This document shows positions 1 through 64,000 of a stretch of 64,000 bases of DNA, in pieces (within the stretch, counting starts at the first letter, position 1; the number at the start of each line of letters is the position of its first letter). The position numbers were made by a program, and so were the translations under genes. The notes below the pieces were generated by a model, which saw nothing but the letters and a program-made list of their open reading frames with translations, ran no database searches and was not told the DNA's origin. The DNA comes from Ceratodon purpureus (Eukaryota; Streptophyta; Bryopsida; Pseudoditrichales; Ditrichaceae): the NCBI GenBank assembly GCA_014871385.1, contig CM026427.1, positions 18,138,682-18,202,681 on the forward strand, given 5' to 3'.

Positions 1-1824
1 GTCCAACCGTTCCTTCTTCTGTACCCGCTTCAGTTTCTTCAACGAGGGGCCTTCTTCCGGAACCTCAGATGCCGACGGTTCACTGGACTTCCGGGATCGT
101 TCTGCTTGAATTGCCGGGGATGGAGATCGTGCCGCCACCGGAACTGCTCTAAGATCCACCTGGAGCGTCTCCGGAGATCCCTGTACCGGCATAAAAACCT
201 CCGGTGGTGGTCTCTGGTCCGGTCCCAAAGGAATGTTTCCGGGGTTGACAGTCTCGACTCCATCCAAATTGGGTAGAGCGTGCAGACTGCTCAAGGTATC
301 CGGGATAGGATCCTCCAGCGGTTGTCCTACCTCCTGTTGGGCTGGCCGGATGGCCGACCGTATCGGAGAGGCTGGAGGTGGCACCGGTGCCGGTTCCCTG
401 GTTGGGGATGGTGGTCAGGGCTCCTCCCGATCTGCCGGGGGTCCTGATGACGGACCGGCCTCTGCGTAACCGAGGACCTCCACCAGGTTCTTCATCTGCA
501 TCCAAGTGTCCTTCATCACCTGCGTCCGATCGTGCATGAACTTTATAATATTCTTCATAGTCGGATCCGGTTGACGGGTCAGGAAGGCTTGGTAAACGGC
601 GCACTGATTGGCCACATCTACCGGAAGAGCTAAGGTGGCCTTGATCTCGACGACCGACCGGATGGCCTCGACTGCCCGGTCACGGGCGTCACTGAAATCC
701 TTCCGGGCATCAAGCACCTCCTGCTCGAGCTTCTGATTCCTCTCCCGGTACTTCGCTAGCCGGTCCATGTGCTTGTCCTGGAGACTGGCCAAGTCCCGGT
801 GCTTGCGAAGAATACTCAGGCAATCCTCCAACCGGTCCGTCTCCGTAATGATCATTACTTCCCTAGCCAACCGGCCCTCCGCCTGCCTAGTCGACTGTAA
901 GAACCGGGCATACGTCGTCGCCTGCTCCGATAGGTTAACTAAGTCCTGGTACGGATCTCCGGTGTGCTCCGGTGGCTCGGTGGGCTGTTGGATCTCCGTG
1001 TTCAGGGTTCGCTTGGCCGGTGTGGGAGTCCGGGGTGATCCGGATGGCTGGCCCTTTTCCGGGCTGGGACGGGGTCTCTTAGCCGGCGTGGGGGAGACCT
1101 CGATAACATCATCATCTTCATCCTGATCGGACACTTCTTCCGGCTCAGCGAACTGCTGATAGCTTAAGAGCTCATCGTACTCCCGGACCTCCTCAGGACC
1201 CAACAGCCCCTTAGTACGGTAGAGGTGAATGAGAAAAGACGGAAGGCAGGTGGCCTGCTTCTTGGTCTTCCGGAGATTGGCTACCTGCCGGTCGATTATC
1301 GTCTTCATCATGACACCCCAGTCTACCGTGAATTCACCGATCATGGCCCCAATGAAAACGGACGCCCACTTGATGGTGATCCGTTTGGGCTTTTCCGGAT
1401 GGAGAATAGGGTTCATAAACCCTACTACTCTCCGGGCCTCCGGATTCACGATGTCATCCAGCTCCCATCCTTCTCTCGGGTCTCCGGACCCCTTGAGATA
1501 CCGGAGCACAAAGTCCCGGGTTTCCCGTGTCGAGACCTCTCCAGAGTTCTTGAAACCGTACGTCTCCCTCCAGAGTTGTGCCGTCCACTTATCCGGCTCT
1601 CCCCTGATGGTTCCTTGATTCTCGGGATTCTTGACGAAGATCTCCTGGGCCGGAAGGGCATGCTTCCAACCCCATGCCTTGTCCAGTAGGACCTCACAAC
1701 TCATAGATTCTAAAGCGGTCCGGAGGAGCTCCCTCTCCCTCTCGTCTGCCGGCATCAACGGCATCACCCGTTGTACCCTGAACGACTGTCCTTCCGCTGC
1801 CGGTTCCTTTCCTTTCCTTCCCAT
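1..1824 (-). pseudogene. Family-G retroelement ORF1-like protein, partial, one in-frame stop
   Basis: The ATG lies at 1824-1822 and the frame is open for 469 codons to a TGA at 415-417. The same frame then stays open to the left edge with similar composition, so one nonsense codon splits a frame of at least 600 codons. Residues about 75-215 hold a block containing GFMNPILHPEKPKRITIKW and FTVDWGVMM. The block is shared with the proteins at 10479-11585 and 36408-37032 and, more weakly, with the N-terminus of the SET protein at 21024-25744. A Pro/Ser/acidic stretch and a Glu/Arg-rich probable coiled coil follow. It starts three bases after an LTR-like promoter, which is the place of a gag gene, but I see no zinc knuckle and do not recognise a named gag family. 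CGA to TGA is the simplest origin of the stop. Confidence 0.6.
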
Positions 1825-1826
1825 GC

Positions 1827-2335
1827 TGCTAAGTCCTCCTTTCCGTCACTCATGTAACACCTGCACGCACGATCCTCACCACAATCTCTCGCCTAACGGA
1901 AACACTTCCGTCTCACCGTCTCTCCCCTACCGTCTAACCCTAACTGCGACCTCCGCCTTAGAACGCAAGAGCCCGGCGTGCCACAAGATGACAAAAAGAA
2001 AGGAGGAGCACGGCGGTTCTTCCTCCTTTTATACCTGCCCTCTCGCCCACCCGTTCGTAGCTCATCATGACGGACGGTCGTAGCCCCTCATCATTGGACG
2101 GTCGCGACCGGCGGCGTTTTAATGGTTGCAGCCATTATCCCCGTGTGCGTTGTACCTCTTGCTGGTTATCCTTAAGTCTGCCGGGTCAGGGCTCTGTCAT
2201 ATGGACTGTACCCGTCTCTCCTCCACGGCAGACGACCGGATCTCACCCGGCTGACCTTCCGGTCTCTTATTTATTCAGCCGACCGGCTTAACCGGTTGTT
2301 ACACCTATCGGCTTAGTACTTCCGTATTTCTAACA
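1827..2335 (-). mobile_element. Putative LTR of family G (copy C)
   Basis: On the minus strand this 509-bp block begins TGTTAG and ends TTAGCA, right before the ORF1 ATG. It carries a TATA-type box (TATAAAA, 2033-2027) and a telomere-like CTAACCCTAAC on the plus strand near 1936. A GCAGCC-containing segment matches the layout of the copies at 11586-12110 and 37033-37566. The block is dense in CCGG. No partner LTR is inside the window, so the ends are inferred from TG..CA and from the better-defined copies. Confidence 0.45.
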
Positions 2336-2676
2336 TTAAAAAGTTAAATTTTTATCATTTTCCTACCGGGATTAGTATTCCGGAGTGTCAACCGTGGAAA
2401 TCACTTTCCACAATTAGTGATACAATGGAAGTGGCGGACATCTCGGGAGCATCAGAAGATACCTAAAATATGAGAAGAAGGATATACATTAACCACTCAA
2501 AGATAAGAAGGAAATAAACCTAAAGTGATATAAGCCTTTAATGTATAAATTAAAATAATCAATTACCTCTGTTTCTGCAGGTGTTGGGACAAGACCACGG
2601 CTCCCCATATTATCCTGAGAGGATTCCTACATGATAAACAACGAAATTACCATCAAAGGCCAGTGTAACACACCTC
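2336..2676. other. No gene seen
   Basis: Mixed-composition spacer between the LTR-like block and the tandem repeat. I see no open frame, RNA or terminal repeat that I can support. Confidence 0.5.
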
Positions 2677-3262
2677 AAAAAAAAAAAGCTTCGGCATGGC
2701 ATCCTCGGCCCTGCTCTCTGCAGCAGGGCCTCCGCACCGCCCCCTCAGTGAAGGCTCCCGACCAAGTGTCGGGGCCGACACTTGAGTGGAGGCTGCCATC
2801 TTTCAAAAAAAAAAAGCTTCGGCATGGCATCCTCGGCCCTGCTCTCTGCAGCAGGGCCTCCGCACCGCCCCCTCAGTGAAGGCTCCCGACCAAGTGTCGG
2901 GGCCGACACTTGAGTGGAGGCTGCCTTCTTTCAAAAAAAAAAAGCTTCGGCATGGCATCCTCGGCCCTGCTCTCGGCAGCAGGGCCTCCGCACCGCCCCC
3001 TCAGTGGAGGCTCCCGACCAAGTGTCGGGGCCGACACTTGAGTGGAGGCTGCCTTCTTCCAAAAAAAAAAAGCTTCGGCATGGCATCATCGGCCCTGCTC
3101 TCGGCAGCAGGGCCTCCGCACCGCCCCTTCAGTGGAGGCTCCCGACCAAGTGTCGGGGCCGACACTTGAGTGGAGGCTGCCTTCTTTCAAAAAAAAAAAG
3201 CTTCGGCATGGCATCCTCGGCCCTGCTCTCGGCAGCAGGGCCTCCGCACCGCCCCCTTAGTG
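2677..3262. repeat. 128-bp tandem repeat, about 4.6 copies
   Basis: The junction of an A11 tract with GCTTCGGCATGG recurs at 2687, 2815, 2943, 3071 and 3199, an exact 128-bp period. Each unit contains two inverted repeats. One is a GCAGCAGGGC / GCCCTGCT pair. The other is CAAGTGTCGG and CCGACACTTG separated by two G. Copies differ by only a few bases, so the array expanded recently. The open frames crossing it on the plus strand are by-products of a period that runs into new frames without stops. Confidence 0.9.
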
Positions 3263-3396
3263 AAACCCAACAACCCACAAAGAGAACCCTAAAACGCACA
3301 AACAACCCAACAACCCAACATCATTGCAACCCAACAAGAAGAACGAAATCCCAACAAATCCCCGCATCGAGACGTCACAGGTGAAGGAGGACTCAC

Positions 3397-4568
3397 CTCG
3401 TTGGCGATGTTGTCGTCGTCTTCCTCCTCGTCCTCACCTTCCTCGTCTTCGCCCTGAGGCTCCTCATCTGCCTCATCATCCTCCTGCTCAACTTCCTGGT
3501 GGTCGTCTTGTTCATCCCGCGGCACCTCCTCTTCAACGGCCCCGATCGCCATCATTACCTCTTCGGCCATCTCCCTTGCAGCTCCCCGACCTCCTGGTTC
3601 CGTCCTCCCTCCACGCCGTCCGCGGCCCCGACCTCCACTGCGACTCCTCCCAACCAGCTTTACTGAGCGTTGTTTCTCATTTCTTTGACCTGCTTCGCGC
3701 CCAACACCACGTCCCACCCCCCTTTGACCCCCCTTTAAATGACCACCACGAGCGGCAAGCTCTCGATCGACGGCCTCCCCTTCTTCCATAATTGCTTGCC
3801 GAGCTCTCGCAGCTCCTCCTCGCCACTCCCCTGATCCTCCTCCTGCTTCTTCTCCACTCACTTCTTCTCTCAATCCTCCACTTTGTTTAGCAAACCTAGA
3901 ACCTCCTCCCTCGGTCCACTTCGTCAAACGAAAAAAGTTATGTTAACTACAGAGGAGAATTCTAAAATTTACTGTATGAAAACTACGTCTATCAATTCGC
4001 ACAACATAGAGAACTACAAATGTCATCGGTTACAACTATAAGTATACTACTTAAGATAATAACAAGAGAAACGAAGCTATCACGTTTAAAATTGAATATT
4101 AAACATGCATCATTAAAAAGTAGGTAAGTAACTTACTTCAGTAGATAGTGGATCCTCTGTGGATCCTACAGCTCTTTCTTCTGGAAGTGACTCGTTCATG
4201 CCAATCGAAGGCTGCGGAGACTGTGGTGTCTCTAAACAATTGAACTCTAAACCTTCCGTCCTCTCATTACTTCTATCGTCCATGTTTACTACACCATAGT
4301 CCTCAACCGTGACATCTAAAACCTCCTCTTTAATTTCCTCTACAGACTCTAGAATGAGATTACGAATGCTACAAAATTTAATTGCTGAAGGTAACCCAGC
4401 TCCTCGAACCTTCAGAGGTGCACTGAAGATGTTGCCTTTCGACTTCTCCTTTCTACGTGATTCTCTCCTCTTCCTCGCTCTCCTATTTGTAAAATTTGTA
4501 CTATATGCTTTTCTTCTAGGTTTAGGAGTGACATAAGTGGAGGGAGCTGACCCTCCACTCTCCTTCAT
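3397..4568 (-). CDS. Hypothetical acidic protein, two exons, 3' end unresolved
   Basis: I do not recognise this gene. Exon 1 runs from ATG 4568 to 4137 and ends at a consensus donor (GAA|GTAAGT). An acceptor after a T-rich tract gives exon 2 from 3918 to 3397 in the same phase, ending at another good donor (GAG|GTGAGT). The product starts with a Lys/Arg-rich segment (residues 15-45) that could be a nuclear localisation signal. It continues into a Gly/Arg-rich stretch and ends in a strongly Glu/Asp-rich tail. The next exon would lie at or beyond the tandem repeat and was not found; unspliced, the frame stops at 3289. It is divergent from the MULE transposase gene at 5172 and could be its accessory gene, which is inference. 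Confidence 0.4.
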
Positions 4569-5171
4569 GTGTCTAACTAACGATAGATCTCTCCTCACAA
4601 TATAGCTCTCCTCCTAACTCTCCTTCTTCTTATATATCCCTAATCTCCAACCCCTCTGGCTCTGCCCTAATAAATTAACTTATATTTAAACTCTGTAAAT
4701 TAATAAAAAACTAAAAATAATTGCATTTTGAATTAAAGATGATGAGATCAATCTATATTGGAAGAGAATAAATCAAGCCCACAAAATATTAAAAGATTTG
4801 AATTACGCACTGGAATACTTGTATTAAATTTGGATGCCACTGACGGCCCACTCTAATCTCACCAAACTTCACATCCGATATAATCGTTGTCTCGATTCAA
4901 ATATTAAATGCGTACTTCTAAAAACTCCTAACCAGTACACTTGGGCCTGCAAAAAGCAACATTCTTATTAGCTAGCGCCGTCTCTCTTAAATCATACATT
5001 CGTTATGTAACAGAATGAATCATTACCTAGTCGTCCACATGGAAATTCCAACTACAATAAATTGATCAATTGCGATGCATTATTCCTCTCACTTTGCTCT
5101 CGCGATACTGCTTCGCTAGTTCACTCACACTTCTCCCTTCTTCCACTCGTACTACTGAGTTGCCTGCGAAC
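4569..5171. other. AT-rich divergent intergenic region
   Basis: Spacer between two divergently oriented genes that probably holds both promoters. No terminal inverted repeat of a MULE was recognised by eye. Confidence 0.4.
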
Positions 5172-8100
5172 ATGGGGATGGTCTGTCTGTACGCCCAAGG
5201 CATGGGCATCCCTCTTAGGTTTCGCGTAGATGACGATGGTCTAGCTACAGTTTCCTCTCTTCGCCTGAGTCTTAGATTCCATTTCCGTGAGGATTCTATC
5301 AGTATAGAGGAGGAGATCTTTGATGACGTTACTGCCGAGGTTACCCACACCCTCGGGCAACCTTCAGTGAGAGATGAGAACAACATGTTGCAGTGGAGAC
5401 TCCTTCCTGGATCCTATAGAGTCTATGGTCTTACTGATTCTCTGATGGCTGCATCCACTGAGATCCTCACCCCCCGTCGCTCTTCTACTTGCACAATTCA
5501 GACTCCCTTACCTCGTGATGTCAAAGTCAAAGTCGAGCCTGGTACCGAGACTTCAGATGTAGAGAAACCTCCTCCGACCGTCATATCTCTCTCTTCTGAT
5601 GACGAAGTCAGTCCCGTCAAGTTGGTGCCTAAGGTCCACGCAGATGCTCCTCCTTCCAATGTGTCTCCTCCATTGTCCCAGGTCACAGTTAGCATTGTTC
5701 CGCTCCTTAAAGAGATTGCTAAGACGCGTGGGTCCAAAAACATTTTGAAGAAGATAGACTATTCCACTATTAGACACGAGAGAGTAGAGTACTTGCCTGC
5801 GAAGTTTGATGGTCCGGTTCTTTTTGAGTTGCCCCCAGCTGCTGCGGGATCCTCTAAGCTCGCCGCCAAGTCAATGCAGGGAATGGACAAACGATACGAC
5901 GGACACTTGTGGACCAAGACCATCACAACAAACATCAAAAACGACTTCGGACTCTCTTTTCGAAGTTCCACCTGCGTTGGATGGCTGCGCTGCATCAACA
6001 AGGAGTGTGACTTCCTTAAGTGTGTTCCCAAGATCTTTGAGGTTAACGAGACTGAGTTCGAAGGCTGTACCCTGCAAGCTTTTGTCATGGACCAGCCTCC
6101 TCCATCTGACTCCACGCTAATGTGCAAGGTATGTAAAGAACCTCCATCATGTGTAGGTACATGCGAGGCTAAGATTTATTACGTTGTGGGCAAACCGAAT
6201 CAGACTAGAGCTTGTATTCACATAGGAACACATGATCATCCAGTGAAAGTTGGAGACTACAGAGACTCTAAAGCAGAGATTAGTAGCTTAATAGAAGAGC
6301 AGGTAGAGATGAACAACAAAGCAACAAAGAGCGCCGTTGTCCTGGAGGCGAGCAAAGTCCTCATCGGGAGCTACCTGCTACAGCCCGAGGATGCACCACC
6401 GAGGAAGCTGACGATGGAGGAGCTCGTTCCTGTTCTGGATCGTTGCAAAGACATGGCGTCACCAAACATCCGCAACAAAGTCGCCACCTTCAAAAAATTC
6501 GTAAGGTACGGAATCATGGACGGTATCACCAAGCTCCGTGGTAACAGTCTCTGGGCGTATGTCCAGGAGAATAGGTTTCCTGGTCAGGGATCTATGCGTG
6601 ACAAAGTCTTCCTTTTCAAGATGTCAGAGGTCGGCCCGGGAAGTGGTGTCGACTTGGTCAGCCGAATGCAAGCTGGTGGCGACTTGGAGAACGCATGGAT
6701 CATGTTCGACCATGTAAAACGCGTCAAAGATTGGTCGACGATGGCGTGCCATGTGTACGACGCCACCTACTGCCGCGTGATGACAATCGCCATTTGCGAC
6801 ATGCAGTCCGAGGACACGGAGGCCCAGCTCGTCTTCTGGAAAAACCTGAACCTGGTTATGGAGATCAATGGCGTTGCAGCGCCGAACTTCAAGGGGTTCA
6901 TGGCGGATAACGCACAGGCGAATTGGAATGCAGTGCGAATCCTTTACGGCAATGGCAACAAAGAGGACCCAATGGAGGACCGGGAGAGGTCGTGCTTGTT
7001 CCACTGGACTCAGAACATGGTGGCGTATACGCAGAAGCACTTCCCCGAAGAACTCTCGGAACAGCACAAAAAGATGTGCACTCAGTACAAGAATGCGACC
7101 AGCATGGCAGAGGCGGAAACTCTGTACCACGCGTTGCGAGCATGGTGGGCATCCACCGGGGTCGTTGGCGAGAGCGGGCTCATCAAACTCGATCAGTGGC
7201 TATCATTCTGGCACCACCGCTTCCGCCAGTGGGGGGGATTCATGACCGAGGTATGATCTCTGCACTCTGTTTTGATGTTTTTGATACTCGTTTCCTAGCC
7301 CTAACCTACAAAACTCTAATCCGTGAATCTAACGGCACCTACTCTCAAATCTGCAGAAATTCACGAAAGAAGAACTCACAGAGATGCCCACCTGTAACCT
7401 CGCCGAAACAGTTCACAACAAGTGGCTCCAAGCTTCAGGAAACAACGGGAACGACCTGTACGTTGCTACCGTGGATGATTTCGTTCGGGCTTTTCTACAG
7501 GTTGTCAACTATTACCAGTTCCTCAAAGGTGACGTCGGCGGAACAGGACCATCCAAGAAGGAACTCAGGCTCCGGATGGCTGAACGCAACGCGAAGAAAT
7601 GGGGAAATCCTACACTGCTCGACAAGCCCATGCTCGATATGCCAGGCGCGGATGAGTTCTGCACCCGTCAGCCTATCATGCCTGGAGCGGAAGTCTTCGG
7701 TTCACAGAAGCGAAAAGCCGACGTCCTTATCGGAGCTGACGAGGAGTCTCATCGCCCGGACAAGACAAACTTCTCACGCCCAAGAGGCCCAAGACGTGCC
7801 GTCAGCGATCGCCCTATGCAGATGCCCGTCATTGTGGAAGACGACTCCGAACACGACACCGAGGTACAATGTACGCAACCTCCTGCCCAGGAAGTTGATT
7901 CCCCTTTACCTTCACCTGTGAACAAGGGCGGCATTTGCCATGTCAACGCGGTTGAAGAAACCAAGGTGGACGTGAAGGAGTGGCACATTTCGAGACTACA
8001 CAAACTTTCTGCGAAGTGCTGCTGGGCCCAAAGAGCTGAAACGAAGAAGAAGTGCACTGAGAGAATCGTCAGAGGGCCCCATTCCACAGCTGCACTGACC

Positions 8101-8850
8101 TACACTGGGCTCTGGACTAACTATCGCAGGAACCTAGTCGAGAAGACAGAGTTCTTCTTCTGCTCCGACGATATTGAGCGCTGCGTGAAAGGCTCTAAGC
8201 GCAAGTGGGTAGCACACTACTCAAAGGACCAGGAATTCCCCTCCATTCCTGAGGTCTGGCCAGTGAAACTAGGTACTAACCTAAAACTGACTGAGATTCT
8301 AGCCCTCGAAGCAGCGGGCTTTCAACTTCCGCCGAAGAAACCGGTCTCCCCAAGACGCCTGTTCTCTTCTGCCCCGCCCCCTGCAAATCTCAGCTCGGTG
8401 CCAGTCCTTGCAGACGCTGACCGCTACCCAGGCAAGAGAGATGGCAAGATGGTGAAGCGCACTGCCACTCGTCCCAATCAAGCGCAGCCACTCTCCATGG
8501 GCTCCTCCGAGTCTCTTAAAGCGCGCCTCCGTTCCGTCACCATGATACCTGAGTCGGGCCACGGTTGCATCATTGGGCTGGATTCGGGCGTCGCTCCACA
8601 CATCACGCGGTACCAGATTACCATCAGTTCTTACCCTGGTTGCACTTGCCCAGCATTAAAGAAGACGATGACTACGTTCCGTGGCAAGACTCTGTTCACG
8701 TATTGTAAGCACCTATACTACATACTCTTGAAGGTCTGCAACCGTGATTCCGAAGCGGAGCTTTTCATCCATGCGCCTACCTTTAGCTTCAACGAGGTCA
8801 AGCTTCTCCTAGAGAGTGGAATCTTGCGTCACCCCTTGGCGAAGAAGTAG
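5172..8850 (+). CDS. MULE-like transposase with SWIM zinc finger
   Basis: Cut-and-paste DNA transposase of the Mutator-like type. Two exons: 5172-7250 and 7357-8850. The 106-bp intron has a GTATG donor and a CTGCAG acceptor, phase 0, giving about 1190 residues. I chose the first in-frame ATG (5172). The N-terminal part holds an unassigned segment, then a Cys-rich region (about 285-385). The transposase core has HVYDATY (about 527), FMADNAQANW (about 577) and CLFHW (about 608), the expected D, D and post-D2 Cys/His positions. Near the C-terminus CTCPALKK ... YCKHL (about 1121-1145) fits the SWIM pattern CxC...CxH. No stop or frameshift is visible, so it may be functional. The element ends were not found. 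Confidence 0.8.
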
Positions 8851-9104
8851 GTAGCCCTCCTACTTTAGAACTGCCATTTCCACAATGGCCATTTGTCACG
8901 TAGTGAATGATTTTAGTAATATACCATATACTAAGTCAGCTATTCAGAAGCTGTATTGACTTTTTCATTATATTAAAGGCTTTGTCGTTCACATTGATTG
9001 CACTCTATTTCAATACAATCTATCTTGAACAAGTGCACTATATACTTCGTATCCCCTGACATGTATCTTTTATTACAGCAAACATATACTTGTTATTAGA
9101 TGTC

Positions 9105-9557
9105 TCAATCTTCAAACCTAACACGTTTAGGGTTGCCCACTACACTATCAGCAGGACTGCCAGCCGCTGACTGTACTACAGGACAAACTACATTCGCATT
9201 CACTTTCGTTCCCACACTTGGAGCGTGTCCTTGGTATGAACGTTTCAGCAATGGCCCACCTCCCCGCCTCCGATTCACTGATTCCCTGGAATAGGTTCCC
9301 CTTGGGATCTTTCCAACCTTCGAGTATGCATGTGGTTGCAAAGGCACATCTGCGTCCTTCTCTAGCATTATGATTTCATCCGAATTTTCTGAACGTGGAG
9401 GGTCAGCTCTTACATCCAGTTGTACGTCGACATCCGTTGTCGAAGGACGCCCTTGGCTGTTGGGCATCACCTCTTCTTCGTCCTCCACCTCAACATATGG
9501 TTGAAATGGACAAACATCGTCAGCAAGTGAAACAACAATATCTCTGACGTCTTCCAT
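9105..9557 (-). CDS. Hypothetical acidic 150-residue protein
   Basis: A clean ATG-to-stop frame, convergent with the transposase gene. The product is acidic at the N-terminus (VEDEEEV) and ends in a basic KRVRFED tail. I recognise no domain. It could be a second gene of the MULE element or a chance frame. Coding support is limited to its length and the absence of a better frame here. Confidence 0.35.
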   Translation of the reverse strand: MEDVRDIVVSLADDVCPFQPYVEVEDEEEVMPNSQGRPSTTDVDVQLDVRADPPRSENSDEIIMLEKDADVPLQPHAYSKVGKIPRGTYSRESVNRRRGGGPLLKRSYQGHAPSVGTKVNANVVCPVVQSAAGSPADSVVGNPKRVRFED

Positions 9558-10478
9558 AGCTGCTGTCTCGCACTACGGAAAAGAGCTTCACATAACACCA
9601 ACACAAAAGAGGCAGAGACATTCCCTACTCTTATCTTAAATAACCCTGAAGAAGATGCTTGGCGCCCTTGAAAATCGGCTATTCATTCATTTAAAAGTTG
9701 TCATCCTCCTAAACCGAATGGAAAAAGATGAAGGTTTAGCAGAGGTCATTTAGCATTTAAATTTTTTTTTTTAAATTGAAGAATGAAAAAAAAAATTTAA
9801 ATTTTTTTTAAAAAAAAAACATTTATATAAATTGAAATTAAAAAGATTAAAGAAAAGAATAGCAATATTTAAAATGAAGGTTGAAAATAATATGAAGAAG
9901 ATTAACAAATTGAATGAGAAAATAAAATGATTGTGAAAATAAAATGAAGGAGAGAATTAAATGAAAGGAGGCTTTTGACCCCTCTAACAAGATAGATAGA
10001 ATAAAGAAAATTTTATAAAAAATACAAGACAATTATTAAAAAAAAATAAAAAAAAAAAAAAAGGACAAAGGCATGTAGACTATGGTGGATGAATTCTAGC
10101 AATGTTAAGAAAATGTAACGAAATTAAATGTTACTTGATCCCTGTTCAGAGGTTCAATACCAATACATTTTAAGTAGTAATTTGCATATAAATTTAAGGA
10201 GATAAGGGGAATTACTGTATGCCTGAACTAGTAAGAAGGAGCTGGAGCATAGTAATTGGTGCACGTTAAAAAATTAATCACCAAGTAAAGAGAAAACAAA
10301 CTACGAATTCAATAAAAATACTGTAATTAGTCCACGGTTATAGGGTCAATAAAATTACTAAAATTAGTAACTTTCCAAAAATATACTAAGAATATTCGAA
10401 TCTTCTAATTTTATAATTTATTTTTAGTAAAAAAATTGCTATTTTAAGGTTCTGTCCCCCATTCTGTGCTCTCCGCTC
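9558..10478. other. AT-rich, low-complexity region without a gene
   Basis: Long A and T tracts and A-rich degenerate repeats (especially 9750-10060), then non-repetitive AT-rich sequence. No supported feature. Confidence 0.6.
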
Positions 10479-11585
10479 TCAAAATCTCCGCTCACCGCTC
10501 TCCGCTCTGCACTCTCCGCTCACATACAAGCTACCCTCCAACTGAAGCTCCAGCTGCTTCTTCTCACTCCGAAGTTTCGGGGCGTCCTTCAACAACTCCA
10601 CCTCTCGGATCACCTCCTCCGGTAAACAGCCTCCAAGGGACGTGCAGACTCTCCGAAACAGCGTCTCGATCCGATTGTAAGAGGCCTGCGCTCGATGAGT
10701 CTCCTCCCGAATCCTCCGGAATAGCTCAGTCGGAAATCCCCTCTCGGCACTGACCTCCCTCCGTTCCGTATCTCCCCGGGCCGTAGAAGGTTCCGCGTGC
10801 TGCGACGCAGCGCGTTCCGATCGTGACCTGGACTGCGCCCTAGTGGTGCCGGGGTTCGGAACGATCGTCGTATCGTCCTCCTGTTCCGTGGACGCTGTAT
10901 CCGAGGTTTCGCCCCGTGGATCGGCTTCCATTCCGGGCGGAATCTCTGAGAAGCTGAGGAAGTTCTTCGCCATCGTATACGTCTCTTCCTCCTTATTGCT
11001 CAGCAACTCATACGTCTTGTAAAGGTGGAAGAGGAAAGGGGAGATCGGGGTCGGCTTCTTTCCGATCGTTGGCACCATCTTCTGCACAACTTCCGCCATG
11101 AGTGCGGCCCAATTCACCGGACGTTCCCCCGTGTACGCTCCGAGGATGGTGTTCCCGACCGTAATGGTGACCTGTTCCGGTTTCAGCGGATACAGGATCG
11201 GAACGAGGAAGGCTAAGACCTGCCTCTGCCTCCTATCCTTGCAGGCATCTATCTCGTACCCATTATTCTTATGGATCTTTCCGTGAAACCTATCCTGCAC
11301 GTATCTATCCATCCGGGTCGCCCAAAGGAGCCCGGTCTGCTCGAAATCGTAAGCTGCCGCCCACTGTTCCGCATTCCACAGCGTGGGCTTGCCTCGGATC
11401 GTATTGTCCCACCTATTGTCCGGTCCTTCCAGGACCTCCCTCACCATCACCTCACTCTTCAGTAACCACGGCCGTGACAACAACCCCTCCCACCTCATCC
11501 GGGTGAGGTCAACGATCAGCTCTTCCATCTCCGATTCCCTCACCGGAGTACCGGGACTAAGGACTCTACACTGCACGTGCGACAT
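10479..11585 (-). CDS. Family-G retroelement ORF1-like protein (copy A)
   Basis: ATG at 11585 directly after the TG..CA LTR copy A; 368 codons, no internal stop. Residues about 30-205 hold the domain shared with 1-1824 and 36408-37032. Its core reads LAFLVPILYPLKPEQVTITV, then a GAYTGERPVNWA segment. After that come an acidic linker, a Ser/Arg-rich stretch and a coiled-coil-prone end. The last codons lie in short CTCCGCTC repeats, so the original C-terminus may be lost. Role unknown. Placement immediately after LTR and primer site suggests a gag-type or leader protein. The closest copy (copy B) keeps the same domain order, with SERA.S.HAEPSTARDD marking the linker. Confidence 0.6.
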   Translation of the reverse strand: MSHVQCRVLSPGTPVRESEMEELIVDLTRMRWEGLLSRPWLLKSEVMVREVLEGPDNRWDNTIRGKPTLWNAEQWAAAYDFEQTGLLWATRMDRYVQDRFHGKIHKNNGYEIDACKDRRQRQVLAFLVPILYPLKPEQVTITVGNTILGAYTGERPVNWAALMAEVVQKMVPTIGKKPTPISPFLFHLYKTYELLSNKEEETYTMAKNFLSFSEIPPGMEADPRGETSDTASTEQEDDTTIVPNPGTTRAQSRSRSERAASQHAEPSTARGDTERREVSAERGFPTELFRRIREETHRAQASYNRIETLFRRVCTSLGGCLPEEVIREVELLKDAPKLRSEKKQLELQLEGSLYVSGECRAESGERRF

Positions 11586-12110
11586 TGCTACGCCTTATTT
11601 CTCTCCCTCTACGATCCGACAGCAAGAAACCCGGCAATTTAACTGCCGGTGAATCGGAAAAGACAAAAACACCTCACCGCTCTTTCACTCTCTACTCCCA
11701 GTCCGCAAAAAGGAACTCCAAACCCTAACACCCTCGCTTATATACCCCAGGCATCATAAACGCTGCGGCGGCCCGTAATTGCAGCCGCCACCGTACCGGG
11801 CTAGACGCCTATCCGAGTCATGATGACTTCCGCGTCGATTCGGATCCTAGACGCGGTTACAGTAACGGTCAGTTCTCGGATCTTTGACCCGTTCCGTGTT
11901 TTCTCTTCCGAGTTTCCGGACTCAAGGTTCCGAGAATACTTCCTGCGTTAACTGTTTTAAGGTTTCTGGAGTATCCGGTTTGTGTTAACTCCTAATACAC
12001 CTAGTGTCTAGCTAGTTTTTACCTAATTAACCGAAAAAAATGAAAAATTAATGGAATACTTACTCCGGATGAGGCTCTTCCGGTTTATTCTGAGTTTCTC
12101 GGATCCCACA
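11586..12110 (-). mobile_element. Family-G LTR copy A
   Basis: Read on the minus strand, the 525-bp block starts TGTGGGATCCGAG at 12110 and ends GTAGCA at 11586. It aligns along its length, at very roughly 80% identity by eye, with 37033-37566. It contains a TATA box (TATATA near 11740) and, 15-25 bp further on, AAACCCTAA (telo-box). The start interrupts the copy B ORF1 reading frame, so this LTR inserted into, or recombined with, copy B. Confidence 0.65.
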
Positions 12111-12411
12111 ATTCCGCTCGTAAGTGGCCTGAGCGTGGTGGATCCCTTCCCGAAGTGAAAGTAGTCGATCAGCGGGAAAACCCCACTCAGAACTGGATGC
12201 CTTCCTCGCCATGTCATCTCGGGCCGTGGACGGTTCCGCGTGATGGGACGTAGCTCGTTCCGACCGCAACTTAGAATGGGCCTTCGATGGGGCAGCTTCC
12301 GGGATTACCTGCGCATCTGGTTTCCGCTCTTCCGTGGACTTCGTATCGGTGCCTTCTTCATGCTGCTCCTCCTCCGATCCTTCCGGTACCTTCTTAAAGT
12401 AGAGGAGATCC
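12111..12411 (-). pseudogene. Family-G ORF1 copy B, C-terminal part (split by Gy1)
   Basis: Continuation of the reading frame of 36408-37032 once Gy1 and one GATCC copy are removed. The codons run across the joined site without a shift and match copy A in the linker (SERATSHHAEPSTARDD). The frame is then cut by LTR copy A at 12110 and ends at 12060 inside that LTR. Confidence 0.7.
12407..12411. repeat. Target-site duplication of Gy1, left copy (GATCC)
   Basis: GATCC immediately before TGTTAAAGGG. An identical GATCC follows the right LTR at 36408-36412. A 5-bp duplication is typical for Ty3/gypsy integration. Confidence 0.9.
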
Positions 12412-13020
12412 TGTTAAAGGGATTTTTTGCCTTTTTACTAGAGCAGTATTGTAGGAGCAGGCACAGTAAAACTGCTTGGAGCAGTAACTAGTTAGTTACT
12501 GTCCATTTACTAGTCCCTGCATTTTTGGATGAAGTTTTGACAGTCGGATGTAATTCTGAACTGGATGAAAAATGGACATAGGAGGATGACGGCTAGGGTT
12601 TGGGGGGTAGTGAGGAGTGAGGGCATGGCGGCTCTCACTCTCTCTCACCCTCTCTCAACCTCTTGTGTTTTCAGAGGTATGGTTAGGAGTTAGGAGGGGT
12701 TAAGAGGTAGGAGAGGAGGATATACTGCTGTAGATCAGAGTTATGGGCAGTATGGTTGTACTTGGCTGAGAAGTAATGAGTAAAGACATGGCCTTTACAG
12801 AGCTGAGTTGAGTATTGAATGTTAGGGTTAGGGAGAATTGAATGAGGATGCTTTGCATTGATGATCAGATCAGGAGCAAGGAGCAGGATTCTGGTGTTAG
12901 CAGGATCATGTAGTAGTAGTAAGAAGAAGAAGGGTCAGTACTACATTTCTTTTCAGATTCCATTTGACTTAGTAGAAGTAACCAAGCTTTTTAAGGGTGA
13001 AGCTTAATCACCCTTTAACA
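12412..13020 (+). repeat. Gy1 5' LTR
   Basis: Starts TGTTAAAGGG and ends CCCTTTAACA, so the termini are inverted repeats of each other. Identical to 35799-36407 except for one base. It contains CTAGGGTTTGG and TTAGGGTTAGGG telo-box-like sequence and a CT-rich tract. Confidence 0.95.
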
Positions 13021-13034
13021 TTGGCGACCATGCA
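13021..13034 (+). promoter_or_regulatory. Gy1 primer-binding site
   Basis: The LTR is followed by T and then TGGCGACCATGC. TGG at this position is the standard complement of the tRNA CCA end. The same TTGGCGACCATGC follows the Gy2 LTR at 59310. Which tRNA is used I cannot tell. Confidence 0.7.
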
Positions 13035-13983
13035 TTAAGAACGGACCAGAATCTCTGGCTGCGAATCTGTACATACCTAGGACAGGGGTGGACCAGATCT
13101 ACAGGCACAGTGGCCGTGGCACGGGATTCACGTTACAGATCACAGTCAAAGGATTCGTCACTCAAGGCAGCCGAAGCTCAGTACGTGGCTGCGAGCAGAT
13201 TCAGTTTCAGAGGTTCGGGTGGAGGAGCCAATGGCAGGACAGTCCACATCTGCAGGAGCTAAGGACAGCTCCACAGTCGAGGGGGGATAGTTGACAGTAT
13301 CCAGGTATGTTTCAAACTACTGTGCATTCAGGCAGTAAGAAAAAGGAACAGTAGGTTGTGTGAAGAAACCAGCAGTAAACAGTAGCAGTTAAAAAATTAA
13401 AAAGTTACTATCCAGTAAAAGACAGTCGAATAGTAAAAAGTAGCAGTAAAATCAAAAATTTGCGAAATCAGTAACTAATAGCCGAATAGTAAAGGTAACA
13501 GTGGGAATAAAGGGAAAAACTGCAAACAGTAAAAAAGGGTTAAGAAAACAGTAATTGGCTTAAGCAGAAAATGGGAAAATGGGAAAAATGGAAAAGTTAA
13601 AAACAAAAATGAATGGACAGTAAAGAACCAGGAGACAACTTGGGGTTAGAAGCTTGCAAAACTGTAATGTATGGAAGCTTGAAAAACTGAGACTATGCTA
13701 GAACTTGCGAAACTAGGGGCAGAAAACTGTCTACTGTAGGACAGTAAAGACTGACAGGTCCCAAAGGAACCAAAGTGGAAGGGTGGAAAAAGGGATGGAC
13801 TGGACAGGAACCAGGAAACAGGAGGACTAGCATCCAACGGACGAGAGGAGGGCTGAGGACAAGGAACCGACAGCACCTACCCAGGAGTTTTGAAGGAGCA
13901 GACTCAGTTACTAGAAGTACCAGCCAAACCAGAAGAGCACCTGACCAGGGAGTACCAAGGGAGGAGCAGCAAACTGTACTGCA
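13035..13983 (+). other. Gy1 untranslated leader, rich in CAGTA
   Basis: Non-coding leader of about 0.95 kb before gag. It holds many CAGTA/CAGTAA copies, especially 13310-13760, a few with small variations (AATAGTAAA). No gene seen. Confidence 0.6.
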
Positions 13984-16677
13984 ATGGACAAAGAATACCC
14001 AGGGTGGGACAAGGAGGAGATAGCCAGGAGACAAGCAGCAGAACGGTTGGCAAGATACGAACTCAGAGAGCAGAGAGCAGCAGCAGAAGTAGGAAAACCA
14101 ATGGGAGGACAATTGAGTTCAGAAGAAAGTATAGCCAAAGGGAGAACCAGGGACCTAATTGACATGGACCTGGTAGGAGAAAATTCGAGCCAGGAGACAA
14201 TACTTGGAATAAGCAGGAGGACAGGGTCAGGAAGAGGAGAACCTGGCCCAAGCTTCAAGAATTGGCAGGAGGATGAGGAAGAAATTCGGAAGTATGAAGG
14301 ACATCCACTATCACCCAGGACCAGCAGGAGGGAATTCCCAAGGCCAGGTGAAGGAGACACACAGCATTGCTGGAACCCCCAGACCAGAATGGCATCAGCA
14401 TACGACCATTACCAGGAGGAGGAGAAGAAAGGAGGCAGCAGACCAGACACACCAAAACCAGGGGAAAAGACACCAGGTGATTTGGTGGAGACATTGGAAA
14501 CGCTGAAGAAGAAATTGGAAGAAGTTCACACTGGAGACAGAGTCCAGACAGGAGCAGCAGTATTGTCAGAGATGTACAAAACGGGTAAGCCAGCACAGGT
14601 GAATCCCAGGAGACCAGTGGTACATTTTGCACAAGAGCAGTTCCAAGGAATGGAGCTGGAGGAAGATGAGGAGGACAGAAGACAACTGGAGGAGTTAAAG
14701 GCTCGACAGCAAGCTAGAAGGCAGGCAGAAAGAGAACGAAGAAACCAGCAGGCAACAGAGGACCTGTACAGGAGGCAGATGGAGGAGCTAGGCCAGGCAG
14801 CCAGGTTCAGAGAGACAATGGAGGCTTGGGAAGAAAAGAATCGGGAGGAAATCAAACTGAAGGAAGCCATGAAGCTATGGCAGGAAACAAAGAGGCTTGA
14901 AGAGCAGGACCAGGAGAAGCAGAGACAGGAGGCTCTCAGAACCTGGCAGGAGACTCAAAGGAGAGAAGAGATGAAGCAGGCAGCTGAAAGAAAAGAAGCA
15001 ATGCAACAGGACTTGCTAAGACAGGAGGCTCTGCGATTATTACAAGAGGCACAGAGATTGGAGGACCAGAAGAAGAAGGAGGAAGAAATGAAAGAAGCTA
15101 CCCGGCAGGCGACCCTTTACAAATGGCAGGAGATATTGAGGGAAGAGAGCCAGAAACTCCAGGCCAAACCAAGGGCGGATCCGTGGGCAGCATATGACCA
15201 TTCAGTGGTTCAGGGGGACAGACCAGGCCAGCTGAGGGAAGCAGAATTGATGGGAGCACCTTACACTACATCTGCTGTACCAGGAAGGCCAGGAACAGAC
15301 TATTTCCCAACTTCGAGGACTCGGGTGAGCCCAACAGGAGGAGGCGGGGTACAGTCTACCTATGTAGATCACCTTACAGGTGACGAGTACAGACCAGAAG
15401 TCAACAGAACTGCATACTGGCCAAGCGGAGGAGCAGAAGCCGGAGCAGGAGTTCCTGACACAGGAACAGGATATAGAAGACCAGCGGAGATAATGAGAGG
15501 GATGCCATATGATACTAGGCCACCTGCGGGAATAGGAGTACCAGGGGATACAGCGGACAGCAGTTATCCAGTGAGGCATGGTCCACCAGCCTATACACCA
15601 GCTGCTCGACCTAGAGTACCACCAGTGACAGGACCAGTCCTTGTGGCTCAGAGGAAGCCGCTGACCTACACGAAGTACAAGGAAGGGACGAATCCAGATG
15701 CCCATATACGGCAGTTTGAGAGGACTCTATGGCACAACGGAGAAACTGATGAGCAGGTGATAATCAACCTGATGGGTACCACTTTGCTAGACAAAGTTGG
15801 TGCATGGTATGAGAATTTCCTGGAGAACCATGTCTACTGCTCATGGGAGGATGTTAAAGCTGCTTTCAGGAGGAGGTACAGAGACCAGACTACTGACGAG
15901 GCAGTATACGGGGAATTGAAGTCCTTCAAACAGGGGGAAAGAGAGAAGGTGCAGGACTACTATGATCGGTTTATGACATTAATTAAATGTCTACAATCTG
16001 ATCCAGGAGAAGGGTTCAGGATCACTAACTTTCGAGCAGGACTGCTGGAGTATATCAAGATCACCACCAGTGTGGCACCAGTCAGGAGTTTGACAGAGTT
16101 GGTGGATGCAGCCCTGAGATGTGAGGAGAACTGCACTGATTCTAGTGGTAAACCCACTAAGATCGAGGTGAAGAAAGTAGAGACCAGCAGTAAGGCAGCC
16201 ACAGTGACCAGGAAGGAACCAGACCAGGAGGCTCCAAGGAAAGCCTGTGGTATTTGGAAGAAGCTGGTCCATGAGGATAAGAACTGTTGGTACAACCCAG
16301 CTAACCAGAGAGGGTCAGGTGCGAAGAAGGAAGGGGAAGAACATGTTGGTGTCAATGAGGTCTCTGCTTCTAAACCAGCAGGAACCTACAGTTACAACCA
16401 AGGATACCAGCGACCACCTAATCCCAGGGCAGGCAGCAGCCAACAAAGGAGTTATGGTGATCAACCACCAAGTTGTTTCTTGTGTGGAGGAGTAGATCAC
16501 AGAAGCTGGAACTGCCCCAAGAAGGCACAATGGGACCAGTTTTTGGCAGACCAAGAGAAGACCAACAAAAAGCAGGATCACCATGTCAGTAATGTGGAGA
16601 TTGAGCTAATAGAAGAACCTGAAGAGTCAGTGGGGGTAGCTACCATGACCAGAGCCCAGAGGGTGAGAGTACACTAG
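13984..16677 (+). CDS. gag: Gy1 gag (polyprotein 5' part, cut by the T-SET insertion)
   Basis: Structural protein that packages element RNA in the cytoplasm. ATG 13984; 897 codons. Residues about 220-395 are a long Glu/Arg/Gln-rich coiled coil with WQE repeats. The retrotransposon gag (capsid) domain lies at about 558-716. A zinc knuckle CFLCGGVDHRSWNC (CX2CX4HX4C) lies near 831. An upstream knuckle (about 753-767) has Trp where the second Cys should be (codon 16255-16257). The matching Gy2 knuckle keeps the Cys. The last codons and the TAG at 16675-16677 belong to the nested transposon. In the uninterrupted element the frame continues directly into 27889 onward, so gag and pol were one frame. 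Confidence 0.9.
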   Translation: MDKEYPGWDKEEIARRQAAERLARYELREQRAAAEVGKPMGGQLSSEESIAKGRTRDLIDMDLVGENSSQETILGISRRTGSGRGEPGPSFKNWQEDEEEIRKYEGHPLSPRTSRREFPRPGEGDTQHCWNPQTRMASAYDHYQEEEKKGGSRPDTPKPGEKTPGDLVETLETLKKKLEEVHTGDRVQTGAAVLSEMYKTGKPAQVNPRRPVVHFAQEQFQGMELEEDEEDRRQLEELKARQQARRQAERERRNQQATEDLYRRQMEELGQAARFRETMEAWEEKNREEIKLKEAMKLWQETKRLEEQDQEKQRQEALRTWQETQRREEMKQAAERKEAMQQDLLRQEALRLLQEAQRLEDQKKKEEEMKEATRQATLYKWQEILREESQKLQAKPRADPWAAYDHSVVQGDRPGQLREAELMGAPYTTSAVPGRPGTDYFPTSRTRVSPTGGGGVQSTYVDHLTGDEYRPEVNRTAYWPSGGAEAGAGVPDTGTGYRRPAEIMRGMPYDTRPPAGIGVPGDTADSSYPVRHGPPAYTPAARPRVPPVTGPVLVAQRKPLTYTKYKEGTNPDAHIRQFERTLWHNGETDEQVIINLMGTTLLDKVGAWYENFLENHVYCSWEDVKAAFRRRYRDQTTDEAVYGELKSFKQGEREKVQDYYDRFMTLIKCLQSDPGEGFRITNFRAGLLEYIKITTSVAPVRSLTELVDAALRCEENCTDSSGKPTKIEVKKVETSSKAATVTRKEPDQEAPRKACGIWKKLVHEDKNCWYNPANQRGSGAKKEGEEHVGVNEVSASKPAGTYSYNQGYQRPPNPRAGSSQQRSYGDQPPSCFLCGGVDHRSWNCPKKAQWDQFLADQEKTNKKQDHHVSNVEIELIEEPEESVGVATMTRAQRVRVH
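16669..16672. repeat. Target-site duplication of T-SET, left copy (GTAC)
   Basis: GTAC just before the left inverted end; the same GTAC follows the right end at 27889-27892. Deleting one copy restores the gag-pol frame. Because GTAC is palindromic, a TA-only duplication with one base added to each inverted end is an equally good reading. Confidence 0.75.
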
Positions 16678-17554
16678 ACCCTTGTACTTTTGTATGTCAC
16701 AGTGAAAAAATGGCAAAGTACTAGAATTTGTACTTTGAATTACTCAATATTGGAGGTCGTTTTCTGTTGATTTGTTGTGTCTCCTATATTATACAATACT
16801 TAAGGGGGACTAATTCGATAGTAGCTGAGAAAAAAAAAACTAGCACATACATATAATTGATACTTTTGCACAGCCTTAGGCGGATGTCACAAAGTACAAA
16901 AGTATCAGAAAAGTACAAAGTTCATGCGTCATTGAAACTCGAATGGAAGCTGCCGCTTGTTGGAGAATACCTGACAGGGAGCCCGGTAAGGTGGGAAATG
17001 AATTGCCATGGTAGCGTGATTAAAATTTCGTAGATCTAGCAAAGAAGTAACGGTTTTTTTGCAGCGAAAAAGTTGTGCAAAAGTTTTCTTTTTTCTTAAT
17101 TTCTTGGCAGAATCTGGTAGAGCAAGAACCAATCCAGAATGGCCAAGCGTCGAATCTGCCAAAAAACGCTCTATCGGATATATCTTTTTTTATTGGTGGC
17201 TGCGCGGGCTCTTGTACTCGTAGTCCTTAAAGTACTCTTTGTACTACCACGCAAATACGTGGCATTCCACATTGCCTGTCAGCGAGTTCATCGGACGCCG
17301 AGCCTGAATTAGTTAGTTACTGTGGCGCATCATTATGCGTCGGGGCGGCGCCTCACTCTCCATCAAACTTCAGTCCTCTCATGAGATAGTGGAGGGGGGT
17401 CTCCTTGAATCCTTCCTTCTGATTTTATTTTTGTGTCCATACTTCTGTTGTCCATAGCTGGTGGAGAAGTTCATGTCGACTTCTTCTGTGATTTTTCCTT
17501 CTGCATTTCTCCAGGTTGAAGACTTTGCAAAAGTTTTCTTCGAAGGGTCTGCTC
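16673..17554. other. T-SET left subterminal region
   Basis: Non-coding; GTAC lies in ACTTTTGTAC/AAGTACAAA-type contexts at about ten places (for example 16684, 16717, 16911, 17212, 17231, 17240). A CCAGG acceptor-like site at 17511-17514 precedes the transposase ATG, so a 5' untranslated exon is possible. Confidence 0.5.
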
Positions 17555-20500
17555 ATGGGAAATACCGCAAAGAGGCGGAGGGTACGAGAGGGACTGAGTC
17601 GTCCAGGTCCAGCTGAACGTGCTGCCGAGGTCGAAGCCCTTGAGGCTCAAAGACTAGTCACCGCTAGTGCAGCGCGAGAGAGGAAAACCAGGCAGAGAGT
17701 ACGTGATAGGGAGAGGGTAGCAGAGTCTCAAGTTCTAGCTCAGGATACGGCGGAGCAAGCTGCAGCTCAGTCTTTTACAGTTAGAGAGAATAGTAGGATT
17801 TCCTTGCGAATTTGTCAAGCCATTGTTCAAGAGTTGAAACAGTGTCCTAATCTGGCTGGGCGGAGAGATGTCATGGAAAGGGTTCTTCGTCATTCTACAG
17901 TTTCTCCTTTTTTGCCTGATTGTTATCACCGTCCACAAGAAGCCCGAGCTAGGGACGCGTTCATCGACAACTTTAAGAATGAGCTTCGTCTAGTTAAGGT
18001 TGCAAACTCTCATGATCTGTTAGCTCGGAAATCAGCACTCTTAGATGCCGCTGTTAGTTCTGGCTCCAATGTCCGAGTGGGTGCGTTGTCTAGAGTTTTG
18101 GACACAACTAAAGAGAGTATTAGCATTGCTTTGAGAAGGAGGTTGCCAGAGGATGATTTTCAGGGGTTACTTCCGAAGTTGCGTTTGTCTCGGCAGCCAA
18201 GGGCTGGTCTTTCGGAATATGTCAAAGAGTGCATACTCCGTTGGTGGGAGATTCAGACCAAAGTTTCTCCTAACAAGAAGGACATTGTTAGGCACAGAGT
18301 TGGGCGCAAACTTTGGCTTCCACCTCATCCTACTCATTATCTCTGTGAGACGCAAGTAAGTTTGCCTATACAATCTCTCTAACTCTGTTTTAAAAATTGG
18401 CAATGTCGAGTACGCAGAGTGCTCTAACTTCTGCTGTATTCACTAGAATGTACTGTTCCTCCACCTTTGTTGTCGAAGAGTACATTACGTTGCAATTGTC
18501 TATGCTATGTAGTTTCAGTACCTTGCCTCGGAGTACACTTGTATTCTTTTGGAAGAGAACAATCATATTCGTACTTTTGATTGTGTTAGAGTACAGCCAT
18601 TTACAAGTTCAAGGTATTCATAGTTCCGATGTGTACTCACAGTGTAGTAGTCCTACTGAATGTAAGAAGCTCATGTACACTTTGTATCCCTTCCGAACTA
18701 TGTATCATGGGATGCTACTTTCATAAGTCTACTAGCGTACCATTTGTATTACATTTCTACTTCAAAGTAGTTTAAGTAATTTCAAAGTAAACAAAGTACT
18801 CGATGTGTACTATGATGTGGTTATCTATTGGTATATGTAGATTATTAGTACTTTTAGTATCCGGGATTGTAATTAAGTACTAACAGTTAGCAATGTGTGC
18901 TATGCTCTGATTTTTTTACAGACTTCGTATTTCCAGCGTTTCCTAGAAGTCCACCCTGAATGCAGTGTTCGGCAGAGGGCATTCGAGAGGTTGAAGCCGT
19001 GGTGGGTAAAGAAATTAAAAGAGAGGAATACATGTTGCTGCATCTACCATGTTGAGATGGACATGATGAAGGCTGGATTAATCAATCTGAGGGACAAGCT
19101 GAGGGGTTTTCATACCTCAACAAATTGCACTTGTCTATGTCTAGTGTGTGCAAACGAAGAAGAAGGGACTGGTTGCCATGCTCACGTCTCTATTTTCAAA
19201 CACATTACAGCTATGTGGGAGGCTTGTTTATGTCCAAAGGGAGAGTTTGATAGATGGCATAGGTTGGAGTGCCTTATGGGTGATTGTACACAGTGTGGCT
19301 TTCATTTATTCAAGGTCTGTCCATTAGAGTTACAAGATTCTCAGTTGTTCCTACTAAAGTGGAAGTGCTTTGAGTACTACGAGGTTGGAGTGCATGCAGA
19401 AACAGGGCAGCCAAAGAAAAGACTGAGAGAGGCTTTCAAGGAGACGCCAGTCCATGAGTTCCTCTCGTACATGGAGAAAACAGTGACTACTTTTGTGACT
19501 CACAATTTCAGAGCGAGGTGGCAAGATGAGCAATGTCAGCTCATGATGAAGAATATCCCAGAAGGAGTTCTTGTGTCCCATATAGACTATGCTGAAAATT
19601 ATACCTTTGCAATTCAGAACGAAGTGCAAAGCATGTATTACTTCAGCACTAGTGTTACCATTCTTGTGCATATTTCGATGTGGAGGGAAGGTGACGATAT
19701 CATGAAGCAAACGCATTATTACATTTCGGATGACAAGGCGCATGATTCTGCATTTGTGCAACATTGTTTAATGTTGCATTGGGACTGGGTGGTTGATGCT
19801 GGACTTTCCATAGAGGAGCATTGGGTATTCAGTGACGGCTGTAGTTCGCAGTTCAAGTGTGCCACAGCCATGTACTTTGTTGGGCGGTATCCGTTCCTCA
19901 CTGGGGGGTGCTTGATGCGGTGGAATTTTTTTGAATCAGCTCACGGGAAGGGGGAGTGGGATGGTGCAGGTGCAGTGGTGAAAAGGGCGTTGAGGGCCGA
20001 ACAGATTCGAAACCCCCTGAGACCGCTTCAGAATGCTGGGCACGTTGTTGATTTTTTGAAAGAAAACTACTCTGATCGTGTTTCCAGCACATACGCTCAG
20101 TCAACAACTGACCCAATCTCTCGCGTCTTCTGGAACATAGGCGAATTTGAAGTAGATCACAGAGATAGTAGTATTAAATGTCGCACTTTACCTGGCTCTA
20201 AGAATTTGCATTCGGTTATGGGTTTCTCTGTGTCTGACCCTACTCTTCTTAGAACTCGTGAACTCTCTTGCTTTTGCATCCCCTGTGTTGATGGTAATTG
20301 GAATAACAGTGAAAACTCGTCTCATGTGCAGGAGTGGAAGGTCCAGCGTCTACAGCCGCTTAGTACTGGCGATGTAGCAAACCAGATTGAAGTGCTTGAT
20401 GACGATGCCAATTGGATTCATGATGGAACTTCCGTGGAGATAGGTGATTTGGTGTCTGTCGGTGACAATTTCATGATCCCAGCAGAGAGTGAAAACGAAG

Positions 20501-20832
20501 ACGGAGTGGACTACTACATACTGCAGTGTCAACGTACAAAGTTTGTATTGCAGGAGGGTTTGTCATGTCCATGGGGCGGTGTTTTTTCTGCAGGGGACAA
20601 GGTGATCCGAGCTAAGTACTATAAGAAGTATGGAAGAGGTGATAAGACATACGTGTTTTGTGATAGGGCAGTTGATGCACATATAGATGCTCATCTGGTC
20701 AGAGCTTGCAAGTTCCCAATGGTTCTTGCAGCCCATAGAGTTAAAGGTAGTCCAGTGTACAAGATTACAGCTGAGTCAAAGAGGATTTGTGAGGATGCGT
20801 TGAGGGACTGGTGGGCATTTAACGAAGAGTAG
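17555..20832 (+). CDS. T-SET transposase, DDE type, animal-like family
   Basis: Two exons, 17555-18355 and 18922-20832. The 566-bp intron (GTAAGT donor; T7ACAG acceptor) joins CETQ to TSYFQRF in phase, giving about 903 residues. The start is the first ATG of the frame. Residues 1-85 are Arg/Ala/Glu-rich and probably bind DNA. The segment KVSPNKKDIVRHRVG precedes a Cys/His-rich part (CCCIYHVEM, CTCLCLVCANEEEGTGCHAH). Candidate catalytic motifs are HIDYAENYTF (about 486), SDGCSSQFK (about 570) and WNFFESAHGKGEWDGAG (about 600). This set is familiar to me from uncharacterised transposase-like proteins of invertebrates, not from MULE, hAT or CACTA. No stop or frameshift is visible. The superfamily is unnamed here; the mechanism is inferred from the motif order and its place between inverted ends. 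Confidence 0.8.
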
Positions 20833-21023
20833 AAGTCCAGAACATAGCATCAAAAATGTATTTCCTATAGCTTAATACAAACTCTGAATGCCATTGTCGT
20901 AAGTTCAGCCGATGATATAATATGTCCAATATGTCCATTGTGTACAATATTCAAAATATGTACAAATTGTCTTTACAGAAATGTATCACATGTACAGTGT
21001 GTACAGTATGTGCTTGGTGTACA
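20833..21023. other. Convergent gene spacer, GTAC-rich
   Basis: The 191-bp tail-to-tail spacer holds a run of GTAC copies in contexts TGTACA and GTGTAC (20940-21040). It probably contains both polyadenylation regions. Confidence 0.6.
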
Positions 21024-24000
21024 CTAGGTAGAACAAGTACTTTGTAAGTCTACTTTTCCCCTGCATAAAGAACTCTCACACTTGCATTCAAAGTACGGCA
21101 AATCAGGGTCTTCTCTGCTGAAGTCAGTTCCGTAATCCCAGGATAGTTCCTCCAATGGCTGAATCTTGCGTTTTGTGAAGAATGCCAGCTGGTAGAAGCT
21201 CCGGTCTAACCTTCCGACTAGGACTGGGACATCTACCAAGTTCGAATCCTCGCACCTGTAGACATAGGAAACAGGGGCATTAGAAGTATGGAGAATACGT
21301 ATAAACCGACTGAGAGCATACGGTGCAAATAGGAGTGGGACCCACCGGTGATTGAGGAATCGGGCCACATTTCCGAACCGGGTTGCATCAAGGCACAAAG
21401 CTGAGTTATCGTTCAACACCCGTTCAGCGGCCCAGTCCGCATCAATCTGTAAGCTGTAAGAGGAGCCCCCCTTCACTGCCCGGTTCCTAAGCATTTGCTC
21501 GGCATTGGTCAGAATCTCCCCCGTCATCTCAAATACAAACGCCCCTCTAGGAATAGGTTCTCTTGCCCGGATACCCCAACCCATACGGGCTGTACGAAAA
21601 ACCTCTACACCGTATCTCATGCCCTGCTGTACAACACGGTTCCCACAATCGATACGACATCCACACTTTGCATTACACTCAGAAATGAAGGCCCAGGACT
21701 TGTGTGCCTCACATGTGACAACACTCTCAATACGGCGTAGCTTAGTACAGTAGCACTGTAGAGTACTAGTACAGTCGTAGGCTTCATTTATGCGTCGTTG
21801 GAGAAAAGAATCCTTGAGGAATCCGCCTGCCTTGTATGCAAATCTGCCACCGTTGGCGGTTGTTGCACACGTACATGGACACGTGGCGGTCAAGCAGTCC
21901 CCTGATGGGCAAGAACAGAATGATCCCTTGCCTAGACTGGACAGCGTTGGGTTCACAATTGCCTGGTCGTAAACAATGCTCTTGTTGATGTATTGAAAAC
22001 TAGGAAAAGAAACATCAGAGAACACAAGAGGGACTGGGGTCTTCTCTAGTCCCCTAGACAAATCTTCAACCATATAATTGGACTGGCCCTGGTAAGTTTT
22101 CCAACCCAACAGCCCACATTCCCACAATTGTTATGCGACAATGTCAATGTATTGAAGTCAACCCCGCAATTGAGGTTACAATACAAAGCTGGCCACAAGT
22201 GAACTACATTCTGTAAACCCTCCACAAAATCTACCAAAATTGACAACGACGTTCCATCTCCAGCGCTGCTACTTCCGGCCCTTGGACGCCGCCCCACCTA
22301 CCTTGCGTTTCTTCTCTCCTTTCCTCTTTCGCGCGCTCCCGGGAGATGCCTCATCAGCACCTTCTACAGGTTCTGGAAGTTCCTTCGCACGTGCCCGGGT
22401 GATCCTCTCAGTCGCAATGTGGGTTCTCGGTTCTACTTCCTCTCCACCAGCAAGAGCCTCATGAAACAATTGTGTCACGCTCTTATCCACGCAGTGCAGA
22501 TTTTCAATTGCAACCTCTTCACCGTGGTCTCTTTCTCTCTCGCTCGGAACAGTCTGCTGCGGCCCTATGACTGGTTGCTTGACCCTCTTGCCGCGGCTCT
22601 CTACTCCCCTCTGGACAGCACCTGTAATGGAAACCTATGATTAGTAATATGAACTGAAATCTAAAAATCCATATAAATCTTTTATAAATCTATCCAGACT
22701 ACGCATATTAAAAAACAGTAAAGGAGTTTCACCTGTGGGTTCTATGGCTGGACTTTCTGTGTGGCTAACGTCGTGTTTCCTCCCGGGTAGACACTGAGAT
22801 CCGGGAATCGGTTGAGTGGGTGGAGATGTAACCTCCATCTGTGTGCACACCACCTGCAGAGCCTCAACAGCATCATCTCTGTCCAGAATTTGTAGGTGTC
22901 GGATAGGAGATTTGGACGCTGCATTCTCCCTGGGTTCCACTTGATTGGGGACCTCTGCAGTTACAGGGCTGATGAACTCAGGGTCGTAGGACTTGAATAC
23001 CGGCAACACTCCCGGAGAAGTTTTCGCAGGTTGTACCCCTCCACCCGAGCCTGTTGATCTGGTTGTCCCGGAACTGGAGGGGAGGGTGGGCATCTTCTCT
23101 TCATTATCTTCATCGCTTGAAGAGTCGTCGTCAGAGTCCAGCTCCGGCTCCGAAGGTCCTACTTTTCGACCACCTTCTCCCTCCAAGCATTCGAAGACAA
23201 CTGGATCTTCCCTCTTCCGTTTGGCGCCACTCGCAGTCTGCTTCGACAAGATCCTGGAAGGGCCATCCTGCAACAGCACTGGCAACTCAGTGTCTTCGGA
23301 GACGTCCGGATCAGGTAAGTAAACCTGGCTCGATCTCTCTTCCACCACGATAGGCAGCGTTACAGCAGGCGCATGGAAGGAAAAAGTCGAAGACTCTGCA
23401 AACAACCATTCAATCTTCTAGGTTAAATTTAATTGCAAAGTACAAACTCTGGTTACAAGAATCAAAAACGGACTTCGTAGTACCTCTAACAGGACTCTAA
23501 TGTACATTGTGTACTAATATTAGAGTGTGGGTACAAACAATAGTCTCGGCGTTATACAGTAGGTACATCATGTTCAAAGGGGTAGACTAAGTACAATACA
23601 TTTGTACCTAGACTCGTCAAATTAGTACACCGGCATAGTGGCCTAATTGCAGCATTCACAAAGTACTATACATTTAGGACTCTAAAAAGGAAAGATGAAA
23701 GTATGTACAAAGATTTAGTACACTGCAGATCCATCTCCTATAGACAGTGTATCACCAACTACCATAGTGTACTCAGTATTTCACACATACTACAGAGCAT
23801 AGCACGCCCAAATGGACTGTAACGAAGATAAGTACATTCACAGTGACTTACCGCAACATCATAGTTTAATTCGAGAATTAAGTACATCTAGATTCTGCTA
23901 AGTACTCTACACGCTAGCAAATTCCACAGCATAGTACCTAAACTATACAATATACACGGATATTAGAGACAATGACCCATTTGTACTTAGCAAAACATTC

Positions 24001-25744
24001 GCACATCATCAACAATTAACATACCGTTTGTCGGCAACATCGACTTTGCACAGTGTGCCCTTGCTTGGAGAACTCTGACCCTCTCCTCTAACACGCCTAG
24101 CTTTCTCCCTTGATCACGCATTTCCGACGATGGATGTCCCCACCCGAAGCTATTGTACCAGTCCGGATGGGGAACCGCTCCGCAGCCCTTGGCCAAGCAC
24201 GCACCGCAATTCACGAATACAACAGAAGCACAGAATGGGTGGTAAAGGTGCCTACAACTAGATAGAACAACGTCATTGCATGGGAAAGGAAATAGGCACA
24301 AACAGCAAGCTGTAATTGCGATAGAACCCGAATCTCTAGAACTTCCAACAACGGGCTCATCAACTGTCTCCGTGTACACCATTGGGCGTGGCCAGATGGA
24401 GGCGTTGCTCTTCCCTCGCTTCAGCTGGAAGTTTTCGGCGGATAATGCATCGAATAACTTCTGCCTCCCCTCAAGCATCGCTGCCACACCCTCCAGCTCC
24501 AATTCGGCTGCTTTCTGTTCAGCCAAGTCAACCCGCATCTGAGCCTCCTCCTCCTCCAGCTGCTCTTGAATCCCTTCCATCTTGATCTTCTCCCGAACTG
24601 AGCTCTGACCCTCCGACTCTAGCACGTCGATTCTGACCCTTTTCTGCTGAATTTGATGCTTACAGCTATCCACCAAGCAGGTCCTCTGCTTGCACTTCGA
24701 CCTCGCTGCCTCGGTCCTCTCCAGACAGTGGACCTTCTTCACAGCAAATGCCTTGAGTTCTAAGTGCAACACCCCCATCAATCCCTCTAACTCCTTCAAC
24801 CTCTCCTGCACGAGTCCCTTCCTCCATCCCACCAATCCCTCACTCCGATCCTGCACACTCCCCTGCACACAAACCCCAGAACCCATCCCACTTTCGAAAT
24901 TCCCATCACAATCCCCTGTCTCCCCAAGACAAGATCCCAAACCCGGTTCCAGTCCCTCCTTCTTCGCAAGCAGTGACTTCCTCCCACTGTCGAAGGTCCC
25001 TCCCCCACGATCCCCATCCGTCCCGGGCTCCAATTTGATGCTCCGCCACTCCTTTCCCCGAACATCGACGGGACCCTTCCCTTCAAATGTCTTCCTCAAA
25101 GCTAGGAGTTTAGAAAGGTCCTGTTTGTACCTCGACCGCTGGCGCTCATTCGTCTCTGCACCGAAAGCGCACCAATCAACGAACCCAGCACCCTCCTCGT
25201 ATTCAAAAGTTACACCTTCCGCAAACTTCACCTTGACGTTGTTAGGGATTTCTCCCGGTCCATGCTGGTACAGGATGGGATGTAGGAATTTCACCCGTGC
25301 CACAACCTCCGGTACCTTGCAATTCAACCAGCAAAATCCGGCACGGCCTCCATCTCCGTAACGACCCCCAAACAACTTCTTCACAGCATCGGCCCGCACG
25401 GTATTCTTTCGGAAACGGTGGGGGTTGTCACCTTCTAGAGGAAGACCGTACTCTCTGTGGAAATCCTCCCTGGTCAATGTGCGAGGGGGCGCCTTCAAGC
25501 GCCGTATCTCAGCCTCAACATCCTCCACCGACTGTATTTTCTTGACAGACCTCCCAGCCTTCTTGCGATTCGACGCAGGGACCGCCTCGTCGTTGCGGAG
25601 CACGTCGGTGTTGCCTCCTTCGTCGTCGGTGCACGCCTCCGTCGCGGACTCCTCCCTCCTGCTCGAAATGCCGGACTTCGACTGCACCAGTCTTCTCCCT
25701 CCAGTCCCAGCCGACGGTGTCCGCGCCGTCAGGCTCTCCTCCAT
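21024..25744 (-). CDS. Transposon-borne RING-H2/SET histone methyltransferase-like protein, five exons
   Basis: Exons 25744-24025, 23395-22733, 22621-22302, 22088-21346 and 21255-21024. All introns are GT-AG and all phases agree, giving about 1225 residues. Residues about 90-215: a domain like family-G ORF1 (RVKFLHPILYQHGPGEI). About 310-445: coiled coil. About 478-515: RING-H2 finger (Cx2C, CRHLYHPFC, Cx2C), typical of E3 ubiquitin ligases. Then an acidic disordered part and a Lys/Arg-rich part. About 902 to the end: pre-SET Cys cluster (CSCPSGDC; ECNAKCGC..DCGNRVVQQG), SET (GWGIRA, GNVARFLNH, EELSWDYG) and post-SET (CKCESSLC), the SUV39/SUVH order that methylates histone H3 Lys9. After splicing NHSC reads NHRC. 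No SRA domain is seen. No stop or shift is visible. The nuclear role on the element's own chromatin is inference. Confidence 0.8.
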
Positions 25745-27888
25745 GGCGACCCTAAACCCTAACACCAAAATGTTGCTACGGCATTCCCCAACAACTGAAA
25801 CCTCCTAACTCTGACCCTCACACTCACTCTGATCCTAAACCCTGCGAATGGAGCTCACGGTAAAACCCTCCCAGACGAACCCACAACACCCGCAGCAACG
25901 CATAGCACACAGCAAATTCAAAACTAAGATTCACGAACCCCCCGCCAAACTGAGGTGCGAGACGACTACCGGCGGTCACCGGTCACCGGATGTAACAACC
26001 TGCGGTCACCGGTTCTCTGCGTTAGCAGCCAATGCAGCAACTGGTGACCACCGGTTACCATTCGAAATGACACCTACCTCAAGAACTGAAATTAATAACT
26101 CTCAAATGCTCCGTGACTTCTAGGATTTATGATATCTACTTGCGGGGCTATTCGCAGTTAACAAACTAGGCAAAAACGTACATGAAGTGGACAGCCCAAA
26201 TTAAATTTTTTTTAAATCAAAAATTAAACAATTAAAAAAATAATTATAACAAGCAAATAACAAAGAAATAGATAATCCACAAGGTGCAAACATATAAGTA
26301 TAAAACAAAAAATATAAAGGAAGTGGATAATGCACAAGGTGCACTAGGAGGTCGGAATAAAATATAAAGAATGGATGAAGAAGAGAGAGATGAAAATTGA
26401 ATCATTTGATTGAAAAATAAATTATGTATAAACCCAAAAATAAAAAATAAAGTAAAATAAAATAAAAAAGTAGAAGAAAGAATTCATAGGAAGATGGAAT
26501 AGGATTTCTAGAGAAAGATTGAGCAGAGAAGGACAACTAAATAAGTAGATAAATAAAGGTAGGACCCTAAAAAAAAATTGAATGGATGAATAAAAAAAAA
26601 TGTGAAAATTTAATCAATAGATTAGAAACAAGAAAGAAGGAAAATAATGAAAAGGAGAACTCACTAGGTGAGTAAATGGTAAATTCAGTGAAATGGTATA
26701 GGATGTGACGAAAAAAATTGAACAATAAAGGAAAATTAAAAAAAATAAAAAATAAAGGTAGGACCAAAAAAAATAAATAAATAAATGAGAGAATGATTAG
26801 AATTTGAAAAAATAAAAAATATAAAAATATAAAAAATATTGGACAAATAAAAAAAAATAAAAAAAAGTAGGACCAAAAAAAAAAAAAATGAATAAATGAG
26901 AGAATGAATAGAACTTGAAGAAAACAAAACAAAAAACAGAAGAAAAAAACAAACAAACAAACGAACGAAATAAGGACGAAATATATGGAAATGAAATGGA
27001 GGTGAGTAAAACATAGATGTACGAAGATGGTGTACGATGTCTAGATAAGGATTGAACAATAAAGATCAATTAACTAACTAAATAAAGATAGGACTCCAAA
27101 ATAATATTGAATGAATGGATGAAGAAGACAAAAATGAAAATTGACTCATTACATTAGAACTTAAAAAAAGTGCAAGTGGCGAGATGTTTGTTGACTTTGA
27201 AACACTTTTGATAATATAATATATTTGAATTCCTATATCTATCTTTTGTAAAATGTCAAGGTCTGCACGATCAAGCCTACAAGAAACCCCTCATGCATAC
27301 CATGACCACTATACCTAGGTTTAATCTACCCAATACCATGTCTTCTATCCCAAATGAACCCTTTTAAAATTCAATGATCAAGTAAGACCCTAAAGTCTAC
27401 ACCCTAAATTTACAAGTTCAATATGGAGACCAAAATTCTAATTACATTCAAATTTTCATCACATTAGCACACCATATACCTCTTTCTCATGTAATATTCA
27501 TCCAAAATAAATATAAATTCCACTTAACCATAGCTCTAGGCACATAAACAATTAAAGATACCAAGTTCTACATCTGAATCCCTCGTCGCAAGGAAGATCC
27601 ACATCACAATGTCATTCACATTGGATGCTGCAGCCTAATTATAAACAGCCACCTTGACACCGTCCACTTTGTCCAAAAAATCCTGTACACGATGCTTCCA
27701 GCCAGTCTGTCCAAGTGACGCAGACGTCCTCCCATTGGCGGATCCAGATCCGACGATGCTCGTGGCCCGAACCCTATCCCTTTATCCGACGGCCAATGTT
27801 GACCAGGAATTAGTACTCCCGATAGAATAAAGTACTTTGGGGTACAATTGGTACAACAGGTTTTTGCCAAAAGTGACATGGGTCTAGC
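25745..27888. other. T-SET right non-coding region
   Basis: 25974-26062 holds several GGTCACCGG/GGTNACC copies 230-320 bp upstream of the SET gene ATG. 26180-27170 is A-rich degenerate repeat (GAATGAATGAAGAA-like, AATAAA runs). 27600-27888 is more complex and ends in the inverted terminus, with GTAC copies at 27811, 27832, 27842 and 27851. No gene is supported. Confidence 0.5.
25974..26062. promoter_or_regulatory. GGTCACCGG cluster upstream of the RING/SET gene
   Basis: Within 90 bp there are GGTCACCGGTCACCGG, then GGTCACCGG, GGTGACC and GGTTACC: repeated near-palindromic GGTNACC words. They lie about 230-320 bp before the ATG at 25744, on the upstream side of that minus-strand gene. A binding site for a dimeric factor is possible; no further evidence. 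Confidence 0.35.
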
Positions 27889-27892
27889 GTAC
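27889..27892. repeat. Target-site duplication of T-SET, right copy (GTAC)
   Basis: Pairs with 16669-16672. Confidence 0.75.
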
Positions 27893-30800
27893 TTTCACCC
27901 CAGAGGCTGAAGGCAGGACTGTTACCTATCCAGGATGAATCAAGGGAACCTGAACCAAGAAAGGCCAGAACGAAGGAGGACTGGCAGGATGAAGAGAAAA
28001 TCAGGAATTCGATGCTAGAAACCTTGAAAGAAATGGAGCTTCAAGCAGAGCAGGAGAAGGCAGAAGCAGAGAGACTCAGGGCGACTTTAAAAACAGCAGA
28101 GAAGGAAGGAGATGGTGAAGTGTTGGATAATGAGTGGGCAGGATTCCCAGACTCAGATACACTCGCCTACAGCACCAAGACCGTCGAGCAGGAATTGGGC
28201 GCAAAAGGGGAGACCAGTACAGAGAACAACCAGGAGCAGCATTATGCAACTGTAGTTGGAAGAAAAATACTGGACAGTCCCATCACAGTCTCACTAGGAC
28301 AGCTGCTGAAGATGGCTCCTAATTTGACAGAATTCGTGAAGGCCCACGTATTCCCAGAAATGGTAGCAGACCAGCCAAGTCAGCCAGAGCCAACACTAAG
28401 CAAGAAGCCAACAACCAGTCAACCAGGTAAAACTGATTTAATAGGCAGTCTGGCTATTGATGTTGACAGAGAACTGCCGGTGTTAACTGTGCAGATAGGC
28501 AATGGGACTCTGGAGAATGTCCTACTGGACGGAGGATCAGGTGTGAACCTGATAACTGAGGAGGAGAGAAAAAGACTGGGCCTCAAGGAATCACAGCCCG
28601 CTCCTTTCAGATTAAGAATGGCGGACCAGACAATCGTTGACCCGGTGGGGATGATACGAAATGTGAAAATTCACATCCACGGTATTCCTTACCTTATTAC
28701 CTTGACCGTTATTAAAAATAAAGAAGTTAATGAGGCCTATAGTATGCTGCTAGGCAGACCATGGTTGATTGATGCTAAGGTAAATCACGATTGGGGTAAC
28801 AATCTGGTTACCATCAGAGGTAATGGTACTGTAAAAACCATCTCAGTCAGTCAGAGGAAGGGGCCCAGGCCTAAGTTACCTGAAGTCCTAGTCTGCTATA
28901 ATTTTACTGAAGGACTGACCGATGAGGAGGAAGCCTTGTGGTTAGCTAGTGAGCAGGACTTACTGGCCGTTGGAACAGTCACTCTGCCTCGAATGGAGCA
29001 GAACAAAGACCAAGACAACAGCAAGGGCCAGGACGAGATCAAGAGCTCAACAAAGAACCAGAACCAGGACCAGGGACAAGAGGGGGGATCACAGCGAGCC
29101 TACCCAGACCATTTCTACAACTTTGAGGAGGGCGACATTGAAGTGGATGAGACACCAGCCCGGGAAAAAGTGAAGAAATCGAAGATAGCATCCTGGACCT
29201 TACCAGAGTCGGAGCAGTTGAGAAAAATTAACCTTGGAACAGAGGAGGAGCCTCAGTATCTGAAGATTAATGCCGCTATTAGTCCAGAACAGGCTATAGA
29301 AGCAGAGGCTCTGTTCAGGGAATTCAAGGACGTATTTGCTTGGACATATAAGGACCTGAAGGGTATCCCACCCTCAATTGCACAGCACAGGATTGAGCTG
29401 GAGAAGGATATCCCACCCTCCCATCAGGCCAGATATCGCATGAATCCAAATTATGCCAGTATTGTGAAGCAGGACTTGGATAAACTGCTTCAAGCTGGAT
29501 TCATTACACCAGTAGAGGATGCTACCTGGTTATCCCCTATTGTTATTGTTCCTAAGAAAAATGGGAAGTTGAGAATTTGTATTGACTTTCGTAAACTGAA
29601 TGCTGCCACTAAAAAGGACCCGTATCCATTACCATTTACTGAAGAAGTGTTGGATTCTGTGGCAGGACATGAGATGTATTCGTTTCTGGATGGGTACTCC
29701 GGGTACCACCAGATTCAGATAGCACCAGAGGACCGGCATAAGACTGCTTTTGTAACAGACTGGGGAGCATTTGTGTGGATAGTCATGCCTTTTGGGCTGA
29801 AAAACGCACCACCCACATACCAAAGGGCAGTAAACAAGGCCTTTCGTGATTTCATTGGTGATTTTATGAAATTATTTTTGGATGATTTTAGTGTATACAG
29901 TGACATTATTAGTCATCTGGTCAAGCTGAGGAAGTGTTTTGAGAAATGCCGAGAGTATGGGATAAGTCTAAATCCTGAGAAATGTTTACTACTGGTCTTC
30001 TCTGGTATAATACTGGGCCACATCGTGTCAAAGGAAGGGAAATTTCCGGATCCTAAGAAAATTGAAGCAGTCGAGAACATGCCTAGACCAGAAAAACCAG
30101 TAGATGTCCAGGTTTTTAACGGGTTTGCCCAGTTTAACAGGTGCTACATTAGGTCGTATGCACATATCATGGAGCCAATCACGAGGCTCATGAGGAAGAC
30201 AGAGGAGTTCATCTGGTCCGACCAGTGTGAAGAAGCATGGAAGAAAATCAAGGAGCAGTACCAGAATGCGCCAATTCTCATTGCACCAAGATGGGACCTG
30301 GAGTTCCATGTGCATACGGATGCTTCGAATATAGCATTAGGAGTGATGCTGGCCCAGAATCCAACAGGGAAGTGTGACCAGCCTATTTCTTATGCTAGTA
30401 GACTGCTGAATTCTGCTGAGAGAAACTACAGTACTACTGAAAGGGAAGCTTTGGCAATGGTTTATGCTCTGAACAAGTATAGGCATTATCTGCTAGGAAA
30501 TAAATTTGTTTTCTATGTTGACCATATGGCACTGGTGTATCTGGTCAATAAGCCGCAGGTGTCGGGAAGGATAGCAAGGTGGCTACTGCTGTTTCAAGAA
30601 TACGATTTTACAGTGGTATATAAGCCAGGGAAAAATCATGGTGTGGCAGATGCAATGTCAAGACTGCCTAACGGAGAACCGGCAACTGGTGTCGAGGACC
30701 AGACCAAGGATGCAAGTTTGTTTTATGTTAAACCAGAATGGTTAGAGGATGTACGTTCTTACCTGAAATCTGGTGTTGTACGGCAGGACTTGTCTAAGGA

Positions 30801-31056
30801 GGAGCAGAGGAAGCTGATTCTGAAGTCACTGCCCTATACACTGGTCCAGGGAGTTCTGCACAAGCGAGGACATGACCTGGTAGTCAGGAGGGTACTGGAC
30901 CCAGTGCAGGCAGAGGTGGTGATGAAGGAGATGCACAATGGAGTAGCAGGTGGTCATTTTTCGCAAGATATCACCAGCAGGAAGATACTGGACGCCGGAT
31001 ACTGGTGGCCCGCAATACATCGGGATGTTTCAGAATACTGCAAGGCGTGTGACTGA
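27889..31056 (+). CDS. pol: Gy1 pol: protease, reverse transcriptase, RNase H, start of integrase
   Basis: Same frame as gag; without the nested transposon translation continues from gag through this part. The aspartic protease centre LLDGGSG lies at 28522-28542. The reverse transcriptase has KNGKLRICIDFRKLNAATKK and a FLDDFSVYS active site near 29876. RNase H starts at VHTDAS (about 30308). The integrase zinc finger (H...H...C) begins near 30933. Domain order PR-RT-RH-IN is Ty3/gypsy. The frame is stopped by TGA at 31054-31056, within the last Cys pair of the integrase zinc finger. No other defect is seen. Confidence 0.92.
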   Translation, partial: VLSPQRLKAGLLPIQDESREPEPRKARTKEDWQDEEKIRNSMLETLKEMELQAEQEKAEAERLRATLKTAEKEGDGEVLDNEWAGFPDSDTLAYSTKTVEQELGAKGETSTENNQEQHYATVVGRKILDSPITVSLGQLLKMAPNLTEFVKAHVFPEMVADQPSQPEPTLSKKPTTSQPGKTDLIGSLAIDVDRELPVLTVQIGNGTLENVLLDGGSGVNLITEEERKRLGLKESQPAPFRLRMADQTIVDPVGMIRNVKIHIHGIPYLITLTVIKNKEVNEAYSMLLGRPWLIDAKVNHDWGNNLVTIRGNGTVKTISVSQRKGPRPKLPEVLVCYNFTEGLTDEEEALWLASEQDLLAVGTVTLPRMEQNKDQDNSKGQDEIKSSTKNQNQDQGQEGGSQRAYPDHFYNFEEGDIEVDETPAREKVKKSKIASWTLPESEQLRKINLGTEEEPQYLKINAAISPEQAIEAEALFREFKDVFAWTYKDLKGIPPSIAQHRIELEKDIPPSHQARYRMNPNYASIVKQDLDKLLQAGFITPVEDATWLSPIVIVPKKNGKLRICIDFRKLNAATKKDPYPLPFTEEVLDSVAGHEMYSFLDGYSGYHQIQIAPEDRHKTAFVTDWGAFVWIVMPFGLKNAPPTYQRAVNKAFRDFIGDFMKLFLDDFSVYSDIISHLVKLRKCFEKCREYGISLNPEKCLLLVFSGIILGHIVSKEGKFPDPKKIEAVENMPRPEKPVDVQVFNGFAQFNRCYIRSYAHIMEPITRLMRKTEEFIWSDQCEEAWKKIKEQYQNAPILIAPRWDLEFHVHTDASNIALGVMLAQNPTGKCDQPISYASRLLNSAERNYSTTEREALAMVYALNKYRHYLLGNKFVFYVDHMALVYLVNKPQVSGRIARWLLLFQEYDFTVVYKPGKNHGVADAMSRLPNGEPATGVEDQTKDASLFYVKPEWLEDVRSYLKSGVVRQDLSKEEQRKLILKSLPYTLVQGVLHKRGHDLVVRRVLDPVQAEVVMKEMHNGVAGGHFSQDITSRKILDAGYWWPAIHRDVSEYCKACD

Positions 31057-32889
31057 TGCCAGAGAGTGGGAGGCATGGCAAATACTGGTTTAGCTACTTT
31101 AGTGGCCAGTATGCCAGCAGAACCATTTATGAAATGGGGATTGGACTTTATCGGGCCCATTAAACCAACAGCATCCCGAACAGGGAACAAGTACATACTG
31201 GTGGCTACAGATTATGCTACCAAATGGGTGGAGGCAAGGGCGCTCAAAACTAATTCAGCAGCAGTTACTGCTAAGTTTTTGTATGAGCAGATCCTTTCAA
31301 GATACGGGTGTCCTTTGACACTTGTAAGTGACCAGGGTTCTCATTTTATAAATGAGGCTATCGAACACCTGGTGGAACATTTTCTGCTCCAGCATCGCAC
31401 ATCAACAACCTACTACCCTCAGGGTAATGGGCAGGCTGAATCAACGAACAAGGTGATTGGTCACCTACTGAGCAAGCTGGTCAATGATAGGCGAACAGAT
31501 TGGGATGAGCATCTTCATACTGTACTGCTCTCCTACAGGACCGCTTACAAGGTTACTACAGGTCACACACCATTTCAACTAGTCTATGGCTTACATCCGT
31601 TAATGCCGACAGAATATATAGTACCAACCAGGAAAACCAGCTCAGAAATAGATTATACACCAACCAGGGTGTTGGCAGCCAGGATTGCGGATTTGGAGCA
31701 GATGGACACTTCCAGACTGGAGGCCCAGGAAGCAGTAGGGGCCAAGCAGTGGAACAGGGCACTTTGGAGCCAGCAACACTACAAGCGAAAGGATTTTCAA
31801 GTGGGCGATTATGTGCTCTGGTATCCCAAGGGCCATAAGGAGCATGTGGGGAAATTCAAAAGTCGATGGTTTGGACCGTATAGAGTCCAGTACAGGCTCC
31901 CCAACAATACTGCTCTACTGGTCCAGGTAAAAAATTTCGAACCAGACCCGGTCTTAGTTAACATTAATAAGTTAAAATCATATCGCTTTTATGAGAAAGG
32001 GGTAGTGGAAACCAGGACACCAGCACATTTGACCAGAGGACTGGTCAACGAGCAAAAGGGGGATAGTGTCCAGTCAGGGTTAGAAAATCCAGGGATAGAG
32101 AGTGAAAAAAGCTGCGAAAAAGGAGAAAGTGAAGCAGTAAATCAGCAGAGGGGCAAAGAAAACAGTGAGGAAAAAAGTGAAAGTCAAAAGATAAATAAAA
32201 ATGAGCAACAAGAAGGGCAGCAGTCGAAGGGAGGAGACATGAAGGAGGTGATTGAAAAAAATAATGGAAAAGAGAAAAATAAGAAAAACGAAAAAAATAA
32301 AGAGAAAAGAGAAAAAGAAAAAATAAATGGGAAGGAAGAGTTAGAAATAATAGGCTGTGGAGTAATGGAGGCCGTACCGGTAGAAGTAAAGATGAAGGAA
32401 AGGTTAAGTGGGCGGCCCATTAAAACAGAGAAAGGATGGAATTCATCCGAACTGAAACCCTCATCCATTCTGTTTCAACGGAGAGAAGTGAACCGACTGA
32501 TTTCATCCAACCCGGATGAAACCAGAGAAAGGAGGACGGAAACCCGAGAGCATAGGGTGGAGCCGAGGAGTCATTTCAACTCTTTTGTTTTGAACCGAGG
32601 AACGGGACGAAGGGGTGAAGAAACACAAGGAGCGCGGCAGCAGCAACTCGAGGAAGCGCAGCAGCTAGAAGGAGCGTGGCAGCAGCAACTAGAAGGGGCG
32701 CGGCAACAACAGCTCGAGAAACCGCAGCAGCAGCAACTCGAGGGAGCGCGGCAGCAGCAGCTCGAGGGAGCGCGGCAACAACAGCTCGAGAAACCGCAGC
32801 AGCAGCAACTCGAGGGAGCGCGGCAGCAGCAGCTCGAGGGAGCGCGGCAACAAGAACAAGAGCGAGGCAACATCAAAACAATCAGGTGA
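31057..32889 (+). pseudogene. Gy1 integrase core and tail, downstream of a nonsense codon
   Basis: Same frame as the upstream pol part, so the TGA at 31054-31056 is the only break. The DDE core reads GLDFIGP and [10 protein letters not shown] (first Asp), VSDQGSHF (second Asp) and [10 protein letters not shown] (Glu). A GPY/F-like module ([10 protein letters not shown]) follows. I see no chromodomain. The tail is Lys/Glu-rich (32090-32330) and then Gln-rich repeats. Whether the TGA kills the element or is read through cannot be told from sequence. Confidence 0.85.
32640..32870 (+). repeat. Tandem 24-nt coding repeats, Gln-rich
   Basis: The end of the integrase frame is made of 24-nt units coding QQQLEGAR or QQQLEKPQ, arranged in a 72-nt higher-order unit present about twice. 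The Cys-rich frame on the other strand is its shadow. Confidence 0.85.
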
Positions 32890-33188
32890 CTCCCGAAGTT
32901 CAGGGTTTTTGGGGGGGTTTTCAATTAGGCTTAGATAGGTTTCCGGTTCTAAAGAGTTCAGCCAAGGAGAGGATAGAGCAGTGGCGAAGGATCAGAGCTT
33001 TATAGAGAGAACATAGGAAAAATCAGAAGAAGATAGGAGAAAGAGTAGGAGGTAGTAGGCAGAAAGAGTGGGAGAACAAAAAGCGAAAAAACAAGAGAGA
33101 CCGAGCACATAGGAACCAGGGGTCAGTCTTGACTTTCAAGGATTGGAGACACGAGGAACCAGTACAGCAGAAAAGAAGAAGAGGACAA

Positions 33189-35651
33189 ATGGACAGAATC
33201 GCAAGTACCAGTGGGGGCCAAAAAGAAGACGCACCAGCGAACAGACCAGGGATAAAGGGGACCCTACACAACTACATCAGAACAACAGGAGCAGCAGAAG
33301 GGCAGGAGCAGATGGAGGTACAGCAGGAAGGGGAGGATGCACCGCCACCACCAACCCAGCAGACAGCAGAAGAAGAGCAGCAAACAGGACCAGAGGGGGA
33401 GGAAATACAGAGGACCGGGGGGAACACAAGAAGGAAGAAGACCCCGATTCTAGCTCGAGCCCCCAAGACAGTCACAGTGGAGAAGAAGAGGAGAAGGAAG
33501 ATCAATCTGACCTTCATTCCTATGGAGTTTTGGAAGGGCTGGCGGGAGTTGAAGGACGACATCTGGGCTGAAAAGGTAGGCTTGGGAGCGTTTTACGAGT
33601 ACACATGGCCAGCACCAAGAGAAGAATTGGTGGCGGATTTTGTGGAGGGTTTTCAGTACCTGAGGGGAGAGAAGGCCGACTACAACACACCAATCAGGGC
33701 GACGGTCAGGGGGGTACCAATCGAGATCACGGCATGGACAATAGCACAGGCATTAGGGATAGAGGGCAGCAAGACATCTAAAGTACCGAAGGCAAGTGGA
33801 GACTTGGACCCGAGGTACATGAAGATGTTTGGCTTGACTAAAGCAGACCACAAGACGGATGGGACCAGGGTCAGTGGGTTCGATGAGCCGTATCAGGATA
33901 GAGTCAAGGCCCTGGTAGAGGTAATGTGTGTGAAGAAGAAGTCATTATACGCCAGCAACGAGCTGATGGAGAACATGTACCAAGCCGTGAAGAGGGGGGA
34001 ACACAACTGGGCTCCGTTGATCTTATCCAGCCTGAGGAGGATGCTGATCAGGGTGCACACCAGTGAGACCCGTTAGATTAAAGGAGCGGAACTTATAGAC
34101 GCCCTTTTGAAGAACTGGTTTTCGGATAATGAGCAGTACATGGAGCCGCCCCCAGCCCAGGTCAGTGAAGATGAGAAGGACGATAGTGAGGGGGAACCTG
34201 ATCGGACACCAGTAAGGGCAGAAGGAGATCTACCGCCAGACGTGACCAGTGGGGGGGGGTCTAAGGGAGCACGAGAGCAGATCATCAGCAAGGAGGCCGG
34301 GAAACTAGGAGCTGAGACGGAGCACCAGTCATCCTCCTCTTCTGGTAAGCAGAAACTCGTGACCGGGAAAAAGAGAGGAAAGCAACCCCAAACACCAAGA
34401 GGACAGGGAGCCACACTGAAAAGACTCCGGAGACAGGAGAACCGGCCCAAGTACAAAGACTGCTCATCGGAATCTTTAGATTCCAAGGAGGCCGAGGAGG
34501 TAGAGAGAGGGGCAATCAACTCGGGCGACAGGAGGACACCAGTCACTTGGACCAAGAAGAAGACTAAGCGGGAGAAGCAGGTACAACCGGGAGACACTCC
34601 AGTAGAGGTGTCCAGAACTCTGCTGACACTAAGAACGACACAGCAGCCGGAAGGTCGGCAATCTTCACCTACCAGAATGGAGCAGCCAGCACGAGAACAG
34701 GAGCAGAAGACTCTAAGGGCAGCACTGACTCAGACGGACCAGCAAGAGGATACCGTTGAGATACTGGTCCCCCGTAATCTTGGAAGAACCTTCGGGCCGA
34801 CTAGGAAGGAGACCAAAGGGATAGCCGGAGAGTTGGGGCATATTATGGAGCAGTTGCAGAAAGTTGTGGCCCAGACAGCCCGCATCAGGCAGCAGCAAGA
34901 GGACCAGGAGGAACGACAACCGTCATACGAGACATTGCTGGTCGTTAATCAGGAGCTGGAGGGGAAGGTAAACGGTTTAGAGGAGTGCTTGCGTGCTACA
35001 GCCCAGGAGCTCTCTGCACTCAAGGCCGTATTGGCAGATACAGAAGGACAGTTAACCGCCCTCATCAGTGAACAGCATAAGGCAAGAACCGCATGGGCAG
35101 TTGGAGAGAGAGAGTTAGAGGAGGTCAAGAAGCGCCGAATCGAGTTGGAGATATCCACCAGCACTCGACTTCGGGCCTTCGATCAGCTGGCCCTAGAAAA
35201 CCAGGAGATGAAGCGCCAACTGGAGGTGGCTAACAGCAGTGCAACACCCGCCAATAAGGGGCTTCAGCGGCATATCCTGGCTACTACCAAGAAGCATGTG
35301 GGGGAAGAGATCAGAGCCTACAACGAGGATCAGGAGCGCCAAAACAGGTATTTGCTTAGGTTTGCTGAAGCTTATCCTGCTTTTGTATACTGGTCTGACG
35401 AGGAGCAGGGAGTTATGGAGGAAGAAGGGGGTCAGCAAGGAGGCGAAGTGGAGGAGCCAGGACCAGGGTCAACGCAATTGGGACCAGATCTACCGTCTAC
35501 CCCAGCAGCCCTTGGACCAGTTCCAACACCAGTCCCAGCAGGACCAGTTGCGACTCGAACCTTGCCTGGGCCAGTAGCGGTCCCCGAGCTCAAGACAACA
35601 TCAGGAGGGCAGGACCAAGACGCCATGAAGATAGTGCACACTAGTGGCTAG
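33189..35651 (+). pseudogene. Gy1 extra ORF downstream of integrase, Transposase_32-like, one in-frame stop
   Basis: ATG 33189; the frame runs to 35651 and is interrupted only by TAG at 34074-34076. Residues about 110-290 contain ELVADFVEGFQYL and TVRGVPIEITAWTIAQALGI. These resemble the 'putative plant transposon protein' family (Transposase_32) found with plant gypsy elements. A long acidic/Ser/Lys-rich middle part follows, then a coiled coil (about 34850-35230) and a Pro-rich end. Its place after integrase is where Athila/Tat-type elements carry an additional ORF. I see no membrane segment or signal peptide, so nothing supports an envelope function. Role unknown. Confidence 0.65.
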
Positions 35652-35798
35652 GAGTAGATTATAGAAAGATAGCTGGTAGGACCAGTAGAAGGACCCTTTC
35701 TTAAAAATTATTTTTTATTCCCTTTTTAATTTTTGGTTAACTACATAAAACTAGGAACCAGAGCATCTGAGGGCAGATGCAGACTAAAAGGGGGATAA
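35652..35798 (+). other. Gy1 3' leader with polypurine tract
   Basis: Ends in AAAAGGGGGATAA directly before the 3' LTR (polypurine tract 35786-35796), the usual plus-strand primer. Confidence 0.8.
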
Positions 35799-36407
35799 TG
35801 TTAAAGGGATTTTTTGCCTTTTTACTAGAGCAGTACTGTAGGAGCAGGCACAGTAAAACTGCTTGGAGCAGTAACTAGTTAGTTACTGTCCATTTACTAG
35901 TCCCTGCATTTTTGGATGAAGTTTTGACAGTCGGATGTAATTCTGAACTGGATGAAAAATGGACATAGGAGGATGACGGCTAGGGTTTGGGGGGTAGTGA
36001 GGAGTGAGGGCATGGCGGCTCTCACTCTCTCTCACCCTCTCTCAACCTCTTGTGTTTTCAGAGGTATGGTTAGGAGTTAGGAGGGGTTAAGAGGTAGGAG
36101 AGGAGGATATACTGCTGTAGATCAGAGTTATGGGCAGTATGGTTGTACTTGGCTGAGAAGTAATGAGTAAAGACATGGCCTTTACAGAGCTGAGTTGAGT
36201 ATTGAATGTTAGGGTTAGGGAGAATTGAATGAGGATGCTTTGCATTGATGATCAGATCAGGAGCAAGGAGCAGGATTCTGGTGTTAGCAGGATCATGTAG
36301 TAGTAGTAAGAAGAAGAAGGGTCAGTACTACATTTCTTTTCAGATTCCATTTGACTTAGTAGAAGTAACCAAGCTTTTTAAGGGTGAAGCTTAATCACCC
36401 TTTAACA
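35799..36407 (+). repeat. Gy1 3' LTR
   Basis: 609 bp, TGTTAAAGGG to CCCTTTAACA; differs from the 5' LTR only at 35836 as far as I can see. Confidence 0.95.
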
Positions 36408-36412
36408 GATCC
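36408..36412. repeat. Target-site duplication of Gy1, right copy (GATCC)
   Basis: Same five bases as 12407-12411. Confidence 0.9.
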
Positions 36413-37032
36413 TTCGTCACCCTGTAGTCCTCCTCCTCCTTGTCCATCAGCAAGCCACCTGCATGGTAGAGATGGTAAAGGAAAGGGGTAATCGGAGTTG
36501 GCTTCTTTCCGACTCCGGCCAGCAACTTCTGCGCTGTATCCGATACGAGTTGGGCCCAGTTTACGGGACGCTCACCCGTATAGGCTCCAAAGATAGTGTT
36601 CCCAACCGTGATGGTGACTTGCTCTGGTTTCAACGGATATAGAATCGGAACGAGGAAGGCTAAGACATATCTCTCTCTCCGATTCTTGCACGCGTCTACC
36701 ACATATCCATTGTTCTTATGGATCTTTCTTTGGAACCTATCGTGCACGTACTTATCTCCAACCGTATCCCAACCGTATCCCTCCTGAACGAAATCGTAAG
36801 TGGCCGCCCACATTTCCGCGGTCCACTGAGTTGGATGACTTTGGATCAAATTATCCCATCTATTATCTAGCGCGTCTACAATTTATCTCACCATCTCCTC
36901 ATCTCTTAGCAACCAGGGTTGTGAGAGCAAACTCTGGCACCTCATCCAAGTGAGATCCTCTACCTGTTCCTTTATCTCACTATCGGTCCTCGATACTGCG
37001 GGGCTAAGAACTTTAAGTTGAATTGGCGCCAT
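36408..37032 (-). pseudogene. Family-G ORF1 copy B, N-terminal part (split by Gy1)
   Basis: ATG 37032-37030 overlaps the putative primer site just after LTR copy B. The frame matches copy A from the first residues and keeps the LAFLVPILYPLKPEQVTITV core and the GAYTGERPVNWA motif. A TAA at 36885-36883 interrupts it near codon 50. At 36408 the frame enters the Gy1 target site and resumes at 12411. Broken three times: TAA, the Gy1 insertion, and LTR copy A. Confidence 0.75.
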
Positions 37033-37566
37033 TGCTACGTCTCACTCCTCTCCCTTTAGGAGCCGACAACAAGAAACCCGGCAATCCAACAGCCAGTGAA
37101 TCGGAAAAGACAAAAACACCTTACCACTCTTTCACTCTCTACTCACAGTCTGCAAAAAAGAACTCCAAACCCTAACACTCTAGCATATATACTCAGAGAA
37201 TCATTAACGCCAAGGCGGCATGTAATTGCAGCCGCTACCATACCGGACCAAGCGTTATCCGATCATGGTGACCCCCGCGTCGAATCGGATCCTACACGCG
37301 ATTACGGTAACGGTCAACTCTCTGAACATTCCCTCGATCCGAGTTCTCCATCCGAGTTTTTGCTTCCGAGTTCCAAGATGTGGATCCGAGAACACCGCTT
37401 GTATTAAGTGATTTAAGGATCCTGGAGCATCCGGTTCTGACTAACTCTTAATACGGATAGTGTCCAGCTTATTTTTACCTAATTAACCAAAAAAAATGAA
37501 AAATTAATTGAATCCTAACTTCGGTTGGGGATTATCCAGTTTATTCTGAGTTTCTCGGATCCCACA
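37033..37566 (-). mobile_element. Family-G LTR copy B
   Basis: 534 bp on the minus strand, TGTGGGATCC to GTAGCA. It is preceded by a polypurine-like GAAAATGGGG tract with TAA before the LTR (37567-37580), and followed by A and TGGCGCC, a primer-site-like start. So it can serve as 3' LTR of the integrase fragment upstream and as 5' LTR of ORF1 copy B, as in a tandem formed by LTR recombination. TATA box near 37184-37193; AAACCCTAA close by. Confidence 0.7.
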
Positions 37567-38485
37567 TTACCCCATTTTCAAATGTGAGAGTCCTCGCGAA
37601 CACTGTTCTTCTTCATCTTCCCCTTCCGGGCTCTTGCTGTCTTCCGGGTCTGTGAAAGCTTCAGGGTTGTAGTTTTTCACCCGGGAATCTGGGATCCATT
37701 CACTCGGGTTACTAACCAATTCCCTTGCACACCTTCTAACTGCAGTGACCCATTCTGGAATATCTACGTTACCGGATAAGGTCCCATCCATCTTGTGTAT
37801 AGCTTTCCCGGAAACTTTGATGTTGATTGTCGTATAGGAGTTCCATGCCCCCTTCTTCTACTTTGTTGTCCTTGGGAATCTTCTTATCATAGATCTCCTT
37901 CCGCTTCGCTTGGATATCAACGGCTTGCTGGAGCGCTTCCCTCATGATTTTGTCAAGATCTTGAAGGGCGATCATCCGGTATCCCTGATCTTCGATCCGA
38001 GTCTCGTTCCGTGCACCCATAACTCGTAACGTCGACACCTCCACCTCCACCTCCACCTCCACTCCGGATTGCCCAAAGACTAGGAAGAATGGACTCTTAC
38101 CCATGGTCTTTTTCTCGCTAGTGTTGTAGGCGTGAACTGCCGAGGGTAGCTTCCGATCCCAATCCGTCTTGTGAGCAGAGACCATCTTGTTCAGAATTTT
38201 TCCGACAATACCGTGGGCTTGTTCCGTCAATCCATTCGCTTTTGGATTGTAAGGGGTCGTCTTCCGATGTTTGATGAGATATCTTTCCGTGATATTGATG
38301 ATGTCATTCAGGAAATGTTTACGCCGGTCACTTACCAGTTCTAATGGATGTCCAAACCTCATCATTATCTCTTCAAGCAGGGAGGTGGCCGCGGCTGTTG
38401 CGTCATTCTTAACAGTCGCTCGGGCTTCCACCCATCTCGTAGCGTAATCGGTGGCAAGGATGATGTATCTCCTTTTCCGGGCTGT
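37567..38485 (-). pseudogene. Ty3/gypsy integrase fragment (family G), frameshifted
   Basis: The minus-strand frame contains ATDYATRWVEARA (first Asp), LVSDRRKHF (second Asp) and NPKANGLTE (Glu), then a spacer and LLYDNQHQSF. Near 37830 the expected continuation (KLYTRW..GPYP) moves to another frame, and the rest to 37567 is in a third, so it is decayed. Its upstream end at about 38485 is fused to a hAT fragment. Protease, reverse transcriptase and RNase H are missing. An unusual stretch of alternating Val/Glu is coded by a GGAGGT microsatellite near 38035-38060. Confidence 0.8.
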
Positions 38486-39666
38486 GCAAACCTAGTCTGA
38501 CCAGGCATCAGCAAGCTAAGTTTTGCCTCGTGCTTTTGAAATACCGAGAGTGGCATTTGCCTTATCTTTATGAACTTAACCAAGTTCTTGGCCCAATCTA
38601 GGAGCTCCTTGACCCACTTCAACTTACTCCAGTCCTCCAGCAAAAGGTCCATCGCATGGGCAGCACATCCCTGGACGAATATGGATGGATAGAGTGCTTG
38701 GACCAACTTGCCGGCATTATGCATCACTGGAGCATTATCATAGCATACTTGAATGATGTTCTGTTCTCCAACTTGTTGGATAAACTTCTCAATGACGGTC
38801 GCTACGTAGACGGCATCCTTCTCTTTCCCACTTGTGTCAACGGCTCCCAAGAATAGCTCACCGGCAGGAGATACCAGCATTGCATTTATTAGAGAGCGAC
38901 TGCTTACAGAAGTCCATCCATCGAGGGCCAACGTTCCCTCGTACTTCCTAACACTGGAAAAAATCCTATCATTCAAGGAAGTCTCCAAATCAGTCCTTGC
39001 TTGGGTTAGTAAATTTGTTCGGAGATGGTGGAAAGATGGAGGTGTGTATGATCTCTTCATGTTGGACGTCTTCAACACCGCGTCCTTGAAAGAGGCACTC
39101 TGAGCCACGTTAAACGGGATACTATTCCTGTAAAAATGCGTGGCCCAAGCTTTGTCGCATTCCTGCCTCTGAGTCTCTTCAAAGCCCTCTTGAAGGGTAG
39201 ATTGCCTCTTTGCCTTCAATTGAGGAAACTGTCCACTACCTTCTCCCGGAAGAGTGGAAATGGAAGGTACACCCTCATCCAATAAGACGGGTTCATTCTT
39301 TGGAGTTGAAACCCTAGATCCAGCGCATGAGTCCACATCCATGGGAGTGTTCACTGTCGGGGATATATTGCCACGAGTCACGAGGGAAGTACTCTGCTCC
39401 GACATGAATATTCTGGAGTCGTTGGGGAATTTTCCACGGCAATTCTTGAACAAGGACTGTGTAGTGGGTGACAAATTAGTGCAACGACCTACACCACTAG
39501 TCCGTACCCCTACAACTTTGTCATAGAGCAAATGACTGAGCATCCGCTCAATCCTCTTTGCGCAAGTGTTCTTGCATAGCATACACTGAACCATATCAGT
39601 CTTCTTCTTCTCCGCATCGATCACATGAACTCCGGTATACCATGGTAAGTAACTTCTAGACGCCAT
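38486..39666 (-). pseudogene. hAT-type transposase fragment, C-terminus missing
   Basis: ATG 39666. A BED-type zinc finger near the N-terminus (MVQCMLCKNT ... SHLL) is followed by a Ser/Thr-rich part. The DUF659-like start of the RNase H-like core follows (LALDGWTSVSSRSLINAML, then VCYDNAPVMHNAGKLVQ) and GCAAHAMDLLLEDW. The protein ends within PGQTRFA, where the sequence changes to gypsy integrase. The catalytic Glu region and the hAT dimerisation domain are absent. A longer minus frame runs on into the integrase but in the wrong phase. Confidence 0.8.
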
Positions 39667-39899
39667 TGCTGCACTTGATAGATCACCCGGAAAAACTTCA
39701 AAAAATCGGGGTAACAAGTCCTCAAGAGAACTAGAGCCTCCAAAGAAGCTCCAATTCAACACACTTCTGAACGCCGACGTTCACCATGCAACAGATACAC
39801 ACGTATATTAGTGCAACTAGTAGCACATGGAGTACAATTCAGAAGTGTAATGCCAACTTCCAGGAGGGGTCTTTTATACTCGTCCCAAGAAATGGCAGG

Positions 39900-39995
39900 G
39901 GGTAAGCCCTAAAAATCAAGGGAGGACGGCCGTCGCGGCCGTAAGTCAAGCGGAGGGCCGTCGGATCATGGGTTGTCACGGCCGTCGCCACCGAC

Positions 39996-40026
<31 letters not shown>

Positions 40027-40300
40027 CGCGGCCGCAGCAAGCCTCCCCTCCGCGGCGGCGACAAGGGGCCGTCGCCGAGGACGCCCCCCCCCCCCCACCG
40101 CGGCGACGGTAAGGGGACGTTGCCGGGGACGGCCCCCCCCTCCGCAGCGACGGCCGCTCCCTCCCCCTCGTTCAAGATCTGGTTTCACCTTGAGGTGAAA
40201 TCTGTTCGGGTGATTTTCTTCTCCTAAGTCACAGGACGTCCTGGGGCGCTGGCGGACGTCCCGCAATCCCGAGAGTCCCGGACGTCCGTGACAGCCTTGG
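39900..40300. repeat. GC-rich low-complexity block with C29 run
   Basis: Repeated CCGTCG/GGCCGTCG words and three C runs: 39997-40025 (29 C), 40084-40096 (13 C) and 40133-40140 (8 C). From 40232 to 40295 GGACGTCC recurs three times within a loose inverted arrangement (TCACAGGACGTCC ... GGACGTCCGTGA). The Pro-rich or Gly-rich frames here are composition artefacts. Confidence 0.8.
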
Positions 40301-41434
40301 TTAGGTCCTTAAGTACTTCTTTAGTTGTTTCACAAATTCTTCAACTTTGATTTGAAACTTTTCCTTTGATCTCTTATTTCTTGATTGTGGTCTTTAGTTG
40401 TCTTCATTGTCTCGTACATTGAATTCGATGTACGTCTTCTTGATGTCATTCTTGTTAAAACACCATATTCGTTATTTTGGGAGATTTATCATCTCCCAAA
40501 ATAATGCATTAGGTCTGGTCGAGTTAAAATGGGCACAATGGTCCCATACTTGGCAAGGAAAAGCTTATAAGCAATTTTCATTAATTTGGGACATGATCAC
40601 ACAGTACTAATGGGAAATGAAAGAAGGTAGTGGTTTACTAGAAATACTTGAAAAAATACAAGGTAGGTCGAACCACCCTAAATGAACATCAAACAAATAA
40701 CAAGAAATGGATACAACGGATATGCTGGGAAATCTTATATTATATATATGTGTGGAAATACAAATTAGGTCGACACTCCTTAAATGTTGAATCCGTGACA
40801 GGCTCTTTCAGACCTGTACAAACAATCAAGTTGCTCGACTAACATAGCTGCCTACAGTTTCCGGAGTATGATATGCAATCCAAGAACATACGGACTTCAT
40901 AATAGTCCCATGCCAACAAATGTATGTTATCGGCTCTACTTCAGAGATCCAAACTAGGAACTTCAACGGTAGATGTCGTTTAGGTCGCCTCGACCTAAAT
41001 GGCTGTTATGTGGCAGTACATATGATGTAGAATCAACGCTTTAGGGTACTAAGTAAAAATCTAGAGTAAGAACTATAGGTGACCTGTTGGTATCCCGCAC
41101 TCGTAAAGTACGAACTTCATTGAACGCCAAATGCAGTTTAGGTCGCCTTGACCTAAACTGCGGTCTATAATGTGGTACACATGATAAATAAGGAATGGAC
41201 AGAAACACTTAAGTAGTGTTCCCTCCAATTAAATATATGTAATTAGCTAGTATTCAAAACATAAATACGCTAGAACTAATACGCTATAACTGATTAGGTC
41301 GACTCGAGCTAAACATCTACCTTTGTCTTGAAAACAGAAGGGACGAACGGTATTCAGTTCAGTCGTCTTCAAACGAATATAAGGGATCTGACTAAATTCA
41401 GAACTTCAAGACCACCAACTTCAAAGCTACATGT
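40301..41434. other. Non-coding region with degenerate TTAGGTCG palindromes
   Basis: No supported gene. Variants of the 44.4-kb palindrome occur near 40663, 40763, 40979-40999 (TTTAGGTCGCCTCGACCTAAA-type), 41136-41158 and 41292-41313. The last already has the CTCGAGCTAAAC half. Spacing is irregular (about 100-220 bp). Confidence 0.5.
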
Positions 41435-44271
41435 TTATTCAGAATCCGGAAACACAAATCTCTCCAAGGAGGCCTTTATAATGTCTAGTTGTTTCAGTGG
41501 GATCTTCAGCGTTGGATCCTTGCCAACGCCCCGCTCGTTGACATTTTTTTTAACTTCGAATTTCCAAGCTGTTATGACTGCATCAGTACTCTGCCACGAC
41601 TCGGGTACATCCTTCTCAACTGTCCAACGAAGTCTCCCATCCACATCCCAGCCGGTATAGAATTTCAAAACATTTTCATCTCGGGAAATTGAGCGGTAGA
41701 ACTCTACTTGGAGCGTGTTCGGGAGGTCAGGGTTCGAATTAGGGTCAGTCAAGGCCCGCGCAAGCCAGAAAGGACGATCGTCTTCATCGCAGGGTCAAAG
41801 CGCCAAGAGGTACCCTGCAAAAAGGTCTCGCGCAACACGGAACAACGGTCCTGGGCGATCTCGTTTGTGACCAACAAAGTGATCATCCTCTGCGAACTCC
41901 TCGCGCAAAGTTTCATCTTCCTGAAACTCGTCTTCGACGGAGTGAGCGAGCCGCGTGGATGGCCAAAAACCATGCTCCAAGGCGGGGACAGCATCAAAGG
42001 GGATGGAAAGAGCCTCTTTAACATCGTTCCAATAGTATGAGAGTGGCTCATAGATTCTTCTGGACTCGACTGAATCCGAAGATAGCCTCTCCCAATGATC
42101 TACAAAACCCGACAAGCCCTTAATCACATCAGGCAGGTGCCGCATCTCGCAAGGCGCCACGGCACCAGGAACACCACGGGGCCATAAAGATCGACCTTCT
42201 GAATCCTCCTTCCACAACTTGATGCCACAACCATCTCCTTTTGGCAACCAGTCGTCGTCGTGACAGAAGATTTTATACTTCATGACTGGGCATCCTGAAG
42301 AATCTACATAGAATTTGAACTGATGAGCTTTAGTGTGACCCATTAACGTATCGTCGCCATCAAGCATCCACTCCGTGATGAATTTCTTGAAATCAGGGAC
42401 CTCCTGAATAAGATGCGGAATTGTTGGTACTGCTTCATGTTTCATGAAGGACTTCATGAGGAGAGGTACTGTGGGGAAGTCCTCCCTCCGCAAAGCCATG
42501 CTCCATCGCCCGAAAAGGGCATCAATATCATCATGAGTATGGCCGACCAGCATGAAGTTCACGTACACTTCGCGAAACACCCGCTTCTCAACTAATAGGG
42601 ACCAGAATGAAAATACAAACCTATTCTTGTTATCACTGACAGCGTTATCCATTTGGACGTTAAGAATGGGAGGCAAGGGTTTAGCAGCAACAGGAACCTC
42701 AGGAGGAGGGCCAAGAGGATCCAAACACATCTCTGAACCATGCAAAAGCGCAGCATACAATGGGTGGGAAGGATTCTCTTGAAAGAGTTCCCTAGAGGTG
42801 GATTTAGGGGGTGACTCAAGGTCCCGAAGGAGCTTCGCAAAGGATCCAACCCTATAATTAGCGTCGTGTGAGTAAATGTCAAGGCCATAATGGGCGTAAC
42901 GTTGGTCCACATGCCCATGAGCAAGCATTCCCGTGACAGCGAGAGGAAGCTTCATGAGACCGTCTAAGTGTTTGACCTTGTGGGATAACGCCGGCGACGC
43001 CGTCTTCGAATGGTCCATCTTGTCATGCATAATAGTAAGAACTTCATGCGGAGTAGCCTTCGACCTGAATCGATTTAGGTAGTAAAGTCCCTATGCGCCA
43101 TTGCAGAGTCATTGTGCAGCCTCATTTTCTTAGACCACAACAGGGACGCCTGAGATCCTGTAACCGTCAACTTCTTCTGGGACTGGAACTCATCACATTT
43201 TGAGCAACGAGCGAAGTTGTCTCCTGCCCGTTTGGCGTAATATTCTGGATAGCTAAGCCTCCTGATCTTGCTCAAGTTAGAAGCGGACATAGGAGGCAAT
43301 CCGCAGTCCGCTAAATGCTCATCGAGGATGGGAATCTGTTCCTTCCATTTGAAACTGGAAGGCAGAACTTTAGCTACAACTGTCTCCCCTGAAGGCAGAA
43401 CACGACTCTTGTGAGGCATGTGGTCGGCATGCCTGTCCAGGATGGCCCCTAGGACGGCAGTTGCTACCACTGTGTGATTTCGAGGTTTACGTAAACCAGT
43501 ATTACCGTGAAATTGGGCCTCGAAACCAGCAGCAGCATACTGGGCATTTCTATAGAATGTACTGGAGCTCACTCCCATAATCTTCATCCAGGCGAAGGGG
43601 CAAACATCTATGCCCTCCAGAGTCACTACACTCCTCCCCGCTGAATTCTTGTGGATCTGTCTATGCACGTCGAGTTTTATGTGGTTACGGAACTGCACTG
43701 TGGTCTTGTCGTACATACGCGACCGTAGACTAGAGATTTTATCTCTGGGATAGTGTTGGACGCATAGGTGAGCGCAGCACGTGTTTGCCGCTACAGAGTT
43801 GATAGATGGCTGGGTCATCAGAAACTCAGCGTGACGTGATATAGGAGGGGGGGTATTCCTAGAGGAGTTATCATACGATCGGGTACGATCTCCCAGGGAT
43901 CGGTTACGCTCCGCAAGCCAACGGTTATACACATCACGTTGACTATGGTGCTCTAGGCTAACTCCATCCAGATAGACGTGGCTGATAGGCCACGTTTTGA
44001 AGGAGTACCTCCAATCATCCTCTGACTCTTCTTCGACCAAAGAACGTGATACCTGGACGACGACAACGGAATCACCAAGGGGACCAACCGTGTCAGATAC
44101 CAAGCTGGACCGTGGGTTCCGGATCAAACCTTCTGCTAACGGGATATTGTCGTCACTATATATTGTTACAGTCTTCTTCTACCATTGTCTTGAGGGTACA
44201 ACCACGAAGTCTGGAAGGTCTGGGTTTACGGGCACTTCAACGGGTACCTCGTCATCTGAGACATAGTCCAT
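41435..44271 (-). pseudogene. DUF7869-like DDE transposase, decayed
   Basis: ATG 44271, right after an acceptor-like TTTCAG. One frame runs to 43080, shifts by one base at about 43080-43086, and continues to 41435. In-frame stops lie at 44181-44179 (TAG) and 41797-41795 (TGA). Motifs: CSKCDEFQ, then HDKMDHSKTA (first Asp candidate), NVQMDNAVSDNKNRF (second) and LVGHTHDDIDALFGRWS (third acidic site). These are hallmark segments of DUF7869-type proteins, widespread in mosses, charophytes and animals and probably transposases. The frameshift coincides with a palindromic stretch ACCTGAATCGATTTAGGT (43062-43079). Likely the former transposase of T-PAL. Confidence 0.7.
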
Positions 44272-44364
44272 TGTACCTGAAATGCAACAGACCCAATTCT
44301 GTTAGAACATATTATACTCCTTAAAGAGAATTAATCTCTAAATTTGAGAACTTATCCCAGGCGC

Positions 44365-44719
44365 AGTTTAGCTCGAGTCGAGCTAAACTGATCCTGGACA
44401 ATGGGAAGCATGAGTTTAGCTCGAGTCGAGCTAAACTGCTGCTGCCCTTTAGATGCAGAAGTTTAGCTCAACTCGAGCTAAACTCGTGTTGCCCTTTGGA
44501 TACAGATGTTTAGCTCGAGTCGAGCTAAACTTCTGCACCCAAAGGGCAACACGAGTTTAGCTCGAGTCGAGCTAAACTTCTGCCGCCCTTTGGGTGCGGT
44601 AGTTTAGCTCGACTCGAGCTAAACTTATGCTGCCCTTTGGGTGCTTGAGTTTAGCTCGAGTCGAGCTAAACTCATGATGCTCTTTGGATGCAGCAGTTTA
44701 GCTCGAGTCGAGCTAAACT
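44365..44719. repeat. Array of eight palindromes, about 47-bp period
   Basis: Eight copies of TTTAGCTCGA, one base (G or C), TCGAGCTAAA, flanked by A/G and T/C. They start at about 44365, 44412, 44461, 44508, 44552, 44600, 44647 and 44695. One copy has a mismatch (44461). Spacers are related to each other (TGCTGCCCTTTGGATGCAG-like) and one is inverted, so this is a minisatellite of palindromes. Confidence 0.95.
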
Positions 44720-45315
44720 GCCGTCCGCAAAAAGCGGCGCTTTAATAGGTGCTACCATCTTCGGAATTCTGAGTCGCAGACTCAGAATACGCTTACGGTG
44801 TCCGCTCTAAAACGTCTGTAAGAAGGAAAGAGAGACACTGCAAATACACCATGACTTGAATCAATGGAAAGCATACAACAAGCAGATATCAATGAAGTGT
44901 ACTGATGATCGGAGAAAACTAAAGAGAAGACGTACAAGAGAAACGGCGCAATACAGCTTCCGCCCAGAAAACAACCACCTCCAAGTGAGCGCCGAGAACT
45001 CCTACAAGCGAGAGAAGCAAGTGAGTAGAGAAAAGACTTCAAGCGGGGACGATTCCAGAGGTCATTCTCCAACGTGTGACCGTTTTCATGCCGCTTGAGT
45101 TTTGAAAATAGGCGGGAATCATGCATGACCATTCGTCCCTCCACATTTCGGGGTGTGAGAATGGGCGGGAATTACCACTTTCCATACTTCTCGGCCCTTT
45201 AGATAGATGCAGATGCGAAATATTTGGTGCATTAAATCAAATGGGATGGGTTGGAAGTCCCTATAGCGCCAGACAGAGTATTGACTTTTGGCCGCGAACT
45301 TTTCTTCCTCTATCA
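44720..45315. other. No gene seen
   Basis: Upstream side of the decayed transposase; the short frames here lack support. Confidence 0.4.
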
Positions 45316-45401
45316 GGGTTCAGGTTTTAGGGTATAGGGTTCAGGGTTAAGGGTTTAGGGTCTTAGGTCCAGGGTTAAGGGTTTAGTGTACAGGGTTAAG
45401 G
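45316..45401. repeat. Degenerate TTTAGGG/GGGTTTAG repeats
   Basis: About ten imperfect telomere-like words (GGGTTTAGGG, GGGTTAAGGG, GGGTATAGGG). Too short and degenerate for a telomere end; interstitial. Confidence 0.8.
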
Positions 45402-46175
45402 CATTTCTAGGGACATTAAATATCACGTATATGGAATAAAATTAAATCGAAAATTGTTTGAACCTATTTGTATTTCGTGAGTAAGGTTCATACAGGGAAG
45501 TATATCGTTGCAAATATTCATACCTCCATGTACTAGAGTATGTATTTTTGCTCAATTTCATTATTATATATGATGTATGAAATCAAATCATTATATGTGA
45601 GTTCATGAATAGTTCTTGATAGACCTAGGTAGATATGTTTTTAAATTTAGAATTATTTATTTATTCTACAAATTTAGTCAGATATAATTATCATGTATAT
45701 ATATTCATGTACTTTTATTTATGTCTCTATTTATTTCATAATGTGTTCTTTACGCCGTGAATGGTGTAGATTTGTTCTTTCGTTTCTGGAACTCTACATC
45801 TTAACATGTATATTTTTAATATACATGTTAGGATTATAATATGTATAATATAATTATATATTCATTTACAAGTAGGTACTAATATATTCATTAACAATTT
45901 AATGTCCAGTTAAAAATAGTACGAGAATAATTAACTAAAATCTAATGTATACAAATCTTAAAATGATATACAAGTATATTCAAGTATATACGAAATTTAT
46001 TGTTAAAAATAATAGTATTAGATTATAGAATTTAATTCATTTCTCATGGCAAATTATATACGTTTTTTAGAAGATTGAATTTTTTATATTTAATCATGAG
46101 ACGCAAATATTTGAACCATGGTATGCCTTGTATGATAGGCATGGGGTGAAAGTACGTTGACCTAAATGTAAGCCT
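45402..46175. repeat. AT-rich region with a diverged repeat copy (45880-46150)
   Basis: 45880-46150 repeats, in direct orientation, the sequence at about 46230-46530 (for example TTGAACCATGGTATGCC and a TATATTCAAGTATATAC block). No gene. Confidence 0.6.
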
Positions 46176-48364
46176 AATATTCTTAAAGTACATGATAGTA
46201 TCATAATCTAATTATAATATAATAATATAGTATAGTATACCAAGGCTCTAATATTTTCATTTACAATTTTATATTTAATTATTGATTATAATACGAGAAT
46301 AATAAAACAATATTCAAGTATATACAAATCTAAAAATGATACACAAATATATTCAAGTATATATACGAAGTACATTGTTAAAAATAAAAGTATTAAATTA
46401 TAGAAATCAATTCATTTATTATGGCAAATTCTTTATATTTTTTAAAAGGTTTATGGTTAATTATATTTATTCATGAGAAGCGAATATTTAAACCATGGTA
46501 TGCCTTGAATGGTAGGCATGGAAATTACACAAACCTTAATCAATTCATTAATGTTCTACCTTGAGTTCTATTTGTACAATTTTATTACATTCTAATAAGA
46601 AAGTGGAATGTTTGGTTCATTCATTTTTTAAAAAAAACTCATAAATTATGGATTCAAATGAAACGTATTAAACCAATGATCATAATTATAGTTGTAGTAT
46701 TAATATATAATATCGGGAAAGGCTCTAGATGCTTGTCTAAGCATACAATCCCATAAATCAATTCTTTAATAATAAATTAAAATGACACATTTAAGTAAAT
46801 CCGGACTTTCGAAAGCCCACATCGGTCAAAGTCCCGTTATCGAGTCTGGTCAAAGTCCCCTTCGTTACTCTGGAACATTCGGCTTTCCGCCCATGCTGCT
46901 TCATAAGCATAAGTTCCTTTGGGCGACGAAACAGTTGTTTCATTCTTAGTTTCCCTTCTGTTTCATCTACTTGTAGTTCATTTGCTGTGATGAGGAGGTC
47001 GGGCAGTGGTTTTAGGGTGTCAAGTTACCCGCCAGACGAGTGGGAGGTGGTTGTTTTTCCACAAGGAGTGGAGGAGCTTCGTCCCTGGTTTATGGCTGTG
47101 GAACGCGCCCGTGGTCGCGGCGTAGAGATTCCCCCGTGGAACCTCATTGCACGCCTAATGCAGCCCGGTGTGGAGTGGGATTGGACTATTGCACATGGTC
47201 TAGAGCAACTGGAGATTATGAACGCCTCCAACATCAAGTTTCCCCTCACCTCCGGCGAGGGCTTCTCTATGCCTGATTCTAATGAGGAGGGGAGCGTGGA
47301 TTTGGGGAGCCCACCACATGAATGAGTAGGTGAATTGTTATCTCCTCAGAACCCTTAACCTTGTCCTCAGTTTGATGTTTTCATAATAATAGATTGCGTT
47401 TGCTGTATGTGTTGCGCAGCATTTTAATGGCTCATGCTGTGTTCGTTCTGATTGTTAGGAGGATGAGTCCTTGCTTTTGACATGCACTTTTCCGTTTTGA
47501 ACCCTAAACATCATACCATCTGATCCTGTTTTTCTCTTTTCTCCAAAACTTGCAGGCATCTTCGATATACTTCTACGATTTTACTTTTTGCTGCTATTCA
47601 ACTCAGATATGGAATGGGGACTCCAGGAGTAGTTAGCACGACCGTTAGATTATACAATATTTGGAAACCATAGATGTGAAAAGAGATGACTTTCATCTTT
47701 TGGTAACTTTTGCTGATGGTATTCCCCGTGTGGATTGTAAACAATTTCTGGAATGGAATGCCTTCAAAACAGGGCTCTTCTAGACGAAAACCAGTGTTTC
47801 ATCTGATGCTTTCATATTTGTATATTTCGTATTCTAATATGTCCATGCTAACTAGTAAATGTAGTAGTAAATTTCGTTTGAATCTATGAATTATGAATTT
47901 TGTATTTTAAAATTATGCAAATGAAGCAAGCATTCCACTTTCTTATTAGAATGTAATAAAATTGTAAAAATATTAGTCAAGGTAGAACGTGAAAGAATTG
48001 ATTAAAACTATTGTAATATACATGCTAATCATACAAGGCATACCATGGTTTAAATATTCGCTTTTCATGAATAAATATAAAAAACCCTAAACCTTCTAAA
48101 AAATATAAATAATTTGCCATAATAAATGAATTGAATTCTAGAATTCAATACTATTATTTTTAACAATGTACTTCATATATATACTTGAATATACTTATAT
48201 ATCATTTTTAGATTTGTATATATTTGAATATAGATTATAATTCTAGTATTATTATCATTAATTAAATATAAAATTGTAAATGAATATATTAGTATCTTAG
48301 TAAACTATACTATATTATTATATTATAAATAAATTATGATACTAACATGTACTTTAAGAATATG
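46176..48364. mobile_element. Fold-back element with 490-bp inverted arms
   Basis: 46176-46666 is the reverse complement of 47873-48364 with many scattered differences (about 80-85% by eye). Both arms carry CATTCCACTTTCTTATTAG and the AACCATGGTATGCCTTG block. The 1.2-kb centre holds the 112-residue frame at 46990. Diverged outer copies in the same relative orientations lie at 45880-46150 and about 49840-50110, so the inverted structure may be nested. No transposase is inside, so it would be non-autonomous. Confidence 0.65.
46990..47325 (+). CDS. Hypothetical 112-residue protein inside the fold-back element
   Basis: ATG 46990 to TGA 47325 in the GC-richer island between the inverted arms. The product (EWEVVVFPQGVEELRPWF at the start, acidic end) matches no family I know. 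Composition differs sharply from the surrounding AT-rich arms, which supports real coding capacity or capture. A splice-acceptor-like AAACTTGCAG near 47555 could mark a second exon. Confidence 0.4.
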   Translation: MRRSGSGFRVSSYPPDEWEVVVFPQGVEELRPWFMAVERARGRGVEIPPWNLIARLMQPGVEWDWTIAHGLEQLEIMNASNIKFPLTSGEGFSMPDSNEEGSVDLGSPPHE

Positions 48365-48845
48365 ATGACAACATTTATGTAAATATGTTTCCAATTAGAG
48401 TGTATGAAATTCATTTTCATTGCTAATAGTGTAACCATATTTGATGCTTTAGTCAAATAATTACAAATTATTATTACATAAAAAAAAAATGTACATTTTC
48501 ATCCTTTACAATTGATCATAATTTGTCCACTTCGAAGCTCGAAATTGTGTATTTTTTCAAAACATCCAAAATTGCGTGCAATTTCTTTTGAATAGAATTT
48601 TAATTTATAAACCCTATTTGTTTATTCTGTATTATAATATTTCCATATTTTACTGTAAATTTAGTAACGGGGAGGCTAAAAGCTAATAAAGACAATAAAA
48701 AAACATACTTCTCTATCTTTCATTCATAGAAATTCAGAAATCCAAATCTAATGTAGATTCACAAATTTATATGAATCCAAATATAATCAAAAAGCAATAC
48801 CAACTTCACATAATGCAAGCATGTTTTGAACCATTGTAAAAAATT
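48365..48845. other. AT-rich, no gene seen
   Basis: No supported feature beyond AT-rich composition. Confidence 0.5.
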
Positions 48846-49745
48846 ACCAATACTTTTCATCTGAATTAAAAAAAAATGAGTTCCCTATCCTGTTTAGTTT
48901 TCATTGGAACTCACATTGGGTTGGCAACCTCAACCCCATACACCGTACACATTAAGGGATATGGTTCTCCAACTCCATGTGAGTTATTGGAGCCATCATG
49001 GTGAATTATTCTTAAGGTAAGAAAGAGCAGGTTTACCAAACCTTATGGGGTTAACAATATGGAGACTGAACCGCACTATCTATCTTTAAAGTAACTTCCT
49101 ATAAAAAGTTATTCACTTTCTCACTACCCGTATCAGGTTAATACAAATAAAATACAAAAAGGGACAGTAATATTTAACTCGCAATTCTTACAAATATTGA
49201 TATTACCATTCAGTGATTCTGACATAACTAAAATTATTATTCCATAATAAAAATTATATTTTGAAATTGCAGTATCTATGTAATTTTTAAATATTACCAA
49301 TACTTTTCATCACAACCCTGAAAAAACGAGGTCTCTATCCTGTTTAGATTTCATTGAAACTCACACTGGGTTAGTAACCTCAACCCCATTCACAGTACAC
49401 ATTAAGGGTCATGGTTCTCCAATCCCATGTGAGTTATTGGAGCCATCATGGTGAATTCTTCTTAAGGTAAGAAAGAGCAGGTTTACCAAACCATATGGGG
49501 TTAACAATTTGGAGACTGAAGCGCACTATCTATCTTTAAAGTAAATTCCTATAAAAAGTTATTTTCACTTTCTCACTACCTAGTACCCGAATCAGGTTCA
49601 TAATAATAAAATAAAAAAAGTGACAATAATATTTAACTCGCAATTCTTACAAATATTAATAATACCATTCAGTGATTCTGATATAACTAAAATTATTATT
49701 CCGTAATGAAAAACAAATTTTCAAAATTCCAGTATCTATGTACAT
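48846..49745. repeat. Direct tandem duplication of a 450-bp unit
   Basis: Unit 1 (48846-49295) and unit 2 (49296-49745) align from end to end. Each contains GAGTTATTGGAGCCATCATG and GTAAGAAAGAGCAGGTTTAC. Roughly 90% identity by eye. No open frame. Confidence 0.85.
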
Positions 49746-50780
49746 GCTTGTATATGAATTCTGAATTATCAAAATCTTTGAAATGGCATGGAATCTATTT
49801 GGAATAGAATTATAATTCAGTATACATACACAAAAATTTATATACACACAATGTATTTCGTATAAACATACTTGAATATATTTGTATACCATTTTAAGAT
49901 TTGTATATACCTAAATATAGATTATTATTCTCGTACTATAATCATTAATTAAAAATGATATTCTAAATGAATATATTAGTACCTTAGTATACTATCATAA
50001 TTTATGATATAATAGATAAATTATGATACTAACATGTACTTTAAGAATATGATGATAACATTTATGTAAAAATGTTTCCAATTAGAGTATAGTGAATTCC
50101 TTTCATTGCTAACTAGAGTATTAACTTCATAGATCTGAAAGGATTATTGTGTTAAATTAAATTTAAAGACGTCTCATATTTGATTAATATTAGTAAAGAT
50201 AAAATATACGTTAAAAAAGTAGAATATTGGCTACTCATGAATATTTTTAGTATCGTACAAATTAGGTTTTTCTAATAAGAAGCTAATTTGTACAAAAATA
50301 TTAGATTCTCATGAATATAATATTAGAGTACTATATTTATAATTTATTAGATAGTAATGAATATGTACAAATTTTTTAATAATTGCATCTCATGGATAAA
50401 TATAAAAATTTAAGTTCTCTAAAAAATGTTCATAATTTGCCTACTTAGATTTTGTCAAGTGCTCAAGGAACTATACCATTACACAATATCATATATTAAT
50501 ATTATAACAATAATGACCATCAATGTAGGAGGATTCATTTGATCCATTTAATGAGGATTTTATTTTTGGAATATATAAAAAATAGTAAGGAAATTAACTT
50601 TCGTATATATTTAAAATATTTGAAAATGTATTGGTCGAGGTAGAACGTTATTAATTCGATTACAATTTAGAAAATTTCATGCCAATCATACGATGCATAC
50701 AATAACCCGGAGTTATTTTAGAAGATGATTATTTTGCGTATTGTAAAGAATATTACACCATGAAATTTTAATTGGTCGAA
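49746..50780. repeat. AT-rich region with inverted-arm homology (49840-50110)
   Basis: 49840-50110 repeats 48190-48440 in direct orientation (AACATGTACTTTAAGAATATG, then a TTATGTAAA block). 50630-50720 resembles another part of the same repeat (GAGGTAGAACGTTATTAATTCG). No gene. Confidence 0.6.
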
Positions 50781-52167
50781 TTAAAATTAAAAAAAATTAC
50801 TATACACGCGGGGACGGGCCCCGGACCCCGCGGCGATGGAGGTAGGCTTTTGGCGGCGCGGTTATGAGCCCCGGGAGGGTCAGGAACCCGACCCCGTCTT
50901 CACTCACAGACCTTCTCTCTCCCTCTGTCTGTGTGTGTTTGTGTTGTGGCGCGGTTTGTTCTTTGTTGTGGCGCGCTTTGTGTATCTTTGTTAATTTTCA
51001 ACTCTTGCTTTCCACTCTTTGCCGCGAAGTGGAGCTGTAGACTCATTCTATTTCGTAGTGTTTCCCCCAAAGTCTTTGCTCTGTCCAGTAGTTTAGGGAT
51101 TATGTGAAGGTGGGTTTTAGGTTTTGGATGTCCTCCTTTGTTTTCGCATGCTCTTGTTGTGTATTGGGGATTGAAGAGTTTTATAGGGAAGTCTTTCTGG
51201 GTTGGGTCCCCTCAGTGTTCTCTTCTACATCTCGTCCAAGATTTATAGATTTGTAGGGTTTGGGCAATTTCATTGTTGATCAAAAGCTCGGTTTCTTAGT
51301 ACGTTTCTGCAAGCTCTTGTTCCGCATGCTCTTGGTGTTCATATGAGAAGTCATTGCGCTGGATTGCAAGAACTGAGTTGATTTCTAGCTCTGAATGGAT
51401 TGGAAAACGCGGAAGGTTTTGGAGATTTCGGAGCTGTACTGAGTACGGGTCTTTTGAGACGATTTCGAGGTCAGTAATCATCTTCCTCCTCTTCTTGCAG
51501 TTTGTGCTGCGTCTTTGTTTCATTCAGCGCTATCAGTATTGGAAATACACCATTTTTTTGCAAAATCGGTATTTCGGTAGAAGCCTTTATGTGTCTCTAT
51601 GTGCATTCTGCATAATTTTGTCATTCGCGTCTGTGGTTGAGTGTCTGTGTGCGTTTGTGGGTGTGTGTCTGTGTGTCTCTGGTACTCTGTATTGTGTCTG
51701 TCTGTTTCTGTGATTGTGTGTATTGTGTATTCTGTCTGTTTCTTTCTGTCAATGTCTATCTGTCTCGGAATTCTGTTCGAACTGTGTATGTGTTTGTCTT
51801 TATGTGACTTAATGTCAGGTTTCTCTAAATGACTGTGTCAATGCATGTGTGTATTATAATGTGCTTGCAATGCATATTACTTTTATTGTGCATTACGTAT
51901 CAACGTCAAGTGCATTGCGTTGTAGTTTTCGAACTATCTTTTATTGGATATGTATCTAGTTTGGGATGCCAAAGAATCTGATTATGGGGATTTATGGAAG
52001 CACTGTAATTGTTTATCTTCCGACTTTTCCGGAACTAGTGTGATGGGAAGTGAAACATTTGTATCATTCTCCGATTTCTGTTCTGACCTTTTAGAATGCC
52101 TTCTTTTCTGCAGGCAAAACACGTTCCAGGAGCATTACAACAAAGGAAATTGAGTAAAATACTGAAA
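50781..52167 (+). other. Likely promoter and 5' untranslated region of the 52.2-kb gene
   Basis: A sharp composition change: a GC island (50805-50890, GGGGACGGGCCCCGG-type) followed by T/TG-rich transcribed-looking sequence. It has splice-like sites (for example GAG|GTCAGTAAT near 51470 and CTTCTTGCAG near 51500) and a TGTGTCTG microsatellite (51640-51840). The small frames here are not convincing. Confidence 0.4.
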
Positions 52168-52229
52168 ATGGCCGAGAGGTACTAAATATTTCTGCAAATT
52201 CCGTAATTAAACCCTCAAAAATCGAGAGC

Positions 52230-52671
52230 AGTTTAGCTCGAGTCGAGCTAAACTGCGTGCGAAAGACAACTCTCGCTTGACAGTTTAGCTCGACTCGAGC
52301 TAAACTCACATACAACATGTATTACAGAAGATCAATAAAATGAAAATACTTTAAAAATAGTCCATTAATTGCTACAGTTTAGCTCGACTCGAGCTAAACT
52401 GCACCCAAATACTATTTTGTACAGTGCAGGTAAGCTCCATTCGAGAAAAACCGCAGTGTACAAAAAGACATTTGGCCACAGTTTAGCTCGACTCGAGCTA
52501 AACTGCATGGGCTCCCACACATGACATCCCAGCAGTTTAGCTCGAGTCGAGCTAAACTGCCAGGATCCCACCATGGGAGCCTTGCAGTTTAGCTCGACTC
52601 GAGCTAAACTGCTGGGATGCCATCGGTTACTTGATTAATAGAATCAAGATTTAGCTCGAATCGAGCTAAAT
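52230..52671. repeat. Seven palindromes inside intron 1
   Basis: Copies of TTTAGCTCGA/N/TCGAGCTAAA at about 52230, 52281, 52375, 52481, 52533, 52585 and 52649 (the last diverged). Both centre versions (G or C) occur, i.e. both orientations. They end 40 bp before the exon 2 acceptor. Confidence 0.95.
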
Positions 52672-54181
52672 GGCTTTGAATTTGTCTAATGGTAAATGTG
52701 TCCTCCTTGCAGTGAGGAGAAAGCAAGGGTAACTGAGGCGCTACGACATTTCTTCAAGCCTGTTCCTATCTCTGATTCAGATGACGATGACGGGAATGAC
52801 TCAAGCACATACGAGCCGTGGACCTTCAAAGACCCCACGAAGGTCAAAAATTGGACTCTGCGATGGGTTGCATACACATCATATCTAACGTTCGCAACCA
52901 TTTTCAAGGGAGAAGTCGATGATCCCGAGGTCATCGATATGGATACAAAGGTCACCAAGTTTGACAATAAGGGAAAAGACCAAATAAAGATCCTCTGCTC
53001 ATCTATCGGGGCTAATCCATACCTCTTCTCCATAGTAGTAAACGTAGCGGAGAACCTCTTCGACCCCATTTCCTTAATGGAAAGTCTGTCCAATTCACCT
53101 TTCGAGGAGACAGTCTCCACGATGAGACAAGAAATACTGGACAGGAAATGGGCAACAAAGGATGGACGAACTCTCGCGGCGAAATCCCTAGCGTGGAAAC
53201 TGAGGAATGTTGTCTGCACCCTTGCTCTCCGCGCAACGGAGGCAAAGGTGAAGCAGAACCTCGGAAAATCTCATGTTGACGTTTCTGGAGTGACAGCAAC
53301 CGGGAGTCAAATGGGGAGCCAACAGACTGGACGCAGTAGGGGGAGAGCAATAGTTCCATCCCAAAGCCGAGGCGCTTCTGCAACTCCCACGCCTCACTCA
53401 CCATTGAAGAAGAAAGGCCTCGAGAAGAAAACTGACAAGCCAAAGCCCAAGAAGAACTTGCTCTTATCTGCGGAGGACTTGGCAACAAGTTTGAACTCTG
53501 TTCTCGAGGAACTCCCCAAGGTGAACAAGGCTGGAGAGATCCTGGACTTCGATAACGCCAATCGCATTTACCAGAATTTCTTTTCTGATTGCCAGGACGA
53601 GTTCGTCTTCAAAACGAATGGGCAACCAAAGAAGTTCAGTGTGGACGTGACGCGGTGCAAGCCCGCACCGGCCGCATGGACTATCCGTGCATATGAGAAG
53701 CGGGGCATGGAGGAGATGAAGAATTACTTGGTCAACATGCCTGATAGGGGTCAGAAGCAAACCCTGTGTCTGATGCCAGACACGAAGGCACGACCTCAAC
53801 AAGAAGAGGATCTGGAAGGCTGTACATTCCACATCATCAACGGGCAACACAGCGTGGCGGCGTCCAAATCTCTCATCGAGGATAACGCCAGTGAGGAGTT
53901 GTTGAGGGACTTCAGGAGGTGGGATGCGTACATCGTTTGGACGCATGATCATGATAAGCTGCGAAAGATCTCAGCATTCTATAATCGGGTGAACCATCTC
54001 GCACCCTTCAAGCCAACTTGGGCGAGCAATATACTTGCCTCTAGAAAAGTGTGGCTGAAGTACGGTAAGCCCCAAAAGAAAAATGCTGCCGCTGGTGCTG
54101 CGGACCGCAGGAGTACAGGTCCGAAAAGTAATCCAGCGTCGAAGACATACGACGTAAGTTCACTGATTCATTAGCATTAGC

Positions 54182-54273
54182 AGTTTAGCTCGATTCGAGC
54201 TAAATATTGATAATCTTCTTGGTTTTCAATAGTCTGGTGTATCTCGATCAATTTAGCTCGAGTCGAGCTAAAG
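54182..54273. repeat. Two palindromes inside intron 2
   Basis: Diverged copies at 54182-54204 and 54251-54273 between donor 54154 and acceptor 54322. Confidence 0.9.
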
Positions 54274-55710
54274 AGTAGTTCCGAGACAGCATCATCTAAG
54301 GTTTCTTCCTGTGCATATGCAGAACTTTCTGAATGCAATCAGGGAGCGCTTCGCTATGATCGATGTGGCGAAGCATCAAGCCATGGTGGCGAAGAAGGGA
54401 GGGAAGAACACTTTCTCCCTAACAAACGAGCTGTTTATCATCACATCCAGTGATGAAACATGGGACTTGTGGAAGGAGGTGATCGCGTCTGCGGCATGTG
54501 GTGGACTCATTGATCCCGACACCGAACCTCCGCATAAGAAATTCTATGAGAAGAAGGGGTTCATTCCGGACAAGGATGGGACGCTTCCGAGGGAGTTCTT
54601 CAAATGGCTCGGGAACTTGACAGAGGCAGATCACCAGAAGATGTGTAAGCACATCCTGCATAAGTCTGGGCCAAGTCGGAAGTACACATATCCGAAGGTG
54701 ACCATCAAGTAGAATACGAGTGTATTGGAGGACTGCTACTCGGTCAAGGAGTGGGCGGAGCGGAGAAAACGTAAGGCTGTAGCTCAAGCGGAGTTCAACA
54801 ACATTAATCCAACGCTCCATTTATTCAAGAGAGACGGCCTTGATGTACCCGCTTGGAAGCATTTCAAGAAGACTTACTTTGTCTCCAAGGAGTCGAAGCA
54901 CGTTCTGCTTGACTGGGGTATTCCAGACTCGTACTGGACTAACTCCAGAGCTACACAGTTCCGCAACAAGTCGGCCAAGGATCTCTCCCCATATGCGGTT
55001 GAGTTCTTCAAAACCTTCCTGAAGGTCCGACATGCATTTCAGTGTCCTTTAGCTGAGATGTGGTTCCTCCCATTTATCAGGGAGCCTCGACTCTCCTTCG
55101 GATCTTGGCCCTCCGATATATGGGGGTTGACGGGCGAAGTAGTCACATTCGAAATCATCGACTTCCGGTTCCTCCCAACCTACAAGACGAGGCATAACTA
55201 CACTTTGGAGAACCCCTTCTTCATGGAGTTTTTCAATATGATCGAAGAGTATGGGCAGCCCCAATTAAACGATGTTCGGCACTGGCTTCTCATTTGCGGA
55301 GACGATGAGGACTTCGCCCAGGTGCTCACTTGGGTGGAGCGAAACACCTTGAGTGGTCGTAGAAGATTCCCCTCTGAGTATTTACCCGCTCCTAACGAGC
55401 GACTTGGCGGACACCCCCCGAAGAGCAGAATCGCGATGGAACCCGTCAAACTCTTGTTTCTCATTGATGATAATGTACTTGAGAACGTCGGGTCCACGCC
55501 TGAACCTCTGAGCAAGTACACAACTCCGGACCACAAACTGTACACGGACAATAGGAAGTTTAACGAAAAGAGGTACGCAATGTATCCATCCGAGTTAAGG
55601 ATGGAGTTCTACCTGCAGGTCCTCGACACTTTCTACAGTACTGGGGTGGCGGTTAATCAGCTCTATGCGGGAACGAAGTCCCTCATAGCCGCCGCGGTAA
55701 GTTTCCACAC

Positions 55711-55803
55711 TTTAGCTCGAGTCGAGTTAAATCGTTCCACTGTTTTGATCTTATGCACCATGCATGCACACACTTCCACACTTTAGCTCGAGTCGAGCTA
55801 AAC
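55711..55803. repeat. Two palindromes inside intron 3
   Basis: Copies at 55711-55731 and 55782-55803 between donor 55697 and acceptor 55832. Confidence 0.9.
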
Positions 55804-56870
55804 CGTGTTTACCTTGTCTTTGTTTTCTTCAGATGCTCTCGATCTCGTCTTTCGTGGTCGCGGATGATAGTGACTCTCCTCATATGGTCGAAGCTCAGGC
55901 ACTTGGATTAACTCTGGACCCAACCGATTTTAGTGTCGACGCTTATTTTGTCGATAAGGAACGGTTTCCGGAATACGGCAGAGCCGTGCGAAAAGGGAAA
56001 GGCAGAGCTGTGGAGGAGGGTGACGATGTTGATCTGGAGGAGGATGCCCCCACCGAGGAACAGACCCCCTCCTCCAGTGCTGCGGACATTAGCAATGAGA
56101 GCGATGCTCCGCCTTCTGATCCGGTAAGTCAGACAGCATCTGAGGGTGGAGTGGGGAGAAGACTCGATTTTCCTGACGTCGACATTACACGTACGGACGA
56201 TGAGAGACCAGGTTCTGCACCGGAGCTGGGATCCGGAAGTGGGAGAAAGACTGGCGGTGCGCGAAGTACTGGAAAGCCGGCTCAGAAGAAAAAGAGGGTC
56301 AATCCTCCAGCTCGGCAAGCCTCCCCGTTGGGGAGAGCCGCTCCCGATCCGGATATTCAAGCTATTCTCGCAGAATTGCAGGCGACCAAGGATAGGAATC
56401 AAGCATTACAAGATCAGATGGCACAGCACCAAATGGATATAGAGAAGACCGTGCAGGCGGCACTGCAGGGTGTTCTGCAAGGCATGAGTAATGCCACTCT
56501 TTTCCCGAATGCGGGTCCAGTTCTGCCCAATGTCCAGCCAATAGGTAGTGCCCTGCCTACTTCGCGAGTACTTGAGATTTTGGGCTCCCCTACCGGTGGT
56601 GCAGAATTGCCAATGTCGGATCCGAGTCCCGCATCAGTGCCAGAGCCAAGCCATCATTGCACCGACCAGGTCATGCGTGACCCTAGTCCCAGCCCACCCC
56701 GTTCTCCCTCCTACAATCAGACTCAGGGAGATGCTCCCGTGACATCTTCAGGTCCCTCCCAAACTTAGATTTTTTGAACTCGGAATTTTGTAGATGAGGT
56801 GTTAATACCGAAGTAGTTCACTGAAATGTGCATTTTGTACCAAAACGATTGTAATTAATACAAATGGGCT

Positions 56871-56893
56871 GTTTAGCTCGACTCGAGCTAAAC
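56871..56893. repeat. Palindrome between the two T-PAL cargo genes
   Basis: GTTTAGCTCGA, C, TCGAGCTAAAC, 103 bp after the TAG of the upstream gene. Confidence 0.9.
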
Positions 56894-56975
56894 CGTTCAA
56901 CTTTTTACCAATCCCTTCTATGTCAGCTTCATTGATCACTCTCTGATGATTCTATAGTTCTTTTGCAATGCCCAG

Positions 56976-58142
56976 GTCACGAAGTGAATGAGGAAGTGCA
57001 AGATCTTCGGATCGTGGATGATGTTGTCATGGCCCAAACTGCGGATGAGCCTGTACGCACAAATATGGATTTAGATGTCACGGCCCAGTGTGCTCTGACC
57101 TTGCCAACGTGCGTAGAGGTCATTCCTAGCGATCAACCTCAGAATTCATTAGGGTCGATGGGTCCTGTGGAGGATCGGGATGTTGTAGAAGGCCAAGCCG
57201 AGGATGCTCAGGTATTTCATCTATCATTATATCTCGTTCCACTATTTCCTTGGAGAATGACTTGCCTTGCGACTGTCCTCATTGTATCATTCGTATAACC
57301 CCGTCCTAGTATAATATAGTAATGTCCATCTGTCATCGGTAGTTCCTCTCCAGGTGCGCGAGGCATCTGGATGTGACGTAAGTTCTAGTGAAGAATTCAG
57401 TCCTGTCCCGACAAGACCTCAGAGTGGTTGGTTGAACGTTGTCCTCGACCTCAATGGAATACTCTGCTCCAGTACTCCTAATTGGCCTGGAAAATCATTC
57501 GTTAGCCATGACCTTAGCATCCACTCAGCGTCCAAGCCAGCAGTCGTGGGCCCCAAGCTTGTTTGTGTCAGGCCCAATTGCGCTGATTTCCTTCGTCGGT
57601 TGTCAGCGTTCGCAACCATAACCGTCTGGAGTTCGATGAAGACTTCGACGACAAAAATGATCTGCGACTATCTGTTCGGTCCGATTCGTCCTATCTATCC
57701 GCTCAGAATTCTAGGTCAAGAGGACTGTCAGAGAGTTCCTATGGGCGTAGATTTTCGAGGTCGTCCGGTATGTATGAAGGAACTCGGGACTCAGAAGGAC
57801 ATCTTCCTTAAGCCGATGTCTGATGGTCTCTTTCGTAAATTTGGTGGCCTATATTCCGAAGCCAACACCATTTTTATCGACGACAGCCCGATCAAGCACT
57901 GTCAGAATAATTCTTACAATGTCCTTTTACTCTCCACTTGGAACAACCAGAATCCCGATGCCGCAGATGATCGTTTTTTGTTGTCGAAACTTTTGCCATA
58001 TCTTGTAGACCTACACCACTTTGTGGGGACAATCGCTAGATTCAGGGCCGAGCGTCCGATCGGGAAGAAAATGTATTATGATGACCGTTCTACCTGTGAA
58101 CAATACGCTAAGATTAATGAGGCAATTAGTTGTAGACCATAA
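56976..58142 (+). CDS. FCP1/NIF-like (HAD) phosphatase domain protein
   Basis: Exons 56976-57211 and 57354-58142 (donor CAG|GTATTT, acceptor CTCTCCAG, phase 0). The first exon needs one base from an upstream exon: 56976 follows a CCCAG acceptor, and a weak donor at 56752 in the preceding gene would fit the phase, so the two may be one gene. The second exon holds WLNVVLDLNGILCSS (DxDx(T/V) motif with the second Asp as Asn), TVWSSMKTSTTKMI, and IFIDDSPIKH (late HAD motif). This order is that of FCP1/NLI-interacting-factor phosphatases, which act on the RNA polymerase II C-terminal repeats. Asp to Asn in the catalytic pair would weaken or abolish catalysis. Target and cellular role unknown. Confidence 0.65.
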
Positions 58143-58372
58143 TCTCGCATGGTTCCGGTTCTCTACTTTGTTAATAGACATTTCATTACTGCCGCGCAGC
58201 TATTAGTATGTTGTACATCTTAACCACTTGCGTAATCTTTGTATCCAGACTACTCCTTTTGTAATACGAAGATCATATTTCTTTCTTGATCTACTCTGCC
58301 CCTTGCGACGAACCCTTATCCATTGCTGAATTATTGGTGGATGTATGTTTCTATTTGCTTTGTGTATTGCAG

Positions 58373-58687
58373 GATAATGCATGTCGAGCCTCTGTGGATT
58401 CTTTGAATTATGCTTATGGCTGCGGGCCCTCTCTACGTAGCAGAGGGCTTCTGTTGCAATCCGTTGCAACAGCGCAGTCCACGATGGACTATTCAGCTAT
58501 GGCTGTCGACGAAGGGGTTGTGGACAGCCCGGTTAACCTGTCCGTTCCCAAGACCCTAAAATCCCCTTCTCCTATGTGGCCACGGACCGTACTGCAGGTT
58601 CTATCTTTGAAACGACAGAGTTCTACCCCTACGAAGCGTGCTCTTTATAACAATGTGGAGGACATGCCGTCACCACCACCGGCAAAG
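58373..58687 (+). CDS. Probable exon of a gene truncated by Gy2
   Basis: The 105-codon frame is bounded by an acceptor (TGTATTGCAG, ending 58372) and a donor (AAAG|GTTGGT at 58688), phase 0 on both sides. It codes Ser/Pro/Lys-rich sequence with MDYSAMAVDEG (ATG 58484). The next exon is not found before the Gy2 LTR at 58853, so Gy2 may have separated it from the rest. Confidence 0.4.
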
Positions 58688-58852
58688 GTTGGTTTTCATT
58701 CCTCAGTATTCGCTTTTCATTCCTTTCTGATGTTTCATTCTTGTAAGTTTCTATCATGATGTTTCATTCTGATGTCCTTATTTTAGCTCAAGGCCACCTA
58801 AAATGATTGATCTTCTTATACTCTCGTCTAGGTCTAGTTCTAGCTTATGTAG

Positions 58853-59309
58853 TGTTAACCGGAGACCCAACCGGTCTCTCCCTTTAACCCCATCTAGTCC
58901 CCTCTCAGTTTCATCCAGAAAGTGTCCCGACAGTCATCCAGTTCCTGCGGATGAACTCTGTCAGTCGGCTGGATGAACTCTGTCGGAGCCGATTGGATGA
59001 ACTCTGTCGAAGCCGACTGGATGATTCTGTCCGTTTTCAGGGGGGTTTAAGAGGCAGGTTTAGGGTTTTGGGAGATCATTCTACACTAGAGCAGGTAGAG
59101 TCAGAGAGGTCTGAGAGCTGTTAGGAGCTGCTGTACCATGTTTTGGGGCTGTTTTGACCCATTTTATGCAGTTTGGACCTCTTTTTGCACTTGAATTGTA
59201 CATTTCCAGCATTCTATGAGGGTTTAGAGCACTTAGTTTAGTTGGGTTTTGTTGGGTTTTGATGGGATTGTGAAGGCTAGGGTTTAGTGGTTAAATCCTC
59301 CCTTTACCA
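58853..59309 (+). repeat. Gy2 5' LTR
   Basis: 457 bp, TGTTAACCGG to CCCTTTACCA. The edges are set by TG..CA and by the primer site; no second LTR is in the window. It contains three near-copies of GGATGAACTCTGTCGGAGCC (58945-59010) and telo-box-like AGGGTTT. Confidence 0.75.
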
Positions 59310-60479
59310 TTGGCGACCATGCTTTAGTTCGTACCATGTGATCTCCTGCTTGTTGTAGGCTGTTCCACACACTAGAGAGGTCTTGAAGTACACAAATCAG
59401 GTCTGCAGAGGTGCAACAGTGACTGTCAAGAGTCTTTAGGGGTGCTGAACTGCTGTTACTGTAATTCCGAGGTGCTGAACAATTGCTGGCCGAGTGTGGG
59501 AGTCACTGCAGTGTTAGAATCGGCCAGCTGAGTGCTGTCCAGCCACTAGCAGGATCCCAAGACTTCTGAAGTGAGGAGAAACTGTTGCAGTAGAGAGGGC
59601 AGTGGCGGCAAAGAGTTTTCAAGTGTTTTCAGAGGTGGAAACATTGGTGCAGCGACGGTTGCAGTCCAGCACGTGTCTAGGAAGCAGTAGCAGCAGGGGC
59701 GGCTCTGTTGCAAGCTGGTGGGCGCAGGTGCTGTGAGGAGGTGGAGGGCCAGATTTGCCTGGGCGTCAATCCTTGTGAACTGAGGGCAGTTCAAGAGCGA
59801 AAAAGGGGATAGGGCTGCTACAGGTCAGATTTGTGTTCCCACTGTAAAAAGGGGCGAAAGGTAAGTAACCCGAAATTTTAGGAATTCAAATTTCGAATTT
59901 CAAATCCGAAAATTTAGGATCTTAAAAATTTGAATTTTGAATTTTGAATTTGAGGACCTCGATTTGGGAATCTCGGTCAGCGATGGGACGTCGTTTTTGG
60001 GGACGTCGGTTGACATTGAGGACCTGGACCTGAGATTGGCCCAGGTCAGAACAGAGTGGTAATTTGGGTTGCTGAGTGCAGTTGGGCAGATTCAGGGTGA
60101 TTTCTGTTTCAAATATTGTCAGAACAGTAACTAGTACTATAACCACTGGACTGGATTTGCTAAAGGTCAATACAGTGTGAAAAAGGGGATAGGAACTAGT
60201 TAGGGGCAATTTAACTGAACTGCCTTGGTTTGTTCCTATTTGCTAAAAAAAAAGTGTCTGTAAACACTAATTAGGCCACACAGCCGTTTGTAGGTTTGCT
60301 GAGTCTAAAGTGGCAGGGACTACAAAATGTAAGGGAAGGAGCCAAGTATTGGTAGCTGACTGATTGGAGGAGGCCGAGCAGAGCCGACTGCAACGGACAG
60401 GGAGTAACAGCCACCAAGACTAGGAAGCACACACAGTCGACTGAACGCAGCCGACTGACAGTATCAGGCGTTGATACCC
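59310..60479 (+). other. Gy2 primer-binding site and leader
   Basis: Starts with T and TGGCGACCATGC (59311-59322), identical to Gy1. The rest is a 1.2-kb untranslated leader without a supported gene; 59870-59960 is a TTCAAATTT/AAATTTGAA-rich stretch. Confidence 0.6.
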
Positions 60480-63400
60480 ATGGAAGAAGGTGACTTGAAT
60501 GATCTGCAAGATGAGAGACAAGCCATGGAGGGGTACAAACGTTGGCTGCAACATGAGGAGCAGACAGTAGAGCCGACATCACCTGAGGTACGCAGCCGAC
60601 TTAGCTCGCAGGGCAGTGCAGCTCTGCAGGAGGGTGAACTCATTGACATGGAGGTCGAAAATGACATTTCACCATCAGAGGGGAGGACACAAGAAAGCCG
60701 ATTTGAAGAGGGAAGGCAGTTCGAAAAAGGCGATAGACTGAACAGTCATCCTGATCAAGCCATCATTCCCTGGAGATATGAGGACAAGAGAAGAACTGCG
60801 TCATTCAGGGGGGACTTCTCCCCTGCATTGGACAACTACAACACATTCTATGAGGAGAGACGTCAGACAAAGGAGGTCATCGCAGAGCCGACTCAGTGGC
60901 CAAGCACAGTCACTAGCAGAGCCGACATAGAAGCGGAGCCGACCCGGCTACGCAGCCGACCGGTATCTCCCGACCACCTGCCAAAAACTCCAGAGACACT
61001 GCCAGCCGCATTTCAGAACTTAAGGCAGAAATTGAAAGAAACCAGGAGTCGATCAGCTCAAGAGCATGGGCAAGTGAACCACCAAGATAGTATACCTGGC
61101 AGGAATGTTCACTTCTTGGATAAATTTCGACTGCAGTCGGGATGGGAGCTGGAAGAAGAGGACCAATGGGCACTAGAGGCCTTTGCGGCGGACTTACTAG
61201 CCAAGAAAGAAAGGGCCAGGCAACACCAAGCAGGTCAAAACCAAGGCAGGCCAGACCCTGGAAAGTACCTCATGCAGCTAGAGGCTCTGCATCAAGGTGC
61301 AGCATCGGGAGTGGCATCACTGCACCACTGGCATACAGAGTCACAGTGGCCAGAGAAGAATCCAACACCACAGGAGGCCGACTTTGACCGCCGTGTTGAA
61401 GAAGCAATGCAGAGATTGGCAGCACAAGAGTTGGCAGCACAGCAGTCGGCAGCGCAGCACTTGCTAGCACAGCAGTTGGCTACCCAACAGAGGGAACAAG
61501 AACGGCTCAAACGAGAGCAGTATGAGCATACACGAATCGAAGATTGGTGGAAGGAGCAAAAAAGGAGGCAGGAGTATGAGAGCATTGGAGAGATACCAGC
61601 AAGGCCGCCTGATTTATCTACTTTTCATTTGGAGTCAACTGTGGGCAAGAGCGTTTCAAGACCATTGCTTCCAGAGCCGACCTTGACACCACATAAGTTT
61701 TCTGGATATTTTGGCAGCCGGACAGGTGCTGTGTATGACGCACGACAGCCGACTCAATCAGTGTGGTATCTTGGGCAATCTGCACAGCCAGCTATTGGAG
61801 ACTCAATACCTGGTCCAATTGATGTAGCCCGGTCACTGGATGCTCGGCCTACTCCAGCACCTCCGGGCTATAGTTTTGGTGATCTTTTGCGAGCCGACCG
61901 GGCAATGCCGACTGCCACTAAAATATAGACGACTTATCCGGCCACTTTGGCAGGATGTCCCTCTGTAGTACCAGTAGTGCGCACAGCCGACTTTAAGTTA
62001 GCTCCTCCAAGGCCACCAGTCAGTGCAGAGCGGAAGCAATTACCGTACCGGGCATACAAGGAGGGAACTGACCCTGATGCTCACCTGAGGCATTTTGACA
62101 AGTGTGTTTGGTACAATGGAGAGACAGATGAGATTGTCATCATCCTCCTGTTTGGAACAACCCTTGTTGATAAGGCCCAGACCTGGTTTGATGATTGGCT
62201 GGATCATCACCCCAATTGTACTTGGGAGGAGGCAAAGGAGGCGTTCAAGATGCGATTTAGGGAGCAAGATTCTGATGAACAGGTGTTCATGACTCTAAGG
62301 ACCTTCAAACAAGGTGAGGGGGAGAAGGTTCAAGACTATTATGAGAGGTTTACAAAACTGATCAAGTGTTTGCAAACAGATGTTGGAGAAGGCTTCAAGC
62401 TAACCTACTTCAGGGCAAGCCTGCTGGACTACCTGAAGGTCACCACAAGCGCCCATACAGCCAACACTCTGGCTGATTTGCAGGAGGTAGCGCGGCGCTG
62501 TGAAACCAACTGCATCAATGCCTTAGGGGAGGAACTGTACTTTCAAGCCCGGCATACAGAGCCGACTAGTGGACAGCCGACTACCTTATCAGCTCAGGCG
62601 GAGGGAGCAGAGTCAGATAGTGGGAGGTATTGCACAGTCTGCAAGAAATACGGCCATGACGATGCTTATTGTTTTTTCAACCCAGCCAACCCGAACAATA
62701 GACTTCCACGACCTGAAGGTACACCAATTGTGGGGGTCGACGAAGTAACTGCTCAGCAACACGATAGCAACTCGAGCCGACGTGTTAACAGCCGACCTGT
62801 TGACAGCCGACCTGGGGGGTACCAGCATGATGGCTATGGCCAAATCGATACTTGCTATATTTGCGACGAGACCGACCATCAAATGCGGAACTGTCCTTAC
62901 AAGTTGAGGTTTGAGCAGTTTGTGGCATCTAGAACACTTGGCAGTGATACTGTGGGTGTCAATAATGTGGAACTGCAGGAGCTGGAAGAGGAGGAGCTGG
63001 AACTGCAAGAGCCATCTGAGGTGGCAGTTTCTCTAACCAGTGCAGCAAGACTGGAGGAGGGTCTTCCGTTGGAAGACAAAGAGGCACAGGAGGAGCTTGA
63101 AGGGGCCACAACAACCAACTTGGATGCCAACGCACCTACGGCACCAACTCTGGATGGTGACTGGATTGGTTTTATTAACCCTGATTGTCTACAGGATATC
63201 CCAAAGAAGGCGCCTGACACAAATATAGAGAGTCTTCCTGGAACCCAGCTAGAAGCTTTGGTGCAGGAGATTAGCCGCCAAATCCTGGAGACCCCGATTA
63301 CAGTATCGTTAGGACAACTGTTGGCAGTGGCCCCTACTCTCACAGAGTACTTGAAGAGTCAAGTGTTCGGAGCAAGTGCGTGCGAGCCGACTGCGTCTGT

Positions 63401-64000
63401 AGACTCGATTGAGCCGCCTGTACCAGCCGACCATACCGAGCCGACCGTGAAACAGGGTTCACTTGAGTTGATTCCAAGGGTCTCCAATGATCCAAGGATA
63501 CAACCTATGGTGGTTGTTGGAGCTGTGAATATTGATCTTGGTCGCCCTGTGATTTCTGTACAGGTGGAGGATTTGACCTTTAAGAACGTACTTCTGGAAG
63601 AGGGCTCTACAGTCAGCTTGATTACAGAAGAGGAGAAGGTGACGGTACCAGCATTACAGGAGGCCATTGGATTCAAGCAGCGGCTGCTATTTGTCAACAC
63701 TGCATTGAGGGAGACAATCTTGGCAGCAGAGCAGATAGCAGTACGGCAGGAGGATTTTCACTGCCCAACTGTTTTAGACAGTGAGGTCTCATTTCAAGGA
63801 GGAAGCTCCCTCGGTGGTTTCTTCGAGCCAACTCCTTTACAGAGCCGACCGCCACAGCCTTCTTCGGAGGACTCTCAGGATGATTATCAGGGCGCCACTC
63901 CAGCTTTTACGAAGCCGACTTTTACACAGCCGACTTCTATGGAGCCGACTGTTTTAAACTTAAGCTCCACCAATGGGCCCAAGGAAGAGCGACACCACCA
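60480..64000 (+). pseudogene. gag: Gy2 gag and start of protease, one in-frame stop, runs off the edge
   Basis: ATG 60480. A TAG at 61926-61928 interrupts; the same frame is then open without a stop to 64000. The N-terminal part is a Gln/Glu/Arg-rich coiled coil with AAQ repeats (61420-61480). The capsid-type gag domain lies at about 62040-62520 (YKEGTDPDAHLRHF, WYNGETDE). Two intact zinc knuckles follow: CTVCKKYGHDDAYC and CYICDETDHQMRNC. The protease region keeps ITVSLGQLL and NVLLEEGSTVSLITEEE. The active-site position reads Glu-Glu-Gly (63597) where Gy1 has Asp-Gly-Gly, so this protease should be inactive. After it the similarity to Gy1 fades, and EPT/QPT repeats coded by AGCCGACT appear. 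Confidence 0.8.

Follow-up and report, generated by a model that had tools for sequence, protein, structure and literature searches.

A Sola-like DNA transposon of Ceratodon purpureus with a candidate SUVR-type SET gene as cargo

Chromatin enzymes on transposable elements

H3K9 methylation is a host tool against transposons. Enzymes of the SET class also occur on transposons themselves: the available part of Kojima 2025 (PMC12730594) cites a SET histone lysine methyltransferase in Phytophthora HarbingerS and MuDR transposons (Kojima and Jurka 2014), so SET cargo as such is not new. As far as that text describes them, these are, like the element reported here, DNA transposons in which a SET gene lies beside the transposase. 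Our element differs from them in two ways: Pfam identifies its transposase as neither Harbinger nor MuDR (no such match in 19/19 family members at E <= 0.1), and its SET gene is SUVR-like and has a long N-terminal part. MuDR elements have a MULE transposase and an 8-9-bp duplication, whereas our element is flanked by 4 duplicated bases.

In the accessible portions of PMC10741241, Sola elements are described as having a DDD triad, a 4-bp duplication and inverted ends of at least 11 bp; most are 2-9 kb long, some are over 15 kb, and Sola is known from a moss. Sola2 is treated in PMC3627910. Our element is Sola-like, by comparison of descriptions, in its DDD transposase, its short and variable inverted ends, its length of 11.2 kb and, if the duplication is GTAC and not TA, its 4-bp duplication. 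PMC10045372 mentions neither GTAC nor Sola. It carries a SET gene, in contrast, while the available text of those two papers mentions no SET cargo for Sola.

Other mobile elements act on, or carry enzymes for, chromatin. In Arabidopsis, VANC of VANDAL21 acts on its own family, with loss of DNA methylation (PMC5735166, available part). This portion of PMC5735166 also provides the likeness to our element, namely a transposon-encoded protein that would work on the chromatin of its own family and short motifs that are dense in noncoding parts. In our element, the motif link consists of a GTAC excess alone. VANC is not known to have a SET domain. DNMT-carrying retrotransposons are described in Symbiodinium and Klebsormidium, where the Klebsormidium DNA methyltransferases are under purifying selection (PMC5890265, in the text at hand); here too a silencing-type chromatin enzyme sits on a transposable element, in a charophyte among others. 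Those cases, however, concern retrotransposons and DNA methyltransferases. Finally, SETMAR, in the excerpts at hand, is a single host fusion gene with Hsmar1 inserted downstream, and has a SET domain and a transposase side by side. Our locus has two convergent genes within a mobile element instead, and a SETMAR-like fusion was rejected on this ground.

The sequence-only reading of this DNA knew of no described plant element of such make-up. For plants this stands, as no plant transposon with a SET gene was found in open-licence PMC papers; the idea itself has an oomycete precedent. We read the locus as probably an autonomous cut-and-paste DNA transposon with Sola-like features, which carries a DDD transposase and, kept as cargo, an accessory chromatin protein with a SUVR-type SET end.

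The element, its insertion site and its transposase

The window, that is, the whole 64-kb stretch of C. purpureus DNA that we analyzed (64,000 nucleotides), contains the features collected in Table 1. The terminal inverted repeats of ~20 bp differ at their outermost base and, further in, by a single mismatch and a single indel. An 11.2-kb element with inverted ends and a 4-bp (or TA) duplication had been proposed at 16673-27888, and these coordinates are correct, with GTAC on both sides; at this one site, the same letters also fit a TA duplication with element ends C...G. Chance inverted ends were rejected on the equal GTAC copies, the matching ends and the open frame across the empty site.

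Table 1. Features of the transposon and of the retroelement that it interrupts (positions in the window)
Feature	Position	Strand	Basis
Left LTR of interrupted retroelement	12412..13020	+	sequence comparison
Target site duplication GTAC, left copy	16669..16672		
Whole DNA transposon, 11,216 bp	16673..27888		
Left terminal inverted repeat ACTAGACCCTTGTACTTTTG	16673..16692	+	alignment to right end
Transposase exon 1, ATG at 17555	17555..18355	+	
Transposase intron, GT-AG	18356..18921	+	
Transposase exon 2, RNase H-like core	18922..20832	+	
SET-protein exon 5: remainder of SET, with the C of NHRC and WDYG, and post-SET cysteines	21024..21255	-	
SET-protein exon 4: pre-SET, start of SET up to NHR	21346..22088	-	
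SET-protein exon 3; join to exon 4 least certain	22302..22621	-	
SET-protein exon 2	22733..23395	-	
SET-protein intron 1	23396..24024	-	
SET-protein exon 1: N-terminal domain (conserved) with long helices, a putative coiled coil, and a RING-like finger	24025..25744	-	
Right terminal inverted repeat GCTAGACCCATGTCACTTTTG, inward reading	27868..27888	-	alignment to left end
Target site duplication GTAC, right copy	27889..27892		
Right LTR of interrupted retroelement	35799..36407	+	sequence comparison

The transposon splits the gag-pol frame of a Gypsy-like retroelement, recognized by matches to gag, RT, RNase H and the integrase zinc-binding domain. When the flanks are joined with one GTAC, there is no stop from the gag ATG (13984) to base 28311. 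Nine join offsets were tried. Three of them, the real join included, keep the frame and have 0 stops, whereas the remaining six break it and have 6-7 stops, so that by itself the frame test has a one-in-three chance of being passed. Taken together with the matching duplication and the inverted ends, it is strong evidence for insertion. The LTRs of the retroelement, with GATCC flanking, have one mismatch in 609 bp; a longer alignment (617 bp, 4 mismatches) takes in 8 bases outside the LTR. Because the interrupted gag-pol frame belongs to a retroelement whose LTRs are one mismatch apart, the transposon is younger than an already young retroelement. This bears out the earlier proposal of a recent move into a retroelement with LTRs one base apart, and the open rejoined frame agrees with it. 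Direct repeats that are 74-82% identical (10965-12115 and 36412-37571) flank the young retroelement, and are perhaps an older nested element.

It is very improbable that the SET gene belongs to the host and came to lie with a transposase gene between terminal repeats by chance or rearrangement, in a composite locus rather than a mobile unit. A single copy in hand, within the 64-kb window, would fit such an origin, but the 11.2 kb split one retroelement frame between equal GTAC copies, so the whole stretch arrived in one piece, or expanded from a unit that did, later than the retroelement with its one-mismatch LTRs.

The element DNA (query 16677-27884) had no blastn match in the rest of the window, and tblastn of the transposase and the SET protein against the rest of the window returned one row only (E 0.081, 6732-6842). 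A pattern of the element's ends hit four stretches in viral contigs; three of them share one sequence, and neither blastn nor tblastn showed any of the four to be similar to the element. Rfam and tRNA scans of the window each gave 0 hits. The right part of the element (26160-27180) is an A-rich low-complexity stretch with diverged internal repeats.

The two genes of the element are convergent, and their introns are GT-AG in 5 of 5 cases. As for the transposase, the frame is open over 903 aa in two exons and its catalytic triad is D-D-D, which upholds the earlier call of an intact DDE transposase. The three residues, D231, D314 and D356 (numbered along the ORF at 18895-20829), are invariant in 19/19 aligned sequences. 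At position 354, 11 of these 19 have E and the other 8 have P, so this is not the third acid. The core has an RNase H-like fold, and exon 1 matches HTH_Tnp_ISL3 weakly (E 0.0047, below the Pfam cut-off).

No Pfam entry matched the transposase family above cut-off. Harbinger-type matches were absent from all 19 members up to E 1, in a search in which the HMMER filters discard most matches above about E 0.1, and a MuDR-related match was seen in one member, weakly (E 0.13), the window transposase giving none. Foldseek returned 0 structures at E <= 0.001, the best rows being NurA, and the PDB searched by sequence with the transposase profile returned 0 at E <= 1; in a second structural comparison, a family that is absent from the list is not thereby excluded. 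The relatives include a Klebsormidium transposase, which together with the plant SUVR relatives of the SET part points to the green lineage. Scanning of viral contigs with the transposase alignment gave 14 pattern stretches and scanning of genome contigs gave 101, with none confirmed in either.

Several other features lie elsewhere in the window. On the minus strand, an ORF at 38365-39762 contains DUF659 (E 2.2e-35), which we take to be a domain of hAT transposases, and two neighboring ORFs follow at 41795-43030 and 43075-44127. The first of these contains DUF7869 (E 5.5e-43), and its GHTHDDID and DNKN motifs resemble another, unnamed transposase type. On the plus strand, the ORF at 57354-58142 has a NIF (CTD-phosphatase-like) domain (E 3.1e-14). 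There are also a 128-bp tandem repeat (2547-3314), a 47-bp array that doubles as an inverted repeat (44399-44766) and an AT-rich region with long inverted arms (45985-48383).

The SET gene: model, class and conservation

A convergent SET-domain gene had likewise been noticed. It runs on the minus strand from 25744 to 21024 and is predicted to encode 1225 aa in five exons, with no stop, GT-AG introns and matching phases. Both genes had been described as undamaged, and both frames are indeed open, at 903 and 1225 aa. In the ORF, Pfam finds SET (1.7e-15) and Pre-SET (1.6e-10); this Pre-SET match is absent from the Pfam listing for the whole spliced protein. Once the last intron, of 90 bp, is removed, the Pfam SET score improves from 57.7 to 67.2 bits and that of the best PDB match, human EHMT2 in both cases, from 106.2 to 125.5 bits. 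A gene model with the 367-aa ORF left unchanged retains this intron and was dropped. The spliced SET site reads NHRCEDSNLVDVPV, and the post-SET cysteines align to EHMT2. NHR or NHK occurs in 26/30 family rows, of which 24 stop 0-29 residues on and two read through, so an intron after NHR is common to the family. Viral contigs scanned with the SET alignment gave 16 pattern stretches, 0 confirmed.

Exon 1 of the SET protein has 15 matches at 40-90% identity. Its structure model is poor (mean pLDDT 53.1), with two confident long helices at 313-385 and 391-450. Among 16 N-terminal members, zf-RING_16 is weakly matched in nine (best E 0.00099) and zf-RING_2 in eight; the window's own exon 1 matches neither at E <= 1. 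A weak resemblance exists between this exon (23990-25768, minus strand) and an accessory ORF of the retroelement (10482-11585, minus strand), at E 0.009 and 25% over 113 columns.

The weakest part of the model is the join of exon 3 to exon 4, because the residues LLGW, encoded immediately before exon 4, are also seen in divergent relatives (LGW in P0033, LLGW in P0035 and P0039), and the acceptor may lie elsewhere. In addition, without the third splice, exon 3 reaches a stop shortly after. Both observations would suit a locus of two genes, in which exons 1-3 would specify a coiled-coil/RING-like protein of their own, with the SET part made from a transcript of its own. Against this, a GT-AG intron of matching phase joins exons 3 and 4, and an N-terminal match (P0082) and a SET match (P0030) share a source and a longest contig of 8592 bases, which speaks at best for neighborhood and not for one gene. 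We consider the two-gene arrangement unlikely.

On its motifs and, with moderate support, its place in the tree, the SET part resembles SUVR1/2/4 more than canonical SUV39. The sequence-only reading had named a SUV39-type SET gene; the SET gene is present, and its class is revised here, as the end of a predicted 1225-aa protein. Pre-SET, SET and post-SET, NHRC and a W before the catalytic DY are shared with plant SUVR1/2/4. NHRC is found in the window SET and in 15/16 host-type SUVR rows, and WDY in 13 of those 16 and also in an animal SETDB2 row. Unlike plant SUVR1/2/4, the 1225-aa protein has no match to WIYLD (PF10440) up to E 10, and has a long N-terminal part with a RING-like finger instead. 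Canonical SUV39 or SUVH was rejected on the absence of an SRA match in the 1225-aa protein, on NHRC and on the tree.

The SET tree comprised 52 rows, all 51 matches plus the window, with no SUVH rows. Labels were assigned by hand to 16 host-type rows (12 named plant or alga proteins, three unnamed and one transcriptome entry), four animal-like rows (one unnamed) and 31 unnamed rows, which may include host genes. The window SET groups with 30 of the 31 unnamed rows (89/92), and the 16 host-type SUVR rows stand in a group of their own (84/98). The window's group adjoins the host-type rows and does not lie inside them; support is moderate, neither branch is starred, and a long-branch warning applies to P0060, P0064, P0066 and P0071. 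A tree had been suggested earlier as a check for a single-copy host gene, and the present tree does not show one: the window SET stands with the 30 unnamed rows and apart from the 16 host-type SUVR rows.

In the source excerpts available, Arabidopsis SUVR1, SUVR2 and SUVR5 are reported to have no methyltransferase activity in vitro and SUVR4 to be weak; SUVR4 is also described as active, converting H3K9me1 to H3K9me3 via its ubiquitin-binding WIYLD domain. According to the same kind of partial sources, SUVR2 has a role in silencing without methyltransferase activity or conserved catalytic sites, and the H and C of NHRC are named as essential catalytic residues of the family. The SET protein might be a scaffold like SUVR2, which binds remodelers or histones without methylating while the RING-like N-terminal part does the work. 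The silencing role of SUVR2 described in these excerpts points that way, as do the weak RING matches in 9/16 N-terminal members; however, these two NHRC residues are present, as is the WDYG tyrosine, and we find the scaffold reading improbable.

Could the gene be a passive passenger, a host SUVR gene or fused piece that was caught once between the ends and has no function for the element? Host gene capture by DNA transposons is common, the introns are kept as in captured genomic DNA, and one copy with known ends is in hand, in the 64-kb window. On the other side, 1225 codons are open, relatives retain the SET region (50-83% identity) and the N-terminal exon (40-90%), and the SET exon is conserved above the adjoining intron in five close relatives. 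In these five (P0021-P0025, hand-picked as relatives with ORFs running on into the intron), the SET exon shares 76-86% identity with the window, against 4-12 matches over the 17-21 residues of intron read-through (Fisher p from 0.0025 down to 1.6e-5). As these are close kin with short introns, the contrast hints at selection acting on the SET exon but is no dN/dS.

Contig sizes also bear on whether the parts stay together. The longest contigs of transposase match P0001 and SET match P0027 (both source lgn) are 5267 bases each, and those of P0082 and P0030 (both also source lgn) are 8592 bases each. A coincidence test with jittered sizes took 18/20 transposase, 31/51 SET and 15/15 N-terminal matches; at least one same-source size coincidence occurred in 1.8% and 2.1% of jittered runs, and at least one across sources in 6.0% and 5.4%. 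One cross-source coincidence (2787) was seen between the exon-1 and SET lists. The equal sizes of 5267 and 8592 are a hint that the parts travel together, and count against a passive passenger, to which we give little credence. We infer that the SET gene is true cargo, kept because its protein would modify chromatin on the element's own copies.

GTAC clusters and a possible role for the enzyme

How the protein might find these copies is suggested by the distribution of GTAC. In four of seven noncoding stretches of the element, GTAC counts exceeded all 300 dinucleotide shuffles: the left end (8 versus a shuffle mean of 1.89), the transposase intron (14 versus 3.88, with a maximum of 10 in 300 shuffles), the gap between the genes (5 versus 1.04) and SET intron 1 (18 versus 5.05, maximum 12 in 300 shuffles). 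The other three show no clear excess, two short introns having 0 and the right end 8 versus 4.00. Around 45 GTAC sites, with both strands considered, 80/90 flanking positions are A or T. Outside the element, GTAC is also above the mean in 5/5 stretches, by a factor of 1.3 to 2.1 (53 versus 31.1; 20 versus 9.7). The excess may serve as an address signal like that of VANC, or it may reflect the base composition usual in this genome.

If the preferred reading of a kept cargo gene holds, the SET protein, by prediction of the H3K9 methyltransferase class, would modify the chromatin of the element's own copies. It would be brought to them, most likely, by recognition of the GTAC clusters in the element's noncoding DNA, a task that might fall to the SET protein or to the transposase. 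The outcome might be that the element's own copies are damped, or that host H3K9me1/me2 silencing marks are replaced by H3K9me3. The title of a 2026 paper, the part of it available, calls H3K9me3 a permissive mark in Arabidopsis. In its full form, namely that the transposon addresses its own H3K9 methyltransferase via GTAC clusters in introns and ends and (re)writes chromatin in cis, with a SUVR4-like SET that could push H3K9me1/me2 to H3K9me3 and so escape the silencing loop, this mechanism is speculative and, on our estimate, rather unlikely.

To the known cases, which comprise SET genes on transposons of oomycetes, DNMT on retrotransposons of charophytes and dinoflagellates, TET/JBP on transposons of fungi, and VANC of Arabidopsis, the element would add a SUVR-type enzyme whose N-terminal part is new. 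With an open and apparently conserved gene of this class, it also opens a standing question to tests, namely whether mobile elements retain such enzymes as a means of hiding, of self-limitation or of disarming the host.
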